DNA of 64,000 bases from Solimonas aquatica (GTDB lineage Bacteria > Pseudomonadota > Gammaproteobacteria > Nevskiales > Nevskiaceae). Each line of letters starts with the position of its first letter. The stretch's first letter is position 1. Positions 1-64,000 of the stretch are shown here, one piece after another. The notes under the pieces are model-generated. The model saw only the letters and a list, made by a program, of their open reading frames with translations, was not told the origin of the DNA and searched no databases. The translations under genes and the position numbers were made by a program. The stretch covers positions 124,001-188,000 of the forward strand of contig NZ_FOFS01000004.1 in NCBI RefSeq assembly GCF_900111015.1, read 5' to 3'.

Positions 1-178
1 ACGCGCCCTTGAACATCAGCCGCAAGGCTTCCAGCGGCGAAACATCCTGCGCCAGCAGAAACAGCGAGAACATCGCCAGCGCGCTGCATACGGCCAGCAG
101 CGTGGGCAGCGCGGCGAGCGCGAACGAACCCGGTGCGCGCATCAGCACCAGCGCCCGCTCGCGCAACAGCTCGCTCAT
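1..178 (-). CDS. ABC transporter permease, N-terminal fragment (BMP-type importer)
   Basis: Inner-membrane permease gene that starts at ATG 178 on the minus strand and runs off the left edge, so only about 59 residues are visible. They show a short polar N-terminus and one clear hydrophobic segment (around residues 17-42). The start overlaps the stop of the BMP substrate-binding gene by 4 bases (ATGA), so the two are translationally coupled. In BMP-family importers the binding protein is normally followed by an ATPase and two permeases; membrane character and position make this one of the permeases. The substrate of BMP systems is often a nucleoside, but nothing visible here fixes it. Confidence 0.7.
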   Translation of the reverse strand, partial: MSELLRERALVLMRAPGSFALAALPTLLAVCSALAMFSLFLLAQDVSPLEALRLMFKGA

Positions 179-1281
179 GCGCCGGTGGAACCGATCACGC
201 CTTCCACCAGGTAATCCATGCTTTCCAGCTTGAGATCGGTCTGCACCAGCGTCGTGCCGGCCGGGATCACTTCCTTGCCGGTGTTGTCCTTGAGCGGGCC
301 TTTGAAGATGTCGAACTTGCCGGCCAGCATCTTGGCCTTCACGCCATCAATCGCGGTCCTGGCCTTGGCCGGTGTGGCGGCGGTGTAGGCCGACATGCGC
401 ACGAAGCCATCCTTCAGACCGCCGCGCGTCATGTTGGCGAACGGCGCGCCGCTCTGCGCGGCGAGCGCATAAGCCTTGTACACGGTCTCCCAGTTCCACT
501 CCGCGCCGGTGAGATAGAGCTTGGGCGCAAGCACGGACTGATCGGCGTGATAACCGCAGACATCAACACCGCGCTTGGCGGCGGTTTCCACCAGCACCTT
601 GGGGCTGTCGACATGACAGGTGACCACGTCCACGCCCTTGTCGGCCAGGGAGTTGGTGGCCTCGGCCTCGCGCACCGGCATCGACCAGTCACCGGTGAAA
701 ATCACCTGCGTGCTGATCTCGGGATTGACGCTGCGCGCGCCCATGGTGAAGGCGTTGATGTTGCGCAGCACCTGCGGGATGGGTTTGGCGGCGACGAAGC
801 CCAGCTTCTTGCTCTTGGTGGCATGGCCGGCGGCGATGCCGTTGAGATACTGGCATTCGTCGATGTAGCCGAAGTAGCTGCCGACGTTCGCCGGGTCCTT
901 GCCGGCCTGCCAGAGACCGCCGCAATGCGCGAAGCGCACTTTCGGATACTTGGGCGCCAGCTTCACCGCGTGCGAGAAATAGCCGAAGGAGGTGACGAAG
1001 ATCAGCTCGGCGCCGTCTTCCTCGATCATCGCTTCCATGGCCTTCTGCACCGCCACGGTTTCCGGCACGTTCTCCTGCTCCACCACCTTGATGCCCGGCA
1101 GGGCCTTGAGCTTGGCCACGGCCTGCGCATGCGACTGGTTGTAGCCGTAATCGTCATGCGGCCCGACGTACAGCGCGCCGATGGTGAGCTTGCGCTCGGC
1201 GGCAAACGCGCCGAACGGCAGCAGGCCGGCGGCGGCGGCGGAAACACCGGATGCCAGGAACTGGCGGCGATTGAGCGTCAT
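175..1281 (-). CDS. BMP family ABC transporter substrate-binding protein
   Basis: Periplasmic binding protein of a BMP (basic membrane protein/PnrA-like) importer, 368 aa. The N-terminus has a twin-arginine signal (NRRQFL at residues 4-9, then an Ala-rich hydrophobic stretch ending near AFA-A), so it is probably exported folded by Tat. The mature part has the family pattern of a two-lobed Rossmann-like fold beginning KLTIGALYVGP. It is first in a minus-strand operon with the permease (ATGA overlap). A GntR-family gene lies directly upstream and a perfect inverted repeat at 1347-1364 sits between them, so ligand-dependent control by that regulator is likely. Known ligands of the family are purine nucleosides and related compounds; the ligand here is unknown. 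Confidence 0.85.
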   Translation of the reverse strand: MTLNRRQFLASGVSAAAAGLLPFGAFAAERKLTIGALYVGPHDDYGYNQSHAQAVAKLKALPGIKVVEQENVPETVAVQKAMEAMIEEDGAELIFVTSFGYFSHAVKLAPKYPKVRFAHCGGLWQAGKDPANVGSYFGYIDECQYLNGIAAGHATKSKKLGFVAAKPIPQVLRNINAFTMGARSVNPEISTQVIFTGDWSMPVREAEATNSLADKGVDVVTCHVDSPKVLVETAAKRGVDVCGYHADQSVLAPKLYLTGAEWNWETVYKAYALAAQSGAPFANMTRGGLKDGFVRMSAYTAATPAKARTAIDGVKAKMLAGKFDIFKGPLKDNTGKEVIPAGTTLVQTDLKLESMDYLVEGVIGSTGA

Positions 1282-1346
1282 GCTGGTCTCCCTTGCGGAT
1301 GATGGTGAGAAGACCGCAGGTGTGCCCCCCCGGCGCGGTCCATCTT

Positions 1347-1364
1347 GTATTCAAGACTGAATAC
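1347..1364. promoter_or_regulatory. Candidate GntR-family operator upstream of the BMP transporter operon
   Basis: A perfect 7-bp inverted repeat with a 4-base spacer, GTATTCA-AGAC-TGAATAC, lies in the 163-base gap between the GntR/FCD gene and the BMP gene, 66 bases upstream of the BMP start. FadR/FCD-type GntR regulators bind short palindromes of this size near the genes they control. Binding by the adjacent regulator is inferred. Confidence 0.55.
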
Positions 1365-1444
1365 CCAGCAGCAAGCGCTGTGCCAAACGCTGGCGCTTTT
1401 TGGGGGGGACGGGGGCGCGCGGCGGCGACGCCGCGCAAAAAATC

Positions 1445-2152
1445 TCAGCCAGCCGCGCGCTTGGGATCGCGACGCGTCAGCACCTCGCGGGCCTCGTGCA
1501 GCATGTGCAGCGTGATCTTGCGCACTTCTTTCTGGCTTTGCGTGATGTGCGAGCGCACCAGAATGGCCGCTTCGGTGGTCTTGCGCCCCAAGATCAGGCG
1601 CAGCAGCTTGCCGTGCTCTTCATATGTGGCATCGACGCGCTTCTCGACCAGAAAGTCCAGGCGTCGCACTACGCGGATCTTCTCGGTGATTTCGGCGTGC
1701 ACGCGCGCCAGCTCGCGGTTGCCGGCGGCTTCCACCAGACGCTGGTGGAACTGCTCGTCCAGCTCCGCCACCAGGCGCGCATCGCTCTCGCGCTTGGCCA
1801 CCGGCCGGCACCAGATGCCGCGCAGCTGCTCGATGGCGTCCAGCTTGCCGCTGGCCTGGCAGAGATGCTCCACGGCCGCGACTTCCAGCAGGGTACGCAG
1901 GCTGTAGAGCTCGTCCAGGCGCACGAAGTCGAAGGGCAGCACGTTCCAGCCGCTGCGGAACGCCACTTCCAGAAAGCCTTCGCGCTTGAGCCGGTACAGG
2001 GCATCGCGCACCGGCGTGCGCGACACGCCATAGCGCTCGGCCAGCTCGGTCTCGGTGAAGCGCGTGCCGGGCAGCAGCTGGAAGTCGAAGATCTCGCCCT
2101 TGACGCGGGCATAGATCTGTTCGGCTAGAGAGTTGGCGATCTGTTGCGCCAT
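1445..2152 (-). CDS. GntR family transcriptional regulator (FCD/FadR subfamily)
   Basis: DNA-binding repressor or activator of 235 aa. Residues about 8-75 form the GntR winged helix-turn-helix (TETELAERYGVSRTPVRDAL, then the wing); residues about 85-220 are helical with the spaced Asp/His residues expected of an FCD ligand domain, which usually binds a carboxylate and often a metal. It is transcribed toward the BMP transporter operon, with a candidate operator in the gap between them. It most likely senses the imported compound or a derivative. The C-terminus is basic (RRDPKRAAG). Confidence 0.85.
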   Translation of the reverse strand: MAQQIANSLAEQIYARVKGEIFDFQLLPGTRFTETELAERYGVSRTPVRDALYRLKREGFLEVAFRSGWNVLPFDFVRLDELYSLRTLLEVAAVEHLCQASGKLDAIEQLRGIWCRPVAKRESDARLVAELDEQFHQRLVEAAGNRELARVHAEITEKIRVVRRLDFLVEKRVDATYEEHGKLLRLILGRKTTEAAILVRSHITQSQKEVRKITLHMLHEAREVLTRRDPKRAAG

Positions 2153-2242
2153 TGCGGCCTTGGTGAGGATGAGCGTATGCGCAGCAGTAGCACGCGGCGC
2201 TGGCCAAGCACAAGCAAAGGTCGTGCTTGGCCGGACGCCTTT

Positions 2243-3187
2243 TCAGGCCGCGATGCGCTGCGCGATGCGCTCCGCGCTGGCCGGCGCCAGGGTGATGCCG
2301 ATGCGGAAATGCCCGGTGGCCAGCAGCAGTCCGCGGATCTGCGGATGCGCGCCGAGCAGCGGCGCCTCGCCCTGCGGCTTGGGCCGCAGGCCGGCCCAGT
2401 GCCGTTCCAGCGGCAGCGCCGCCGCCTGCGGCCAGAGTCTTTGGGCACGCGCGCGCAGCAGTTCCAGGGCCTGGGCGCTGGGCAGCTCGTCGAAGCCCAC
2501 CTCCTCCACCGTGCTGCCCACCAGCACGCCGCCGTCGCGGCGCGGAATCAGATAGCCGCCTTCGCCGATGATGATCTGCGCCAGCGCGCCGGGCACGGCG
2601 CGCAGCAGCAGCATCTGGCCTTTGGCCGGCGTGATGCCTTCCGCGCCCAGCGCACCGGACCAGGCCCCGGCAGCCAGCACCGCCTGCCTGCAGCGGATTT
2701 CACCGAGGCTGCTGCGCAAGCCGCGCAGCACGCCGTCTTCGACGATCCAGGACTGCAGCGCACAGCCTTCGATCAGGCGCACGCCACGCCGGCGCAGCAC
2801 CGCGATCAGGGCCTGCAGCAGCCTGGGATTGCGCACCTGCGCCAGCCAGTCCAGATGCTGTTCGCGGCCGTCCTTGCGATACAGCGCGCCGCATTGCCAG
2901 TACTCCGGATCGATGCCGGATTCCTCGCGCAGTGCGGCACACCAGCCGGGATAGAGCGCCAGGCTGCGCTCGTAGAGATCACGGATGGGCGCGGGACATT
3001 CATCGGGCGGCAGCGGACAGAGCATGCCGCCGCCGGCCCAGGAGGCCGAGGCACGGCCCAGGCTGCCGCGTTCGATCAGCGCGATGCGCTCGGGACGGAT
3101 GCCACCCAGGCGGCTGATGCGCTCGGCGCAAGCCAGACCCATCACCCCGCCACCCACCACCACGACATCAAAACCGGATTCGTTCAC
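2243..3187 (-). CDS. thiO: FAD-dependent amine oxidase, ThiO/glycine oxidase-like
   Basis: 314 aa flavoprotein of the DAO family. The N-terminal Rossmann FAD motif is [17 protein letters not shown] (about residues 8-24); the C-terminus carries [14 protein letters not shown] and [18 protein letters not shown], which match ThiO/glycine oxidase. ThiO makes the dehydroglycine used for the thiamine thiazole in aerobes. The start is GTG at 3187, overlapping the ispH stop by 4 bases (GTGA), so it is the last gene of the ileS-lspA-ispH run. No thiG or thiS is visible nearby, so a general D-amino-acid or sarcosine oxidase remains possible. Confidence 0.75.
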
Positions 3188-4155
3188 GTCGGCTCTTGCG
3201 AGACTGGAGGTTTTCCCGTCGCACGGCGCAGCGCCGGCGGCAGCGAAAACACGATGTTCTCCTCACGCCCGGGTCTTTCTTCTACGTGCTGCGCACCCAG
3301 CTCGCGCAGACGGTTCACCACTTCCTTCACCAGCACTTCCGGCGCCGAGGCGCCGGCGGTGAGTCCGACGCGCTGCTTGTTGCGCACCCATTCGGGCAGG
3401 ATGTCCTGCGCGCCGTCGATCAGATACGCCGGCGTGCCGCAGCTTTGTGAAAGCTCGCGCAGGCGGTTGGAGTTGGAGCTGTTGCGCGAACCCACCACCA
3501 GCACCACATCGCTGCGCGCCGCCAGTTCCTTGACCGCGTCCTGGCGGTTCTGCGTGGCGTAGCAGATGTCGTCCTTGCGCGGGCCGTCCACGGCGGGAAA
3601 GCGCGTGCGCAGGGCCTCGATCACACGCGCGGTGTCATCCATCGACAGCGTGGTCTGCGTGACATAGGCCAGGTGCGCGGGATTGCGCACCGGCAGCTTC
3701 TGCACGTCTTCGGGCGTTTCCACCAGATAGATCGCGCCGCCGTGGGCGGTGTCGAACTGGCCCATGGTGCCTTCCACTTCCGGATGCCCGGCGTGGCCGA
3801 TCAGCACCACCTCACGGCCTTCGCGCGAGTAGCGCTTGACCTCGATATGCACCTTGGTCACCAGCGGACAGGTGGCATCGAACACCGTGAGCTGCCGCGC
3901 CTTGGCCGCCTCGCGCACCGCCTGCGAGACGCCGTGCGCGGAGAAGATGCAGGTGGCGCCGGCCGGCACCTCGTCCACTTCATCGACGAACACCGCGCCC
4001 TTGGCGCGCAGGTTCTCCACCACGAAGCGGTTGTGCACCACCTCGTGGCGCACGTAGATGGGTGCACCCAGCACCTCCAGCGCGCGCTCCACGATCTCGA
4101 TGGCGCGGTCCACACCGGCGCAGAAGCCGCGCGGGTTGGCCAGCAGCACGTCCAT
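3184..4155 (-). CDS. ispH: 4-hydroxy-3-methylbut-2-enyl diphosphate reductase
   Basis: Last enzyme of the MEP isoprenoid pathway, reducing HMBPP to IPP and DMAPP with a 4Fe-4S cluster. The 323 aa protein keeps the three cluster cysteines ([10 protein letters not shown] near residue 12, [12 protein letters not shown] near 96, ICYATQNRQ near 200) and the conserved His motifs YVRHEVVHN and FSAHGVS. The start overlaps the lspA stop (TGATG at 4153-4157) and the gene in turn overlaps thiO, so these are coupled. In many gammaproteobacteria fkpB lies between lspA and ispH; it is absent here. Confidence 0.97.
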
Positions 4156-4652
4156 CAGGAACCCACCTTGCCGGCCTCACGCTGGCGCCGTGCATCCAGC
4201 AGCATGTCGAGAAGCAACAGCGCTGCGCCGCAGCTGATCGCTGAATCGGCAATGTTGAAGGCCGCGAAATGCCAGTTGCCGACGTAGAAGTCGATGAAGT
4301 CCACCACATGCCCGCGCGTCACGCGGTCGATGGCATTGCCCAGCGCCCCGCCCATGATCAGCGAGGCACCAATCGCCACCAGGGTCTGGCCGCTGGGATG
4401 ACGGCGCAGCCAGAGCAGGATGCCGACGCTCACCGCCGTGGCCAGCAGCACGAAGATCACCGGCGAGGCATTGGTGAACATGGAGAAGGCCGCGCCGGTG
4501 TTCTTCATGTGCACCAGATTCAGGAACGGCAGCAGCGGCCGGACTTCAAACCAGTCCATATGCCGCACCACCAGCTGCTTGCTGATCTGATCCAGAACGA
4601 TCACCAGCACCGACAGCCAGGCCCAGTAGACATTGCGGGGTTGAAAGGACAT
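4155..4652 (-). CDS. lspA: Lipoprotein signal peptidase II
   Basis: Inner-membrane aspartyl protease that removes signal peptides from prolipoproteins, 165 aa. Four hydrophobic segments are visible, with the family motifs [18 protein letters not shown] (catalytic Asp) and FNIADSAI (second catalytic Asp). I start it at ATG 4652 ([12 protein letters not shown]); the frame is open further upstream, but that would overlap the preceding gene and adds a polar extension atypical for the family. It follows the small membrane protein gene after 10 bases and overlaps ispH. Confidence 0.95.
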
Positions 4653-4662
4653 GCGCTCGCTT

Positions 4663-5061
4663 CTATTGACCGGTGAGTCGCGCCCAGAGTACCGCAATCC
4701 AGGCCCAGATCAGCCAGTGCGCCCAGATATACGCCGGCGTGAGCAAACCCAGTTCCAGACCCAGCCAGCCCAGGCCCGACTGATAAGGAAAGATCCAGAG
4801 CAGCTGCACCAGCGCCGGCGGCAGGCTGAGCAGCAGGCCGCGCAGGAAGAAATTGCGCGACACCGGCAGCATCAGCAGCGTGCCCCACAGACCGCCGATC
4901 ACCAGACGCGGGTACAGCCAGTCGGCGCTCAGCACCGGCGCGATGGCCACGTGCAGGCGCGTGTTCAGGCCATAACGCGCCGAAGCCCAGAGCGCGAGGC
5001 TCGCAAGCAAGGCACCCACCAGTCCTGCGGTGAAGGACAGCGACAGACGACGCAGATGCAT
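4663..5061 (-). CDS. Small inner-membrane protein of unknown function between ileS and lspA
   Basis: 132 aa protein with about four hydrophobic segments (near residues 8-26, 44-64, 70-90 and 105-128) and no motif I recognise. The start, MHLRRLSLSF at 5061, overlaps the ileS stop (TGATG), and lspA begins 10 bases after its stop, so it is embedded in the ileS-lspA-ispH operon. The position normally has no gene in enterobacteria. Codon use resembles its neighbours. A role in the envelope, such as assisting lipoprotein or lipid handling, would be only a guess from context. Confidence 0.7.
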   Translation of the reverse strand: MHLRRLSLSFTAGLVGALLASLALWASARYGLNTRLHVAIAPVLSADWLYPRLVIGGLWGTLLMLPVSRNFFLRGLLLSLPPALVQLLWIFPYQSGLGWLGLELGLLTPAYIWAHWLIWAWIAVLWARLTGQ

Positions 5062-7874
5062 CAGATGAAGCGCCTCGTCTCGCCGCCGCCTTCGATATTG
5101 CTCACGCAGCGCCCGCAGAGCGTGGCATGGCGCGCATCGCTGCCCACGTCCGCCCGCAGATGCCAGCAGCGCTCGCACTTGGCATGCGCGCAGGCCTGCA
5201 CGCTGACGAACACGCCGTTGCCGGCATCGGCGGCATCGGCCGGCTTGTCGCTGGCACTTTGCACGCTGGCGGCCGAGGTGATGAACCAGAAGCGCAGCTC
5301 CTCGCCCGGCGCACGCAGCGCCTGCGCGGTCTCGCCTTCGGCGTAGAGCGTGACTTCGGCATTGAGGCTGGAGCCGATCGCGCCGGCGGCGCGCAGCTTC
5401 TCCAGCTCCTTCTTCACCGGCTCGCGCACCGCCTGCAGCAGGCTGAAATCCAGGCTGCTCGCCGGCACCACCGGGAATTCATGCCAGGCCTGCGCGAACA
5501 CCGGCACGCGGCGATCACCCGGCAGCATGCGCCAGATCTCATCGGCGGTGTAGGAAAGAATCGGCGCGATCCAGCGCACCAGACCTTCCGCGATGTGATA
5601 CAGCGCGGTCTGTGCAGAACGCCGCGCCTGCGAGCCGCTGGCCGCGGTGTAGAGACGATCCTTGAGCAGGTCCAGATACAGGCCGCCGAGATCGTTGACG
5701 CAGTAGTTGTGCAGCTTGTGATAGACCAGATGGAACTGGCGCTCGCGATACGCGACTTTGAGTTCCTCCTGCAGCCGCGCCGCCTGCGCGATGGCCCAGG
5801 CGTCCACCGCCACCAGCTGCGCCGCCGGCACCTGATCCCTTGCCGGATCAAAATTCTTGAAGCTGCCGAGCAGATAGCGCGCAGTGTTGCGGATGCGCCG
5901 GTAAGCGTCCGCCGTGCGCTGCAGGAGCTGATCGGAGATCGCGATCTCGCCGGAGTAATCGCTGGAGGCCACCCACAGGCGCAGCACATCGGCGCCGAGC
6001 GTCTTCAAGACCTGCTGCGGGGCGACGACATTGCCCAGCGACTTGCTCATCTTGCGGCCCTGCTCATCGACGGTGAAACCGTGCGTGAGCACTTCCTTGT
6101 ACGGCGAACGGCCGCGCATGGCGGTCGAGGTCAGCAAGGACGACTGGAACCAGCCGCGATGCTGGTCCGAGCCTTCCAGATAGATATCGGCCTGCGGCGC
6201 GAGTCCGTTTGCGTCCAGCTCCTGCGGCAGCAGGGCCTTGAAGAAGGCCTGATGCGCGACGCCGGAATCGAACCACACATCGAGCGTGTCGCTGCACTTC
6301 TCATACGCGGCCTCGTCCACGCCCCAGTCGCTGGCGCTGGAACCGAACCAGACCTCCAGACCTTCGGCTTCGACCTTGTCGGCAATGCGGCGCAGCAGCG
6401 CGGCGGTCTCGCCGTGCAGCTGCTGGCTCTCGCAGTGGATGAACACCGCCATCGGCACGCCCCAGTAACGCTGGCGCGAGATGCACCAGTCGGGCCGGCC
6501 CGCAACCATTTCACGGATGCGGTTCTCGCCCCAGTCCGGCACCCAGCGCGTCTTGCCGATGGCATCCAGGGCCTGCTCGCGCAGACCCTTGGCATCCATC
6601 GACACGAACCACTGCGGCGTGGCGCGGAAGATCAGCGGCGTCTTGTGACGCCAGCAATGCGGGTAGCTGTGCGTGATCTTGCTCTCGTGCACCAGGGCAC
6701 CGGACTCACGCAGCGCGGCGAGAATCGGTTCTTCCGCCTTGCGCACATGCAGGCCGGCGACCAGGGGCGCGGCAGCGATGAACACGCCATTGCTGCCCAC
6801 CGGATTGTCCACGGGCAGCTGGTATTCGCGGCCCACGTTGTAGTCGTCCACGCCATGCGCGGGTGCGGTGTGCACCAGGCCCGTGCCGGCTTCGAGCGTG
6901 ACATGCGCGCCGAGAATCACGGGCACCGTGCGGTCGGCAAAGGGATGCTGCGCGCGCGCGCCTTCCAGCGCGCTGCCCGGCGCGGTCGCGAGCACCTGCG
7001 CGCTCACGCCATAACGCTTGGCCAGGGCCTCGACCAGTTCCGCCGCCACCACCAGCAGACCCTTGTCGCCGAAGTCGGCGAGCGCGTAGACCAGCTCGGC
7101 GCCGGCCGCGACCGCCTGATTGGCCGGCAGCGTCCAGGGCGTGGTGGTCCAGATCACGAAGCCGGCCCCGGCGGCCTGCGTCACCGCGAAGCGACGCGCC
7201 AGATCGGCGGCATCCGCGGCGGCGAACTTCACATCCACGGCGGTGGACTGCTTGTCCTGATACTCGACCTCGGCCTCGGCCAGCGAGGAGCCGCAATCCA
7301 GGCACCAGTGCACGGGCTTGAAGCCGCGCACCACATGCCCGTTGTCGACGATGCGCGCCAGCACGCGCAGCTGCTCGGCCTCGAAGGCCGGCAGCATGGT
7401 GAGATAAGGCTGGTCCCAGTCGGCGAGCACGCCCAGACGCTTGAAGTCCTCGCGCTGACGGCCGACCTGCTCGCTGGCGTACTCGCGGCACTTCTCGCGG
7501 AAGGTCCGCGCGTCCAGCTTCTCGCCGACCTTGCCGTGCTTCTTCTCCACCTGCAGCTCGATGGGCAGGCCGTGGCAGTCCCAGCCCGGCACGAAGGCAG
7601 CGTCGTGACCGTCCAGGCGCGCCGACTTCACCACCATGTCCTTGAGCGTCTTGTTGACCGCATGGCCGATGTGGATATCGCCATTGGCATACGGCGGCCC
7701 GTCCACGAACCAGAACTTCTGGCGGCCGGCGCAGGCCTGCTGCACCTGCGCGTAGAGGTCTTCCTGCTGCCAGCGCGCGAGCATCTCCGGCTCGCGCTTG
7801 GCCAGATTGGCCTGCATCGGAAACGCGGTTTCCGGCAGGTTCAGGGTGTGCTTGTAATCCGGCTTGTCGCTCAC
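5061..7874 (-). CDS. ileS: Isoleucyl-tRNA synthetase
   Basis: Class I aminoacyl-tRNA synthetase charging tRNA-Ile, 937 aa, the size of the E. coli enzyme. It shows the HIGH signature (DIHIGHAVNK), the large CP1 editing insertion, the KMSKS loop (GRKMSKSLGN) and a C-terminal zinc-binding pair of Cys clusters (CERCWH, then LCGRCV). I place the start at GTG 7874 (V/M-SDKPDYKHTLNLPETAFPMQ), because the open frame upstream is a low-complexity reading of a palindromic repeat. It is followed without a gap by a small membrane protein gene (TGATG overlap). Confidence 0.96.
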   Translation of the reverse strand: MSDKPDYKHTLNLPETAFPMQANLAKREPEMLARWQQEDLYAQVQQACAGRQKFWFVDGPPYANGDIHIGHAVNKTLKDMVVKSARLDGHDAAFVPGWDCHGLPIELQVEKKHGKVGEKLDARTFREKCREYASEQVGRQREDFKRLGVLADWDQPYLTMLPAFEAEQLRVLARIVDNGHVVRGFKPVHWCLDCGSSLAEAEVEYQDKQSTAVDVKFAAADAADLARRFAVTQAAGAGFVIWTTTPWTLPANQAVAAGAELVYALADFGDKGLLVVAAELVEALAKRYGVSAQVLATAPGSALEGARAQHPFADRTVPVILGAHVTLEAGTGLVHTAPAHGVDDYNVGREYQLPVDNPVGSNGVFIAAAPLVAGLHVRKAEEPILAALRESGALVHESKITHSYPHCWRHKTPLIFRATPQWFVSMDAKGLREQALDAIGKTRWVPDWGENRIREMVAGRPDWCISRQRYWGVPMAVFIHCESQQLHGETAALLRRIADKVEAEGLEVWFGSSASDWGVDEAAYEKCSDTLDVWFDSGVAHQAFFKALLPQELDANGLAPQADIYLEGSDQHRGWFQSSLLTSTAMRGRSPYKEVLTHGFTVDEQGRKMSKSLGNVVAPQQVLKTLGADVLRLWVASSDYSGEIAISDQLLQRTADAYRRIRNTARYLLGSFKNFDPARDQVPAAQLVAVDAWAIAQAARLQEELKVAYRERQFHLVYHKLHNYCVNDLGGLYLDLLKDRLYTAASGSQARRSAQTALYHIAEGLVRWIAPILSYTADEIWRMLPGDRRVPVFAQAWHEFPVVPASSLDFSLLQAVREPVKKELEKLRAAGAIGSSLNAEVTLYAEGETAQALRAPGEELRFWFITSAASVQSASDKPADAADAGNGVFVSVQACAHAKCERCWHLRADVGSDARHATLCGRCVSNIEGGGETRRFI

Positions 7875-7913
7875 GGTGGGCTTGAAACTGTAAAGCGGGT
7901 GGCGCCCCGGACT

Positions 7914-7951
7914 CCCTCTCCCCCGACACGTCGGGGGAGAGGGCTGGGGTG
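7914..7951. repeat. REP-like palindrome in the ribF-ileS gap
   Basis: A perfect 13-bp inverted repeat (left arm 7914-7926, right arm 7931-7943, loop CACG) made of CCCTCTCCCCCGA and its complement, followed by CTGGGGTGAGGGGG. Sequences of the CCCTCACCCC/CCCTCTCCCC type are dispersed intergenic repeats in several high-GC proteobacteria. It lies in the gap between ribF and ileS and could form an mRNA hairpin that tunes expression downstream of ribF. It creates a spurious N-terminal extension of the ileS frame. Confidence 0.6.
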
Positions 7952-7980
7952 AGGGGGTGCCAGCGAAGAGACACAAGGCC

Positions 7981-8940
7981 TCATGGCTGAACTAAACCGG
8001 CATTATCCGGCGCTGCCGACAAAAAGGCCAAGGCATCGGCCTTGTCGCGATGCATCTGCGCCTTGAGTGCATCCAGGCTCTCGAAGCGCTCTTCGGGACG
8101 CAGGAAGTGCGCGAACTCCACGTCCAGATGCCGGCCGTATATATCGCCCGGCGAGTCGAACAGATGCGTCTCCAGCAGGCAGCGGGCGATGCCCAGGGTC
8201 GGACGCACGCCGATGGAAGCCACGCCCAGGCGCGCCTGCGTCTCGCCATCCAGGCGCGCGCGCACCGCGTACACGCCCAGGCGCAGCGCCGGACGGCGGC
8301 GCAGATTGATGTTGGCGGTGGGCATGTCCAGGGTGCGGCCCAGCTGCAGGCCGCGCACCACCTTGCCCAGCAGGCGATACGGCCGGCCCAGCAGTTCGGC
8401 GGCGCGCGGCAGATCAGGCTGCGCCAGCGCCGCGCGCACGGCGGTGGAGCTGCAACGTTCTCCGCTGACCAGCACGCTGGGCACGCCTTCCACCGCAAAA
8501 CCGTGCTGCTGCCCGGCGGCGAGCAGATGCTGCAGCTTGCCTTCGCGGCGACGGCCGAAGGAGAAGTCCTCGCCCACCACCAGCGCCCGCACCTTGAGCT
8601 GCCGCAGCAGCACCTCGGCGATGAATTCCTCGGGGCTCTGCCTGGCAAAGCCCATGTCGAAGCGCTGGATCACCACGCGGTCCACACCATAGCGGGAGAA
8701 GTCCGCGAGCTTGGTGCGCAGGGTGGCGATGCGTGGCGGCGCGCGCTCGGGCTCGAAGTACTCGCGCGGCGTGGGTTCGAAGCACAGCGCCAGCAGCGGC
8801 AGACGCAGCTGATCGGCCCGGCGCCGCGCACCGGCGATCAGGGCCTGATGGCCGCGATGCAGGCCATCGAAATTGCCGATGGTCAGCGCGCAGCCGCCGT
8901 GTCCGGCAGGCAGGTTGAAGAGGCCACGGGTGAATTCCAT
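7981..8940 (-). CDS. ribF: Bifunctional riboflavin kinase / FAD synthetase
   Basis: Makes FMN and then FAD from riboflavin, 319 aa. The N-terminal nucleotidyltransferase half has TIGNFDGLHRGHQALI (HxGH-type) and SSTAVRAAL, equivalent to the ISSTxVR motif; the C-terminal flavokinase half has the PTANINL substrate motif and a GDIYGRHLDVEF segment. The start is ATG 8940 (MEFTRGLFNL); a TTG two codons upstream is less likely. It follows murJ after 9 bases in the conserved murJ-ribF-ileS order. Confidence 0.96.
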   Translation of the reverse strand: MEFTRGLFNLPAGHGGCALTIGNFDGLHRGHQALIAGARRRADQLRLPLLALCFEPTPREYFEPERAPPRIATLRTKLADFSRYGVDRVVIQRFDMGFARQSPEEFIAEVLLRQLKVRALVVGEDFSFGRRREGKLQHLLAAGQQHGFAVEGVPSVLVSGERCSSTAVRAALAQPDLPRAAELLGRPYRLLGKVVRGLQLGRTLDMPTANINLRRRPALRLGVYAVRARLDGETQARLGVASIGVRPTLGIARCLLETHLFDSPGDIYGRHLDVEFAHFLRPEERFESLDALKAQMHRDKADALAFLSAAPDNAGLVQP

Positions 8941-8949
8941 GTGCAAATT

Positions 8950-10494
8950 CTAGCGGCGACGGAAGTGCTGCAGGCGCATGCCGCTGGCCGCCAGCACGCC
9001 GAAGTACACCAGCGCTGCGGCCGCGATCACCAGCAGCACACGACCGCCGCGCGCCCAGGCGCCGGCTGTCAGCCACCAGTGCAGCGGCCCGGCCAGATAC
9101 AGCACCACCGCCGCCATCAGCACATTGGCCAGCAGCAGGCGCAGGGCAAACGCGCCCCAGCCGGCGCCGGCCTGGTAGATGCCGTCGCGACGCAGACGCC
9201 AGAGCAGCAGCAGGGCATTGACCCAGGCGGTCAGCGAGGTGGACAGCGCCAGGCCCACATGCGCGGCCGGCAGCTGCCAGAGCCGGGCGGCGGCAAACAG
9301 CGCGAGGCTCGCGCTCATGCCCACGATCAGGCCGATCACCGCATAACGCACCGGCTGGCGGGTGTTCTGCCGTGCGTAGAAAGCCGGGGTGAGCACCTTG
9401 ATCAGGGAAAAGCCCATGAAGCCCAGACCGTAGGCCCAGAGCGCATAGGCGGTCATGCGCACATCGTCCTCGCCGAAGCGGCCGTGACCGTAGACCGTGG
9501 CCACCAGCGGCCCGGCCAGCACCAGCATGCCCAGCGCCGCCGGCAGGCCGATCACCAGCATGCTGCGCAGGCTCCAGTCCAGGGTGCCGGCGAACTGGCC
9601 GGCGTCGCCGCGCGCGTGCTGGGCCGAGAGCGCGGGCAGAATCGCGGTGCCGATGGCGATGCTGAAAATCCCCAGGGGAAACTCCATCAGGCGGTTGGCG
9701 TAATACAGCCAGCTCACCGGACCATCGCCCAGATGGGTGGAGAGATTGGTGTTGAGCAGCAGGCTCAGCTGCGCCACCGAGGAACCCACCATCACCGGCA
9801 GCATCAGGCCGATGATCCGGCGCACGCGCTCATCGCGCCAACCCCAGCGCGGCAGCGGCAGCAGATCCAGGCCGGCCATGGTCGGCAGCTGAAAGGCGAA
9901 CTGCAGGATGCCGGCGGCAAACACCGCCCAGGCCAGGGCCTGCACCGAACCGGAATCGATGAACGCCGAGGCAATCAGGCAGAGATTCAGAATCACCGGC
10001 GTGAACGCCGGCACCGCGAAGCGCCCGTAGGCATTGAGCACGCCGCCGGCCATCGAGGTCAGCGAGATGAACATCAGATACGGAAAAGTCCAGCGCAGCA
10101 GTTCCGCCGCCAGACCGGCCTTGTCCGGATCGCTGTGAAAACCCGAGGCGAACAGCCAGACCAGCAGCGGTGCACCGACACAGCCCAGCACCGTGATCAG
10201 GCTCAGCACCGCGCCGAGAGTGCCCATCACCCGCGCCAGCAGCGCGCGCGCTTCCTCATGCGGCTGCAGGGTCTTGGTTTCAGTGAACACCGGCACGAAA
10301 GCCTGCGAGAAGGCGCCTTCGGCGAACATGCGGCGGCCGAAGTTGGGAATCATCAGCGCGATCAGAAACGCGTCCATGCCGCCGCCGGCGCCGAAGGCCG
10401 CCGCCAGCATGATTTCGCGCACGAAACCGAGCAGGCGCGAGAGCAGGGTCATGGCGCCGACCACACCGGAGGCGCGCAACAGGGATCTGGACAT
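8950..10494 (-). CDS. murJ: Lipid II flippase MurJ (MviN)
   Basis: Polytopic inner-membrane flippase of the MOP superfamily that moves lipid II to the periplasm for peptidoglycan synthesis, 514 aa. About 14 hydrophobic segments are visible; the N-terminus (TLLSRLLGFVREIMLAAAFG, then MDAFLIALMIPNFGRRMFAE) is highly characteristic, as is the essential-Arg-containing PNFGRR region. I use ATG 10494 (MSRSLLRASGVVG). It is divergent from rpsT across 148 bases, as in many gammaproteobacteria. Confidence 0.97.
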   Translation of the reverse strand: MSRSLLRASGVVGAMTLLSRLLGFVREIMLAAAFGAGGGMDAFLIALMIPNFGRRMFAEGAFSQAFVPVFTETKTLQPHEEARALLARVMGTLGAVLSLITVLGCVGAPLLVWLFASGFHSDPDKAGLAAELLRWTFPYLMFISLTSMAGGVLNAYGRFAVPAFTPVILNLCLIASAFIDSGSVQALAWAVFAAGILQFAFQLPTMAGLDLLPLPRWGWRDERVRRIIGLMLPVMVGSSVAQLSLLLNTNLSTHLGDGPVSWLYYANRLMEFPLGIFSIAIGTAILPALSAQHARGDAGQFAGTLDWSLRSMLVIGLPAALGMLVLAGPLVATVYGHGRFGEDDVRMTAYALWAYGLGFMGFSLIKVLTPAFYARQNTRQPVRYAVIGLIVGMSASLALFAAARLWQLPAAHVGLALSTSLTAWVNALLLLWRLRRDGIYQAGAGWGAFALRLLLANVLMAAVVLYLAGPLHWWLTAGAWARGGRVLLVIAAAALVYFGVLAASGMRLQHFRRR

Positions 10495-10570
10495 AGGGCG
10501 CGCAGTGTAGCGGTTCGCCCTGGTCTCGAAACCCATAGCTTTTCAGCCGCTTGAGCCCAGGCAAATGCGG

Positions 10571-10599
10571 TTGACAAGGCGCCGGGGCCTGACCATACT
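10571..10599 (+). promoter_or_regulatory. Promoter of rpsT with GC-rich discriminator
   Basis: A consensus -35 (TTGACA, 10571-10576), a 17-base spacer and -10 CATACT (10594-10599) are followed directly by GCGCGCCCC. Transcription should begin about 35 bases upstream of the rpsT start. GC-rich discriminators of this kind mark promoters inhibited by ppGpp/DksA in proteobacteria. Confidence 0.75.
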
Positions 10600-10642
10600 G
10601 CGCGCCCCTTAAAAGACCCAATCCGTATTCAGGAGCTGTCCC

Positions 10643-10906
10643 TTGGCCAACATTGCCAGCGCAAAAAAGCGCGCCCGTCAGTCCGAGAAGCGCCGCGCCC
10701 GCAACGTCGCGCAGCGTTCGATGATCCGTACCTACATCAAGAAGGTCGTGAAGGCCATCGATGCCAAGGACAAGAACGCCGCCCAGACCGCCTATGCGGA
10801 AATGGTGCCGGTGGTGGACCGCTACGCCGACAAGGGCCAGATCCACAAGAACAAGGCCGCGCGCCACAAGTCGCGTCTGGCGGCGAAGATCAAGGCCCTG
10901 GCCTGA
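10643..10906 (+). CDS. rpsT: 30S ribosomal protein S20
   Basis: Primary 16S rRNA-binding protein of the small subunit, 87 aa, with the typical N-terminus [20 protein letters not shown] and high Lys/Arg/Ala content. The start codon is TTG at 10643, 7 bases after AGGAG (10631-10635); no ATG is available. E. coli rpsT also starts with UUG, a feature linked to its translational autoregulation, so the rare start is probably functional. It is single-gene, with its own promoter and a strong terminator. Confidence 0.97.
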
Positions 10907-10922
10907 TTCTTCTCAAGCGGTC

Positions 10923-10952
10923 AAAAAGCGGGCTCCTGCAGCCCGCTTTTTT
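10923..10952. terminator. Bidirectional intrinsic terminator after rpsT
   Basis: A 12-bp perfect stem (AAAAAGCGGGCT, loop CCTGC, AGCCCGCTTTTT) with an A-run on one side and a T-run on the other. It can end rpsT transcripts from the left and transcripts of the patatin gene, whose stop is at 10968, from the right. Confidence 0.85.
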
Positions 10953-10967
10953 CTTGCCTGCGGTTTT

Positions 10968-12269
10968 TCAGGCCAGCCGCCGCGCCGGCTGCGGTGCACA
11001 GAGAAAGTCCTCGATCTGATCGATGCGCTGCGCCGCATCGCGATAGCCCAGCTGGATCAGCTCGCTGGTGAAGGCCTTGTCGAACAGCAGATAGCTGGTC
11101 AGATCCGCGCTCTGCGCATCCGGCGTGCCGAGCCCGTCCATCACGTAGCGGATGGTGCGCGGCATGCGGTGCGCCAGGGTCTTGGCGATGATGGCGATAT
11201 CGGCCGAGGGCGAGATCACCAGCGGTTCCACCACCCGCATCGGTTCCTTCAGCGTGCTGCCGCCGCCGCTGGCCTGCGCGGCGCTGAGCGCCTGGTGGTA
11301 ATGCGCCACCAGATCGTTCATGCGCTTCAAGTGATCCAGATCGGCGTCCAGGTGATCGAGAAACACCGCGTTCAGGAACACGCCGCAGATCTGTGACAGC
11401 GGCGGGCGCTTGAGCTGCGCCACCAGATCGGGCGCGCTGGACAGTTCCGAGCGCAGCAGGCTGTCGGCGGATTCCTGGCAGCGCACACCGATGGCGAAGA
11501 TGCGCTCGGCGCCCAGGCGGATCGCCGGCGACAGCGGCGCGGTCAGGCGCAGCGCACCGTCGCCGAAGTAAGCCGTGGCACCGGAAGCGGCCAGCGCCAC
11601 CGGCGGAAAGACGATGGGAATCGCCGAGGAGGCCAGCACATGCTCCAGCTTGAGCGTGGCCGCCAGGGCCACGCGGCGGCTCTTGTTCCACAGCGGATGG
11701 CCCGGCTGGCCCTGGATGAAGGTGAAGGCCTTGCCGGAGTGATAGCCGGCGGCGGTGATCGCCAGGGCGTAGAGATCGCCGCGCGCGATGGCCTCGCCGA
11801 TCTGCGCCATGGGCAGATGCCGGCCCAGGAAGGCGCGCAGCGGCGCGGTATCGACCAGACCTTCCAGGCGCCCGCCGCCAATCAAGCCGCCCAGCGCCAT
11901 GTCGAGCGTGGCCTTGGTGGCGGTGCGTGCCAGCGCCAGGCTGTCGATGCGGAACACATCGCGCACGGTGAGCTGTGACCAGAGCTGTGCCAGACGCTCG
12001 GCGCCTTCGTGAAACGAGGCGTTGTAGCAAGCCAGGGCCGCGCCATTGATGGCGCCGGCCGAAGCACCGGCGATGATGCGAAACGGCGATGGTCCCTTGC
12101 GCAGGGCGGGAATCTCGCTGATGCGCCGCATCACCCCGGCCTGATACGCGCCACGCGCACCCCCGGCGGTGAGCACCAGGCCGGTCATGCCCGCCGGCAC
12201 GACGCCGCGCGCAGGTCCGGCTTGCGCTGAAGGAGATGCGTCGTTGGCTGAGGAATTCTGCGAGGGCAT
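10968..12269 (-). CDS. Patatin-like phospholipase family protein
   Basis: 433 aa protein with a patatin acyl-hydrolase fold: oxyanion loop GGARGAYQAG (about residues 37-46), nucleophile elbow GASAG (about 68-72) and the catalytic Asp in FGDGALR (about residue 240). Such enzymes cleave acyl chains from phospholipids or other lipid esters using a Ser-Asp dyad. There is no signal peptide; residues 1-25 are polar and low-complexity. It is transcribed alone, convergent with rpsT across a shared terminator. Phage-defence patatins (CapV-type) exist, but there is no cyclase or other defence gene next to it, so a housekeeping lipid role is as likely. Confidence 0.85.
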   Translation of the reverse strand: MPSQNSSANDASPSAQAGPARGVVPAGMTGLVLTAGGARGAYQAGVMRRISEIPALRKGPSPFRIIAGASAGAINGAALACYNASFHEGAERLAQLWSQLTVRDVFRIDSLALARTATKATLDMALGGLIGGGRLEGLVDTAPLRAFLGRHLPMAQIGEAIARGDLYALAITAAGYHSGKAFTFIQGQPGHPLWNKSRRVALAATLKLEHVLASSAIPIVFPPVALAASGATAYFGDGALRLTAPLSPAIRLGAERIFAIGVRCQESADSLLRSELSSAPDLVAQLKRPPLSQICGVFLNAVFLDHLDADLDHLKRMNDLVAHYHQALSAAQASGGGSTLKEPMRVVEPLVISPSADIAIIAKTLAHRMPRTIRYVMDGLGTPDAQSADLTSYLLFDKAFTSELIQLGYRDAAQRIDQIEDFLCAPQPARRLA

Positions 12270-12451
12270 GGCCGCTCTCCCGAAAGTCTTGTTCTGGAGA
12301 GAACCAGGCGCAAATCCGATGCCAGTTCGATCAATGGCAATGCCACCCGTGGGGCGTGTTGGCTGCGACTGGCGGCGGACTCGCTACCAGAAAACCACGC
12401 CAAAAGCCTGATCTGATGCGGCTTTCGTGCTGATGCCGCCAATCTGAAAAA

Positions 12452-13585
12452 TCAGGCGCGGCTCAGTACCAGGTTGTCGCGATGCACCAGCTCGGGCTCG
12501 CCGACATAGCCCAGACGCTGCGCTAGCTCATCGCCGCGCGCGCCGAGAATGCGGGTGGCGTCGTCGGCATCGTAATTGGACAGGCCGCGCGCCACCTCGC
12601 TGCCGTCCGGCGCCAGCAGCGCCAGCAGATCGCCGCGCAGGAACTCGCCTTCCAGGCGCTTCACGCCCACCGGCAGCAGACTGCGGCCCTGCTCGCGCAG
12701 CACGCGCACCGCGCCTTCGTCGAGATGCAGCCTGCCGCGCAGCTGCATCTGTCCCGCGATCCAGCGCTTGCGCGCCGCCATCACGCCCTGCGCCGGCTTG
12801 AGCAGACTGCCGACAGCCTCGCCACGCGCAATCGACAGCAGCACCTCGGGCTTGCGGCCGTGCGCAATCACCGTGGCCGCGCCGGAACGCGCCGCAGTGT
12901 AAGCGGCGTTGAGCTTGGTGCGCATGCCGCCACGCCCCAGCGCGCCCTTGCTGTCGCCGGCCATGCCCTGCAGCTTGGCGTCGGACAGCTCGGCTTCGCT
13001 GACCAGCCTGGCATTCGGCTCGATGCGCGGATCGGCATCGAACAGCCCTTCCTGATCGGTGAGCAGCACCAGCACATCGCCCTCGATCAGATTGACCGTG
13101 AGCCCGCCGAGATTGTCGTTGTCGCCGAAGCGGATTTCGTCGGTGGCCACGGTGTCGTTTTCATTCACCACCGGCACCACGCCCAGCTCCAGCAGGGTGT
13201 TGAAGGTGTTGCGCGCATTGAGGTAACGGCCGCGATCAGCCACATCCTCATGCGTGAGCAGAATCTGCGCGGCCTTGATGCCGTGGGTGTTGAACTCCGC
13301 CTCGTAAGCGCGCACCAGACCCATCTGGCCCACGGCGGCGGTGGCCTGCAGCTCGTGCAGGGTGGCCGGGCGCTGCTTCATGCCCAGGCGCGCCATGCCC
13401 TCGGCGACCGCACCGGAGGACACCAGCACCACCTGCTTGCCCAGCGCGCGCAGCTGCGCGATCTGCGCGCACCAGTCGGCGATGGCGGCGTGATCCAGGC
13501 CCTGCCCCTTGGCGGTAACCAGGGAGCTGCCGACCTTGATCACCCAGCGACGGGTCTCGCTCAGTTTCTGGCGTGCTTGACTCAT
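12452..13585 (-). CDS. proB: Glutamate 5-kinase
   Basis: First step of proline synthesis, phosphorylating glutamate, 377 aa. The amino-acid kinase domain begins [19 protein letters not shown] and contains [15 protein letters not shown] and the GxGGM-type loop [10 protein letters not shown]; the C-terminal 80-100 residues are a PUA domain. The start at ATG 13585 ([14 protein letters not shown]) lies 8 bases after the obgE stop; the longer open frame upstream lies within obgE and is rejected. The rplU-rpmA-obgE-proB order is conserved. Confidence 0.96.
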
Positions 13586-13593
13586 GACTCGAC

Positions 13594-14884
<1,291 letters not shown>

Positions 14885-14906
14885 CATCGCGTAAGGCCGT
14901 GAGGCT

Positions 14907-15164
14907 TCAGGCCGCGACAATGTCCACGTGCATCTTGTTGCCAGGACCGCGGGTGCGGAACTGCACCTTGCCGTCAACCAGCGCAAAGATGGTGTGGTCA
15001 CGACCCAGGCCCGCGCCGACGCCGGCGTGATACTGGGTGCCGCGCTGGCGGATGATGATGTTGCCGGCGATCACTTCTTCGCCGCCGAACTTCTTCACGC
15101 CCAGTCGCTTGGATTCCGAGTCGCGGCCGTTACGGGTACTGCCGCCTGCCTTTTTATGTGCCAT
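14907..15164 (-). CDS. rpmA: 50S ribosomal protein L27
   Basis: Large-subunit protein whose N-terminus reaches the peptidyl transferase centre, 85 aa. The start [20 protein letters not shown] is diagnostic, and no N-terminal extension requiring cleavage (as in Firmicutes) is present. It follows rplU after 19 bases and precedes a terminator. Confidence 0.98.
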
Positions 15165-15183
15165 TTCGTCTACTCCAGCTGCT

Positions 15184-15495
15184 TTAAGCCTTGATCTCGG
15201 TGACCTTCACTTCCGTGAAGTTCTGCCGATGGCCCTGTTCCTTGTGATAGTGCTTGCGGCGGCGGTGCTTGACGATGCGGATCTTCTCGCCGCGACCGTG
15301 GCTGAGCACCTCGGCCTTCACGCTGCCGCCGGACACCAGCGGCGCGCCGACGGTGACCTGCTCGCCATTGGCGACCAGCAGCACTTCGTCGAAGGAAACC
15401 GTGCTGCCGACTTCGGCCACGAGGGTCTCGATCTTGAGGGTGTCGCCCTGGGCGACCTTGTACTGCTTACCACCGGTCTTGATAACGGCGTACAT
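15184..15495 (-). CDS. rplU: 50S ribosomal protein L21
   Basis: 23S rRNA-binding protein, 103 aa, the same length as in E. coli. It starts [18 protein letters not shown] and contains the conserved [15 protein letters not shown] segment. I start it at ATG 15495, preceded by GGAG (15505-15508); an in-frame start 5 codons upstream is less likely. First gene of the rplU-rpmA operon, with a well-formed promoter at 15588-15616. Confidence 0.98.
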
Positions 15496-15587
15496 CGCGG
15501 GTAACTCCAATGCTTCAATCGTTTAGCGCAGGAACCTGGCGGTTCCGACACCCGGCACCTGAGAAAGGTACCGGCAAAGAGGCGCGG

Positions 15588-15616
15588 ATTTTAGGGATAG
15601 CCCCCGGAAAGGTCAA
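15588..15616 (-). promoter_or_regulatory. Promoter of rplU-rpmA
   Basis: On the minus strand, -35 TTGACC (15611-15616), a 17-base spacer and -10 TAAAAT (15588-15593), followed by CCGCGCCTC. This gives a leader of about 85 bases before rplU. The GC-rich discriminator matches the other translation-related promoters in the window. Confidence 0.75.
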
Positions 15617-15663
15617 TCATTTTTCACAATCGCGCGAGACACTGCGGCGGCTCTGGCACGCCG

Positions 15664-15694
15664 TTTGACGGGCAACCCCGCTCCCGCCTAGCAT
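15664..15694 (+). promoter_or_regulatory. Candidate ispB promoter, very close to the start codon
   Basis: TTGACG (15664-15669) and TAGCAT (15689-15694) are spaced by 19 bases and followed by CGCCCGCC. The ispB ATG is only 12 bases beyond the -10 box, so the transcript would have a leader of a few bases or none, and no Shine-Dalgarno is seen. Spacing is not ideal, so an upstream promoter remains possible. Confidence 0.4.
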
Positions 15695-15705
15695 CGCCCG
15701 CCCTC

Positions 15706-16674
15706 ATGGACCTCAAAACCATTCTCTCCGTCATCACCGATGACATGCAGCAGGTGGACGCCACCATCCGCGCCCGCCTGTCTTCTGAAGTCGTGCTGAT
15801 CAACGAGATCGGCGCTCATATTGTATCGGCCGGCGGCAAGCGTCTGCGCCCGGCCCTGGTGCTGATGGCGGCGCGCGCCCTGGGCTGCAGCAGCAGCGAA
15901 CCGGTGCTGCACGCGGCAATGATCGAGTTCATCCATAGCTCCACCCTGCTGCACGACGATGTGGTGGACGAGTCCGGCCTGCGCCGCGGCCTGAAGACCG
16001 CCAATGCGATCTGGGGCAATGCCGGCGCGGTGCTCTCCGGCGACTTCCTCTACTCGCGCGCCTTCCAGATGATGGTCGAGTCCGGGCGCATGCGCGTGCT
16101 GCAGGTGATGGCGGATGCCACCAATGCCATCGCCGAGGGCGAGGTGCTGCAGCTGCTCAACTGCGGCGATCCGGACACCGACGAAGCACGTTACCTGCGC
16201 GTCATCGAACTCAAGACCGCGCGCCTGTTCGAAGCCGGCTGCCGCCTTGGCGCGATCGCCGCCGAACAGGACGAGACCGTGCAAGCCAGGCTGCATGCCT
16301 ATGGCCACCATCTGGGCCTGGCCTTCCAGCTGATTGACGATGTGCTCGATTACACCGCCGACAGCGCCGAATCCGGCAAGGCGGTGGGCAATGATCTGGC
16401 CGAGGGCAAGCCGACCCTGCCGCTGATTCACGCCATGCGCGAGGGCAGCACCGCGCAGCGCGAGCTGATCCGCAAGGCGATCCGCGAAGGCGATGCCCGC
16501 CAGCTCCATGAAATCGTCGCCATCGTCAAGGCCACCGGCGCCATTCCCTATACGCAGGCCATGGCCCAGCAGCAGAGCGAGCGCGCCATCGCTGCGCTCG
16601 ACGGCCTGCCGGACACGCCGCATCGCCGCTCGATGATTGCGCTGGCGCACTTCAACACCCACCGCGCCGCGTAA
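15706..16674 (+). CDS. ispB: Octaprenyl (polyprenyl) diphosphate synthase
   Basis: Trans-prenyltransferase that makes the isoprenoid side chain of ubiquinone from IPP and allylic primers, 322 aa. The first Asp-rich motif is LLHDDVVDESGLRRG (about residue 82) and the second is FQLIDDVLDYTAD (about 210), with GGKRLRP at the IPP site. It is divergent from rplU, as in E. coli. The start at 15706 gives the standard N-terminus (MDLKTILSVITDDMQQVD). Confidence 0.96.
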   Translation: MDLKTILSVITDDMQQVDATIRARLSSEVVLINEIGAHIVSAGGKRLRPALVLMAARALGCSSSEPVLHAAMIEFIHSSTLLHDDVVDESGLRRGLKTANAIWGNAGAVLSGDFLYSRAFQMMVESGRMRVLQVMADATNAIAEGEVLQLLNCGDPDTDEARYLRVIELKTARLFEAGCRLGAIAAEQDETVQARLHAYGHHLGLAFQLIDDVLDYTADSAESGKAVGNDLAEGKPTLPLIHAMREGSTAQRELIRKAIREGDARQLHEIVAIVKATGAIPYTQAMAQQQSERAIAALDGLPDTPHRRSMIALAHFNTHRAA

Positions 16675-16691
16675 AGGCAAAAACCCGCAGA

Positions 16692-16723
16692 CAAAAAAAG
16701 GCCGCTCGATGAGCGGCCTTTTG
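16692..16723. terminator. Bidirectional terminator between ispB and tRNA-Pro
   Basis: AAGGCCGCTC-GAT-GAGCGGCCTT, a 10-bp perfect stem with a 3-base loop, flanked by an A-run on the left and TTTT on the right. It serves ispB from the left and the minus-strand tRNA-Pro from the right. Confidence 0.85.
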
Positions 16724-16726
16724 CAT

Positions 16727-16803
16727 TGGTCGGGGTGACAGGATTCGAACCTACGACCTCTTGGTCCCGAACCAAGCGCTCTACCAAGCTGAGCTACACC
16801 CCG
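16727..16803 (-). tRNA. tRNA-Pro (anticodon CGG)
   Basis: On the minus strand a 77-base cloverleaf with acceptor CGGGGTG/CACCCCG, D arm GTAGCTCAGC, anticodon stem CTTGG-TTCGGGA-CCAAG giving anticodon CGG, T arm with GGTTCGAATCC, and an encoded 3' CCA. It reads the CCG codon. It lies convergent with ispB across a shared terminator. Confidence 0.96.
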
Positions 16804-17131
16804 AAGCGTCACCGTCAGCAGTGACGCTCGTCAGTCGTTGCCGGTGATCGACCAGTCGGGAACAGGTCGCGGCAGCGCTGCCGCTGCTGGTGATCCGGAC
16901 CGGGCCACCGCAGCGAGGGCGCGATTCTAAGGAATTAGCCGGTGACGAAGCAACTACCGCGTGCACTGACGTGCACCGGTGCACAGCGAGCGCGAGGCAT
17001 GCGGCCGGAAAATTCCGCGAGCGACGGCCTCGCCGCCGCAGCGCCATAGCGATGCCATCGGCACGGAAGCCCAGCGCAGCGCTGTGGATTCCACCTCGAT
17101 TCGAGGGTTGAAGAAGGGTCATCCCGACACC
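16804..17131. other. 328-base gene-free stretch with a triple GTGCAC cluster
   Basis: Between tRNA-Pro and the histone-like gene I see no convincing gene. The notable feature is three copies of the palindrome GTGCAC at 16961-16966, 16971-16976 and 16979-16984. The region must contain the promoters of both the minus-strand tRNA and the plus-strand histone-like gene; I could not identify confident -35/-10 boxes. Confidence 0.5.
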
Positions 17132-17308
17132 ATGGGCAAAATCGCAAAGAGCCAGACCAAGGCGGCCGGCAAGAAAGCCACCAAGACGGCGACGAAAAAG
17201 GCAGCCGGCAAAGCGGCGAAGAAAGCGGTGAAGAAACCGGCAAAGAAAGCCACCACGAAAAAAAACGTGCGCAAGGGAGGCAGGATCGGCGTTCCCAGGC
17301 CGAACTGA
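17132..17308 (+). CDS. Small histone H1-like Lys/Ala-rich protein
   Basis: 58 aa, almost entirely Lys, Ala, Thr and Gly in irregular AAKKA/KKPAKK-type repeats, ending in a short neutral tail (GGRIGVPRPN). The composition matches bacterial histone H1-like/AlgP C-terminal-type proteins that bind DNA nonspecifically through lysines. ATG 17132 is preceded by GAAGAAGGG. A strong terminator follows, so it is a monocistronic gene. Codon bias toward AAG/AAA and the low-complexity content could produce false matches, but the start, ribosome site and terminator together support a real gene. Confidence 0.7.
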   Translation: MGKIAKSQTKAAGKKATKTATKKAAGKAAKKAVKKPAKKATTKKNVRKGGRIGVPRPN

Positions 17309-17345
17309 GCCGCGGCTGCGGTCCCTGCCTCGCAGGCGTCCTTCG

Positions 17346-17371
17346 AAGGCCGGCAGTGCCGGCCTTTTTTT
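17346..17371 (+). terminator. Intrinsic terminator after the histone-like gene
   Basis: AAGGCCGGCA-GT-GCCGGCCTT stem followed by TTTTTTA on the plus strand. No U-run is present on the minus strand, so it terminates only the small gene and not the TIR-WD40 gene that ends at 17408. Confidence 0.85.
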
Positions 17372-17407
17372 ATTTGGGTCCGCGCGGACATCACGCCCCG
17401 GAAAACC

Positions 17408-20353
17408 TCAAGGCGCGCAGCGGCGTGGATCCGGCTCGAGGGCGCGCAAACCCCGTCCCGCCGTCACCCAGGCAATCTTGCAGCGCAGCAGCTGTTGCAG
17501 CTGCGCCGGCGTGCGCGTCTCGCCGCTCATCGGCCAGAGTCGGGTGGCGCCGTCGCTGCCGGTGGTGTAGGCCAGCCGTCCATCCGGAGCAAAGCCGGCC
17601 GCAAACGGCAGGATGGAGCCGGCATGCGCATTGAAGGAATACAGCAGTTCGCCATCCTGACTGTCCCAGATCCTGAGCCGGCCATCATCCGCCGCCGACA
17701 GCAGCAGACTGCCGTCCGGCGAGAAGGCCACGGTATGCACGGCGGCATTGTGGCCGCTGAGCGTGAGATAGCGGCGGCTTGGCAGATGCCAGAGCAGCAT
17801 CGTCTTGCCGGCATCGGCGATGGCGATCTTGTCGCCGTCGCGACTGAACGCTCCCATGGAGAAGTGCACGGCGGCGGGATGATCCAGCCTCTGCAGCAGG
17901 CGCCCGCTGGCGACATCGATCACGAACGCCCAGCGCCGCTCGGCGAGCACCAGCAGCCGGCTGCCGTCGTCACTGAACACCACCGCGCTGATGGTGGTGG
18001 CCGGCGCGATCGCCAGCTGGCGCCGCCAGCGCGGGGCATCGGCTGCGGTCGGCTGCAGGTAGAGGGTGTCACCACTGCCGTATGCGAACTCTGCCTGCCG
18101 CGGGGAAAAGGCAAAGGCGCGGCTGAAGTCCGTTGCCAGCTGATGGCGCTGGCGATGCGTGCCCAGTTCCAGCACCCGGATACCGCCCTCCTTGATCGCT
18201 TGCGCCAGATAAGCGCCGCTGTGATCGAAGCCCAGATTCACCACCTTGGCCGCCACGCCGGCATAGCGATCCAGCAAGCGGTCGTCCGGCAGCGAATGCA
18301 GCTGCAGGGCGCCGCTCTCGTCGGCCAGCGCCAGCTGCCGGCCGTCTTTGGAGAGCGCCGCGCGCAGCGCAGGTGTGGCGCCGGCACCGAAGCCGGGCTG
18401 GCGCCGTCCCTGGGCGTCGTAGAGGCCGCCTTGCGAACCGCCCACGAAATATCGGCCGTCGCTGGCAAAGGCCAGCGGCGGTGCCTGATGCGTGCCGTCG
18501 CGATACTGCTGCTGCGCGGCTTGCGGCAGACGCCAGATCACCAGGGTGCCGTCATTGCCACCGCTCACCGCATGCTGGCCATCGGGCGCAAAGTTGAAGG
18601 CGTTGACGCCTCCGAGATGCGCATCGAGCGAGTACAAGGACGCGCCGCTGTCGGTATCGACCACCGACAAGCGACCTTCGCCGATCCGCGCCAGCATCGA
18701 TCCCTCGGGATTCATCACCGCGGGATTGCCGGCCGGGTCCAGGAAGCGCTCGGCATACAGCAAGGCGCCGCCACGGCTCTGCCAGATGCTGACCTGCGCA
18801 CGGGTCGCGGTCATCAGCCGCTGCCCGTCCGCACTGAAGTGCAGATCGCTGATGATGGCATTGTGTCCGCTGCTCATCAGCAGCGTGGCCGCGTCGACAT
18901 CCCAGATCCGCACCGCACCGTCGTGCGTCGCTGCGGCCAGCAGCCGGCCGTCGCGACTGCAGTCCAGCACTACCGCCCGCCCCGGCAGCCCCTGAAAGCG
19001 GCGCAGCACCGGCACTCCGGCGCGGCGCGGATCACGCAGCTCGATGCGGCCATCCTGCGCGGCGGTGACCAGGCCGCGTCCGCCGCAATAGCGCGCGGTG
19101 CTGTAATCGCCGGCCAGTCGCTGCAGGCTGGCGCCAATGGCGCCGTAGTGCAGCGCGCGATCGGGTCCGAGCAGCACCACCTCGCGCTCGTCGTCCGACA
19201 AGGGGTTGGGCGACACGCCATAGTCGCTGTCGTCCAGCGACTCATCGTTCATCTTCTCGCGCAGCAGCAGCCGGCCGTCGCGGGCATCGAACAGGCGCAT
19301 TTCGTGCCCCTGCCGTCCCAGGCTTTCCAGCCAGAACACGCGCCCGCCCAAACCAAACGCGCCGAAAAACCTGTCCACATCCCCCAGGGGCAGATCGAAG
19401 ATCGGCTGCTGGGGCTGGGCCAGCAGATAGCCGCGCAGGTGCACATCGATGCCAATGGCGATGGCGCGCGTGAGATCCGCATTCACGTCCGCCAGCCACA
19501 CCGGCACGCCGGTGCGGATGCGCAGTTGCTGCGGATCGACCGCGGCCATGGCGCGCGCCAGCATGAAGCGCAGGGCCGGCGTATCCAGACCCAGGCGATA
19601 GGCCTCGCCGAGATAGGCCGCCGCGCGCGCCTCGTTGTGCGCCAGCAGTTCCTCGCGGCCATTGCGGTAGAGCATCTCGATGCGCGCTTGCAAGGCCTGC
19701 GTGCGCAAGGCTTCCTGTTTCTCGGCCTGCTGCCAGTGCCAGGCGCTGAACAGGGACGCGGCCGCACACAATCCCAGCGCGCCGGCCAGCAGATGGTTGC
19801 GGATGCGGCGACGGCGTTCGCGACGGCGCAGCTCGTCGTAGCCGATGTCGAGCATGCCCGCGATCAGCTTCAGCGCCGCGCCGTCCCGGGTATCGGCCTT
19901 CAGGTCTGCCGCCAGGGGTTCGGGCGCGCGGCCGCAGACCTCGCCCTGCTCGTCGTAACGCTCCAGCAGCGCCGGGGGAAACACTTGCTGCCCGCCGGCG
20001 CTATCCAGGCGCAGACAGAGAATGTTGCGCTCGCGGCCCAGGCGCTTGAAGCTGCGCACTTCCTCATTGACCCAGCGCGATTGCGCCGCACCCGGCGAGC
20101 ACAGCACGATCAGATAGCGCGACTGGTGCAGGGCCTGCTGCACCACCCCACCCAGATCCACGGAGCTGGGCAACTCGTCGCGGTCACGGAATACCGGCGC
20201 CAGGCGCGCCGGCACCTGGATGTCGTGCAGCGGCCTGCCCAGCAGATGGCGGGGTACGCGGTAACGTTCGAGATAGCGATGCAGCCACTGCGCCTCGCGA
20301 CGGTCGCGGTGGTGATAGCTGATGAAAGCCCAATAGCGGAAACCCTGCGGCAA
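17408..20353 (-). CDS. TIR domain - transmembrane - WD40 repeat protein
   Basis: 981 aa. Residues about 5-140 are a TIR domain: box 1 is FRYWAFISYHHRD, followed by FRDRDELPSS, LIVLCSPGAAQSRWVNEEV and ILCLRL. The Trp-Val-Asn-Glu-Glu segment (94-98) holds the acidic residue expected at a TIR NADase active site. Residues 187-207 form a single membrane segment preceded by an Arg-rich stretch (176-185), placing the TIR domain in the cytoplasm and the C-terminal part probably in the periplasm. Residues about 270-960 are WD40 beta-propeller repeats (for example SGHNAAVHTVAFSPDGSLLL, DDGRLRIWD), likely two propellers. The start is TTG 20353; no ATG is possible before residue 167. It is divergent from a nucleotide cyclase gene across 69 bases. 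By analogy with TIR proteins it may degrade NAD or sense a signal; function is unproven. Confidence 0.8.
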   Translation of the reverse strand: MPQGFRYWAFISYHHRDRREAQWLHRYLERYRVPRHLLGRPLHDIQVPARLAPVFRDRDELPSSVDLGGVVQQALHQSRYLIVLCSPGAAQSRWVNEEVRSFKRLGRERNILCLRLDSAGGQQVFPPALLERYDEQGEVCGRAPEPLAADLKADTRDGAALKLIAGMLDIGYDELRRRERRRRIRNHLLAGALGLCAAASLFSAWHWQQAEKQEALRTQALQARIEMLYRNGREELLAHNEARAAAYLGEAYRLGLDTPALRFMLARAMAAVDPQQLRIRTGVPVWLADVNADLTRAIAIGIDVHLRGYLLAQPQQPIFDLPLGDVDRFFGAFGLGGRVFWLESLGRQGHEMRLFDARDGRLLLREKMNDESLDDSDYGVSPNPLSDDEREVVLLGPDRALHYGAIGASLQRLAGDYSTARYCGGRGLVTAAQDGRIELRDPRRAGVPVLRRFQGLPGRAVVLDCSRDGRLLAAATHDGAVRIWDVDAATLLMSSGHNAIISDLHFSADGQRLMTATRAQVSIWQSRGGALLYAERFLDPAGNPAVMNPEGSMLARIGEGRLSVVDTDSGASLYSLDAHLGGVNAFNFAPDGQHAVSGGNDGTLVIWRLPQAAQQQYRDGTHQAPPLAFASDGRYFVGGSQGGLYDAQGRRQPGFGAGATPALRAALSKDGRQLALADESGALQLHSLPDDRLLDRYAGVAAKVVNLGFDHSGAYLAQAIKEGGIRVLELGTHRQRHQLATDFSRAFAFSPRQAEFAYGSGDTLYLQPTAADAPRWRRQLAIAPATTISAVVFSDDGSRLLVLAERRWAFVIDVASGRLLQRLDHPAAVHFSMGAFSRDGDKIAIADAGKTMLLWHLPSRRYLTLSGHNAAVHTVAFSPDGSLLLSAADDGRLRIWDSQDGELLYSFNAHAGSILPFAAGFAPDGRLAYTTGSDGATRLWPMSGETRTPAQLQQLLRCKIAWVTAGRGLRALEPDPRRCAP

Positions 20354-20422
20354 CGTTCCCCCCGTCTCCCGATGCGCGCCAAGCCATCATAATGGTTCGA
20401 CGCAGGCAGCAGGGGGAATGCG
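20354..20422. promoter_or_regulatory. Shared 69-base divergent intergenic region (TIR-WD40 / cyclase)
   Basis: The only space between two non-ATG starts (TTG at 20353 on minus, GTG at 20423 on plus). It contains a CATAAT-type -10-like sequence (20388-20393) and purine-rich ribosome sites on both sides (GGGGGAA before the TTG on minus; AGGGGGAA before the GTG on plus). The shared region suggests joint control of the two genes. Confidence 0.5.
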
Positions 20423-22885
20423 GTGCCGAACAGCCGAGGCAGCAGGGCCGGCGACAACCAGGAACAGCAGGCGCTGCAGCGCTATCTGCGCCGCGCCGAG
20501 GAACAGGCGCGGCACTGGCTGAGCGTGGGCGGCTGCGGCCATCTGCTGATCAGCGATGCCGAACAGGCGCATGCGCGGCGCCTGCTGGAGGAGCAGCTGC
20601 TGCCACCGCTGGCGGACACGAAGCAACGCTGGCAACTGTTGTCCGGCATGGCGCCCGGCGCCGATCTGCTGTTCGTCGAGACGCTCAGCCGCTGGCTGCA
20701 GGCCCGGGGAATCGAGTTCGATCTGATCGCCATCCTGCCGGTGCCGGCGGAATATCTGATCAGTGACTGGCAGCTGCGCTGCGAACAGGAGCAGCTGCAT
20801 GTGAGCGCCATCACGCGGCGCCGCGTGCAGGCCCAGCTGGAGGCGCAGCTGGCCCAGGCACGCGAGGTGATTCCGCTGTTCGGCGAGGACGACGGTCCGG
20901 CGCAGTTTCGTTCACGCCGCTATCGCCAGCATCAATACCAGCGCCTGGCGGCGATTCTGGCGCAGCATCCGGAGCTCCTGTTCGGCATCGTGCGCCCGCA
21001 GCGTGGCGGCGCGCCCGGCGGTTCGCTGGAGGTGCTGGGCTGGCGCGAGGACCGGCGCCGCATCCCCAGCGATCTGCGTCTGCATCGCAATCACTGCGCT
21101 GCCCAGCCGCGCACCCTGGTGGTGAATCTCAGCGAGAGCGCGGGCGCGCTGCGCGCCGGACCGGACGATCCCGTGCAGCGCGTGCTGCAGCGCACGCAGG
21201 AAGCGAGTCAGAGCGGCAACGCCCTGGCCTGCCTGGACATCGTGCGCGCTGCGCAGCGTCAGGGTCTGCAGGATGTGCGCCTGGACTATCAGCTGATCCA
21301 GGCGCTGGCCAACACCGGCAACACCCAGCAGGCGCTGAATCATTACCGCGAGCTGGACCTGGGGCCGGAAGCGCACAGCGAGGACTGGCTGGCGCTGCGC
21401 GGTCGCCTGGAGAAGGACCTGGCGCTGCGCGCGCAGCCGCGCTCCTGGCGGCAGTTCGCCCGCGCCGCCGAAGCCTACGAAGCCGCGTTCAAGCGCCATG
21501 GCGGCTACTACAGCGCGATCAATGCCGCCAGCATGCGCCTGCTCGCCGGACAGGCGCGACAGGCCCACAAGCTGGCCGAGCAGACCCTGGAGCTGCTGGC
21601 CGTGCGCAGCGCACCGGATGAGATCGAACGCTATTACCAGCACGCCACCCGCGCCGAGGCGCTCTTGCTGCTGGGCGACGCCCAGGCCTGCGCGCTGGCG
21701 CTGCGCCAGGCCAATCCCCTGCTGCCACAGGACACCCTGCGCCGCAGCCGCACCCAGCAGCAGCTGCATCTGCTGTGTCAGGAGCTGGGACTGAGCACCG
21801 CGCCGCTGCGCGAGCTGCAGCTGCCGCCGGTGGTGCTGCTGCGCCAGCACGGCCGTCCGCCGCGCCGCCTGCAGCGTACGCAATGGCCGGCCCCGCTGCG
21901 CGAGCTGATCGCGCAGCGCAGCTTCATCAATCTCTGCCTGCAGACCCCGGGCGATCTGCTGCTCTGCGAGCGCCTGCACGAACAGGGGGCGCGCCTGTAT
22001 CTGACCCTGCCGGTGCCGGCGCCGGAACTGGTGCGGCGCTGGCGTCAGCCTTCGCCACACAAATGCGAGGAACGCCTGACGGCCCTGCTGGACAAGGCAC
22101 AGACCGTGATCGTGCAACGCGGCTTTCTGCCGCGCGAACAGAGCTGGCAGAACGCCGAGGCGCAGGCGCTGACCCTGGGGCTGTCGGTGCTCACGGCGGC
22201 GCGCACCGCGATGCAGTGGCGGCTGCTGGAGCTGAGCTGGAATGAAGACGGTCCGCGCTGCCTGCGCAGCGAACTGGTGGCCGAGCCCGCGCGTGAAGCG
22301 GCGCGCGCCTACGCGCTGGCCGGTCTGCCCACGGTCAAACCCAGCTCCAGCCAGCGGCGCATGGCCGGCCTGATCTTCGCCGACTTCTCCGGCTTCGCAC
22401 GCCTGCAGGACAGCCTGTATCCGCGTTATTACCGCGAGGTGATCGGCGGCCTGGCGCGGCTGCTCGACCGCCACGGCCAGACCGTGCGCGTGCGCAAGAC
22501 CTGGGGCGATGCCCTGCACGTGGTCACCGACGATGCCAGCAGCGCGGCGCTGATCGCCGTCGAGGTGCAGGCGTTCATGGAGAAACACCGCCTGCGCCAT
22601 GACGGCATGCTCGGCGATCTGGAGCTGCGCGTGGCCGCGCATTACGCCCCCGTGTTCTCCGGCTATGACGAGGTGGAGCACCTGCCCGCGCACTTCGGCA
22701 CGCAGCTGGCGTTTGCCGCGCGCATCGAACCGGTGGCACCGCCCGGCAGCATTTACGTCACGGAAAACTTTGCGGCGCGGCTGAGCTTCGAATCACCGCA
22801 GCGCTACATCCTGGAATACGCCGGCGAGGTGGAGCTGGCCAAGCACTACGGTGCTTATCGCCTGTTCGCGCTGCGCGCGCGCTGA
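20423..22885 (+). CDS. SLOG-like / TPR-S-like / class III nucleotide cyclase protein
   Basis: 820 aa, GTG start at 20423 after AGGGGGAATGC. Residues about 35-225 look like a Rossmann-type SLOG nucleotide-binding domain (LSGMAPGADLLFVETLSRWL at 73-92, then IAILPVPAEYLISDW). Residues about 240-460 are helical repeats with YEAAFKRHGGYYSAINAASM near 350, resembling the TPR-S/DUF4071 domain seen in prokaryotic conflict proteins and in ASK kinases. Residues about 645-815 form a class III adenylyl/guanylyl cyclase domain: metal Asp 654 (IFADFSGF), Asp 696 (KTWGDALHV) and Arg 767. The canonical transition-state Asn is replaced by Ala 763. No signal peptide or membrane segment is seen. The gene is divergent from TIR-WD40. 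I infer a ligand-sensing cyclase whose product could act on the TIR partner. Confidence 0.75.
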   Translation: MPNSRGSRAGDNQEQQALQRYLRRAEEQARHWLSVGGCGHLLISDAEQAHARRLLEEQLLPPLADTKQRWQLLSGMAPGADLLFVETLSRWLQARGIEFDLIAILPVPAEYLISDWQLRCEQEQLHVSAITRRRVQAQLEAQLAQAREVIPLFGEDDGPAQFRSRRYRQHQYQRLAAILAQHPELLFGIVRPQRGGAPGGSLEVLGWREDRRRIPSDLRLHRNHCAAQPRTLVVNLSESAGALRAGPDDPVQRVLQRTQEASQSGNALACLDIVRAAQRQGLQDVRLDYQLIQALANTGNTQQALNHYRELDLGPEAHSEDWLALRGRLEKDLALRAQPRSWRQFARAAEAYEAAFKRHGGYYSAINAASMRLLAGQARQAHKLAEQTLELLAVRSAPDEIERYYQHATRAEALLLLGDAQACALALRQANPLLPQDTLRRSRTQQQLHLLCQELGLSTAPLRELQLPPVVLLRQHGRPPRRLQRTQWPAPLRELIAQRSFINLCLQTPGDLLLCERLHEQGARLYLTLPVPAPELVRRWRQPSPHKCEERLTALLDKAQTVIVQRGFLPREQSWQNAEAQALTLGLSVLTAARTAMQWRLLELSWNEDGPRCLRSELVAEPAREAARAYALAGLPTVKPSSSQRRMAGLIFADFSGFARLQDSLYPRYYREVIGGLARLLDRHGQTVRVRKTWGDALHVVTDDASSAALIAVEVQAFMEKHRLRHDGMLGDLELRVAAHYAPVFSGYDEVEHLPAHFGTQLAFAARIEPVAPPGSIYVTENFAARLSFESPQRYILEYAGEVELAKHYGAYRLFALRAR

Positions 22886-22895
22886 GCGCAGACGC

Positions 22896-23231
22896 TCAGT
22901 CGCGAATCTTCAGCACCTGTTCCTGCACCTGCCCGTCGCGCAGACGCCAGGCACGCATTTCCAGCACGCCCTTGGTGTTGAGCGAGATCACCAGACTCAG
23001 CTCGCCCTCGCGCAGCTGCGCGGCCTCGGGCACCGCCGGCGCCAGCGGCTGCGACCACAGCACCGCCCACAGCTCTGCCTGTGCCGGCAGCTGCGCGCCG
23101 GGCACGTAGGCGCAAGGCTCCTCACCGCGGGCAGTCACCAGCCCCCGGATCGCTTCGGGCTGCGCGATCTGCGCCTCGTGCAGCAGGCGGATCGCGAGAT
23201 TGCGCGGCATCACCAGTACGTCTTGTTTCAT
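22896..23231 (-). CDS. JAMM/MPN-like protein lacking metal ligands
   Basis: 111 aa, ATG 23231, overlapping the moeB stop by 4 bases (ATGA). The sequence follows the JAB1/MPN fold pattern: a short N-terminal strand and helix with Glu 26 before GL (QPEAIRGLV), a loop equivalent to the HSHP(x)nPSxxDL signature, and the C-terminal LSLVISLNTKGVLEMRAW strand. At the signature the residues read LWSQP...PEAAQL, so the expected metal ligands His, His and Asp appear as Trp 59, Gln 61 and Gln 72. It therefore looks like a catalytically dead JAMM. JAMM proteases beside MoeB/ThiF E1-like enzymes usually process sulphur-carrier proteins; here a structural or regulatory role is more likely. Confidence 0.6.
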   Translation of the reverse strand: MKQDVLVMPRNLAIRLLHEAQIAQPEAIRGLVTARGEEPCAYVPGAQLPAQAELWAVLWSQPLAPAVPEAAQLREGELSLVISLNTKGVLEMRAWRLRDGQVQEQVLKIRD

Positions 23232-23959
23232 GTCAGTCTCGTTTGCCCGCAGACCGCGCAGGCCGGATCGATGCTCATGGTAAAGCGCCGCCACTGCATC
23301 TGCCGCGCATCCCAGACCTGCAGCGCGTTCAGATCCTCGCGCAGCCCCAGCAGATACTTGAGCGCCAGCAGCGCCTGCAGCGCGCCCACCGTGCCCACCA
23401 CGGGTCCGAGGATGCCGGCCTCCTCGCAGGTTTCGGCCTGCTCGCCGGTATCCGGATACAGGCAGTCATAACAGGCGCTGCCGGCGGCGACATCGAACAG
23501 CGCCAGCTGGCCCTCGAAGCGGATCGCCGCGCCCGACACCAGCGGCTTGCGCGCGCGCACACAGGCGGCGTTGATGGCGCGTCGCGCCGGAAAATTATCG
23601 GTGCAGTCCAGCACCACATCGGCCTGCGCCACGGCAGCCAGGCCGGCTTGCGCATCCAGGGCCTCGATCTCGATGCCGGCATTGAGCGCGCGCAGCTGCG
23701 CCGCCGCCGCCTCGCTCTTGAGCCGGCCGACATCGCTCTGCCGGTACAGCACCTGACGCTGCAGATTGCTGGTGTCGACACGGTCGCGGTCCGACAGCAG
23801 CAGACGGCCGATGCCGGCGCCGGCCAGATACGCTGCGGCGATGCTGCCCAGGCCGCCGAGGCCGATCAACAGCACCGTGGAGTCACGCAAGAGCTGCTGG
23901 CCGTTGACGCCCAGCTCGCGCAACACGATCTGCCGGCTGTAGCGCGCCAGCTCGCTCAT
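23228..23959 (-). CDS. moeB: MoeB/ThiF family E1-like adenylyltransferase
   Basis: Activates the C-terminus of a sulphur-carrier protein (MoaD or ThiS type) by adenylation, 243 aa. The N-terminus RYSRQIVLRELGVNGQQLL and nucleotide motif LLIGLGGLGSIAAAYLAGAG are typical, and there are two CxxC zinc pairs (CYDCLYPD and CAVCGQ near the C-terminus). It overlaps prmC (ATGA at 23956-23959) and the JAMM-like gene (ATGA at 23228-23231). The hemA-prfA-prmC-moeB order is the same as in Pseudomonas. It could serve molybdopterin or thiamine synthesis; the sequence alone does not decide. Confidence 0.88.
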   Translation of the reverse strand: MSELARYSRQIVLRELGVNGQQLLRDSTVLLIGLGGLGSIAAAYLAGAGIGRLLLSDRDRVDTSNLQRQVLYRQSDVGRLKSEAAAAQLRALNAGIEIEALDAQAGLAAVAQADVVLDCTDNFPARRAINAACVRARKPLVSGAAIRFEGQLALFDVAAGSACYDCLYPDTGEQAETCEEAGILGPVVGTVGALQALLALKYLLGLREDLNALQVWDARQMQWRRFTMSIDPACAVCGQTRLT

Positions 23960-24777
23960 GCCCTGCCTCCGGTGGCGCGCTCGCGCTGTTCCAGATCGCG
24001 GCGCGTGTGAATGTCGGTGAAGCCCGCGGCGGCGAGCAGCCCGCGCACCGCTGCGCCCTGATCATAACCGTGCTCCAGCAACAGCCAGGCGCCCGCGTGC
24101 AGATGCGCATGCGCGCCGGCAATCACCTCGCGCAGCGCGCCCAGGCCATCGCCGCCATCGCTCAAGGCCAGCAGCGGCTCGTGCTGCAGCGCCTGCAGAT
24201 GCGCATCCTCGCGCGCGATGTAGGGCGGATTGCAGACCGCCAGATCGAAGCGCTGCGCGCCATGCGCCTGCCACCAGCTGCCTTCGCGAAACGCCACCGC
24301 CAGGCCCAGGTGCTGGGCATTGGCCTGCGCCACCGCCAGCGCTGCCGGTGAAACATCGCTGGCGTGTACGCGCCAGCGCGGCCGTTCACGCGCCAGGGCC
24401 AGCGCCAGGGCGCCGCTGCCGGTGCCCAGATCAACGACCTGCGCCTCCTGCGCGGGACCAACGCTCAAGGCCCATTCCACCAGCAGCTCGGTTTCCGGAC
24501 GCGGCACCAGCACCGCCGGCGTGACCTGCAGTTCCAGGCTCCAGAAGCCCTGCGTGCCGAGCAGGTAGGCCACCGGCTCGCCGGCGAGCCGGCGTGCCAG
24601 CAGCGCCGCAAAACGCTGCTGCGTGCCCGCGTCGACCACATCCTCGGCACGCAGCCAGAGCTGCGTGCGCGAACATTGCAGGGCATGCGCCAGCAGCAGC
24701 TCCGCATCCAGGCGCGCGCTGTCGCTGTGCGCGGCGAGCCGCGCACCGGCCTCATTCAACAGGTCCTGGCGCTTCAC
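23956..24777 (-). CDS. prmC: Peptide chain release factor N5-glutamine methyltransferase
   Basis: Methylates the Gln of the GGQ motif of release factors 1 and 2, 273 aa. It shows an N-terminal helical domain, the SAM motif [16 protein letters not shown] and the substrate-Gln motif [10 protein letters not shown]. The start is GTG 24777, overlapping the prfA stop (GTGA), so it is translationally coupled to its own substrate gene. Confidence 0.95.
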
Positions 24778-25856
24778 GCCTCGCCCAGTTCGGCCAGGGC
24801 CTCGGCCTGTGCTTCGGCCAGCAGCGGCTGGATCACCGGATCCAGATCGCCCTGCATCACGCGCTCCAGCTGATAGAGCGTGAGATTGATGCGATGGTCG
24901 GTGACGCGGCCCTGCGGGAAGTTGTAGGTGCGGATGCGCTCGGACCGATCACCCGAACCGACCAGCTTCTTGCGCTGCGCGGCGCGGGCGCTGGCGTTCT
25001 TCTCGCGCTCGGCATCGAGCAGACGCGCCGAGAGCAGGGCCATGGCCTTGGCGCGGTTCTTGTGCTGCGAGCGCTCTTCCTGGCACTCCACCACCACGCC
25101 GGTGGGAATGTGCGTGACACGGATCGCCGATTCGGTCTTGTTGACGTGCTGGCCGCCGGCGCCGCTGGAGCGGAAGGTGTCGAACTTCAGATCGGCCGGA
25201 TTGATCTGCATCTGCGTCTCCTCCACTTCCGGCAGCACCGCCACCGTCGCCGCCGAAGTGTGGATGCGGCCCTGCGCCTCGGTCTCCGGCACGCGCTGCA
25301 CGCGGTGCGCGCCGGACTCGTACTTGAGCTGCGAGTAGGCGCCAAAGCCGATCAGGCGCGAGATCACTTCCTTGAAGCCGCCGTGCTCGCCGGGATTGGC
25401 GGAGAGCAACTCCACCTGCCAGCCGCGACTTTCGGCGTACTTGGAATACATGCGGAACAGATCGCCGGCGAAGATCGCGGCCTCGTCGCCGCCGGTGCCG
25501 GCGCGGATTTCCAGGAAGACATTGTTGTTGTCGAGCGGATCACGCGGCACCAGATAGGCCTGCAGCGCGCTCTCCAGGCGCTCGATTTCGGCCTGCGCCT
25601 GCGGATACTCGGCCTGCGCCATGGCGCGCAGCTCGGCATCGCTGTCCTCGCGCATCAGGCCCAGATCGGCAAGATTGCGCTGCGCCTGCTGGTACGCGCC
25701 ATAGGTGTCGGCCAGTGGCCCCAGCTGCGCGTATTCCTGCGAGTAGCGGCGGAACTTGTCGGCATCGGCGATCACCTGCGCATCGCCCAGTTCGCGCGCG
25801 AGTTCCTCGCGGCGTTCGTACATCTGATCGAGTTTGGCGAGCAGGCTGGCTTTCAT
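24774..25856 (-). CDS. prfA: Peptide chain release factor 1
   Basis: Decodes UAA and UAG stops, 360 aa. The catalytic GGQ lies in [17 protein letters not shown], and the RF1-type domain 2 context [20 protein letters not shown] is present. It lies 77 bases after hemA in the conserved hemA-prfA-prmC order. No strong Shine-Dalgarno precedes ATG 25856 (CTTTGGTTCCTC), which may lower its initiation. Confidence 0.97.
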
Positions 25857-25933
25857 GAGGAACCAAAGGCAATGACGAAGGACGGACCACGGAGTGGATC
25901 GCAGGCGCTGCGATCCGGCGCGCTTGAGCGCCG

Positions 25934-27196
25934 CTAAGCCTGGTCGTCGGGCAGTTCGAAAAGCTTACGCGCGGCGTTGAGCAGCAGCGACTGCTCCACC
26001 GCATCGGCGCGGCGCAGCACGCGCGAAGGGCCGTGCAGAATCTTGTTGCTGAGCGTGTCGGCGATGAAACTCATCACCTCATCGACCGAGTCGCCGGCGG
26101 CGAGCTTGCGCCGCGCCTTGTCCAGCACCTCGTCGCGGCTGGCGCGGGCACGGGCGCGGATCTCCTGGATGGTGCCGCCGGCATCGCGGCTTTCCAGCCA
26201 GCGCGCGAATGCCAGCGCCTGGTCGCTGATCAGCACCTCGGCCTGGCGCGCGGCCTCTTCACGCAGCTTCAGATTCTCGGCGATCACCGCGCGCAGATCG
26301 TCGATGGTGTAGAGGTAGATATCCTTGAGCTCGGCGATCTTCGGGTCGATGTCGCGCGGCACCGCGAGGTCGATCAGAAACACCGGCTTGCGCCGGCGCG
26401 TGCCGATGGCGGCAGCCATGGCCTCGCGCTTAAGCACCAGATGCTGGGCGGCGGTGCAGGAGATCACCAGATCGGCATCGCCCAGATAGCCGGGAATGTC
26501 ATCGAGGCTGATCGCATAACCGTGCACCTCGCGCGCCAGGCGCTCGCCGCGCTCCAGGCTGCGGTTGGCGATGATGATGCGCCCCACGCCATGCTGCTGC
26601 AGATGCCGCGCCACCAGCTGCACCATCTCGCCGGCGCCGATCAGCAGCGCGGTCTGCCCTTCCAGGCTGGCGAAGATGCGCCGCGCCATCTGCAGCGCGG
26701 CATAAGCCACGCTCACCGGATGCGCGCCGACCTCGGTCTGCGAGCGCACCAGCTTGGCCACCGAGAACGCATGCTGGAACAGGCGCGAGAGCACCGGCCC
26801 CAAGGTGTGCTGCTCGCTGGCCACCGCGAAGGACTGCTTCATCTGACCGAGAATCTGCGGCTCGCCCAGCACCATGGAGTCCAGACCGCAGGCCACGCGC
26901 AGGCTGTGCGTCACGCTGCCCAGATCGCGGTGCGTGTAGAGGAATTTCTCCAGGTAGCCGTCCGGCGCCTGCCGTTCGCGCCGCCACCATTCCAGCAGCC
27001 GCGCCTCCTCCTCCAGCGCCGTCACCGCCATGATCTCGGTGCGGTTGCAGGTGGAAATGATGGCGGCTTCGTCGATACCGGGCAGCGCGCGCAGGCGGTG
27101 CAAGGCTTCGGGCAGCTCGATCTCGGCAAAAGCCAGCCGCTCGCGCGCCTCCACAGGCGCACGGTGATGGCTGAGACCCAAGGTGAATAAGGCCAT
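25934..27196 (-). CDS. hemA: Glutamyl-tRNA reductase
   Basis: First step of C5 tetrapyrrole synthesis: NADPH reduction of Glu-tRNA to glutamate-1-semialdehyde, 420 aa. Catalytic Cys lies in [12 protein letters not shown] (about residue 50), the NADPH-binding segment is [20 protein letters not shown], and the dimerisation helix is C-terminal. ATG 27196 is the start. A TAAAAT -10-like box lies at 27223-27228 on the minus strand. It is divergent from the TPR-lolB-ispE block. Confidence 0.97.
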
Positions 27197-27368
27197 GGCT
27201 GTCCGGGCGGATCGATGCCGGCATTTTACGTGTCGGCGCAGCGAACCGCAGCTAAGGGATTGCCGTGGGGCACTTTTGGCACTCCGGACGGCGGCGGCGC
27301 GGCGCCCGGCGGCTGAACTGTGCGAGTACCATACGGTCTCAAAGCCAAGTCTCTTTTCGGATTCGCCA

Positions 27369-29054
27369 ATGCGCCTGCCTGTCCTTGCCCTCGTTCTCGG
27401 CTCCTGTCTGCTGCTGCCGGGTGGCGGCGCGCTGGCCGCGGCAACGCAGCGCAGCCCGGAGCAGCTGGAGCGCGAGGCCGAGGCGCAGTTTCATGTGGTG
27501 GCCGGCGAGATGGCGGCCGGGCGCAAGCAGCCGGCGCTGGCGGCCCAGGAATTCCTGCAGGCGCTGGAGATCGTCGACAGCGCCGATCTGGCGCGCCGCG
27601 CCACAGCCCTGGCGATTCAGGGCGGCGACCAGGATCTGGCCCTGCAGGCGGCGCGCCGCTGGCTGGCCATCGAGCCCACGGCCATGGACCCGCGCGAGGT
27701 GATTGCGCAGGTCTCGCTGCTGAACAATGACAGCGAGGAAACCCAGGCGCAGGCCAAGGCCATCATCGAAGGCCATGCCGGCGGCGTGGACGATGCCTTC
27801 AAGCTGGTGGCCAGCATTCTCGGCCGCGGCGGCGCCAGCAATGCGAGCACCGCGCTGCAGGTGATGCAGAACCTGGTCGCGCAATATCCCAAGTCGGTGA
27901 GCGCCGCACACGCCATGGCGCTGCTGGCCCTGCGCTTCGGCCAGCTGGACCTCGCCGATCAGGCTTCGAAACAGGCGCTGCTGCTGGCGCCCAAGTCCAA
28001 GGACGAGAAGCTGCTGCGTGTCGGCGTGCTGGTGAAGCAGCAGCAGATCACGCAGGCCGATGCCCTGGTCGAAGAGATGAGCCGCCAGGATGCGCAGAGC
28101 GATGATCTGCGTCTGGCCTACGCCAAGCTGCTGCTCGAATCGACGCAGCGCGAACCCGCGCGCGCGCAGCTCAAGAAGATTCTCGAACACTCGCCCAAGA
28201 ACCAGGACGCACAGTTTGCCCTGGCGGTGATGGCCATCAGCGATCACGACTACGCCTATGCCGAGAAGACCCTGAAGCCGATGCTCGACGGCGAGCGCGG
28301 CCAGGACGCGGCGCTGCAGCTGGGCCGCGCGGCGGAGCTGCAGAATCAGCCGCAGGCGGCCCTGGATTATTACGACCGCGCCACCAGCGGCACGCAGGGC
28401 TTCGAGGCGGCGGTGCGCAAGGCTTCGCTGCTGGCACAGCTGGGCCGCATCGATGAGGCACGCGCGCTGCTGCGCGATCTGCGCGCGCGCTATCCGCAGC
28501 TCTCGGCCCGCTTCACCATCGCCGAGGGCGAGCTGCTGGTGAACAGCAACCGCAGCGACGAAGCCCTGCAGGTGTTCAACGAGGGCATCGATGACAATCC
28601 CGAGAATCTGGACCTGCTCTACGGCCGCTCGCTGGTCTACGAACGCCTGGACAAGATCACCGAGGCGGAAAAGGATTTGCGCGCGGTGATCGCCGCCGAT
28701 CCCGACAACGTGCGCTCGCTCAACGCCCTGGGCTACATGCTCGCCGTGCACACCAAGCGCTACGACGAGGCACAGAAGCTGATCGCGCAGGCGCTCAAGC
28801 TCGATCCGGACGATGCTGCGATCATGGACAGCATGGGCTGGGTGGAATACAAGCGCGGCAACGCCAGGCAGGCCCGCGATTTTCTGCAGCGCGCGTTTGC
28901 CAGCTTCCCCGACCCGGAAGTTGCCGCACATCTGGGTGAGGTCTTGTGGAGCCTGGGCAGCAAGGATCAGGCACGCGAAATCTGGAATCAGGCGCTGCGC
29001 GGCAGCCCGGATCACCCCGTGCTCAAGGAAACCATGCAGCGCCTGCAGCGATGA
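27369..29054 (+). CDS. Periplasmic tetratricopeptide repeat protein upstream of lolB
   Basis: 561 aa with a Sec signal peptide (MRLPVLALVLGSCLLLPGGG, cleavage near ALA-A) and TPR-type helical repeats along most of its length, clearest in the C-terminal third (for example LDLLYGRSLVYERLDKITEAEKDL and DNVRSLNALGYMLAVHTKRY). It is the counterpart of the TPR protein found between hemA and lolB in Pseudomonas and many relatives; its function is not established, though a role in outer-membrane biogenesis is suggested by the lolB coupling. ATG 27369 is preferred because a long upstream frame has no signal. The stop overlaps the lolB start (ATGA). Confidence 0.85.
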   Translation: MRLPVLALVLGSCLLLPGGGALAAATQRSPEQLEREAEAQFHVVAGEMAAGRKQPALAAQEFLQALEIVDSADLARRATALAIQGGDQDLALQAARRWLAIEPTAMDPREVIAQVSLLNNDSEETQAQAKAIIEGHAGGVDDAFKLVASILGRGGASNASTALQVMQNLVAQYPKSVSAAHAMALLALRFGQLDLADQASKQALLLAPKSKDEKLLRVGVLVKQQQITQADALVEEMSRQDAQSDDLRLAYAKLLLESTQREPARAQLKKILEHSPKNQDAQFALAVMAISDHDYAYAEKTLKPMLDGERGQDAALQLGRAAELQNQPQAALDYYDRATSGTQGFEAAVRKASLLAQLGRIDEARALLRDLRARYPQLSARFTIAEGELLVNSNRSDEALQVFNEGIDDNPENLDLLYGRSLVYERLDKITEAEKDLRAVIAADPDNVRSLNALGYMLAVHTKRYDEAQKLIAQALKLDPDDAAIMDSMGWVEYKRGNARQARDFLQRAFASFPDPEVAAHLGEVLWSLGSKDQAREIWNQALRGSPDHPVLKETMQRLQR

Positions 29055-29683
29055 AGCCACTGCTGCGCGCGGCGGCGCTGGCCCTCGGCCTGGGCCTGGG
29101 CGGCTGCGCCAGTCTTGCGCCGCAGCCCTCGGCGCCCGGTGAAGACGCCGGCGCGCGCGCCGCCTGGCTGGCGCATCGCGATGCGCTGTCGGGCATCAGC
29201 GCCTTCACGCTCGACGGTCGCGCCGCCAACAGCCTGGGCGTGAAAGCCGATCTGCACTGGCAGCAATACGCCGATGGCCACTTCGAGGTGCGCATCGCCG
29301 GTCCTCTGGGCAGCGGCGCCACCGCACTGTCCGGCACCGCGCAGCGCGTGCTGATCCGCAGCGCGCAGGGCGAGGAACTCAGCGACGATCCGGAAGCCTG
29401 GCTGCAGGCGCACGCCGGCTGGAGTCTGCCGCTGCGCGGTCTGCGCTGGTGGGCGCTGGGCCTGCCGGCACCGGATGCGCCGGCACAGACCCAGCTCGAT
29501 GCGCAGGGACGCCTGGCGATACTGCAGCAGCAGGGCTGGACCCTCTCCTATAACGAGTACACTGAGGTCGATGGCCTGGCCTTGCCGCGGCGGCTGGAAG
29601 CCAGTAACACCCAGCTGCGCGTCAAATTGTTGATCGACCGCTGGCAGGACGTTCTAAAATCCGCGCCCGCCGACGGCCATTGA
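29051..29683 (+). CDS. lolB: Outer-membrane lipoprotein insertion receptor LolB
   Basis: Accepts lipoproteins from LolA and inserts them in the outer membrane, 210 aa. The lipobox LGGC-A at residues 16-20 follows a hydrophobic signal; the residue after Cys is Ala, not Asp, consistent with outer-membrane sorting. The mature part has the half-barrel features FTLDGRAANSLGVKADLHW and a conserved GWSLPLRGLRWWALG segment. It overlaps the TPR gene and precedes ispE by 31 bases. Confidence 0.92.
   Translation: MKPLLRAAALALGLGLGGCASLAPQPSAPGEDAGARAAWLAHRDALSGISAFTLDGRAANSLGVKADLHWQQYADGHFEVRIAGPLGSGATALSGTAQRVLIRSAQGEELSDDPEAWLQAHAGWSLPLRGLRWWALGLPAPDAPAQTQLDAQGRLAILQQQGWTLSYNEYTEVDGLALPRRLEASNTQLRVKLLIDRWQDVLKSAPADGH
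29630..29660 (+). promoter_or_regulatory. Candidate internal promoter for ispE
   Basis: TTGATC (29630-29635), a 19-base spacer and TAAAAT (29655-29660) followed by CCGCGCCCGCC lie at the 3' end of lolB, about 55 bases upstream of ispE. The -10/discriminator matches the shared pattern in this window; the -35 is weak. Confidence 0.5.
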
Positions 29684-29714
29684 TGGGCCCTCGTCCCTGA
29701 TCAAGCCAAACGCG

Positions 29715-30596
29715 ATGCTAGAAGCCCGACCCGTTGTGCTGTCGAGCCCGCTGTCCAGGGGATTCCCCTGGCCCGCGCCGGCCAAACTCAATCTGTTTTT
29801 GCATGTCACCGGACGCCGTGCCAACGGCTACCACGAGCTGCAGACCCTGTTCCAGTTCGTCGATGTGGGCGACAGCCTGCACATCACGCCGCGCGGTGAT
29901 CAGGAGCTCAAGCTCAGCGGCGCGCCGGCCGATCTCGCCGGCGAAGACAATCTGATTCTGCGCGCGGCGCGGCTGCTGCGGCAGGCTTCCGGCGTGCCCC
30001 TGGGCGCGGAGATTCATCTGCGCAAGCAGATTCCGGTGGGCGGCGGCCTGGGCGGCGGCTCCAGCGACGCGGCCACCACGCTGGTGGCGCTCAATCGCCT
30101 GTGGAACCTGGGCTTCCCGCTGCACGAGCTGGCGGAACTGGGCCTGCAGCTGGGCGCCGATGTGCCGGTGTTCGTGCGCGGTCAGGCGGCCTGGGCGGAA
30201 AGCCTGGGCGAGCGGCTGACGCCGGTGGACATCGAGCAGCCCTGGTATCTGATCCTCACCCCGCCGGTGCAGGTATCCACCGCGGAAATCTTCGGCGCGC
30301 CCGAGCTGCGCCGCGATCATCCGCGCGTGCAGCTGGCCGATTACCTGGCGGGGCGCTGCGACAACGACTGCACGCCGGTGACGCTGGCGCGCTATCCCCT
30401 GGTGGGCGAAGCGCTGAGCTGGCTGAACCAGCATGCCCCCGCGCGCATGTCCGGCACCGGCGCCTCGGTGTTCGCAGCCTTTGCCAACGAGGCGGCGGCG
30501 CATCGCATCGCGCGCCAGGTGCCGCGCAGCTGGCACAGCATCGTGGCGCGCGGCTGCAATCGCTCGCCGCTGCTGGAAGTCATTGACCGTTCCTGA
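29715..30596 (+). CDS. ispE: 4-diphosphocytidyl-2-C-methyl-D-erythritol kinase
   Basis: GHMP kinase of the MEP isoprenoid pathway, 293 aa. The N-terminal PAPAKLNLFLHVTGRRANGY motif with its conserved Lys/Asn, and the ATP loop PVGGGLGGGSSDAATTL, are diagnostic; ARMSGTGASVFAAF is the C-terminal GHMP motif. ATG 29715 gives about 20 residues before the PAPAKLNL motif, slightly longer than E. coli. It precedes tRNA-Gln and prs as in other gammaproteobacteria. Confidence 0.96.
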   Translation: MLEARPVVLSSPLSRGFPWPAPAKLNLFLHVTGRRANGYHELQTLFQFVDVGDSLHITPRGDQELKLSGAPADLAGEDNLILRAARLLRQASGVPLGAEIHLRKQIPVGGGLGGGSSDAATTLVALNRLWNLGFPLHELAELGLQLGADVPVFVRGQAAWAESLGERLTPVDIEQPWYLILTPPVQVSTAEIFGAPELRRDHPRVQLADYLAGRCDNDCTPVTLARYPLVGEALSWLNQHAPARMSGTGASVFAAFANEAAAHRIARQVPRSWHSIVARGCNRSPLLEVIDRS

Positions 30597-30643
30597 CAGC
30601 GCAAAAGGTCCGGCGGGCGTCGCGGCGGCGAAAAAGCTTCCGA

Positions 30644-30649
30644 TATAAT
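30644..30649 (+). promoter_or_regulatory. -10 box of the tRNA-Gln (prs) promoter
   Basis: Perfect TATAAT followed directly by GCGCGCCCCC, 29 bases before the tRNA-Gln gene. No good -35 is visible at standard spacing. The GC-rich discriminator is the pattern shared with rpsT, tRNA-Met and rplY here. Confidence 0.7.
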
Positions 30650-30678
30650 GCGCGCCCCCTGATTCGTCAGGGCGCTAC

Positions 30679-30753
30679 TGGGGCGTCGCCAAGTGGTAAG
30701 GCAGCGGGTTTTGATCCCGCCATTCGGTGGTTCGAGTCCATCCGCCCCAGCCA
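30679..30753 (+). tRNA. tRNA-Gln (anticodon TTG)
   Basis: 75-base cloverleaf: acceptor TGGGGCG/CGCCCCA, D arm with AAGTGGTAAGGC, anticodon stem GCGGG-TTTTGAT-CCCGC giving TTG, T arm GGTTCGAGTCC, discriminator G and encoded CCA. Position between ispE and prs is conserved in Pseudomonas and relatives. Confidence 0.97.
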
Positions 30754-30823
30754 TATCCCTGCGGCAGCCGCGCATCGCTGCCGCTGATTGACACACGTCG
30801 CATTCATCATCGCAGGCCAACGC

Positions 30824-31777
30824 ATGGTTGATTCCAAGCTGATGCTGTTCTCGGGCAATGCCAACCCGAAGCTGTCCCAGGACATCGCCGGCTATCTCAA
30901 GACCTCGCTGGGCCAGGCGATGGTCGCCAAGTTCTCCGATGGTGAAATCCAGATCGAGATCCTGGAAAACGTGCGCGGCAAGGACGTGTTCGTGGTGCAG
31001 CCCACCTGCACGCCGACCAATGACAGCATCATGGAACTGCTGATGCTGCTGGACGCGCTCAAGCGCTCCTCGGCCGGTCGCGTCACCGCGGTGATCCCCT
31101 ACTTCGGCTACGCCCGCCAGGACCGCCGCCCGCGCAGCGCGCGCGTGCCGATCTCGGCCAAGGTGGTCGCCGACATGATCGGCGAATGCGGCGCCGACCG
31201 CGTGCTCACCGTCGATCTGCACGCCGACCAGATCCAGGGCTTCTTCGACATCCCGGTGGACAATGTCTACGCCAGCCCGGTGCTGCTGGGCGAGATCTGG
31301 CGCCAGAAGTACGAGAACCTGATCGTGGTGGCACCGGACGTGGGCGGTGTGGTGCGCGCCCGCGCGGTGGCCAAGCGCCTGGACGATGCGGAACTGGCGA
31401 TCATCGACAAGCGCCGTCCCAAGCCCAATGAATCGCGGGTGATGAACATCATCGGCGATGTCGAAGGCCGCACCTGCGTGCTGGTCGATGACCTCGTGGA
31501 CACCGCCGGCACCCTGTGCAAGGCTGCGGCCGCGCTCAAGGAAGAAGGCGCGATCAAGGTGGTGGCCTACGTCACCCACGCCGTGCTCTCGGGCCCGGCG
31601 ATCACGAACATCAGCAACTCGGTGCTGGACGAACTCGTGGTCACCGACAGCATCCCGCTGACCGCTGCCGCCCGCGCCTGCCCGAAAATCCGGCAGCTCT
31701 CGATCGGCAGCCTGCTGGCCGAAACCATCCGCCGCATCTCGGCGGAGGAATCGGTCAGCTCGCTGTATCTGGATTAA
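30824..31777 (+). CDS. prs: Ribose-phosphate pyrophosphokinase
   Basis: Makes PRPP from ribose-5-phosphate and ATP for nucleotide, His and Trp synthesis, 317 aa. Signatures: [18 protein letters not shown]-terminus, [10 protein letters not shown], the flexible catalytic loop [20 protein letters not shown], and the PRPP-binding [14 protein letters not shown] start at ATG 30824 ([12 protein letters not shown]) by comparison with the family; an upstream in-frame TTG at 30788 adds a poor extension. Its stop overlaps the stop of the convergent membrane protein gene by 4 bases. Confidence 0.97.
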
Positions 31778-32214
31778 GCGAGCCCCCGCGCGGCGCCGAG
31801 CAGCAGCACGCCGGCGCCACCGATCTCGGCGGCCGTCAGCGCCGCCATGAAGGCCCGCATCAGGCCCGGCGACAATTCGCCGCTGCCCAGGCGATGCGGC
31901 CGGCGCAGCTGATTGTCGGTGTCCTGCAGCAGGCCATGCAGCACATAGGCGGCAATCGCCGCCACGTAGAAGATCAGGTTCGCCGCCACCGCCGCCAGAT
32001 TCACGGCATTGCTGAACACGCTGCGCTGCGCCAGCGCCCAGAGCACCAGGGCCGCGAAGCTGTACATCAGCGAAGCGCGGTGCGCGATGTCCACGTACAC
32101 CGGCGCCTGCACCGTGGGACTGGCCATCATCCGGCGGTATTTCCAGCGGCCGGTGAGCATGCCCACCAACAGCAGGGCGCCCGAGGACAACAGCGCCAAA
32201 TCGGCGGCGAGCAT
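31774..32214 (-). CDS. Small polytopic membrane protein of unknown function
   Basis: 146 aa with about four hydrophobic segments (residues ~3-20, 48-66, 70-92 and 118-142) and a conserved-looking [20 protein letters not shown] stretch after the first. ATG 32214 is preceded by a very strong ribosome site (AGGAGG), which decides the start over a longer frame. I do not recognise the family. It is convergent with prs (4-base overlap of stops, TTAA) and divergent from rplY. Composition matches its neighbours. Confidence 0.75.
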
Positions 32215-32313
32215 GGCATTCCTCCTTTTCCTGGTCTGATGGGTGCACATCTTCCCGCAGCCGGGACCCGGACGCAGCAGCGCTCGTAACTCGGCATTTT
32301 CGTGGAACTTCTG

Positions 32314-32319
32314 TACAAT
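32314..32319 (+). promoter_or_regulatory. -10 box of the rplY promoter
   Basis: TACAAT followed by CCGCGCCCCC, about 65 bases before the rplY start. No strong -35 is seen. It fits the shared -10 plus CGCGCCC discriminator pattern. Confidence 0.65.
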
Positions 32320-32384
32320 CCGCGCCCCCATTGCCTGGTCGCGGGCAGGGGTTTTCGTTTTTTTATCCGGTTCTGGAGTCTTTC

Positions 32385-33062
32385 ATGAAAGAGAATTTTG
32401 TCGTCAACGCCGAAGCGCGCGCTGACCAGGGCAAGGGTGCGAGCCGCCGCCTGCGTCGCGAGGGCAAGCTGCCGGCGGTCATCTACGGTGGCCGCGATGC
32501 GCCGGTGTCGGTTTCACTGTCCAGCAACGAGTTCCACAAGCATCTGAAGATCGAAGCCTTCTACTCGCATCTTCTGACCCTGACCCTGGACGGCGCCTCG
32601 CAGCAGGTGGTGCTCAAGGATCTGCAGCGTCATCCGGTGAGCGGCTACGCCATCCACGCCGACTTCCAGCGCGTGCTGGCCGACCAGCTGCTGCGCATGC
32701 ACGTGCCCCTGCACTTCAAGGGCGCGGAAATCGCCCCGGGCGTGAAAACCGGCGGCGGCATCGTCGAGCATCAGCTCAACCAGGTGGAAGTCGAGTGCCT
32801 GCCCAAGGACCTGCCCGAGTTCATCGAGGTGGATCTGTCCGGCCTGAACGTCAACGAGTCGGTGCATCTGTCGCAGCTGCCGCTTGGCGAAGGCGTGAGC
32901 CTGGTGCAGCTCAAGCACGGCAACGACCAGTCCGTGGCCTCCGTGCATCTGCCGCGCGCTGCCGTTGAAGAAGAAACGCCGGCGCCTGCGGAAGGCGCGG
33001 CGCCCGCAGCTGCGGCAGCGGCTCCGGCCGCCGCTGCCAAGAAGGACGAGAAGAAGAAGTAA
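32385..33062 (+). CDS. rplY: 50S ribosomal protein L25 (Ctc form)
   Basis: 5S rRNA-binding protein, 225 aa, the long two-domain Ctc form common in Pseudomonas rather than the 94 aa E. coli form. The N-terminal domain contains RLRREGKLPAVIYGG; the C-terminal TL5 domain (about 95-185) is followed by an Ala-rich, Lys-ending low-complexity tail. ATG 32385 follows CTGGAG. A terminator lies between it and pth. Confidence 0.96.
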   Translation: MKENFVVNAEARADQGKGASRRLRREGKLPAVIYGGRDAPVSVSLSSNEFHKHLKIEAFYSHLLTLTLDGASQQVVLKDLQRHPVSGYAIHADFQRVLADQLLRMHVPLHFKGAEIAPGVKTGGGIVEHQLNQVEVECLPKDLPEFIEVDLSGLNVNESVHLSQLPLGEGVSLVQLKHGNDQSVASVHLPRAAVEEETPAPAEGAAPAAAAAAPAAAAKKDEKKK

Positions 33063-33107
33063 GCGTCCGCCGCTGTCCGCCAGCACTGCGCGGACTCGCG
33101 ACACGCC

Positions 33108-33147
33108 AGACCGCTCGCCCTGTCCAGGTCGAGCGGTCTTTTTCTTT
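33108..33147 (+). terminator. Intrinsic terminator between rplY and pth
   Basis: AGACCGCTCG (33108-33117) pairs with CGAGCGGTCT (33130-33139), followed by TTTTTCTTT. It ends only 12 bases before the pth start, so pth is either expressed by read-through or the hairpin attenuates it. Confidence 0.8.
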
Positions 33148-33158
33148 GAACCGGCACC

Positions 33159-33755
33159 ATGAGCGCATCGACTCTTCACGCTATCGTCGGCCTGGGCAAT
33201 CCCGGCGGCGAATACGAGAAAACCCGCCACAACGCGGGCTTCTGGTTTGTGGATCGCCTGGCCGAAGCGGCGGGCAGCAGCCTGCGCACGGAAGCCAAGT
33301 TTCATGGCCAGACCGCGCGCATCAAGCTGGGCGGCCACGAAGTGCTGCTGCTCAAGCCGGGCACCTTCATGAACCGCAGCGGTCAGGCGGTGCAGGCCCT
33401 GGCGCAGTTCTACAAGCTGCCGCCCGAGGCGATTCTGGTGGCGCACGATGAGCTGGATCTGCCGGCCGGGGCGATGCGCCTGAAGCTGGGCGGCGGTCAC
33501 GGCGGGCACAACGGCCTGCGCGATGTGCACAAGGTGCTGGGCGATCAGTACCGCCGGCTGCGTATCGGTATCGGCCATCCCGGCGACAAGAATCTGGTGC
33601 TGGGCTATGTGCTGGGCCGGCCCAGCCGCGAGGACGAAAGCGCGATTGCGCAAGGCCTGACGCAGGCACAATCGGCGGTGGAAACCTGGCTGCGGCAAGG
33701 CTGGGAGCGCGCCATGCATCAGCTGCACAGCGAGACCAAGGCCGCCAAGCCCTGA
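33159..33755 (+). CDS. pth: Peptidyl-tRNA hydrolase
   Basis: Recycles peptidyl-tRNAs released prematurely from ribosomes, 198 aa. Family signatures: IVGLGNPGGEYEKTRHNAGF with the catalytic His, PGTFMNRSGQAV, VAHDELDLPAG and GGGHGGHNGLRDV. It lies between rplY and ychF as in most gammaproteobacteria. The ATG at 33159 gives a few extra residues before the conserved start. Confidence 0.97.
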   Translation: MSASTLHAIVGLGNPGGEYEKTRHNAGFWFVDRLAEAAGSSLRTEAKFHGQTARIKLGGHEVLLLKPGTFMNRSGQAVQALAQFYKLPPEAILVAHDELDLPAGAMRLKLGGGHGGHNGLRDVHKVLGDQYRRLRIGIGHPGDKNLVLGYVLGRPSREDESAIAQGLTQAQSAVETWLRQGWERAMHQLHSETKAAKP

Positions 33756-33785
33756 GCCCTCGCCTCACTTCAAGGATTTTTCGAT

Positions 33786-34880
33786 ATGGGTATCAAATGC
33801 GGCATCGTCGGCCTGCCCAACGTGGGCAAATCGACGCTCTTCAACGCGCTGACCAAGGCGCAGATCGCGGCGGAAAACTACCCCTTCTGCACCATCGATC
33901 CCAATGTCGGCATCGTGCCGGTGCCGGACCCGCGCATGGATGCACTGGCGGTGTTCGTCAAACCGCAGCGCCTGGTGCCGACCACGGTGGAGTTCGTGGA
34001 CATCGCCGGCCTGGTCGCCGGCGCCTCGCAGGGTGAAGGTCTGGGCAACCAGTTCCTGGGCCACATCCGCGAGACCGATGCCATCGCCCATGTCACGCGC
34101 TGCTTCGACAACCCGGACGTGATTCACGTCTCCGGCAGCCCCGATCCGATCCGCGACGCCGAGGTGATCAACACCGAGCTGGCGCTGGCCGATCTGGACA
34201 GCGTGGCCAAGGCCTGCGAGCGCGCCGCACGCGCCGCCAAGACCGGCGCCAAGGATGCAATTGCCAAGCATGAGCTGCTCAAGCGCGTGCAGGCCCATCT
34301 GGACGGCGGCCAGCCGGCGCGCACCCTGACGCTGGATGTCGAGGAAAAGGCGCAGCTGCGCGATCTGCATCTGATCACCGCCAAGCCCATGCTCTACGTC
34401 GCCAACGTCGACGAGGCGGGCCTGAAGAACGGCAACGAATACCTGAAGCGCCTGCAGGCGCATGCCGACAAGGAAGGCGCGCAGCTGGTGGCGGTGTGCG
34501 CGGCCATCGAAGCCGAGATCGCGCTGCTGGACGATGCCGACAAGGCCGACTTCCTCAAGGACCTGGGCCTGGAAGAGCCGGGCCTGAACCGCGTGATCCG
34601 CGCCGCCTACGCGCTGCTGGGCCTGCAGACCTATTTCACCGCCGGCGTGCAGGAAGTGCGCGCCTGGACCGTGAAGGTGGGGGCCACTGCGCCGCAGGCC
34701 GCCGGCGTGATTCACACCGACTTCGAGAAAGGCTTCATCCGCGCCGAAGTCATCGCCTATGACGACTTCATCCGCTGCAAGGGCGAGGCCGGCGCCAAGG
34801 AGGCCGGCAAGTGGCGCCTGGAAGGCAAGGAGTACATCGTGCAGGAAGGCGATGTGATGCACTTCCGCTTCAACGTCTGA
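33786..34880 (+). CDS. ychF: Redox-regulated ATPase YchF
   Basis: OLA1/YchF P-loop protein that hydrolyses ATP rather than GTP and binds ribosomes, 364 aa. P-loop [16 protein letters not shown]4-position NVDE ([10 protein letters not shown]) rather than NKxD, as in the family; C-terminal TGS domain ending [13 protein letters not shown] 33786 follows GGATTTTTCGAT. It directly follows pth. Confidence 0.97.
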
Positions 34881-34928
34881 GGCCTCGCACTTAATGCCGA
34901 CGCAAGCCAGCTCGGCTAGGCTTGGCGG

Positions 34929-35687
34929 ATGACCGAAAAAAAAGCCGCCTCGCACCCGACTTCGCGCCGCCTTCCGGGCGGCGTTTTGCTGCTCGCGCTC
35001 TGCCCGCTGGCGCAGGCCGGCCCGCCGTTTCGCACCGATGATCCGGAGCCGGTGGACGATGGTCATATCGAGGCCTATCTGTTCACGGAAGCCACGCATG
35101 TGCGCGACAACACCGACGGCACTTTGCTGGGTGCGGAGCTGAACTACGGCGCCGCGCCCGATCTGCAGCTGAGCATCACCCTGCCCCTGGCCTTCGATCT
35201 CAGCGACGACCCGCAGTGGCACACGCGCTACGGCGCCACCGAACTGGGCGCGAAGTATCGCTTCGTGCACGAGCAGGAAGACGGCTGGTTGCCGCAGATC
35301 AGCTTTTATCCGGCGGTGGAGATTCCGCAGAACGATCAGGGTCCGGCCTCCACGTTCCTGCCGCTATGGGCGCAGAAGAGCATCGGCCGCTGCGATGTGT
35401 TCGGTGGCGGCGGCTATCGCATCAATCCGGGTCGCGACCGGCGCAACAACCAGTTCTTCGGCATCGGCACCCTGTGCGCGGTGACGCCCACGCTGGGCCT
35501 GGGCACCGAGCTGTACACGGAGACGCCCGACAGTCACGAAGGCAAGACCGGCACGGGCATGAGCCTTGCTCTGCATCAGGACTTCAGCGAGCGCTGGCAT
35601 CTGGTAGCATCGCTGGGCCGTGGCCTGCGAAATGCAGGCGATACCAACCTGGTTTCCTACTATGTAGGCTTGGAGTGGACGCGCTGA
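34929..35687 (+). CDS. Putative outer-membrane beta-barrel protein
   Basis: 252 aa with an N-terminal signal (hydrophobic VLLLALCPLAQAG, cleavage near residue 36 after a polar, Lys-containing stretch) and a mature part of alternating short beta-type stretches rich in Gly/Tyr/aromatic residues, for example YGATELGAKYRFVHEQE and VSYYVGLEW at the end, typical of barrel-type exported proteins such as MetA/phenol-degradation-like transporters. No catalytic motif seen. Monocistronic between ychF and the fatty acid cyclopropane synthase. The role in uptake of hydrophobic compounds is an inference. Confidence 0.65.
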   Translation: MTEKKAASHPTSRRLPGGVLLLALCPLAQAGPPFRTDDPEPVDDGHIEAYLFTEATHVRDNTDGTLLGAELNYGAAPDLQLSITLPLAFDLSDDPQWHTRYGATELGAKYRFVHEQEDGWLPQISFYPAVEIPQNDQGPASTFLPLWAQKSIGRCDVFGGGGYRINPGRDRRNNQFFGIGTLCAVTPTLGLGTELYTETPDSHEGKTGTGMSLALHQDFSERWHLVASLGRGLRNAGDTNLVSYYVGLEWTR

Positions 35688-35784
35688 AACACGGCGCGGT
35701 GCGGCAAGCGCTTCACCATCATTAGATCGACCTCGACAGGGAGCTGGAACGTCAGCGCAAGCAAGCTTGCGCGAGGAGGTTCGT

Positions 35785-37047
35785 ATGCTTACCACCCAGT
35801 CTCTGCTCGACCGCATGAGCCATGGCTTCGAGGGCGGCACCCTGGAATTCAGCGCGCCCCAGGGACGACGCTGGACGCTCGGACATGGTGAGCCGCGCGC
35901 GGTCCTGCAGCTGCACAGTCCGCAGGTGCTGCGCAGCATCCTGAGCCGCCCGGGACTGAAGTTCGGCGAAGCCTATATGGACGGCCGCTGGCAGCCGGTG
36001 CAAGGCGGGCTGAAACGCGTGCTGGAAGTGGCGATCAAGATCGAAGAAGCGCTGGACCGCCGTCAGAGCTGGCCGTGGCTGAAGCGTGGCCTGGGCAAGC
36101 TGATGGAGCTCAACGTACCCCGCATCAGCCGGCGCCATGTGGAGCATCACTACAACCTCGATGCCACGCTCTACCGGCGCTTTCTCGATGCCGAGATGTT
36201 CTATTCCTGCGCCTACTTCGAAAATCCGCAGATGACGCTGGAACAGGCGCAGCAGGCCAAGTGCGCGCTGATTGCCCGCAAGCTGGATCTGAAACCCGGC
36301 GCGCGCGTGCTGGACATCGGCTGCGGCTGGGGTGGCCTGGCCATGTATCTGGCGCAGCACCATGGCGTCCAGGTCACCGGAATCACCCTGTCCAGCGAGC
36401 AACTGGCCGTGGCCCTGCAGCGCGTCGCCGACCGCGGCCTGCAGAAGCAGGTACAGCTGCAGCTGCAGGACTATCGCGACATGCAGGGGCGCTTCGATGC
36501 CATCGTCAGCGTCGGCATGTTCGAGCATGTGGGCCGGCCGCAGTATCCGGTGTTCTTCCGCCGCATTGCCGAGCTGCTGGACGAGCAAGGCAGCGCGCTG
36601 CTGCACACCATCGGCCGCCTGGGCCCGCCGGGCGTGACCAATCCCTGGATCCGCAAATACATCTTCCCCGGCGGCTACATTCCGGCGGCCTCCGAAGTGC
36701 TGCAGGCCATGCAGCCGCAGCCCCTGCTGCTCAACGATCTGGAGATCTGGCGCCTGCACTACGCCCTGACCCTGCAGCACTGGCAGCAGCGCTTCCAGCA
36801 GGCGCGCGCCGAATTCGCCCAGCGCCTGGGTGAGCGCTTCTGCCGCATGTGGGAGTTCTATCTGCAGAGCAGCGAAGCCGCGTTTCGCTGGGGCAATCTC
36901 TGCGTCTTCCAGTTGCAGCTGAGCAAGAACCTGCAGCGCCTGCCCACCACCCGCGACTACCTCTACCCCGGTCGCCAAACGGAGCCGGCCAACGTCTCGA
37001 CGTTGCCGGATGAATTCCCTACAATGCGCGCCCCCGTGGTGATGTAG
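35785..37047 (+). CDS. cfa: Cyclopropane-fatty-acyl-phospholipid synthase family protein
   Basis: SAM-dependent enzyme that adds a methylene bridge to unsaturated acyl chains of membrane phospholipids, 420 aa. The SAM-binding motif is VLDIGCGWGGLAMYLA, followed by the CFA signature YPVFFRRIAELLDEQGSALL and YIFPGGYIPAASEVL; the N-terminal ~110 residues are the lipid-binding domain. ATG 35785 lies 4 bases after GAGGAGGT. Unusually, its last codons and TAG stop (37045-37047) lie inside the first 10 bases of the tRNA-Met gene, and the tRNA promoter lies within its coding region. Confidence 0.92.
   Translation: MLTTQSLLDRMSHGFEGGTLEFSAPQGRRWTLGHGEPRAVLQLHSPQVLRSILSRPGLKFGEAYMDGRWQPVQGGLKRVLEVAIKIEEALDRRQSWPWLKRGLGKLMELNVPRISRRHVEHHYNLDATLYRRFLDAEMFYSCAYFENPQMTLEQAQQAKCALIARKLDLKPGARVLDIGCGWGGLAMYLAQHHGVQVTGITLSSEQLAVALQRVADRGLQKQVQLQLQDYRDMQGRFDAIVSVGMFEHVGRPQYPVFFRRIAELLDEQGSALLHTIGRLGPPGVTNPWIRKYIFPGGYIPAASEVLQAMQPQPLLLNDLEIWRLHYALTLQHWQQRFQQARAEFAQRLGERFCRMWEFYLQSSEAAFRWGNLCVFQLQLSKNLQRLPTTRDYLYPGRQTEPANVSTLPDEFPTMRAPVVM
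37020..37025 (+). promoter_or_regulatory. -10 box of the tRNA-Met promoter
   Basis: TACAAT followed by GCGCGCCCCC, 13 bases before the tRNA. It lies inside the cfa coding sequence. No strong -35 is visible, but the discriminator matches other stable-RNA promoters in the window. Confidence 0.65.
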
Positions 37048-37114
37048 CTCAGACGGTTAGAGCGCGGCACTCATAATGCTGAGGTCGGTGGTTCGATTCC
37101 ACTCATCACCACCA
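37038..37114 (+). tRNA. tRNA-Met (anticodon CAT, elongator type)
   Basis: 77-base cloverleaf: acceptor GGTGATG/CATCACC, D arm GCTCAGACGGTTAGAGC, anticodon stem CGGCA-CTCATAA-TGCTG giving CAT, T arm GGTTCGATTCC, discriminator A and encoded CCA. The paired first base and absence of the three G-C anticodon-stem pairs fit an elongator tRNA rather than an initiator. Its 5' end overlaps the cfa stop codon. Confidence 0.96.
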
Positions 37115-37389
37115 ATTCTTCAAGCCTCTCTTGATGGTGTGGCAGGTTTCAGGGAGGCCGGGCCGGGCACGCACAGCCGCTTCAGTGCAGCCCACCAGAC
37201 TTGCGGCTGAGGCCGGTCCCATCTCTCGCTGCGCAGCAGCAGCCCCAGGCCTTGCCCAGCACCGCCCGCCCGGCCTTGCGCATGGCCGCGGCAGCGGCGG
37301 GTGCCGCGACGAAAGCCGGTTACAATCGAAAAAAACCGCCTGCCTTGGCCTGTCCGCGCCATCGCCGCCCGCTCACTTTCCGAACTCCC

Positions 37390-38181
37390 ATGCCCCGCGC
37401 GCCGAAAAAGTCCGCTGATGCCAGCTCGCAGTACCGGATCAAGCAAGTCTCGGCGATGACAGGCGTCTCAAGGGAGACGATCCGCTTCTACATCAACGAA
37501 GGCCTGCTGCCGCATCCGGCCAAGACCGCGCGCAACATGGGCTGGTATTCCGACCGCCATGTCGAACTGCTGCGCCTGATTCAGCGCCTGCGCCAGGATC
37601 ACTTCCTGCCGCTCAAGGCGATCAAGACCCTGGTCGCCGGCTCCTCCGACGAATACGAGTTCACCAAGGCGCAGACCAAGGTGCTGTCGCAGATCCGTGA
37701 AAAGCTGGAACTCGACAGCAGAAAGCTCACGGTCTCCAGCTCGGTGGCCCAGGTTGGCCAGAATCTCGGCCTGAGCCCGAAGGAACTGCAGGAGCTGCAG
37801 GAAATCGGCTTCGCGGAGCAAGGCGTGGTGACCGTCAGCGATATCGAGCTGGCGCAGCTGTGGGTGCGCATGCGCGACAACGGCCTCAACGCGGAACGTC
37901 AGTTCAGCCCGCGGGATCTGGTCTATCTGCGCGATCTGGTCGACGCCGGCATCGCCCAGGAGCTGCACCTGTTCGAAAAGCGCATCCGCACGATGTCTTC
38001 CGACGAAGCCGCGAGGCTGCAGGGCGTCATCATCCCGTCCCTGAGCCGCATCTTCGTGATTCTGCACGAGCGGCGGCTGGCGCATTTCATCCAGCGCTTC
38101 GTCAGCCGCCAGGCCGACGCGGACGCCAAGAGCGCCGCCCCCCGTAAATCCCCGCGGCGCAGCAAGGCCGGCAGCAACTAA
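37390..38181 (+). CDS. MerR family regulator without cysteines, upstream of the monooxygenase operon
   Basis: 263 aa. Residues about 15-85 form the MerR winged HTH (YRIKQVSAMTGVSRETIRFYINEGLLP, then HVELLRLIQRLRQDHFLPL), and about 95-125 the dimerisation helix. The C-terminal half (130-240) is a long helical extension not found in short metal sensors; the last 20 residues are Lys/Arg/Ser-rich. The whole protein lacks cysteine, so it is not a CueR-type thiol copper sensor. It lies 358 bases upstream of and on the same strand as the copper monooxygenase operon, making it a candidate regulator of it. ATG 37390 is chosen over a longer upstream frame of Pro/Ala-rich noise. Confidence 0.8.
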   Translation: MPRAPKKSADASSQYRIKQVSAMTGVSRETIRFYINEGLLPHPAKTARNMGWYSDRHVELLRLIQRLRQDHFLPLKAIKTLVAGSSDEYEFTKAQTKVLSQIREKLELDSRKLTVSSSVAQVGQNLGLSPKELQELQEIGFAEQGVVTVSDIELAQLWVRMRDNGLNAERQFSPRDLVYLRDLVDAGIAQELHLFEKRIRTMSSDEAARLQGVIIPSLSRIFVILHERRLAHFIQRFVSRQADADAKSAAPRKSPRRSKAGSN

Positions 38182-38539
38182 GCCTTCTGGCGGGAAGCCG
38201 GCGGCCACCCAGGCGCGTGGCGCCGGCGGTGGCGCCTCGCCGCCTGCAGACAGCCAGGGCACCCGCGGCCCTGCGCGGCACCATCGCCGGTCCCTGCGCC
38301 GTGAAGCCGCCCCCCCAATAAACGCGTGCGCGGATACAGCAAAACGCGAAATTTCGCAATGCGCGCGGACAATGGATCCGCCAGTAAATTGTACGTAGTA
38401 CGTCTACGCACACTTGACACTCTTCTAGTGTCCGCCAGAAGATATAACCAGAAAGTTGGAACCCTCCGAGTACCAGTCCGATGTACTCCGAGGGGTCTTT
38501 GGCGATATCGCGTTCATTCGATTCGAGGAGATTTTTTTC
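38182..38539 (+). promoter_or_regulatory. Regulatory region and 5' leader of the copper monooxygenase operon
   Basis: No gene is visible in these 358 bases. Structures in order: a perfect 12-bp palindrome GCGAAATTTCGC (38346-38357), an inverted repeat CGTAG/CTACG (38394-38408), a TTGACA -35-like box (38414-38419) overlapping an ACACT/AGTGT inverted repeat (38417-38431), TATAAC (38444-38449), then a leader hairpin (38461-38496). The -35/-10 spacing of 24 bases is too long for a standard sigma-70 promoter, so the real promoter is uncertain. The ribosome site of pmoC is GAGGAG at 38525-38530. Confidence 0.5.
38461..38496 (+). promoter_or_regulatory. Leader hairpin upstream of pmoC
   Basis: ACCCTCCGAGTAC (38461-38473) pairs with GTACTCCGAGGGGT (38483-38496) with one C-C mismatch and a 9-base loop, followed by CTTT. 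It lies 44 bases before the pmoC start and could be an attenuator or an mRNA-stability element. Confidence 0.5.
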
Positions 38540-39328
38540 ATGGCCACCCTAGCCTCCAGCGTCAAAGCAGACGTCGACAAGGCCTTGTCCGAGCGCAGCC
38601 CGACCGCGCCCTGGGCCAAGTTCTTTCTGGCAACCGCCGCGCTGCTGACGCTGTTCACCTGCTACCGCTTTTATCAGCACGCCACCGCCTTCACCTATGG
38701 CCTGGACTTCTTCAGCCCCGAATTCCAGAAGTACTGGATGAGCCTGCTGTACTCGGAACTCTCGATCGAGGTGCTGTTCGGCGTCGGCGCGGGCCTGTAT
38801 CTGTGGGCGACCCGTGACCGCAACCTCGACAAGATCAAGCCCGGCGAGGAACTGCGTCGCTACATGGTGATGATGTCCCTGCTGCTCGCCTTCGGCGTGA
38901 TCTTCTACATCGTCGCTTCGATCTACACCGAATCCGACGCCGCCTGGCACCAGATCACGATCCGCGACACCGACTTCACCCCCACGCACATCGGTCTGTT
39001 CTACTTCGGCGTGCCTTGCTTCATCCTGGCTTCGTTCGTGGCCTTCATGTACGCGCGCACCCGGATTCCGCAGTTCGCCAACAAGCTCTCGCTGCCGTTC
39101 GCGCTGCTGGTGGCCGGCCCGTTCATGATCATGCCCAACCTCGGCCTGAACGAGTGGGGCCACACCTTCTTCTACGCCGAGGAACTGTTCGCGGCGCCGA
39201 TCCACTGGGGCTTCGTCGCCCTGGGCTGGTCGGCCTTTGCCGCCGGCGGCCTCATCGTCCAGGTGCTGACGCGAGTGGTGCAGCTCACCCGCCTCATGTC
39301 CGTGGACAAGGCAGCGTCCGCCGCCTGA
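38540..39328 (+). CDS. pmoC: Particulate (copper) membrane monooxygenase subunit C
   Basis: Integral-membrane subunit of the CuMMO superfamily (methane, ammonia or short-hydrocarbon monooxygenases), 262 aa with about six membrane segments. The copper ligand pattern Asp-x3-His-x12-His is intact: Asp 133, His 137 (ESDAAWHQIT) and His 150 (DFTPTHIGLFY). ATG 38540 follows GAGGAG. First gene of a C-A-B operon; a terminator-like hairpin separates it from pmoA, which would give extra subunit C transcript, as known for amoC/pmoC in other organisms. The symbol pmoC denotes the family, not a proven methane substrate. Confidence 0.9.
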   Translation: MATLASSVKADVDKALSERSPTAPWAKFFLATAALLTLFTCYRFYQHATAFTYGLDFFSPEFQKYWMSLLYSELSIEVLFGVGAGLYLWATRDRNLDKIKPGEELRRYMVMMSLLLAFGVIFYIVASIYTESDAAWHQITIRDTDFTPTHIGLFYFGVPCFILASFVAFMYARTRIPQFANKLSLPFALLVAGPFMIMPNLGLNEWGHTFFYAEELFAAPIHWGFVALGWSAFAAGGLIVQVLTRVVQLTRLMSVDKAASAA

Positions 39329-39377
39329 TCGCCGGGCGTCGCGCCGCGACGCCATCACCGGCCAGACCCTAGCCATG

Positions 39378-39421
39378 CCTTGAACGGCGAACCCTCGCGG
39401 GTTCGCCGTCAGGGGTTTTTT
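39378..39421 (+). terminator. Intrinsic terminator/attenuator between pmoC and pmoA
   Basis: ACGGCGAACCC (39384-39394) pairs perfectly with GGGTTCGCCGT (39399-39409); flanking CCTTG/CAGGG bases can extend the stem, and TTTTTT follows at 39416-39421. It probably ends part of the pmoC transcript and reduces pmoAB expression. Confidence 0.75.
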
Positions 39422-39515
39422 GCCCGCGCTTGTGAACGCTTCCCCCGCCAAAAGACGGATCGGCACAAGGCGCGCGCTCGATTTCCTGTAACGCGCCTCT
39501 CAAGAGGGAGCCACC

Positions 39516-40271
39516 ATGACCGCTGCCGTACCCAACGACACGGCCGTCACCACGACGGCCGAACAACGGCGCTCATATCTGCAGTTCGACATGCTGATCA
39601 TTCCGCTTGTCGTGCTGCTGTTCATGGGCATTTTCAGTTTCCACTTCGCGCTGCTGGTCGGCGATTGGGACTACTGGATCGACTGGCGTGACCGCCGCTG
39701 GTGGCCGCTGGTCACACCGCTGGCCATCACCGTTCTGCCGGCCGTGTTCGGCTATCTGCTCTGGGACAAGCTGCGCCTGCCGCTGGGCGGCACGCTCACC
39801 ATCTTCTGCCTGTCCCTGGCCGCCTGGATCAGCCGCTATCTGAATTTCCATCTGCTGGCCAACTTCCCGATGGACATGGTGTTCCCGTCCTCGTACGTGG
39901 GCCTCGGTCTGCTGCTGGACTGCATGCTGCTGCTGACCCGCAGCTGGTTCTTCACCGGCCTGATCGGCGCGTTCCTGGTGGGACTGCTCATCTACCCGAT
40001 GAACTGGCCGATCCTGGCGCAGTACCACGTGCCCGTGGAGATGGACGGCATCCTGATGACCGTCGCCGACGTGTTCGGCTTCGAGTACGTCAGAACCTCG
40101 ATTCCGGAATATCTGCGCATCATCGAGCAGTCCACGCTGCGCACCTTTGGCGAAGCGGTCACGCCGCTGACCGCGGTGTTCGCCGGCTTCATCAACATCA
40201 TCAACTACTGGTTCTGGATCTGGATCGGCTCGCTCGGTGTCAAGGCGATCTGGATTCGCAAGATCGTCTAA
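39516..40271 (+). CDS. pmoA: Particulate (copper) membrane monooxygenase subunit A
   Basis: Membrane subunit of the CuMMO complex, 251 aa, with about seven hydrophobic segments and family stretches such as VGDWDYWIDWRDRRWWPLV, FPMDMVFPSSYVGLGLLLD and NWPILAQYHVPVE. ATG 39516 follows GAGGGAG. It lies 187 bases after pmoC with a terminator between, and 10 bases before pmoB. PmoA is the usual phylogenetic marker, so this gene could place the enzyme among methane, ammonia or alkane/alkene types; I cannot decide by eye. Confidence 0.9.
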   Translation: MTAAVPNDTAVTTTAEQRRSYLQFDMLIIPLVVLLFMGIFSFHFALLVGDWDYWIDWRDRRWWPLVTPLAITVLPAVFGYLLWDKLRLPLGGTLTIFCLSLAAWISRYLNFHLLANFPMDMVFPSSYVGLGLLLDCMLLLTRSWFFTGLIGAFLVGLLIYPMNWPILAQYHVPVEMDGILMTVADVFGFEYVRTSIPEYLRIIEQSTLRTFGEAVTPLTAVFAGFINIINYWFWIWIGSLGVKAIWIRKIV

Positions 40272-40281
40272 GGAGATCGCC

Positions 40282-41511
40282 ATGAGATTTTCCGCTGTTC
40301 TCGCGCTGATCTTCCTGGTCCTCAGCGTCCTGATCCCTTCGCTGGCCGAAGCGCACGGCGAACGCGCCCAGCAGCCGGCACTGCGCATGCGCACCGTGGA
40401 ATGGTTCGATGTCTCGGTGTCGACCAAGCAGCTGCAGGTCAATGACATCCTGGTGGTGAAAGGCTCGTTCGTGCCTTCCAACTACTGGCCGGAGCACGTG
40501 CATTCCATCGAAGGCGCTTCCTATCTGAACATCGGCGTGCCGGGGCCCACCTTCGTGCGCCTCGACAGCCGGATCAACGGCACGCCCGGCATCCGCTCGA
40601 CCGCCTTCCACAAGGGCGAGCTGTACAACTTCGAGATCACGCTCAAGGCGCGCAAGCCCGGCAAGTACCACATCCATCCGCTGATCAACGTCGAGTCGGC
40701 CGGTCCGGTGATCGGCCCCGGCATCTGGGTGGAAGTCACCGGCAGCGAAGCGCAGTTCACCAACACCGCCAAGACCCTGCTGGGCCAGACGGTGGATATG
40801 GAGCATTACAACTTCGGCCACACCGTGGCCTGGTCGGCGCTGTGGATGCTGATTGCCGCAGCCTGGATCGTCTACTGGCTGTTCTCGCGCCGTCCGCTGA
40901 TCGTGCCGCGCTTCAAGCGTGTCAGCGAACTGGGCCAGGACGCCGACGCCATCCTGACGCCCACCGACCGGCGCCTGGGCCTGCTGTTCCTGATCATCAC
41001 CCTGTCGGTCACGATGGGCGGCTACCTCTACGCCAATGATCGCTGGCCCATCACCACGCCGCTGCAGACCGGCAAGGTGCACACCCCGCCGGCGGTGCAG
41101 GCACCGATGCCGCTGGAAGTGACCATGGGCGAGGCACGCTACCGGATTCCCGGCCGCAGCTTCCGCATCGAACTGACGGTGAGCAACAAGAGCGACCGGC
41201 CGCTGAGCATCGGCGAGTTTTCCGCCGGCAATCTGCGCTTCATCAACAGCAAGGTGCTCGACATCAAGCCGACCGATGAGGACGATCTGGTGGCGCCGGA
41301 TGCCCTGCGCGTGGAAGGCAGCCCGATCCCGGCTGGCGAAACCCGCAAGCTGGTGATCTACGCCGACGATGCCATGTGGGAGACGCAGCGCATGACCACC
41401 ATGATTGCCTCCCCGGATGCCGTCATCGCCGGCATGCTGTTCTTCTATGACGACCAGGGCAAACGCTATTACGCGGAAATTGGCGGCCCGATGATTCCGG
41501 TGTTCGGCTAA
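40282..41511 (+). CDS. pmoB: Particulate (copper) membrane monooxygenase subunit B
   Basis: Periplasmic-domain subunit, 409 aa, with a signal peptide cleaved before His 25 (AEA-HGERAQQ) so that the mature N-terminal His is a copper ligand, plus His 130 and His 132 (KYHIHPLIN): all three ligands of the known PmoB copper site are present. Two membrane helices follow the first cupredoxin domain (about 182-202 and 232-252), then the second cupredoxin domain (about 285-409). ATG 40282 follows AAGGAGA. Its TAA stop overlaps the next ATG by one base (TAATG), so the following unknown gene is coupled to it. Confidence 0.92.
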   Translation: MRFSAVLALIFLVLSVLIPSLAEAHGERAQQPALRMRTVEWFDVSVSTKQLQVNDILVVKGSFVPSNYWPEHVHSIEGASYLNIGVPGPTFVRLDSRINGTPGIRSTAFHKGELYNFEITLKARKPGKYHIHPLINVESAGPVIGPGIWVEVTGSEAQFTNTAKTLLGQTVDMEHYNFGHTVAWSALWMLIAAAWIVYWLFSRRPLIVPRFKRVSELGQDADAILTPTDRRLGLLFLIITLSVTMGGYLYANDRWPITTPLQTGKVHTPPAVQAPMPLEVTMGEARYRIPGRSFRIELTVSNKSDRPLSIGEFSAGNLRFINSKVLDIKPTDEDDLVAPDALRVEGSPIPAGETRKLVIYADDAMWETQRMTTMIASPDAVIAGMLFFYDDQGKRYYAEIGGPMIPVFG

Positions 41512-42107
41512 TGCGCGGATGGCTCCTGGGTATTCTGGGCGCGCTGACGGCGCTCGCGGCGACAGCCGCGAGCGCCCACGGCGGCGTCTCCGTCGAGAAC
41601 GATGTCTGCATCATGCGCATCGGTCAGTACCGTGCGCACTTCAGCGGCTATCAGCCGGAGTTCCGCGCCACGCAGGAATTCTGCGAGGACATTCCGGAGG
41701 TGGCCGACGCCATCATCGTGCTGGACTTCATCGACAACGCGCTGCGCGGCATGAACGTCGAGTTCAGCGTCGTCGCCGATAACGCCGATCTGGGCTCGCG
41801 CGCGCGTTTCGAGGATCTGGGCGGGCTCGATACGATCCGTCGCTCGGCGCTGATGAACGTGCCGCCGGCGCAGTATCCGCACGGCACCATCACCTTCAAG
41901 CCCAGCTTCACGAAAGCCGGCTGGTACATCGGCGTGCTCACCGCCACCGATCCGCAGAGCGGCGCGGTGATCCACTCGGTGTTCCCGTTCAAGGTTGGTG
42001 TCAGCAAGCGCTGGCCGTATCTGCTCGCCTTTGCGGTGATCATGACGCTCTCGCTGCTGCTGTACCGCCTCACCGGGCGCAAGCTCAAAGCCGCGCCAGC
42101 CGCGTAG
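41511..42107 (+). CDS. Unknown periplasmic membrane-anchored protein of the monooxygenase operon
   Basis: 198 aa with a signal peptide (cleavage near ASA-HGG), a periplasmic domain of about 140 residues containing two Cys (VCIMRIG and EFCEDIP), and one C-terminal membrane helix (WPYLLAFAVIMTLSLLLYRL). The topology recalls PmoD/AmoD, but I do not see a clear PmoD copper motif, so I give no symbol. Its start overlaps the pmoB stop (TAATG), which strongly ties it to the enzyme. It may insert or hold copper in the complex; mature N-terminal His is suggestive of a copper site. Function is not known to me. Confidence 0.8.
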   Translation: MRGWLLGILGALTALAATAASAHGGVSVENDVCIMRIGQYRAHFSGYQPEFRATQEFCEDIPEVADAIIVLDFIDNALRGMNVEFSVVADNADLGSRARFEDLGGLDTIRRSALMNVPPAQYPHGTITFKPSFTKAGWYIGVLTATDPQSGAVIHSVFPFKVGVSKRWPYLLAFAVIMTLSLLLYRLTGRKLKAAPAA

Positions 42108-42125
42108 CGCGAACCGGACGCCGCC

Positions 42126-42515
42126 GTGATCCCTTCCCTGTCCCGCAAGCTCCGCCCGCTGGCGCTGTTGCTGGCGCTGGCCCCGGTGGGCGGCGCCTGG
42201 GCGCACGCGGCGCTGCTCAAGTCCACGCCGGGCTCGCGCGCCACGCTGCGTCAGCCGCCGCGTGCCATCGAGTTGTGGTTCAACGAAAACGTGGAGACCT
42301 CGTTCTCCACCATCCGTGTCGAAGACCCGAGCGGCCAGGCGGTGCGCACCGGCACGCCGGAAAGCAGTCCGACCGAGCCCAACAAACTCAGCGTCAGCCT
42401 GCCGGCACTCGCGCCGGGAACCTACACCGTCCATTACCGCGTGCTGTCCCAGGACGGACATCTGGTTGAATACGGCTATCGCTTCCGCATCGAGGCCGCG
42501 GCCGCTTCGCAGTGA
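42126..42515 (+). CDS. copC: Periplasmic copper-binding protein CopC
   Basis: 129 aa cupredoxin-like copper carrier. The signal peptide is cleaved before His 27 (AWA-HAALLKSTPG), giving an N-terminal His copper brace, and the C-terminal S-x-DGH motif (LSQDGHLVEYGYRF) supplies the second His. CopC delivers or sequesters Cu(II) in the periplasm, usually with CopD. The stop overlaps the start of the CopD fusion gene (GTGA). Confidence 0.92.
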   Translation: MIPSLSRKLRPLALLLALAPVGGAWAHAALLKSTPGSRATLRQPPRAIELWFNENVETSFSTIRVEDPSGQAVRTGTPESSPTEPNKLSVSLPALAPGTYTVHYRVLSQDGHLVEYGYRFRIEAAAASQ

Positions 42516-44506
42516 GCGTAGGCCTCGGCATCGCCGCGCGCTTCATCGCGCTGTGGGCGCAGGCGCAGTTGCTGGGCGTGAGCGCCTTCCTGCTGCTGGC
42601 AGGGCCGCAGCAGCAGGCGCAGGCCAGGCTCTGGCGAGCCCGGCAGCGCCGCTGGCTGCTGTGGGCCGCGCTGGCCCTGCCCTTGTCCCTGCTGCTGTGG
42701 ATCGCCACGCAGGCACAGCTGCTGGCGGATCAGCCGGGACGCGAACCGACGCTTGATGTCGCGCTGCTGTCCGCGCTGATCGGCAAGACCCTGGTCGGTC
42801 ACATCTGGGCCTGGCGTCTGACGCTGAGCGCGCTGATGCTGATGCTGCTGGCACTCAGCTGGCGTGGCGACAGACTGGATCGCCGGCCAACGCTGCTGAT
42901 ATTGCTGCTGCTCGCGGCGCTCACCGCCGGTGGCGCCAGCCTCGCAGGTCATGCCGCCGGCGGCGACGATGCCTGGTGGCTGATGCCGCTCAACGCCCTG
43001 CACATCGTCATCGCCAGTGCCTGGCTGGGGGCCCTGCCGTCCTGGCTCGCGCTGGCGCGACTGGCCAGCGCGCCTGCGCACGACGCGCTGCGACCCTATG
43101 CCATCCGGGCATTCGCGCGCTTCTCGACCGCAGCCCTGCCGGCAATGGGGCTGATCGTGGCGGCCGGCATCGTGCTGAGCCTGCAATACACGCGCAACGA
43201 GGGCGACTGGCTCGGCACCCGCTTCGGACTGCTGATGCTCACCAAGATCGTCCTGCTGCTGCTGGCCCTGCATCAGGCCTGGCGTCTCCGGCAAGGGTGG
43301 CTGCCGCAGATGCAGCAGCACTCGTCGCAGGCCTTTGCGCAGGCCGCGCGCTGCGTCAGCCGCGAATGGGCGCTGGCGCTGGCGATTCTGCTGGCCGCTG
43401 CCGCGCTGGCGCAGACCACGCCGGCCACGCACGAACAGCCGCTCTGGTACCTGCCGTTCCGGCTGTCGCTGTCCGCGACCTGGAAAGTCTGGCCCACGCC
43501 GCTGGTCACCGGCCTGGGCGCACTGGCGATCGCCCTGGGCCTGATCCTGGGCTTGCGCAGCCGCAGCGCGCCGCAGGCAGGGCTGCGCGCCGTCGCCTTG
43601 CTGCTGTGTGCCGGCGGCCTGGCGGCGACGATGTGGGCGCTGGCGGTGCCGGCTTATCCGGACACCTTCCGCCGCTCCACGGCGCCCTATCTCACGGTTT
43701 CCATCGCCCACGGCCAGGCCTTGTTCGAGATGCATTGCGTGGCCTGCCATGGACGCGGCGCGCTGGGCGATGGCGTGCTGGCCAAGTCCCTGCCGAAGCC
43801 ACCGGTCAATCTCAGCGAGCCGCATACGGCGCTGCACACCGTGGGCGATATGTACTGGTGGTTCAGTCACGGCATCCCGCAAGGCGGCATGCCGGGATTC
43901 GCGGCGGTCACCAGCGAGCAGGACCGCTGGGACCTGGCCAATTTTCTGCGCGCTTTTTCGCAAGGCTTCGAAGCACGCATCCTGAGTCCCCAGATCGTGC
44001 GCAACAGCCCCTGGCTCGGCGCGCCGAATTTCTATTATGAAACCGCGCAAGGCGAGGCCGAGCTGAAGGACTGGCGCGAGCGTCAGCCGGTACTGCTGGT
44101 GTTCTTCGATCCGCGTCAGGCGCAAAGCCGCGCCCGCCTCGACCATCTGGCCGCCAGTCACGCCCTGCACCTGCAGCAAGGCCTGCAGGTGCTGGCGATT
44201 GCCATCGATGGACGCGCACCGCCACGAGCCCTGCCGTTCACGGTGGTGACGGACGGGGCTGCGGAAATCTGGTCCGCCTATCAGCTGCTGAGCCGCAGCC
44301 TGGGCAATCGCGGCGACGGACAGCAGCTCGGCATGAACCGCTCGCATGCCGAATTCCTCATCGACCGCTACGGCTACGTGCGCGCACGCTGGCTGCCGGA
44401 CGAGGACCCGCAGGGCTGGAGCGCCTGCGGCAAGTTGATCGAACAAGTGCAGGCGCTGGCAAGCGAGCCGCGCCTGCGTCCGCCACCGGACGACCACGTC
44501 CACTGA
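42512..44506 (+). CDS. copD: CopD - cytochrome c - thioredoxin-like fusion protein
   Basis: 664 aa, GTG start at 42512 overlapping the copC stop. Residues about 5-380 are a CopD-type polytopic membrane domain with His-containing helices (GHIWAWRL, GHAAGGDD, ALHIVIASAW). Residues about 395-485 form a class I cytochrome c: the haem site is Cys 409-Val-Ala-Cys 412-His 413 and Met 460 (GGMPGF) is the likely sixth ligand. Residues about 515-664 resemble a thioredoxin/peroxiredoxin-type fold (PVLLVFFDPRQAQSRARL) but have no CxxC. I know CopD alone and as CopCD fusions; this three-part chain is unusual. Electron transfer linked to copper import or reduction for the monooxygenase is an inference. Confidence 0.82.
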   Translation: MSVGLGIAARFIALWAQAQLLGVSAFLLLAGPQQQAQARLWRARQRRWLLWAALALPLSLLLWIATQAQLLADQPGREPTLDVALLSALIGKTLVGHIWAWRLTLSALMLMLLALSWRGDRLDRRPTLLILLLLAALTAGGASLAGHAAGGDDAWWLMPLNALHIVIASAWLGALPSWLALARLASAPAHDALRPYAIRAFARFSTAALPAMGLIVAAGIVLSLQYTRNEGDWLGTRFGLLMLTKIVLLLLALHQAWRLRQGWLPQMQQHSSQAFAQAARCVSREWALALAILLAAAALAQTTPATHEQPLWYLPFRLSLSATWKVWPTPLVTGLGALAIALGLILGLRSRSAPQAGLRAVALLLCAGGLAATMWALAVPAYPDTFRRSTAPYLTVSIAHGQALFEMHCVACHGRGALGDGVLAKSLPKPPVNLSEPHTALHTVGDMYWWFSHGIPQGGMPGFAAVTSEQDRWDLANFLRAFSQGFEARILSPQIVRNSPWLGAPNFYYETAQGEAELKDWRERQPVLLVFFDPRQAQSRARLDHLAASHALHLQQGLQVLAIAIDGRAPPRALPFTVVTDGAAEIWSAYQLLSRSLGNRGDGQQLGMNRSHAEFLIDRYGYVRARWLPDEDPQGWSACGKLIEQVQALASEPRLRPPPDDHVH

Positions 44507-44521
44507 AACCTGGAGTCTTAC

Positions 44522-44989
44522 GTGAAACGTTCTCTGACCCTGTTGCTGAGCACCGCCCTGAGCCTCTGCGCCCCGCTGGCGCGCGCACACGACGATCACA
44601 GCCACCATCACGACATGGCGACGATGGCGCCCGCCGAGAGCACGGCCTCCGCACCGCCGCTGTCGATCCTGCTGCCGCAGAATGGCGCGGTGGTGAGCCC
44701 GCAGCTGGCGGTGATCTTCAAGACGCCGGGCAGGATGGCGGATCTGACCATGGGCGCCGCGCAGATGGGGACGCATCTGCACATCGAAAGCGCCGGTGTC
44801 TCGCTGATGCCGATGGTCAACCAGCTGATCCGCCTGGGGCCCGACACCTATCTGTTCCTGTTCGATCTCGAAGCCAAGCCCGGCGCGCAGACCATCCGCG
44901 TCTACTGGTCGGACGCCATGCACCGCACCATCGCCAGCAGCGTCAATGAAGTGCGGGTCACCGTCGCCGCGGATGCGGCCAGGCAGTAA
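44522..44989 (+). CDS. His/Met-rich periplasmic protein, putative copper handling
   Basis: 155 aa, GTG start at 44522 after TGGAG. The signal peptide ends near ARA-HDDHSHHHDM, leaving a His-rich mature N-terminus (six His within twelve residues). The rest is a compact beta-type domain with several Met and His (MADLTMGAAQMGTHLHIES, VSLMPMV, YWSDAMHRT), reminiscent of CopC/PCu(A)C-type copper proteins though I recognise no family. It is the last gene of the monooxygenase operon, followed by a possible terminator. A periplasmic copper chaperone or buffer for the enzyme is likely but inferred. Confidence 0.75.
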   Translation: MKRSLTLLLSTALSLCAPLARAHDDHSHHHDMATMAPAESTASAPPLSILLPQNGAVVSPQLAVIFKTPGRMADLTMGAAQMGTHLHIESAGVSLMPMVNQLIRLGPDTYLFLFDLEAKPGAQTIRVYWSDAMHRTIASSVNEVRVTVAADAARQ

Positions 44990-45027
44990 GCCGCCCCGGC
45001 CTGAGCGCAAGCCGCGCGCAGACACAG

Positions 45028-45051
45028 GGGCCGCAACCGGCGGCCCGTTTT
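45028..45051 (+). terminator. Candidate terminator of the monooxygenase operon
   Basis: GGGCCGC (45028-45034) pairs with GCGGCCC (45040-45046) with a 5-base loop, followed by GTTTT. The T-run is short, so termination may be partial. Confidence 0.5.
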
Positions 45052-45061
45052 AGCGACTTTG

Positions 45062-45085
45062 GGCCCGGGCCGGCCGGCCCGGGCC
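45062..45085. repeat. Perfect 24-bp all-G/C palindrome
   Basis: A sequence of only G and C, built as GGCCCGGGCC-GGCC-GGCCCGGGCC and identical to its own complement, lies between the candidate operon terminator and the tandem MarR gene. It could form a cruciform, a strong RNA hairpin in either direction, or be a protein-binding site. Confidence 0.6.
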
Positions 45086-45160
45086 GCTCCCCGTCCCGTC
45101 CACCCGCCGCGCAGGGTGCCACGCCAGTGGCGCCGCGTGCCGGCCTGCGCAAATAGTTTC

Positions 45161-45196
45161 CAATATTTGTATATTTCGACAATCTCTGTTTACTAT
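45161..45196 (+). promoter_or_regulatory. AT-rich promoter/operator region of the tandem MarR gene
   Basis: An AT-rich island in GC-rich DNA with an AATAT-TTGT-ATATT inverted repeat (45162-45175) overlapping a TTGTAT -35-like box (45167-45172), 18-base spacer and TACTAT (45191-45196) just before the ATG at 45203. MarR-family proteins usually bind AT-rich palindromes in their own promoter, so autoregulation is plausible. Confidence 0.45.
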
Positions 45197-45202
45197 TGGC
45201 TG

Positions 45203-46276
45203 ATGAACAGTACTGTCCAGTCCCGCCAGCAGGAGCAGCCGCAGGCGGCCAATCACAGCCTGCTGGCGCGGCTGATGGTGGTCACGCACTTCGTGCAGAA
45301 GCAGTCCATGGAGCGGCTGGCGCAGAAGCGCCGCTACGGCAAGCTGAGCCTGAGCTATGCCGACTACGTGTCGCTGCTGGTGGAACGCGATCATTCACCG
45401 GGCGAACTGGCCGAACGTCTGCGCATCAGCAAGCAGGCCTGCAGCAAGACCCTGCGCGAGCTGGAACAACGCGGCCTGACCCGGCGGCGCAGCCATCCGC
45501 AGGACAGCCGTTCCAGCATGCTCTCGCTGTCGGCCAAAGGCCTGGAACTGCTGCGCGAAGGAGTCGAGGCCGCCAACGACATCCAGGCGCAGCTGGCCGA
45601 GACCATCGGCGCCACCCGCCTGCATCGCCTGCTCGACATACTCGACCGGCTGCTGGCAGCGATGAGCGGCGAGCAGGCCCTGCAAACCGGCCTGGAGAAT
45701 GCCGTCGCGGCCAAGGCCGGCCGCCGGCCCGCGCGCCTGGCCGTGGTGCTGCCCAAGCTCAGCAAGCTGCTGCGCCAGGAACTCGCCGTCGCCATGGGCC
45801 AGAAAACCCGTCCCGAACTGCGCCCGGGCATCGGCCAGCTGCTGGGCATGCTCGGACCCGAGGGTCGGCGCCTGCAGCAGATGGCGGCCATTCTCGGCGT
45901 CAGCAAGCAGGCGGTGGCCGCCAGTGCCGCCGAACTCGAAGCACAAGGCTATGTGCGGCGCGAGGAAGATCCGCAGGACCGCCGGCAGATCGTGGTGCAC
46001 CTCTCGCCGCAAGGCCAGAAGCTGCTGCGTGAAGTCGCCGGCAAGGTCGCACAGATCGAAGCCGACATGCGCGCCACGCTCGGCGAGGCGGATTTTCGGC
46101 TGCTCGACGAGAGCATGCACAGCTTCTATCTCGCCATCACCCAGCGTTACGACAGCAACCGCGCCTTGCGCACGCGCATCGAACAGCTTTCACAACAACT
46201 GGTCGCGGAGCTGGGCGTCACCGGCGCCCGCGCACTGGCCCTGGACCTGATGAACGCCACCCGAGGAAAGCGGTAA
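45203..46276 (+). CDS. Tandem double-MarR transcriptional regulator
   Basis: 357 aa holding two MarR winged-helix units in one chain. The first HTH is about residues 62-115 (HSPGELAERLRISKQACSKT, then the wing RRRSHPQDSRSSMLSLS); the second is about 215-275 (LQQMAAILGVSKQAVAASAA, wing RREEDPQDRRQIVVHLS). Ordinary MarR proteins are ~150 aa homodimers, so this is probably a covalent pseudo-dimer able to bind asymmetric sites or respond to two signals. Its TAA overlaps the next ATG (TAATG), coupling it to the desaturase-like gene. It may regulate that gene, the monooxygenase operon upstream or itself. Confidence 0.82.
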   Translation: MNSTVQSRQQEQPQAANHSLLARLMVVTHFVQKQSMERLAQKRRYGKLSLSYADYVSLLVERDHSPGELAERLRISKQACSKTLRELEQRGLTRRRSHPQDSRSSMLSLSAKGLELLREGVEAANDIQAQLAETIGATRLHRLLDILDRLLAAMSGEQALQTGLENAVAAKAGRRPARLAVVLPKLSKLLRQELAVAMGQKTRPELRPGIGQLLGMLGPEGRRLQQMAAILGVSKQAVAASAAELEAQGYVRREEDPQDRRQIVVHLSPQGQKLLREVAGKVAQIEADMRATLGEADFRLLDESMHSFYLAITQRYDSNRALRTRIEQLSQQLVAELGVTGARALALDLMNATRGKR

Positions 46277-47079
46277 TGGACTTCTCCCACTTCTTCTCTG
46301 AAACCTATCACTGGCAGCCGGCGCTGATCGCGCTGCTGGCCGTGCTCGGCATTCCGGCGGCCGTCGCGCCGCTGATCCGTCTGATTCCGGCTTTTCGCAA
46401 ATCACGCGAGCTGAACAAAAGCGCCGCGACGGACCGTCTCAAGCGCAGCTTCTACATGCCGATCCAGAACCGCAGCAAGCTCTGGGGCCTGAGCACCTAT
46501 CTGGCGATCTTCATCTTCGTCATTCCCTTCGTGGTCAGCAGCCAGCCGCAGCCCTGGTGGAAGATTCCGCTGGAGGTGTTCGCGATCCTGATGGTCTATG
46601 ACTTCTTCTACTACCTCACGCACCGCTTCCTGTTTCATGACGGCGGCTTCGGCCCCGGCCCGCTGATGTGGGTGCACGCCGTGCATCATCAGCAGCGCAA
46701 TCCCTGCCGCATGGATTCCAACTATCTGCACCCGATCGAAACCTCGCTGGGCGTGGGCCTTTATGGCAGCACCATCGGCGTGCTGGGCCTGCTGATGGGC
46801 GACTTCCACATCGTCACCATCATCATCACCGCCATCGCCTTCTCCGAGATCAATCTGCACAACCATGATCTGATGGACATCGAGGATCGCTTCCCGTACC
46901 GCTATCTGCGCTACATGTCCTTCATGCATCACGTGCATCACGCGCGCTTCACCGCCGGCAACTTCGCCACCATCTCCTTGTTCTACGACTGGCTGTTCGG
47001 CACCTACGACACCGGCCAGGGCTGGCAGCGCCCCAAGCGCGGCGAGATCAAGAACGCCGACGCCACCTCGCAGGGTTAA
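46276..47079 (+). CDS. Fatty acid hydroxylase / sterol desaturase family membrane protein
   Basis: 267 aa non-haem di-iron membrane oxygenase. About four membrane segments and the His clusters HRFLFH, HAVHHQQ and HHVHHARF (plus NLHNHD) form the expected eight-His iron site. Family members hydroxylate or desaturate lipids, sterols or carotenoids, or cleave ether lipids. It is translationally coupled to the tandem MarR regulator and followed by a strong terminator. Near the copper monooxygenase it may modify membrane lipids in response to hydrophobic substrate, which is speculative. Confidence 0.88.
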   Translation: MDFSHFFSETYHWQPALIALLAVLGIPAAVAPLIRLIPAFRKSRELNKSAATDRLKRSFYMPIQNRSKLWGLSTYLAIFIFVIPFVVSSQPQPWWKIPLEVFAILMVYDFFYYLTHRFLFHDGGFGPGPLMWVHAVHHQQRNPCRMDSNYLHPIETSLGVGLYGSTIGVLGLLMGDFHIVTIIITAIAFSEINLHNHDLMDIEDRFPYRYLRYMSFMHHVHHARFTAGNFATISLFYDWLFGTYDTGQGWQRPKRGEIKNADATSQG

Positions 47080-47094
47080 AAGACCCTCGCACGC

Positions 47095-47128
47095 AAACCC
47101 GGTCCGCAGCCGCCTGCGGACCGGGTTT
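47095..47128 (+). terminator. Strong intrinsic terminator after the desaturase-like gene
   Basis: A 15-bp perfect stem (47095-47109 with 47114-47128) with a 4-base loop, carrying AAA at the 5' side and TTT at the 3' side followed by CGTCGTTCT. It separates the MarR-desaturase unit from the GMC dehydrogenase. Confidence 0.8.
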
Positions 47129-47185
47129 CGTCGTTCTGCGCCGGCGCTAGAATGAAAAACGGATGTGGGGGAGCGACATCAGAAC

Positions 47186-48838
47186 ATGAGCCAGCCCGAC
47201 AGCGGCGCACAGCCTTACGGCAGCTTTGATTACGTGATTGTCGGCGGCGGCAGCGCGGGCTGCCTGCTGGCCAATCGCCTCTCACAGGACCCGAAGGTCT
47301 CGGTGCTCTTGCTGGAGGCCGGCGGCCCCGACAACTGGCACTGGATTCACATCCCGGTCGGTTATCTCTACTGCATCGGCAATCCGCGCACGGACTGGTG
47401 TTACCGCACGCAGGCGGAATCCGGCCTCAACGGCCGCAGCATTCTCTACGCGCGCGGCCGCGTGCTGGGCGGCTGCTCCTCGATCAACGCCATGATCTAC
47501 ATGCGCGGCCAGGCGCAGGACTATGCGCAATGGGCGGCGCTGAGCGGCGATGCCAGCTGGAACTGGGACGCCGTGCTGCCGCTGTTCAAGCGTCACGAGG
47601 ACCACTGGCGCGGCGGCGACGCCCTGCACGGCGCCGGCGGCGAACTGCGCGTGGCACAGCAGCGTCTGCGCTGGGACATTCTCGACCGCTTCGCCGAAGC
47701 CGCCGCGCAGGCCGGCATCGCGCCCAGCGCCGACTTCAACGGCGGCGACAACGAAGGCTCCGGCAAGTTCGAGGTCACGCAGCGGCGCGGCCTGCGCTGG
47801 AGCGCGTCCACGGCGTTTCTGAAGCCGGTGCGGCAGCGGCGCAATCTGACGGTGCTCACCGGCGCGCTGGTGCATCGCCTGCGCATCGAGAACCGGCGCA
47901 TCAGCGGCCTGGAGTTCGCCGTCGGTGAGGCCCGCTACCACGTGCAGGCGCGCGCCGAAACCGTGCTCAGCGCCGGCGCCATCGGCTCGCCGGCGATTCT
48001 GCAGCGCTCCGGCATCGGTGCACCGGAACTGCTGCAGCGCCTGGGCATTGCCCTGCAGCACGCGCTGCCGGGCGTCGGCGAGAACCTGCAGGATCATCTG
48101 CAGCTGCGCGCGATCTATCGCGTGCGCAACATCCGCACGCTCAATCAGGTGGCCAACAGCCTCTGGGGCAAGCTGGGCATGGGTCTGGACTTCGCGCTGC
48201 GCCGGCGTGGACCGCTGACCATGGCGCCCAGCCAGCTCGGTGTGTTCACCAAATCCGATCCCGCGATCGAACGCGCCGATCTGGAATACCACGTGCAGCC
48301 GCTGTCGCTGGACAAGTTCGGCGAGCCCCTGCACCGCTTCCCGGCCTTCACCGCCAGCGTCTGCAATCTGCGCCCCAGCTCACGCGGCCAGGTGCGTATC
48401 GCCAGCGCCGATCCGGCGCAGGCACCGCTGATTGCGCCGAACTACCTGAGCAGCGAGCAGGATCGTCGCATCGCCGCCGCCGCGCTGCGCCTGACCCGGC
48501 GCATCGTCGGCATGCCGGCGCTGGCACCGTATCAACCCGAGGAGTTCCTGCCCGGCGCGCAGCTGCAAAGCGATGCGGAACTCGCGCGCGCCGCCGGCGA
48601 TATCGGCACCACCATCTTCCATCCGGTCGGCACCTGCCGCATGGGCCGCGCCGACGACGAACAGGCCGTGGTGGATGCGCAGCTGCGCCTGCGTGGCCTG
48701 GCCGGGCTGCGCATCGCCGACGCCTCGATCATGCCCACCATCCCCTCGGGCAACACCAATGCGCCGACCATGATGATTGCCGAGAAGGCCGCGGCGCTGA
48801 TCGCAGCGGCGCGGCCTTGGCAGGGTGATGCCGGCTAG
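47186..48838 (+). CDS. GMC family FAD-dependent alcohol (choline-type) dehydrogenase
   Basis: 550 aa flavoprotein. Signatures: FDYVIVGGGSAGCLLANRL (FAD), ARGRVLGGCSSINAMIYMRG (GMC signature 1), GAIGSPAILQRSGIG (signature 2) and HPVGTCRMG plus GNTNAPTMMIAEKAA with catalytic His/Asn. Relatives include AlkJ and polyethylene-glycol dehydrogenases, which oxidise medium-chain primary alcohols to aldehydes in hydrocarbon degraders. A TAGAAT -10-like box lies at 47148-47153. I use ATG 47186; GTG 47165 is an alternative. Its position after the copper monooxygenase suggests it oxidises the alcohol product. Its stop overlaps the stop of the convergent CHAT gene (CTAG). Confidence 0.9.
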   Translation: MSQPDSGAQPYGSFDYVIVGGGSAGCLLANRLSQDPKVSVLLLEAGGPDNWHWIHIPVGYLYCIGNPRTDWCYRTQAESGLNGRSILYARGRVLGGCSSINAMIYMRGQAQDYAQWAALSGDASWNWDAVLPLFKRHEDHWRGGDALHGAGGELRVAQQRLRWDILDRFAEAAAQAGIAPSADFNGGDNEGSGKFEVTQRRGLRWSASTAFLKPVRQRRNLTVLTGALVHRLRIENRRISGLEFAVGEARYHVQARAETVLSAGAIGSPAILQRSGIGAPELLQRLGIALQHALPGVGENLQDHLQLRAIYRVRNIRTLNQVANSLWGKLGMGLDFALRRRGPLTMAPSQLGVFTKSDPAIERADLEYHVQPLSLDKFGEPLHRFPAFTASVCNLRPSSRGQVRIASADPAQAPLIAPNYLSSEQDRRIAAAALRLTRRIVGMPALAPYQPEEFLPGAQLQSDAELARAAGDIGTTIFHPVGTCRMGRADDEQAVVDAQLRLRGLAGLRIADASIMPTIPSGNTNAPTMMIAEKAAALIAAARPWQGDAG

Positions 48839-51800
48839 CGCCGGCGCGCGCGCTTCCTGACGCGGGCCTTGCGCGCCGGCGCTGCCGCGTCCGGCGAGGC
48901 GCCATCGAAGGCCTCCAGCATCTGCGTGAAGGCGGCGAAGATCACCTCGCCGTGCGTCAGCTTGCGGCGCAGCTCTTTTTCACACTGCGCGTCGAAGCGC
49001 TGCGGCGAAAGCAGATGCTCCAGCTTGTGCTGCGCATCGCGATTGAAGGGGCAGCTGCCGCGCGTGGCGGTGTGCACCGGATACGGCGACGCGGCGTTCA
49101 GCCTGGGCCGTTCGGCACGCAGCATCTGCGCCGCCAGGGTCTGCACCAGGGCATTGGCGATCACCCGCGCAGCGCTCTGACCGCGCGGCGGCAGCGCCAG
49201 TCCGGCGATGGAGAAAACCGTCACCGGCAGTGCCGGGTCCCCGCTCCACCAGGCGTAGAGATCTTCGGCATGCTCGTCCCAGATCCAGCGCGGCGTGATG
49301 CAGGACAGGAAGTCCAGGTGCAGGCGCTGCACGCGCTCGCGCATCGCCTCGGCGAAGTCCCGCGCGCGCAGAGAGCTGCGCTTGCGCTGCGCCTCCCATT
49401 TCCACACGCCCAGGGGCACGGCGATTTTCACCGGCCGGAACAGAAACACCGACTGGCATTCATTGAGCGCGGTCAGCGTGGCGGAAAGTTCCGGGAAGTA
49501 GCCCGCCAGATCCGCCACGCCCACTTCCTGCCGCGCGTCCGCAGCGCCGCGCAAGGCCACGCCGGCTTCCGGCCCGGTCTCCAGCAGCGGCCGCGCACGC
49601 GGCGCACGCTGCTGCGGACTCAGGGCGCAGAGCCGCAGATTGGGATCGCGCGCGTAGAGCATCGGCACCGCCCAGTCGATGGTCTCGCTGTCGCTGGCAT
49701 AGTTCACCGCGATACGCGCCTCGCGCGCCGCTTCGCCCAGCGTGCCGCCGTGGGCCAGCTCCGCGTAAAAACGCTGCGCGAAGCTCACCGCCGAGGGATC
49801 GAGCACCTTGTACTGGTTGGCCACCACTGCGGGCAGACCACCCTTGACCAGGGACTGCGCGATGCCGCGATTGCTGCGGCTGCGCGAGTCCTGCCCGCTT
49901 TCACAGGCATTGAGAAACACCAGCTTGATGCCGCGCCCGCAGAAGATCTCGCGCAGGGTCTGCGTGTCGACGAATTCGGGCTCGCCATCCAGACCGCTGA
50001 AGATCAGCCGGCCCTGATCGGCCTGGCTGTCGAACTCGCCGTGGCCCATGAAGTGCACGATGTCGAAGCTCTGGTTCTGGCGCTGCGCATCGACGATGCG
50101 ATCCTGCAGCAGGTCCACAGTGGCCGCCGCCAGCACCTCCAGCTGCACCAGCCCCGCCGCCAGCAGCGGCGCGAAACGCAGTCGGATGCGCGCTTCCTCG
50201 TCGTCCAGTGACAGCAGCGCCGTACCCACCGGCTGCGCCGCCACCACCAGCATCCGCAAGGGCGCCGCGTGGCCCGGCATCAGCTGCGCCGGCACCGAGG
50301 TGGGGACATTGCGGATGAAGTGCACGTCTTCGGTGGCGAGAAATTTTTCACGCACCGGGTCGTAGACGAATTCCCAGGGCTTGCTCGCCACCCAGGGGAT
50401 GGTGCAGGTGAAGATGACATTGAGCGTGGCATTGAGCTGCTCGCTGCGCGCCACATCGTAGAGACGACGCACGCGCCCCACGAACAGGGCTTCAAACAGC
50501 AGGGCGCCGAAGATGCGCAGCTCCTCATCGCCCGGCAGTTCGCCGGCGCCGGTATCCAGATGCTTCCGGATCGCTTCGTGGCGGCGGATGATTTCGCTGA
50601 AGCGCTCGCCGGGCAGCAGGCTGGCCACGGTCTTGCGCACTGCGCGCTCGGCGCGCGAGGTGCGGCCACGACCGGGATTGCGCAGCGGAAAGGGCTCGAT
50701 GATCACCGCGCCGCGATACATCGCCAGCAGCTGCGCATTGTCGCGATCGCCGACGGATTGCGAGATCACCAGATGCAGGCTGTGATCATCATGCGCCGCC
50801 GGCACCAGCAAGCCGGCCGGCGCCGGCAGCGGCGCCGCTGCCGCCACCAGCGCCCGGGCCGGTGCAGCGGCAGGCGCCGCCGCCACGGGCGCCGGCAGTG
50901 GCTCTGCCAGCGGCGCACCGCGAAACAACTTGCGGCTGCGACGCGGCTGCGTGAGATCCAGCAGCGGCAGGCCCTGGTTCTCGCCGGCAAAGGCGCGGTC
51001 GATGAAGCCGCGCACCTCGGGCTGCGCGCAGACGCTCAAGTGATGCACATCGGTGTTCTGCGGGCGCAGATTGCCGTCGAAACCAAAACAGGCCACGCGC
51101 GGCGCCGGCACCACCGGCGCGGGCGATACCGTGGGGTCCACGCGCCAGGCGCCATCGGTCGGCACCACCAGATCATTGGCGCCGCCGAAGAAGGAATCGA
51201 CGCCGATATCGAGCAGCTTCTGCCACAGCGCGGCATTGGGGTTGTAATTGGCGCCGACGGCCGAATACGCGCCACTGCGCGGTCCGCTGCCGGCTTGCAG
51301 CGCGCTGATGGTGCTGCCGGCGCCGTCCATGTCGGACAGCCCGTCGAGACTGCCGCTGAGCTTGCTGGCCAGCCAGACCAGACCGTCAGCGACGAAGGAC
51401 GCACCCATCACCCAGGGATTGTCGCCGGGGAACAGCTCCAGCAGATTGGCGACCATGCCGAAGGTGTCTTCCCAACGCTCGGGCGTGGCCAGCGGCGTGC
51501 CGGCATTGGGCGTGGCCAGCAGCACGCCATGGTGCAGAACGAAGCGCGCGCCCTGCGCGCCAAAACGCTCGGGCTGTTCGGCGAGCGTGCGCAGCAAAAG
51601 CCCGCCGCGCGAGTAGGACACCACATCGAACTCATGCTGGCCTTCCGGCAGCGCCGCCAGCAGCGCCTGCGCGTTTTCCTCCAGCGAGCGGCTCACCGTG
51701 TAATGCTCGAAGGCGTAGACGCGGTTGTCATAGCGCTTGCGCAGCTGCGCCAGATAGCCCTCGCCGAGCAGCTTGCCGAAGGAACCCTGCGTGTTGGAGA

Positions 51801-52422
51801 AGGTGCCGTGCAGGAACAGCAGCGAACGTCCCTGCGCACGCGGCAGCTGCTGGAGCGGCTTGAGTTCCAGCGCGCCGGCGGCCGTGCGTATTTCGTTCCA
51901 GCCCAGGGCGCCGCCGTGCCACCAAGCCTTCTCCGCCAGACGTCCGGCCTGACGAATGCCGATCGCCACCACCTTGTCGATCAGCGCCTGCCGCAGCTTG
52001 AGCACCGCCACCTTGAGCACACGGCTGAGCAGGCCGCGCTGCTGCAGCTGCGGCTGCAGCGGCGCCAGCGGCACGCGAAAATGCGCGACCGTGGCGGCGC
52101 TGCGCGCACCGCGCCGCGCTTCCCGCAGCACCGGCGCGTGAAAGCTCACCGCGCCGGAAGCGTGGCGCACGATCAGCACCGCGCCCTGCGTGGCCTCGAC
52201 ATCGGCCTCCAGTTCCAGCAACTCCGGCGGCGCGGCGCCACGCAGGGCCGGCCCCGGCGTGATCTGCGCGTAATCCTCCAGGCTTGCACCGGCCGGCAGC
52301 TGCGCGGCGATGAGGGCGGGCAGCACCGTGTCCTGCACGGCGCCGCGTCGCGCACCGCGCAACACCGGCAGCCGATAGCTGCGTAACTGCCAGGACTGCC
52401 GGTCGGCAAGGCGGATGCTCAT
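48835..52422 (-). CDS. Lipase-like alpha/beta hydrolase fused to a CHAT (caspase-like) protease
   Basis: 1195 aa. Residues about 195-420 are an alpha/beta hydrolase: LLFLHGTFSN at 201-210 and nucleophile Ser 271 in VVSYSRGG. An Ala/Pro-rich linker spans about 503-545. Residues about 720-930 are a CHAT domain with the caspase dyad His 794 (HFMGHGEFD) and Cys 840 (LVFLNACESG), followed by the conserved GLPAVVANQYKV and LYARDPNLRL. The last ~260 residues are unrecognised, with several Cys, ending in a basic tail. No signal peptide or membrane helix. It follows the caspase gene by 21 bases. I infer a protease-activated or protease-regulated lipase acting in regulated cell death or defence; not proven. 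Confidence 0.82.
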   Translation of the reverse strand: MSIRLADRQSWQLRSYRLPVLRGARRGAVQDTVLPALIAAQLPAGASLEDYAQITPGPALRGAAPPELLELEADVEATQGAVLIVRHASGAVSFHAPVLREARRGARSAATVAHFRVPLAPLQPQLQQRGLLSRVLKVAVLKLRQALIDKVVAIGIRQAGRLAEKAWWHGGALGWNEIRTAAGALELKPLQQLPRAQGRSLLFLHGTFSNTQGSFGKLLGEGYLAQLRKRYDNRVYAFEHYTVSRSLEENAQALLAALPEGQHEFDVVSYSRGGLLLRTLAEQPERFGAQGARFVLHHGVLLATPNAGTPLATPERWEDTFGMVANLLELFPGDNPWVMGASFVADGLVWLASKLSGSLDGLSDMDGAGSTISALQAGSGPRSGAYSAVGANYNPNAALWQKLLDIGVDSFFGGANDLVVPTDGAWRVDPTVSPAPVVPAPRVACFGFDGNLRPQNTDVHHLSVCAQPEVRGFIDRAFAGENQGLPLLDLTQPRRSRKLFRGAPLAEPLPAPVAAAPAAAPARALVAAAAPLPAPAGLLVPAAHDDHSLHLVISQSVGDRDNAQLLAMYRGAVIIEPFPLRNPGRGRTSRAERAVRKTVASLLPGERFSEIIRRHEAIRKHLDTGAGELPGDEELRIFGALLFEALFVGRVRRLYDVARSEQLNATLNVIFTCTIPWVASKPWEFVYDPVREKFLATEDVHFIRNVPTSVPAQLMPGHAAPLRMLVVAAQPVGTALLSLDDEEARIRLRFAPLLAAGLVQLEVLAAATVDLLQDRIVDAQRQNQSFDIVHFMGHGEFDSQADQGRLIFSGLDGEPEFVDTQTLREIFCGRGIKLVFLNACESGQDSRSRSNRGIAQSLVKGGLPAVVANQYKVLDPSAVSFAQRFYAELAHGGTLGEAAREARIAVNYASDSETIDWAVPMLYARDPNLRLCALSPQQRAPRARPLLETGPEAGVALRGAADARQEVGVADLAGYFPELSATLTALNECQSVFLFRPVKIAVPLGVWKWEAQRKRSSLRARDFAEAMRERVQRLHLDFLSCITPRWIWDEHAEDLYAWWSGDPALPVTVFSIAGLALPPRGQSAARVIANALVQTLAAQMLRAERPRLNAASPYPVHTATRGSCPFNRDAQHKLEHLLSPQRFDAQCEKELRRKLTHGEVIFAAFTQMLEAFDGASPDAAAPARKARVRKRARRR

Positions 52423-52443
52423 GGCCAGTCTCCCGCTGCGGAT

Positions 52444-53271
52444 TCAGATCGTGAACGGCGCCTGCGCTTCGAAAGCAGGGTTGGCGGCACCCACGAAGTA
52501 ATAGTTCGGCGTCTGCGTGCTCGGCATCCGCGCCACGACCTGATCGCGCAGCTGCCGATAGTTCGCCGGCTTGCCGCGCAGCACCTGCTTGAGCGTGCCG
52601 GTGAACAGACCGTTCTTGTCGCCGTCCTGCGAATACTGATTGTCCATGCAGCCGGACACCAGCAACACACTGGCGGCAGGCTTGTTGCGTTCCGCGCCCT
52701 TGAGCTTCTTCTGTATGCCGGCGTACAGCGCGCGATGTGCCTTCTCCACGCGCTGTCCCACCACCGTGGGCATCGCGCGGATGCGCGCGCCGCCACGCAG
52801 AAACGGCGGAACGTCGCGCAGCACCGTGCCGCTGTGACAGCTGTCGGAGAGCACCACGATGCGCACGCCCGCCTTGAATCGGGTGTAGAGCTGGTAGAGC
52901 TCGTCGTCGACCAGCTGGCGGTCGTAGAGCACCCAGGTCTCGTCCATGCGGTCCTTTTCCTCGTCACCGTTCAGGTCTTTCACCTGACCGCCGTGACCGG
53001 AGTAAGTGAGAAACAGGATGTCGCCCTTCTTCAGCTGCGTGGCCAGCTCGCCAAGATGCTGGATCACCGCCTGTGCGGTCGCCGCCTTGGTGAGCAGCCG
53101 CGCCGTCACCTTGAAACCGCGTGCCGTGGCCAGCTTGGCCATGTCGCGGGCATCCGCCTCGCAGGCCGTCAGCTGGCCATCCCAGCCTTCGTACTGCGCG
53201 GGATCGACGCGGTTCAGACCGATGTGCAGCGAATAGCCCTTGGCCTTCGCCCTGCTGCGTTTCTGTGCCAT
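52444..53271 (-). CDS. Caspase-like (C14, metacaspase-type) protease
   Basis: 275 aa, ATG 53271 (MAQKRSRAKAKGYSLHIGLN). The p20-like fold runs from about residue 12 to 200: catalytic His 93 in LTYSGHGGQ and Cys 145 in LSDSCHSG, with an Asp-rich segment just after the His (DLNGDEEKDRMDETW), as in Ca-dependent type I metacaspases. The N-terminal dozen residues are Lys/Arg-rich, the site such enzymes prefer to cut. No prodomain or membrane segment. It is first in a two-gene operon with the lipase-CHAT gene, suggesting a proteolytic cascade. Confidence 0.88.
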   Translation of the reverse strand: MAQKRSRAKAKGYSLHIGLNRVDPAQYEGWDGQLTACEADARDMAKLATARGFKVTARLLTKAATAQAVIQHLGELATQLKKGDILFLTYSGHGGQVKDLNGDEEKDRMDETWVLYDRQLVDDELYQLYTRFKAGVRIVVLSDSCHSGTVLRDVPPFLRGGARIRAMPTVVGQRVEKAHRALYAGIQKKLKGAERNKPAASVLLVSGCMDNQYSQDGDKNGLFTGTLKQVLRGKPANYRQLRDQVVARMPSTQTPNYYFVGAANPAFEAQAPFTI

Positions 53272-53485
53272 GAGATCGACTCCTTCATTCAAGCCACGGC
53301 CGGCGGCACACGCGCTGCTCGCTGTGTGGAGCGGGCCTGGCAGTGGCTGCATCCGCCGGCATGATGATGCGCCACTCCAGGCTCATTTACTGCATCTGTG
53401 GCGGTTTCAAGCACGCGCAGGTGTGCAGCCATCTCGCGGCAAGTACGGCCGCGACGCTGTGATGTCGTTCACGGCGCCGCGCGCA

Positions 53486-53534
53486 CAAAAAAACGGGGCG
53501 CCGGATTCGCGCTGCCTCGCGAACCGGCGCCCCG
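53486..53534 (-). terminator. Terminator downstream of the DUF1501 gene
   Basis: An 11-bp stem (CGGGGCGCCGG with CCGGCGCCCCG) extended by TTCGCG/CGCGAA past a one-base bulge; on the minus strand it is followed by seven T. It ends the five-gene operon starting at 60108. Confidence 0.85.
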
Positions 53535-53549
53535 CACAGACCACCCGGC

Positions 53550-54998
53550 TCAGGCGATGAGGTCTTTGATCACCTCACCGTACACCACGGTCGGACGCTC
53601 GGAACGGCCGTTGTTGAGGAAGGTCACCTTGAGATGATCCAGACCCAGCAGCGCCAGCACCGTGGCGTGCAGATCGTAGGTGTCCACGGTCACGCCCTGC
53701 GACTTCAGGCCGATCTCGTCGGTCTCGCCGAAGGTGAAGCCGGCCTTGGCGCCGCCACCCGCGATCCACTGCGTATAACCCCAGGGGTTGTGATCACGGC
53801 CATTGCCGCTCTGGCCATAAGGCGTGCGCGAGAACTCCGAGGTCCAGACCACCAGCGTGGAGTCGAGCAGGCCGCGCGACTTCAGATCCGCCAGCAGTCC
53901 GGCGATGGGCTTGTCCACCGCGCGCGCATGCACGGCGTGGTTGCGCTCCAGGTTCTTGTGCGCGTCCCAGTTCTGATCCTCACCGTCGATGTCGACGGCC
54001 CCCGTCACCACCTGCACGAAGCGCACACCGCGTTCCACCAGACGCCGCGCGCGCAGCAGATTGGTGCCGTAATCGCGCGTGGCCTCCTCGTCCAGGCCGT
54101 ACAGTGCCTTGGTCGCATCGCTTTCCTTGCTCAGGTCCACCGACTCCGGCGCCGCCGCCTGCATGCGATAGGCCAGCTCGTAGGAATTCAGGCGCGCCTG
54201 CAACTCGGTGTCCTGCGGATAGCGCGCGGCGCGATGCTGGTTCAGACGCTTGAGCAGATCCAGGTTGTCGCGCTGCTGGGCCAGCGCCACCAGTTCCGGC
54301 GGCTGCAGGTAGAGAATCGGCGAAGGACCCGAGCGGAAGGCCACACCCTGATACACGGCCGGCAGAAAGCCCGAGCTCCAGTTCACCGAACCACCCGAAG
54401 GCTCCTTCTTGCCCGAGTACAGCACCACATAAGGCGGCAGATCACGATTGCCCGAGCCCAGGGCATAGGCGGTCCAGGCGCCCAGCGTCGGCCGGCCCGG
54501 ATTGAGATCGCCGGTGTTGAGCTTGAGGATGGAGATGTCGTGCGTGGCACCGACCGTGACGCTGGACTTGATGAAGGTCAGCTTGTCGGCGTGCTGCGCG
54601 AGATTCGGCAGCAGGTCCGAGAACCAGGCGCCGCTTTCACCGTACTGCTTCCAGCTGCGCTTGGAAGCGTAAAGCTTGCCGACGCCGCCCTGCGTGCTGG
54701 TCTTGATACCCTTGAGAAACGAGGCCGGCACTTCCTGTCCCGCAAGCTTTTCCAGCTGCGGTTTGTAGTCGTACAGATCCAGGGTGCTGGGCGCGCCGTC
54801 CTGATGCAGCCAGATCACCGACTTGGCCTTGGCCGCGAAATGCGGCGGCTTGGGCGCCAGCGGATCGGCGCTGCCATTGGCCAGCTCCGAGGCATAAGCG
54901 GCGTTCAGGCCGCCCGGGATCAGGCCGTTCAGCGCCAGACCGCCAAGGCCCAGGCCGCCCTTGATCAGCAGTTCGCGTCGCGTGGTGTGCTTGCTCAT
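53550..54998 (-). CDS. DUF1501 family protein, Tat-exported
   Basis: 482 aa with a twin-arginine signal (TTRRELLIKGGLGLGG at residues 5-20). The mature part has the family features WLHQDGAPSTLDLYDYKPQL, a central GRPTLGAWTAYALGS and the C-terminal VVWTSEFSRTPYGQSGNGRDH. DUF1501 proteins are sulfatase/phosphatase-fold-like secreted proteins, typical of Planctomycetes and found in some proteobacteria, nearly always paired with a DUF1549/DUF1553 protein as here; their reaction is not established. ATG 54998 lies 25 bases after the partner's stop. Last gene of its operon. Confidence 0.85.
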   Translation of the reverse strand: MSKHTTRRELLIKGGLGLGGLALNGLIPGGLNAAYASELANGSADPLAPKPPHFAAKAKSVIWLHQDGAPSTLDLYDYKPQLEKLAGQEVPASFLKGIKTSTQGGVGKLYASKRSWKQYGESGAWFSDLLPNLAQHADKLTFIKSSVTVGATHDISILKLNTGDLNPGRPTLGAWTAYALGSGNRDLPPYVVLYSGKKEPSGGSVNWSSGFLPAVYQGVAFRSGPSPILYLQPPELVALAQQRDNLDLLKRLNQHRAARYPQDTELQARLNSYELAYRMQAAAPESVDLSKESDATKALYGLDEEATRDYGTNLLRARRLVERGVRFVQVVTGAVDIDGEDQNWDAHKNLERNHAVHARAVDKPIAGLLADLKSRGLLDSTLVVWTSEFSRTPYGQSGNGRDHNPWGYTQWIAGGGAKAGFTFGETDEIGLKSQGVTVDTYDLHATVLALLGLDHLKVTFLNNGRSERPTVVYGEVIKDLIA

Positions 54999-55023
54999 GA
55001 AATAGTCCTTGAATGCTTGTCGT

Positions 55024-57360
55024 TCAGAAGCGGTAGCTGAAGTCGTTGGAATTGGCGACGGTGTGCACCAGATCGACGAAGGCCGAGGCGCGGATCGGGT
55101 CCAGGCCCTTGGCATCCTTCACGCCGATGGGCTCGGCCAGCGCCAGCTTGCCGTCCACGACCTTGTTCTTGATGAAGCTCTCGTGCTCGCCGAGGAAGGA
55201 CAGCAGCGTGGCCTTCTCCTGCGCATCGGGCTTGCGCGCGAACAACACCTCGTAGAGGCGATCCAGCTGCCTGGATTCGTCGCGCCCGGCTTCGCGGATG
55301 ATGCGGCCGGCCAGCTGCTGCGACCACTGGAACACCAGCTCGTTGTTGTACAGGGTCAGGGCCTGCAGCGGCGTGGTGGTCACGTCACGCTTCAGATGCG
55401 CCTGCTGCGGCGAGGCCATGTCGAAGGTCTGCAGCATCGGATAGGCCACGCTGCGGCGCGTGAAGATGTACAGGCTGCGCCGGTTCCACTGGCTCTGATC
55501 CTTGGACACCTTCCACAGATTGCCGGCCTTGATCGCATCCGGCAGCGGCGCGAACACGCTGGGGCCGCCGATGGTCTCGTTGAGCTGGCCTGCCGCGACC
55601 AGCAGCGAATCGCGGATCTGCTCGGCGTCCAGACGCTTGCGCGGAAACACCGCCAGCAGCTTGTTCTCCGGATCGGCCTTCTGCAGCTCCGGCCGGTAGT
55701 CCGAAGCCTGGCGATAGACGCTGGACAGCAGGATCTGCCGATGCAGATGCTTGACGCTCCAGCCGTGGCTGACGAAGTCACTGGCCAGATAATCGAGCAG
55801 TTCCGGATTGCTGGGCTTTTCACCGGCGCGACCGAAGTCGCTCACCGTGCGCACGATGCCGCGGCCGAAGTAATCGTTCCAGACGCGATTGACGTAGACG
55901 CGCGCGGTCAGCGGGTTGCTGGCGCTGGCGATCCAGTTGGCCAGCGCGATGCGGCGGCCCGAGGAATAGGCATTGCCCAGCGCGGTCAGCGGCGGCGCGA
56001 TCACCGGCTGCTCGCCGCGCGCAATCGCCGCCGGGAAGCCCGGCTGCACCTGATCCAGCGGACGCTCATGGCTGCCGCCGAACAGCACGAAGGTCGGCGG
56101 CGCATCGGCATGACCCAGCTCGCCCACGGCGGTGATCTTGTCCGAGCCGCCCTCGGGCTTGAGGTCCTCGTACTGCTTGAGATCCTCGCTGAGCTTCTTG
56201 AACTTCGCCCACTTCTCGACGTTCTCGGCCACGTACAGCTCGGGGCTGTCCTTCTCTTCGGCCGAGAGCTTCAGATAGGCGGCGATGTCGGCATCGGTGG
56301 TGACGTTGTCGAGCCGGTGATTGACCCAGCGGTCCAGCGCCGTCCACTGCTCCTTGGGCTTGAAGATGGCCTCGCGGCTGTCGGTGAGATAGCGCTCCTT
56401 GTGATACTGCAGACCCTTGTCGCGCACCGAGTCGAGAATCTCCTTCTGCTGGGCGCGGATCTCCTTGGTGGCTTCCTGGTACTTGGCCTGCTGCGCCTGA
56501 TAGACGAGTTCCTGCGGACCCAGGCCGGCCGGGATGTCGTTGAGCTCGCTGGTGTTGGCGAAGAAGGCCTGCAGCTGGAAGTACTCCTGCTGCGAGATCT
56601 TGTCGAACTTGTGATTGTGGCAACGCGCGCAGCCGATGGTCTGGCCCAGCATCACCTCGCCCACCGTGTCCACCATGTCGGTGGTGATCTGGTACTTGCG
56701 CTGAATCAGATCACGGGAGTTGTAGTTGTCCGGATAATTGGCCAGAAAGCCGGTGGCCGCCAGCGCATCCTTGTTGCTGCCGTTGTACAGCTCGTCGCCG
56801 GCGATCTGCTCCCTGACGAACTGATCGTAGGGCTTGTCGCTGTTGAAGGCATTGATCACGTAATCGCGATAACGCCAGATGTTGGGCCGGGTCTGGTCGT
56901 TCTGAAAACCCGTGCTGTCGGCATAACGCGCGTAGTCCAGCCAGCGCCGCGCCTGCCGCTCGCCGTAATGCGGCGAGGACAGCAGACGGTCCACCAGCTT
57001 TTCATAAGCGTCGGGCGAACGGTCGTTGACGAAGTCCTGCACTTCCTCCGGACGCGGGATGTAACCCAGGGTGTCCAGCGTGGCGCGGCGGATATAGGTG
57101 GCGCGATCGGCATCGCGCGAAGGCTTGAGCTTCTGCTCTTCCAGACGCGCCAGCACGAAGGCGTCGATGGGCGTGCGCAGCCACTGCCTGTTCTTCACGG
57201 CCGGCGCGGCCGGCGCCTGCACCGGCTCGTAAGACCACCAGGTCTTGGCGGCACTGGCGGTCGCGGCCTTGGCCGCCGGCGCCTCATCCGCAGCCAGCGC
57301 CGCCGCGGTGCTGGCCGCGAGCCCCAGCGAGAACAACAGAATGCCGTGTACTTTCTTCAT
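55024..57360 (-). CDS. DUF1549/DUF1553 (PSCyt-type) secreted protein with a haem-binding-like motif
   Basis: 778 aa with a Sec signal peptide (KKVHGILLFSLGLAAST, cleavage near ALA-A). DUF1549 occupies about residues 60-270 (IDAFVLARLEEQKLKPS, RRATLDTLGYIPRPEEVQDF) and includes a CxxCH site, IGCARCHNHKFDKI, near 245. DUF1553 is the C-terminal third (SNPLTARVYVNRVWNDYFG, SNPELLDYLASDFVSHGWSV, FPRKRLDAEQIRDSLL). Function is unknown; the pair with DUF1501 is common in Planctomycetes. ATG 57360 overlaps the MBL stop (TGATG). Confidence 0.85.
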   Translation of the reverse strand: MKKVHGILLFSLGLAASTAAALAADEAPAAKAATASAAKTWWSYEPVQAPAAPAVKNRQWLRTPIDAFVLARLEEQKLKPSRDADRATYIRRATLDTLGYIPRPEEVQDFVNDRSPDAYEKLVDRLLSSPHYGERQARRWLDYARYADSTGFQNDQTRPNIWRYRDYVINAFNSDKPYDQFVREQIAGDELYNGSNKDALAATGFLANYPDNYNSRDLIQRKYQITTDMVDTVGEVMLGQTIGCARCHNHKFDKISQQEYFQLQAFFANTSELNDIPAGLGPQELVYQAQQAKYQEATKEIRAQQKEILDSVRDKGLQYHKERYLTDSREAIFKPKEQWTALDRWVNHRLDNVTTDADIAAYLKLSAEEKDSPELYVAENVEKWAKFKKLSEDLKQYEDLKPEGGSDKITAVGELGHADAPPTFVLFGGSHERPLDQVQPGFPAAIARGEQPVIAPPLTALGNAYSSGRRIALANWIASASNPLTARVYVNRVWNDYFGRGIVRTVSDFGRAGEKPSNPELLDYLASDFVSHGWSVKHLHRQILLSSVYRQASDYRPELQKADPENKLLAVFPRKRLDAEQIRDSLLVAAGQLNETIGGPSVFAPLPDAIKAGNLWKVSKDQSQWNRRSLYIFTRRSVAYPMLQTFDMASPQQAHLKRDVTTTPLQALTLYNNELVFQWSQQLAGRIIREAGRDESRQLDRLYEVLFARKPDAQEKATLLSFLGEHESFIKNKVVDGKLALAEPIGVKDAKGLDPIRASAFVDLVHTVANSNDFSYRF

Positions 57361-58814
57361 CACTTGGTTTCCGTCAGGGAAAGCTGCGCCTTGCTGTCGA
57401 TGCGGCCCACGGCGGTGAGCAGCTCGGTGTAGGCGATCTTGCGGTTGTCGGCCGGCAGATGGATCGGCACGATGCGCTCCACCACCAGCTTGCGGGCTTC
57501 GATATTGGCCACCAGGCTCTGCTGGAAGGGACTGATGCTGGCCGGCGTCTGCGTCAGCGGCGAGGCCGGCGGATTGAAGGCATCGGCCTCCACCAGCACC
57601 TTCTCATTGGGCAGATAGGCCACCAGCGTGCCGTCGTTGTGACCGAAGTCCTGCAGCCGGAACAGCTGCACGCTGTGCTCGCCATCGCTGAGCAGCAGCT
57701 CATCCTTCACCGCGCGGAACTTGGCCGGCCTGGGGTGCAGCGCGAGACGGTCCGGCGCCAGACGATGCGGATTGGCCCAGACCTTCTGGAAGTACGGCAC
57801 ATTGCTTTCGTGGGTGATGATGGTCGCGCCTTCGGCCACGTAATTGCGCAGACCGCCGGCGTGATCGAAATGCGCGTGCGTGTTGACCAGGGCGCCGATC
57901 TTCTTGCCCGGGAACAGGCGCTTGGCCTCGGCGATCACCGCCTCGGAGCGCTGATCGTTCTGACCGCCCTCGATGATCAGCACATGATCCTTGAAGCCCA
58001 CCGCCACGGCGGCATAGCCGCCGCTGATCAGCCACACGTCCTTGCCCAGCGGCTCCGAAGCCAGCACCGGCGTCGGCGGCACGCTGGCCTTGATCTGCGC
58101 CGGTACATTGAGCTTCACCTCGCTGACGTTCAGCTCCAGCACCGGATAGCCGCCGGCCTTCTGCACGATGTGCCCGGGGAACTGCACACCGCCGAAGTCG
58201 CGATAGCCGGAGAACTGCGCCTCATAGTTCACATCGCCATACACCGGATTGTCGATCTGCGTTTCCACGCGCTCGATCTGGTGCTGGGCATTGACCCAGC
58301 CGCGTGTGCGCGCCTTGTTGGGCGCGGTGAAGCTCAGCACCGTGTAGTGCTTGCCGCCGGCGTGCTGTTCCTCGGCCTTGAGGTCGCTGGCCTGTTGCGC
58401 GGCCTTGATGAAGGCCTGCGGCAGCGTCACCGCCAGCTCGCTCTGCAGCGAAATCGCGCTCGGACTTTCCGCCGTCACGCTCTGGGTCTGCTGCTGCTCG
58501 CCGAAGATCGGCTGCCCGCCGCCGCCGCGCGGCGGGTTCTCGCCCTGCAGACGCGTGCGCTGCAGCTCGGTGGCCCAGGGCGCGAAGCTGACCACGCGCT
58601 GATAGGACTTGTCGATGAACTTCGGCCAGGCTTCGCCGGCATGGCCAAACTGGCCCAGTGCGTAGTCGCTGCCCGCACCGGAGAACTGGATGGACTGCAG
58701 CGACTCGGCGCCCAGCGCGCTGGCGACTTCGCTCAGCGTCTGCGCCGGCGTCGCGGCGCCGGCCTGCAGGGGCAGGGCCAGCAAGGGCAGCAGATAAAAG
58801 GGTTTGCGGGACAT
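57360..58814 (-). CDS. Secreted MBL-fold metallo-hydrolase
   Basis: 484 aa with a signal peptide (SRKPFYLLPLLALPLQAGA). Residues about 20-245 are a beta-rich N-terminal domain of unknown type; residues about 250-440 are a metallo-beta-lactamase fold with the metal motif NTHAHFDHAGG and later His/Asp residues (ITHESN, FGHNDGT, LVEADAF). Substrate unknown; relatives include lactonases, sulfatases and glyoxalase II. It lies between a cytochrome b gene (23 bases upstream) and the DUF1549/1553 gene (overlap), so it belongs to the same periplasmic pathway. Confidence 0.85.
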   Translation of the reverse strand: MSRKPFYLLPLLALPLQAGAATPAQTLSEVASALGAESLQSIQFSGAGSDYALGQFGHAGEAWPKFIDKSYQRVVSFAPWATELQRTRLQGENPPRGGGGQPIFGEQQQTQSVTAESPSAISLQSELAVTLPQAFIKAAQQASDLKAEEQHAGGKHYTVLSFTAPNKARTRGWVNAQHQIERVETQIDNPVYGDVNYEAQFSGYRDFGGVQFPGHIVQKAGGYPVLELNVSEVKLNVPAQIKASVPPTPVLASEPLGKDVWLISGGYAAVAVGFKDHVLIIEGGQNDQRSEAVIAEAKRLFPGKKIGALVNTHAHFDHAGGLRNYVAEGATIITHESNVPYFQKVWANPHRLAPDRLALHPRPAKFRAVKDELLLSDGEHSVQLFRLQDFGHNDGTLVAYLPNEKVLVEADAFNPPASPLTQTPASISPFQQSLVANIEARKLVVERIVPIHLPADNRKIAYTELLTAVGRIDSKAQLSLTETK

Positions 58815-58837
58815 GGATGCCTCCGAAGAAACAGCAA

Positions 58838-59590
58838 TCAATAGAGAGACGACTCGGCGCCGGGCGCCTGCGCCACGATCAAGGCGAGCGTGCCGGCAAG
58901 CAGCACGAACAAGGACAGCGCCAGCCACAGGCGCGAGGACGCGATTGCCTGTGTCGCCGGCACCTGCGCGGCGGGCTTGCGGCCGGTGAGCATCGCGCGC
59001 AGCAGCGGCTCGCGCTTGAGCAGCAGATGCGCCAGCACCGCCAGCACATGCAGCAGCACCGCCACGGCGAGTCCATAGAACAGCTGACGATGCCAGGAGG
59101 TCAGCTTGACGCTCAGCGCATTGCTCACCCAGCCGGCCAGCGGCCCGACGTTCATGATCTCGTCATTGCCGAACAGGCCCATGGCCGCCTGCAGCAAGAG
59201 ACCGGCGAGCAGCAGCAGCACCATCCAGGCGCCCAGCGGGTTGTGGCCGGCGTAGGCGCCGCTGCCGCCACGCAACAGCGCCCTGGTGTAGCGCAGCACC
59301 GTGCGCGGGCCGCGCACGAAGCTGGCAAAGCGCGCGTGATACGTGCCAACCAGCCCCCAGAGGATGCGCAGCGTCACCAGCAGCAAGACCGCGTAGCCGC
59401 TCCAGACGTGATACTTGAAATAATTCACGCCGAGACGATGCGTGAGATAGGCGCCGGCAAACGCCAGCACCAGCGACCAGTGCATCAGCCGCACCGGCAG
59501 ATCCCAGACCAGATGCTGTGCAGCCGGCGCCGCACGCGGCGGCGCCGAAACCTCGACGGCATCGAATTCCACTTCCAGACTGGAGGACAT
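58838..59590 (-). CDS. Cytochrome b561 / hydrogenase-type cytochrome b family protein
   Basis: 250 aa di-haem membrane cytochrome b. A cytosolic N-terminus is followed by about four core helices with conserved His (MHWSLVLAFAGAYLTHRLG, YHVWSGYAVLLLV, SWHRQLFYGLAVAVLLHVLA) and a final C-terminal helix. It would pass electrons from the quinone pool to periplasmic acceptors. It follows the cytochrome c' gene by 29 bases; this cyt b/cyt c' pairing is seen in other proteobacteria. Confidence 0.85.
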   Translation of the reverse strand: MSSSLEVEFDAVEVSAPPRAAPAAQHLVWDLPVRLMHWSLVLAFAGAYLTHRLGVNYFKYHVWSGYAVLLLVTLRILWGLVGTYHARFASFVRGPRTVLRYTRALLRGGSGAYAGHNPLGAWMVLLLLAGLLLQAAMGLFGNDEIMNVGPLAGWVSNALSVKLTSWHRQLFYGLAVAVLLHVLAVLAHLLLKREPLLRAMLTGRKPAAQVPATQAIASSRLWLALSLFVLLAGTLALIVAQAPGAESSLY

Positions 59591-59619
59591 CGCTTGCGAC
59601 TCCGGCGGCGCGACGGGGT

Positions 59620-60108
59620 TTACTTGCTTCGGTACTTGTCGTGGCAGCCCTTGCAGTCCTGCGCCACGGCCGCAGCCGCGGTCTTGAACGCCGCCTCGCC
59701 CTTGTCGGCGGCAGCCGCCAGCGCCTCGGTGTGATCGAGATAATCCTTCAGGCGCTGGTCGAAATCCGCGCGCTCGCTCCAGATCTCAGGCTTGGCGCGG
59801 GTTTCACCGGTGGCCGAGATATCCGGAAAGGCTTCCGGCAGCAGGGTGGTGAGAAAGGCCACGCGCGTCGCCCGCTTCTTGGCTTCGGCAGCGTCATAGC
59901 CGGCGCGACCGCCGAGCACATCGCCCAGCGGTTTGAAGTTGGCGCCGGTGAGCGTGAAGATGGCCTTGCGCGCATCGATGGCCTGCTTGGCCGGCGTCGG
60001 CGGACCGCCGGCGGATTGCGCGAGTGCAGCGGCGCTCAGGCCCGCACTCAGCGCGAGGAATACGGCGGCATGGCGAATGCGGCGAATCACAACAGTCGTG
60101 TCAGTCAT
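59620..60108 (-). CDS. Cytochrome c'
   Basis: 162 aa periplasmic four-helix-bundle cytochrome. Signal peptide ends near ALA-Q; the single haem site CKGCHDKYRSK is at the extreme C-terminus, the hallmark of cytochrome c'. The N-terminal MDTTVVIRRIRH stretch precedes the hydrophobic segment. These proteins bind NO and may protect against nitrosative stress. First gene of the minus-strand operon and divergent from the TonB receptor across 745 bases. Confidence 0.9.
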   Translation of the reverse strand: MTDTTVVIRRIRHAAVFLALSAGLSAAALAQSAGGPPTPAKQAIDARKAIFTLTGANFKPLGDVLGGRAGYDAAEAKKRATRVAFLTTLLPEAFPDISATGETRAKPEIWSERADFDQRLKDYLDHTEALAAAADKGEAAFKTAAAAVAQDCKGCHDKYRSK

Positions 60109-60853
60109 TTTCCCTGGGCGTTTGGCTTATGTTGAAAGTCGGCCGCACGCATCTGCCTGCCGCCGGCCGTGAGCGGCTTGATTGCAGCTAGCGTGCCAGC
60201 ATCGCCGCAAGGCTCTGGCTCACGCCGCTCTTGCGCTTAGCATCAACGCCAAACCCCTGATGGAATGTGCATATTTGCGCTGTCTTAAGCGCAGACCAGC
60301 CGATCTTTCCCGACATCCGGGCAAGCCTCATCGAGAAGGGCGCTGTTGAAATGTCGTCAGCCTGTCGCTGCCGCTGTCGCGTGATCGACAGCCAGCGCCC
60401 GATACCTCGGGGACCACCGCCGCGCATGAAGCGCCGGCTGCAGGCCGCTCGCGCTTCACGCGTGCTGTCGCGATTCGCGCAGCGTTGCGCGGCGCACTGT
60501 TCAAATGCCCACAGACGGACGCCTGATCCGCTGGTTTTACCCAGCAAAACCGCTGGTACGGACCTTGCGTTTTCAGGTTCTCGCGTCGCCGCATGCGTGC
60601 AGCACAGGGAGCAGGCGACGCGCCATAACTTCATCAACACTTCGGGCAGATGACGATGCACGAATCCACTCAGGGACCAGGCATGGCGTGTCTATTCTGT
60701 TGACCATCGACGTTGCGCATCCGCTGATCTCGCGCGCCGCCTGGCTTCGCCGCGGCGCGCGCTGATCGCGACACCGACTTCTTTCCCACTCCTGCCATTG
60801 TCCGCGGCCTCCGCTCGCGGCGGGCTGTGTTTATCTTTTCAAGGATCAGCATC
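60109..60853. other. 745-base gene-free divergent region
   Basis: Between the cytochrome c' and TonB receptor starts. Several open frames occur on both strands but none has a credible start, composition or motif, and I see no gene. A small inverted repeat TGCGCT-GTCTTA-AGCGCA lies at 60275-60292. The length is unusual for this compact genome and suggests an extensive regulatory region, a decayed gene or an unrecognised small RNA. Confidence 0.4.
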
Positions 60854-63382
60854 GTGACATCCACTTCCGTATTCCGGGACGCGCAGAGCGCGCCCGCCAG
60901 CAATCCCAGCGTCTCGCGTCGCGCCGTTCCGCTGCTGCTGCTCGGCAGCGGCCTGCTGGGCGCGGCACTGCCGGTACAGGCGGCCGATCCGTCTGCCGAC
61001 AAGGCCGCCAGCGAGGCCGCCGGCCTCGCGCCGGAAAGCAGCAGCGATAACGCCGCGCAGCTCGGCCGCGTGGTGGTGCGCACGCGCAAGCGTGAAGAAC
61101 TTCTGCAGGACGTGCCCTTGTCGGTCTCCGCCATCGACGGCGACACGCAGGAACTGCAGCATCTCGACAAGCTGCAGGAATTCTCGCTGAAGATTCCCAA
61201 CTTCCAGCCCAACACCAGCAATCCGCGCACCTCCTCGCTGTCGATCCGTGGCGCCGGCGGCGTGCTCGGCGGCTCGGATGGCTCGGAGTCCGGCGTCGGC
61301 CTGATCATCGACAATGTGTTCTTCACGCATGTGGGCTTTGCCTGGGGCGGCCTGTTCGACGTGCAGGCCGTGGAAGTGGCGCGCGGCCCGCAGGGCACGC
61401 TGCTGGGCAAGAACACCACCATCGGCGCGGTGCAGATCACCACCAATCAGCCCAGCTTCAAGCCGGAGAATTCGGTGGAGATCGCGCCGGGCAATTTCAA
61501 CTCCCTGGAGGTGAAGGCGCACAGCACCGGCGCGCTGATCGGCGACAGCGTCGCCTATCGCGTCAGCTATTTCAGCGCCAAGGATGACGGCCGCGTGCAC
61601 AATCCCGCCTACCCGCGCATCCCCGACGATCGTCGCGGCGACCTGGGCCTGCTCAACACCGACCGCTGGGGTGCACGCGGGCAGCTGCTGTTCAAGCTCA
61701 GCGACAATCTCAAATCGCGGCTGATCGTCGAGCACACCGAGTCCAATGAGTACAACAACTACGGCGGCACGGTGGCGCCGGTCCTGACGCACTACGCCGA
61801 CGGCAGCGCGTACACGACCTACGATCAGAAGATCAATTCGCTGTTCGGCATCAGCGATCCCAACCACAATCCCTACGTCGGCAGCTACACCAATCCCTCG
61901 ACACTGACCGCCACCGTCAACGGCCTGTCCAACGAGTTGAACTGGGCCGTGGGTGACTACACCCTGACCTCGGTCACCGCCTGGCGCCGCTTCCAGCTCT
62001 GGCCGCGCAACACGCAGGGCTATTACGGCCTGTACGTGGTGAGCACCGGCTATGACGTCTATGCGCGCCTGCTCTCGCAGGAATTCCGTCTGGCGTCCTC
62101 GCTCAACGGCGTGCTCGACTATCAGGTCGGCGTCTACGGCCTGATCGACAACCGTGATTCCAACTTCCGCTACATCTATGGCCGCGACGCCGCGGCGTTC
62201 CAGAACAACAACGCCAGCGTCAATCCGGACATCCTCGACGGCGTCGAATACGATCACTTCGGCACCGCGCGCAACAACAGCCTGGCGCCCTTCGGTCAGG
62301 CCACCTGGCATGTGACATCGGCCCTGGATCTGACCGCGGGCCTGCGCTACACGCACGAGAAGCGCAAGGGCGGCGACCGCGGCTACAGCTTCGGCGGCGC
62401 CCAGAACCTGTCCACCAGCGATCAGGCGCTGCGTGACAAGACGCTGCTCAGCACCGGCGGCACTTTCGATATCTCCGGACAGGAACGCAACGGCACCTGG
62501 TCCTGGCTGATCAATCCCTCGTACAAGCTCAATGAGCAGGTGCTGGTCTACGGCTCGGTGGCGCGCGGCGCGAAGTCCGGCGCGGTCAACACCGACACGC
62601 GTCCGGTGTATGTCGCCGGCGTGGTGCAGGGCAGCTATCCGGTGATCACCAAGCCGGAAGTGGCGCAGGATTACGAAGTCGGCATCAAGAACACCCTGTT
62701 CGACCGCCGCCTGAGCATCAACCTCGGCCTGTACTGGGAGAATATCCACGACTACCAGGGCACCATCACCGACAACACCACTTACAAGAATCCTGATGGC
62801 ACGCAGCTGTTCGTGAGCTATCTGGGCAATGTGCCGCAGGTGCGCCTGCGCGGCATCGAGCTGGAGACCGTCTGGGCGCCGCTGCCCAGGCTGAACCTGT
62901 TCTTCAACGGCGCGATCACCGAGGCGCAGTACCAGAAGTTCGACAATGCGGCGGCGCCGGCGGATTACGGCTATAGCGGCGGCCCGAAGACCCTGAGCCT
63001 GTCCGGCAAGCAGATCGCGGTCAACAACACCGGCATCTCGCCCTGGAACGTGAACCTCGGCGCCGACTACTCGCATGCCGCCGGCAGCTTCCAGAACAAG
63101 CCCATCGAATGGTTCGGCTATGTCAACGAGTCCGGTCGCGGCCGCACGCGCTACTCCAACCCTTACGAGCAGACCTGGCTCGGACAGCAGACCTACTACG
63201 TGACCAATGCCGGCATCGGCCTGCGCCGCAGCGACGACACCCTGGCCATCACCCTGTATGGCAAGAACGTCTTCGACCAGGAATTCTTCGTGTCCAAGTC
63301 CGCCGGCACCACCAATGCGCCGGCCACCGTGGGCCTGGGCGATCCGCGCACCTACGGCGTGTCGTTCCGCCTGAGCTTCTGA
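60854..63382 (+). CDS. TonB-dependent outer-membrane receptor
   Basis: 842 aa. GTG 60854 follows AAGGA; the signal peptide (VSRRAVPLLLLGSGLLGAAL, cleavage near VQA-A) is preceded by a polar stretch. The plug domain begins VVVRTRKREELLQDVPLSVS (a TonB-box-like segment is not obvious) and contains GPQGTLLGKNTTIGAVQITT; the rest is a 22-strand barrel ending in a C-terminal Phe (SFRLSF), the outer-membrane sorting signal. Ligand unknown. It is the first gene of a plus-strand unit with a small cytochrome and a peroxiredoxin, opposite the DUF1501 operon. Confidence 0.9.
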   Translation: MTSTSVFRDAQSAPASNPSVSRRAVPLLLLGSGLLGAALPVQAADPSADKAASEAAGLAPESSSDNAAQLGRVVVRTRKREELLQDVPLSVSAIDGDTQELQHLDKLQEFSLKIPNFQPNTSNPRTSSLSIRGAGGVLGGSDGSESGVGLIIDNVFFTHVGFAWGGLFDVQAVEVARGPQGTLLGKNTTIGAVQITTNQPSFKPENSVEIAPGNFNSLEVKAHSTGALIGDSVAYRVSYFSAKDDGRVHNPAYPRIPDDRRGDLGLLNTDRWGARGQLLFKLSDNLKSRLIVEHTESNEYNNYGGTVAPVLTHYADGSAYTTYDQKINSLFGISDPNHNPYVGSYTNPSTLTATVNGLSNELNWAVGDYTLTSVTAWRRFQLWPRNTQGYYGLYVVSTGYDVYARLLSQEFRLASSLNGVLDYQVGVYGLIDNRDSNFRYIYGRDAAAFQNNNASVNPDILDGVEYDHFGTARNNSLAPFGQATWHVTSALDLTAGLRYTHEKRKGGDRGYSFGGAQNLSTSDQALRDKTLLSTGGTFDISGQERNGTWSWLINPSYKLNEQVLVYGSVARGAKSGAVNTDTRPVYVAGVVQGSYPVITKPEVAQDYEVGIKNTLFDRRLSINLGLYWENIHDYQGTITDNTTYKNPDGTQLFVSYLGNVPQVRLRGIELETVWAPLPRLNLFFNGAITEAQYQKFDNAAAPADYGYSGGPKTLSLSGKQIAVNNTGISPWNVNLGADYSHAAGSFQNKPIEWFGYVNESGRGRTRYSNPYEQTWLGQQTYYVTNAGIGLRRSDDTLAITLYGKNVFDQEFFVSKSAGTTNAPATVGLGDPRTYGVSFRLSF

Positions 63383-63389
63383 TTGACGC

Positions 63390-63785
63390 ATGCGCAAACC
63401 ATGGCGGTACGCGGCGCTGGCGGCAGCCTTGTGCTGCGCCAGCGTCGCCTTCGCGCAACTCGATCTCAGCGATTTCGATGATGATCTGATGCGCAATATG
63501 GACGATGCGACCAAGGACCTGGAACCCGCCATCGCCGCGAAGAATGGCAAGGCGGCGCTGGAGGATTTGGCGATCCTGCAGGACGGCTTCACACAGACCG
63601 AGGCCTATTTCGCGAAGAAGGGCGTGGACGATGCCGTGGGCTATGCCCGCGACCAGCAGGCGCAGGCGCTGGCGCTGGGCCAGCAGCTCGGCGCCAAGGA
63701 CTTCGACGCTGCCGCCGCCACGGCGCGGCGGATTTCGAAGGGCTGCAAGACCTGTCACGACGCCTACAAACCACTGACCAAATAA
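63390..63785 (+). CDS. Small periplasmic c-type cytochrome (cytochrome c'-like)
   Basis: 131 aa with a signal peptide (WRYAALAAALCCASVAFA) and a single haem site CKTCH near the C-terminus (GCKTCHDAYKPLTK), preceded by helical segments, so it resembles a short cytochrome c'/c556 type. It starts 7 bases after the TonB receptor stop and precedes a peroxiredoxin by 16 bases. Confidence 0.85.
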   Translation: MRKPWRYAALAAALCCASVAFAQLDLSDFDDDLMRNMDDATKDLEPAIAAKNGKAALEDLAILQDGFTQTEAYFAKKGVDDAVGYARDQQAQALALGQQLGAKDFDAAAATARRISKGCKTCHDAYKPLTK

Positions 63786-63801
63786 GCGGGAGATACCCAT
63801 C

Positions 63802-64000
63802 ATGCAGAAACGATTCAGCCCCAGGGCGCTGCTGCTGGCCGCTGCACTGGGCACGATTCTGACGCTGCCGGCGCGGGCCGCGCTGCCGGAAGGCAGTGCA
63901 GCACCGGGCTTCAGCGCACCGGCGGCGCTGGCCGGCAAGACCTTCCAGTTCACCCTCAAGGACGCGCTCAAGCGCGGGCCGGTGGTGGTGTACTTCTATC
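63802..64000 (+). CDS. Exported peroxiredoxin, partial
   Basis: The first 66 residues of a gene that continues past the window. A signal peptide (FSPRALLLAAALGTILTLPA, cleavage near ARA-A) is followed by LPEGSAAPGFSAPAAL and the strand GPVVVYFY, typical of the start of an AhpC/TSA-type peroxiredoxin; the peroxidatic Cys would lie just beyond the edge. An exported thiol peroxidase in a cytochrome-rich unit suggests defence against peroxide made by its neighbours. Confidence 0.7.
   Translation, partial: MQKRFSPRALLLAAALGTILTLPARAALPEGSAAPGFSAPAALAGKTFQFTLKDALKRGPVVVYFY

What the first reader, a model, noticed from the sequence alone, without database searches (positions are those of the whole stretch)
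17408..22885. Divergent TIR-TM-WD40 and SLOG/TPR-S/cyclase pair: candidate undescribed signalling or defence system
The two genes share a 69-base divergent promoter. One has TIR, membrane helix and WD40 propellers; the other has a SLOG-like nucleotide-binding domain, TPR-S/DUF4071-like repeats and a class III cyclase. TIR, SLOG, TPR-S and nucleotide-generating domains recur in prokaryotic conflict systems, but I do not know of this exact pairing as a described system. A simple model is that the cyclase makes a cyclic nucleotide or related signal that triggers the TIR domain, perhaps gated by a periplasmic WD40 sensor.
Basis: partly seen in the sequence, partly recalled or inferred. Interest (0 to 1): 0.82.

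Follow-up and report, generated by a model that had tools for sequence, protein, structure and literature searches.

The report
TIR receptor paired with SLOG–TPR-S cyclase
Two neighbouring bacterial genes form a signalling pair that recurs in distant bacteria, in which a membrane TIR protein (an immune-type NAD-cutting enzyme) most likely makes a small messenger that switches on an unusual cyclic-nucleotide synthase; the wiring is predicted, not tested in the laboratory.

Summary
P1 (17408-20353, -) is TIR, probable membrane helix, WD40. P2 (20423-22885, +) is SLOG, TPR-S, a worn second SLOG, class III cyclase.

The pairing is real. A TIR gene lies next to 31 of 80 relatives of P2, in three phyla and several gene orders, against 0 of 8 other class III cyclases. 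In an even sample of 398 genomes of the phylum, 10 of 17 other TPR-S loci have a TIR gene within 1.4 kb.

The presumed catalytic Glu is kept in 32 of 32 TIRs. The 72 aligned cyclases keep both metal Asp and the Arg; few keep the usual base-selecting Lys (3) or transition-state Asn (4). A CRP-type output is a weaker inference: 8 of 17 and 5 of 80 loci, and control cyclases have it too.

It is not Thoeris or Pycsar as defined, though it would work like Thoeris with a cyclase output. TPR-S as a reader of NAD-derived signals is, as I recall, already predicted (Burroughs & Aravind 2020, not held). New variant of a known kind; direction, messengers and role are unproven.

The parts
17408..20353 (-). 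P1: TIR - probable membrane helix - WD40 protein, 981 aa (putative receptor / NADase)
20000..20326 (-). TIR domain of P1 (aa 10-118); presumed catalytic Glu98 at 20060-20062
   Evidence: TIR_2 E 3.8e-11; Glu position kept in 32 of 32 TIRs; its catalytic role is by recalled equivalence to SARM1/plant TIRs
19736..19795 (-). probable membrane helix of P1 (aa 187-206), TIR side positively charged
   Evidence: hydropathy 1.51, below the 1.6 threshold used for relatives
17525..19087 (-). WD40 propeller region of P1 (aa about 423-943)
20354..20422 (.). 69-base intergenic stretch with divergent starts; near-palindrome CCATCATAATGG at 20384-20395, recognisable in the window and the 5 Solimonas species compared (diverged in S. 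marina)
   Evidence: no sigma-70 consensus found
20423..22885 (+). P2: SLOG - TPR-S - degenerate SLOG - class III cyclase, 820 aa
20510..21142 (+). N-terminal YpsA-like SLOG domain of P2 (aa about 30-240)
21170..21814 (+). TPR-S / ASK1-like TPR region of P2 (aa about 250-464); Tyr352, Asn367, Glu412 invariant in 72 of 72
21812..22342 (+). second SLOG-like domain of P2 (aa about 464-640), lacking the GH and GxLAxGAD motifs kept in distant relatives
   Evidence: hhalign 98.4%, E 4.1e-15 to the inner domain of relatives
22355..22882 (+). class III cyclase domain of P2 (aa 645-820): Asp654, Asp696, Arg767 kept; usual transition-state Asn is Ala763; base-selecting Lys position is Lys692

Best explanation
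A two-component nucleotide-signalling pathway. P1 is a membrane-anchored TIR receptor whose WD40 part, probably outside the cytoplasm, senses an unknown cue. Its TIR domain then cuts NAD+ and makes a soluble NAD-derived messenger (a cADPR-type molecule is the first guess). P2 is the receiver: its SLOG and TPR-S domains bind that messenger and switch on the class III cyclase, which makes a cyclic mononucleotide, possibly not cAMP. In some relatives the output may be read by a CRP-type transcription factor encoded in the same cluster. Shown: the domains, the recurrent gene pairing, conserved residues at the presumed active sites, a CRP-type gene in a part of the loci. Inferred: direction of signalling, NAD cleavage, identity of both messengers, which SLOG binds what, the sensed cue, and any CRP-type output in Solimonas, where none is linked.
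For: TIR gene adjacent (within 350 bp) in 31 of 80 relative loci, 13 divergent, 12 upstream co-directional, 5 downstream co-directional, 1 convergent, versus 0 of 8 other class III cyclases; 7 other TIR ORFs in 1.24 Mb of flanks. 15 of the 31 were given to Pfam and all 15 have TIR_2. Independent sample: TIR within 1.4 kb of 10 of 17 TPR-S loci. Presence/absence in 85 genomes of the order: both 29, cyclase only 2, TIR only 2, neither 52, with full agreement inside five genera in which presence varies. Presumed catalytic Glu kept in 32 of 32 TIRs; metal Asp pair and Arg in 72 of 72 cyclases. SLOG fold closest to YpsA; the YpsA-like SLOG clade includes cADPr sensors (PMC9503650, section 20 read), and TIR-to-SLOG signalling is the Thoeris mechanism (PMC10022894, passages). 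CRP-type gene in the cluster of 8 of 17 sampled TPR-S loci, with TIR in 7. One actinomycete protein holds DNA-binding, cNMP-binding and TPR-S regions (Pfam) ahead of SLOG and cyclase parts (alignment). Partner TIRs carry variable repeats, 27 of 31 with a predicted helix, as receptors would.
Against: No biochemistry. In 49 of 80 loci no TIR is adjacent; none of the Nevskia loci fetched has one in its flanks. CRP-type genes lie within 1.4 kb in only 5 of 80 loci (one a fusion). Of the 8 in the sample, 4 belong to loci without a detectable cyclase and 2 lie beside the TIR gene, so TIR, TPR-S and CRP can stay together without a cyclase. 5 of 8 control cyclase regions also hold a cNMP-binding ORF. 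The Solimonas pair has no CRP gene beside it; CRP-type genes occur also in genus members without the pair. One relative beside a TIR-WD40 and a CRP-type gene (L063) has lost both metal Asp and the Arg. The window cyclase lacks the usual Asn. No CRP site in the intergenic region.
Confidence: 0.45

Rival explanations
1. Pycsar-like direction: the cyclase senses a cue through SLOG/TPR-S, makes a cyclic nucleotide, and this activates the TIR to destroy NAD+.
For: Pycsar pairs a pyrimidine cyclase with PycTIR (PMC11224242, passages). The cyclase family has atypical base-selecting positions, as would suit a non-cAMP product. TIR and cyclase are linked.
Against: PycTIR carries a cyclic-nucleotide-binding domain; P1 and the 38 TIR ORFs of the 80 related loci have none by my profile. 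Most TIR partners carry a helix plus repeats. No PADLOC match for P2.
Confidence: 0.18
2. Adaptor model: the TIR domain and the TPR-S scaffold touch directly, and no NAD-derived messenger is needed.
For: TPR repeats often bind proteins (general knowledge); TPR-S overlaps a match to the ASK1 TRAF-binding region (MAP3K_TRAF_bd E 3.6e-8). In L178-L181 the TPR-S protein stays with TIR and CRP without a recognised cyclase.
Against: The presumed catalytic Glu is invariant in 32 of 32 TIRs. A motif-bearing SLOG is kept, at the N-terminus where the inner one has decayed.
Confidence: 0.16
3. Pseudo-cyclase: the cyclase domain binds but does not convert a nucleotide and acts only as a switch.
For: Transition-state Asn position is N in 4 of 72 and base-selecting Lys position is K in 3 of 72. 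L063 has lost the metal site and L178-L181 show no cyclase domain. PMC7159879 reports catalytically inactive cNMP cyclase domains in other conflict systems (passages).
Against: Both metal Asp and the Arg are 72 of 72 in the main alignment, which an inactive domain need not keep. CRP-type neighbours and one cNMP-binding fusion.
Confidence: 0.15
4. No functional link: the two genes are chance neighbours.
For: Linkage absent in 49 of 80 loci. One of six cyclase-domain-only loci of the phylum sample (L176) also has a TIR ORF nearby.
Against: 31 of 80 versus 0 of 8 controls; independent sample 10 of 17; presence/absence agreement.
Confidence: 0.02

Closest known systems
TPR-S sensor proteins (Pfam PF20308; Burroughs & Aravind 2020, recalled, not held)
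   Same: P2 and the relatives scanned contain this domain. The idea that TPR-S reads NAD-derived signals made by TIR is, as I recall, theirs.
   Different: P2 has an added N-terminal SLOG and a decayed inner one; its partner is a TIR-WD40 protein. Whether that paper already lists the cyclase, TIR or CRP partners I could not check.
Thoeris (ThsB TIR + ThsA SLOG effector)
   Same: TIR enzyme in one gene, SLOG receiver in the next; P1 TIR hits ThsB_TIR; SLOG fold similar to BcThsA (Z 6.0).
   Different: Receiver ends in a cyclase, not in SIR2; TPR-S in between; TIR protein has a probable membrane helix and WD40.
Pycsar (PycC cyclase + PycTIR/PycTM)
   Same: A class III-type cyclase gene beside a TIR gene.
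   Different: No cyclic-nucleotide-binding domain on the TIR protein; sensor modules are on the cyclase.
Class III adenylate/guanylate cyclases
   Same: Fold (CyaB 3r5g Z 21.5, sGC 8hbf Z 21.7), metal Asp pair and Arg.
   Different: Usual base-selecting Lys and transition-state Asn mostly replaced in the family; SLOG/TPR-S input; TIR partner.
Animal ASK1 (MAP3K5) TRAF-binding TPR region
   Same: MAP3K_TRAF_bd matches P2 aa 282-429.
   Different: No kinase; bacterial; cyclase output.

Membership tests
Thoeris | ThsB-type TIR protein | tested here: met
   ThsB_TIR PF08937 E 1.8e-9, above cut-off; PADLOC ThsB only E 0.014
Thoeris | SLOG domain in the partner | tested here: met
   SLOG fold, YpsA Z 15.4, BcThsA SLOG Z 6.0
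Thoeris | ThsA effector with SIR2 (or macro/TM) in the SLOG protein | tested here: not met
   P2 Pfam hits above cut-off are TPR-S, MAP3K_TRAF_bd and Guanylate_cyc only; no PADLOC hit
Thoeris | TIR makes a cADPR isomer read by SLOG | not testable with these tools
   needs biochemistry; presumed catalytic Glu kept 32 of 32
Pycsar | class III-type cyclase | tested here: met
Pycsar | effector with cyclic-nucleotide-binding domain fused to TIR or TM | tested here: not met
   no cNMP-binding match in P1; 0 of 38 TIR ORFs of the 80 related loci
Pycsar | makes cCMP or cUMP | not testable with these tools
   atypical base-selecting position in the family noted
TPR-S proteins (PF20308) | TPR-S domain above curated cut-off | tested here: met
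   59.2 bits versus 27.6
TPR-S proteins (PF20308) | binds NAD-derived nucleotides | not testable with these tools
   recalled prediction only
class III cyclase | fold and Guanylate_cyc profile | tested here: met
   28.7 bits versus 21.9; Z 21.7
class III cyclase | two metal-binding Asp and catalytic Arg | tested here: met
   Asp654, Asp696, Arg767 in the window and in 72 of 72; 27 of 28 in A1, exception L063
class III cyclase | transition-state Asn | tested here: not met
   Ala763 in the window; N in 4 of 72; position supported by the alignment of a relative to solved cyclases
SLOG domain | Rossmann-like SLOG fold with GH and G-x-A-x-G-A-D type motifs | tested here: met
   that these motifs mark SLOG is recalled
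enzymatic TIR (NADase) | conserved catalytic Glu | tested here: met
   Glu98 position 32 of 32; equivalence to SARM1 recalled, not superposed
anti-phage defence system | protects against phage | not testable with these tools
   indirect signs only: position among housekeeping genes, no phage record matching P2

The most novel reading that the evidence does not exclude
A bacterial TIR-to-transcription relay with two messengers in series: membrane TIR receptor makes an NAD-derived signal, a SLOG/TPR-S cyclase converts it into a cyclic nucleotide of unusual kind, and a CRP-type factor changes gene expression. This would be a regulatory TIR pathway, not a suicide switch, with a TPR-S component homologous to animal ASK1, a kinase that (from memory) acts in innate immunity.
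Probability: 0.28. Interest if true: 0.82.

Novelty: new variant of a known kind. Interest (0 to 1): 0.6.

Why it matters
The bacterial TIR systems I know of mostly end in NAD+ depletion or another lethal effector. Here a TIR that keeps its presumed catalytic Glu is tied, in records from three phyla, to a cyclase with sensor domains and in part of the loci to a CRP-type regulator, which suggests that TIR-made nucleotides could drive graded gene regulation. It also offers a testable case for what TPR-S binds, what an off-consensus class III cyclase makes, and whether the TIR-ASK1 axis of animals has a bacterial counterpart.

Tried and rejected
Literature: no paper coupling TIR, SLOG, TPR-S and a cyclase turned up in the held library (searches; one search searched TPR-S and DUF4071 alone). 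Listings only, apart from passages of six papers and one section. Burroughs 2015 and Burroughs & Aravind 2020 are not held under the ids I recalled, so 'undescribed' is not claimed.

SLOG by sequence: no Pfam hit on the window protein, 3 of 28 relatives; PDB profile search gave nothing useful; Foldseek alone gave no E below 0.001. VIA-align gave the SLOG match. The full-length model was dominated by the cyclase, so TPR-S and the inner SLOG were not compared by fold. No structure of P1 was predicted.

Defence-system models: P1 matches SAVED_TIR (E 2.5e-5), ThsB (E 0.014) and HEAT-ARM_XIII through its repeats, P2 nothing in PADLOC; nothing at cut-off in NCBIfam. Mobile origin: three plasmid records match, none over 80% of P2; no phage record; GC of P1 0.686 and P2 0.70 against 0.667 for the window. 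Promoter scan: nothing. CRP-site scan: 9 matches in the window, fewer than chance (mean 14.15), none intergenic, one with one mismatch inside P2 at 20800. CRP adjacency as proof of this system: weakened by 5 of 8 control regions and by its rarity in the 80 loci (5).

Rows dropped or not counted: 9 of 80 loci left out of the 72-row alignment for stops or frame breaks; A2 used 49 of those 72. The 24 genomes of the phylum sample include the own one and 6 with only a cyclase-domain match, leaving 17; one of the six (L176) has a ThsB_TIR ORF nearby. L189's cNMP-binding match, in a 744-aa ORF, was not counted as CRP. G007 was not counted TIR-positive because its match misses the TIR part. Adjacency limits differ: 350 bp for the 80 loci (1.4 kb gives the same 31), 1.4 kb for the 17. 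My TIR profile was iterated on the same ORFs it then counted; Pfam checked 15 of its 31 adjacent hits. One search, protein 10, had wrong coordinates and says nothing; that gene was validated.
Full report
WHAT IS THERE. P1 (981 aa) has a TIR domain at aa 10-118 and WD40 repeats to its C-terminal part. P2 (820 aa) has TPR-S at 269-371, overlapping a match to the TRAF-binding region of animal ASK1-type kinases (MAP3K_TRAF_bd), and a class III cyclase domain at 648-805. The N-terminal domain of P2, modelled alone from 28 sequences (pLDDT 91), is a SLOG fold: YpsA Z 15.4 over 169 residues at 3.5 A, DprA 11.1, ShosA 11.0, then PpnN/LOG proteins near 9, with the ThsA SLOG bound to 3'cADPR at 6.0. The full model (pLDDT 90.9) places the cyclase domain with soluble guanylate cyclase and CyaB (Z 21.7 and 21.5).

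A SECOND SLOG. In most of the distant relatives printed it carries a GH motif and a G-x-L-A-x-G-A-D type motif (L143 does not). In the window protein and the Nevskiales relatives printed there both motifs are gone, yet it is the same domain (hhalign 98.4%, E 4.1e-15). These proteins have instead an N-terminal SLOG that bears the motifs and is itself related to the inner one (86%, E 5e-6). So the motif-bearing SLOG seems to have moved from the inner copy to an added N-terminal copy. In six fetched loci (L039, L053-L056, L062) the N-terminal SLOG is a separate ORF directly before the TPR-S-cyclase ORF; some of these could be frame breaks.

THE PAIRING IS REAL. A scan of one genome per species confirmed 241 relatives of P2; the best 80 loci were kept. 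With a TIR profile started from P1 and nine neighbour proteins and iterated on these ORFs, a TIR ORF lies within 350 bp of the cyclase in 31 of 80 loci, or 26 of the 63 with at least 1.5 kb on both sides. Elsewhere in 1.24 Mb of flanks there are 7. Fifteen of the 31 were checked with Pfam and all 15 have TIR_2 (seven, eight). By record title the 31 include Solimonas and Hydrocarboniphaga (divergent, as in the window), sphingomonads, Arenimonas, other Alpha- and Betaproteobacteria, an Acidobacterium and three Actinobacteria; 13 are divergent, 12 upstream and 5 downstream co-directional, 1 convergent. An actinobacterial TIR-WD40 neighbour (L095) has both domains by Pfam. As a control, 16-kb regions around 8 other class III cyclases of the same order hold no TIR (0 of 8); the control is small.

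INDEPENDENT SAMPLE. In 398 genomes of the phylum drawn evenly, 24 matched the P2 profile at E 1e-20 or better; 17 besides the own genome have the TPR-S part. Of these 17, 10 have a TIR gene within 1.4 kb, 8 a CRP-type gene in the cluster, and 7 both. Pfam confirms TIR in the six partners checked and cNMP_binding plus a Crp-type HTH in the three CRP genes checked. In 4 of the 7 (L178-L181) my profile finds no cyclase domain, so the three gene types with a recognisable cyclase are together in 3 of 17 (L183, L185, L186). The CRP-type gene lies beside the TPR-S gene in 6 of the 8 and beside the TIR gene in 2 (L185, L186). One of the 17 (L194) is probably also in the 80-locus set. One of 6 cyclase-domain-only loci (L176) has a ThsB_TIR ORF nearby.

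CO-OCCURRENCE. In 85 genomes of the order, with cut-offs E 1e-50 for the cyclase and 1e-30 over the TIR part, both are present in 29, only the cyclase in 2, only the TIR in 2, neither in 52 (Fisher p 4.5e-18, not corrected for kinship). Five genera vary without disagreement (both/neither 7/4, 3/1, 1/2, 1/1, 1/2); three contain the disagreements (16 both with one of each single; one TIR only and one neither; one cyclase only and four neither). None of the fetched loci of the 18-genome genus (Nevskia by most record titles) has a TIR in its flanks; there the TIR matches lie elsewhere in the genome, some extending over WD40, the C-terminal parts of the others not identified. The own genome has a second TIR protein, with TPR repeats (L064), but one cyclase of this family.

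ACTIVE SITES. The Glu that I take as catalytic (position recalled from SARM1 and plant TIRs) is present in 32 of 32 TIRs, P1 plus the 31. That the TIRs examined need a conserved Glu is stated in PMC10022894 (passages). In 72 aligned cyclases both metal Asp and the Arg are invariant; in the 28-row A1 one protein, L063 of Sinimarinibacterium, has lost all three (27 of 28). The position of the base-selecting Lys is Lys in 3 of 72 (the window among them) and Asn in 39; that of the transition-state Asn is Asn in 4 and Ser in 47, Ala in the window. Alignment of a relative to solved cyclases supports these equivalences. So the cyclase is probably active but off-consensus, and its product should not be assumed to be cAMP. 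In TPR-S, Tyr352, Asn367 and Glu412 are 72 of 72.

DIRECTION. The nucleotide-sensing modules are on the cyclase protein. No TIR ORF of the 80 loci has a cyclic-nucleotide-binding domain by my profile, unlike PycTIR (PMC11224242, passages). Cyclic-nucleotide-binding ORFs lie within 1.4 kb of the cyclase in L083, L089, L106 and L143, and in L123 within one polypeptide that also has Trans_reg_C and BTAD: 5 of 80 loci. Against over-reading this, 5 of 8 control regions also hold such an ORF, and the sample shows TIR, TPR-S and CRP without a cyclase in four loci. The Solimonas genome has one match to such a CRP protein elsewhere (40% identity), but all 11 other genomes searched, with or without the pair, have matches too.

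TOPOLOGY. 27 of 31 partner TIR proteins have a predicted helix downstream of the TIR; L067, L113, L120 (cut off) and L129 do not. P1 itself reaches 1.51, below the 1.6 used. Charges suggest TIR inside and WD40 outside.

DEFENCE OR REGULATION. The pair sits among housekeeping genes (rpmA, rplU, ispB on one side; moeB, prmC, prfA, hemA on the other; names from recognition of the sequences), and part of the moeB-hemA side recurs beside the pair in 4 of 5 other Solimonas loci, not in S. terrae (L035). No phage record matches P2 and three plasmid records do. This looks more like a stable signalling system than a mobile defence island, but absence from 4 of 11 members of the genus leaves a defence role open.

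COMPARISON. It would work like Thoeris (TIR product read by SLOG) with a cyclase in place of the NAD-destroying effector, and is not a member because the ThsA effector is absent. It is not Pycsar, because the TIR has no cyclic-nucleotide receptor. It is a member of the TPR-S protein family. That TPR-S senses NAD-derived signals is, from memory, an existing prediction (Burroughs & Aravind 2020); PMC8195603 cites that paper for TIR-made NAD-derived signals (passage). PMC9503650 (section 20 read) describes the YpsA-like SLOG clade as including cADPr sensors. Hence: new variant of a known kind.

Noticed in passing
window 48835-53352: A large CHAT-domain protein (DUF7379 + CHAT, 1195 aa) directly beside a caspase-family (Peptidase_C14) gene: a possible protease-based conflict or signalling pair.
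   Followed up: no
G000:C15:107688-108257, read in L064:8180-10273: Second TIR protein of the same genome, with TPR repeats and a predicted helix in place of WD40; the TIR partners in L178, L183 and L185-L187 are also TIR-TPR; no other cyclase of this family in the genome.
   Followed up: partly
L123:168-3083: Single actinomycete polypeptide with Trans_reg_C, BTAD, cNMP_binding and TPR-S (Pfam), followed by SLOG and cyclase regions seen by alignment.
   Followed up: partly
L178-L181: TIR, TPR-S and CRP-type genes kept together although the TPR-S protein has no cyclase domain detectable by my profile; the cNMP-binding scores are lower there.
   Followed up: partly
L059 and L063: Sinimarinibacterium genome with two P2 relatives, one near a TIR-TPR gene and one near a TIR-WD40 gene, each with a CRP-type gene in the neighbourhood; the one in L063 has lost both metal Asp and the Arg.
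   Followed up: partly
window 53550-57363: DUF1501 and PSD1/PSCyt2 genes, families I associate (from memory) with Planctomycetes, in a gammaproteobacterium.
   Followed up: no
L177:1-7914: Caballeronia plasmid pSBC2-4 carries a TPR-S-cyclase gene behind a 463-aa protein without Pfam match; a DUF4231 gene and a TIR gene lie about 3 and 5.5 kb upstream.
   Followed up: no
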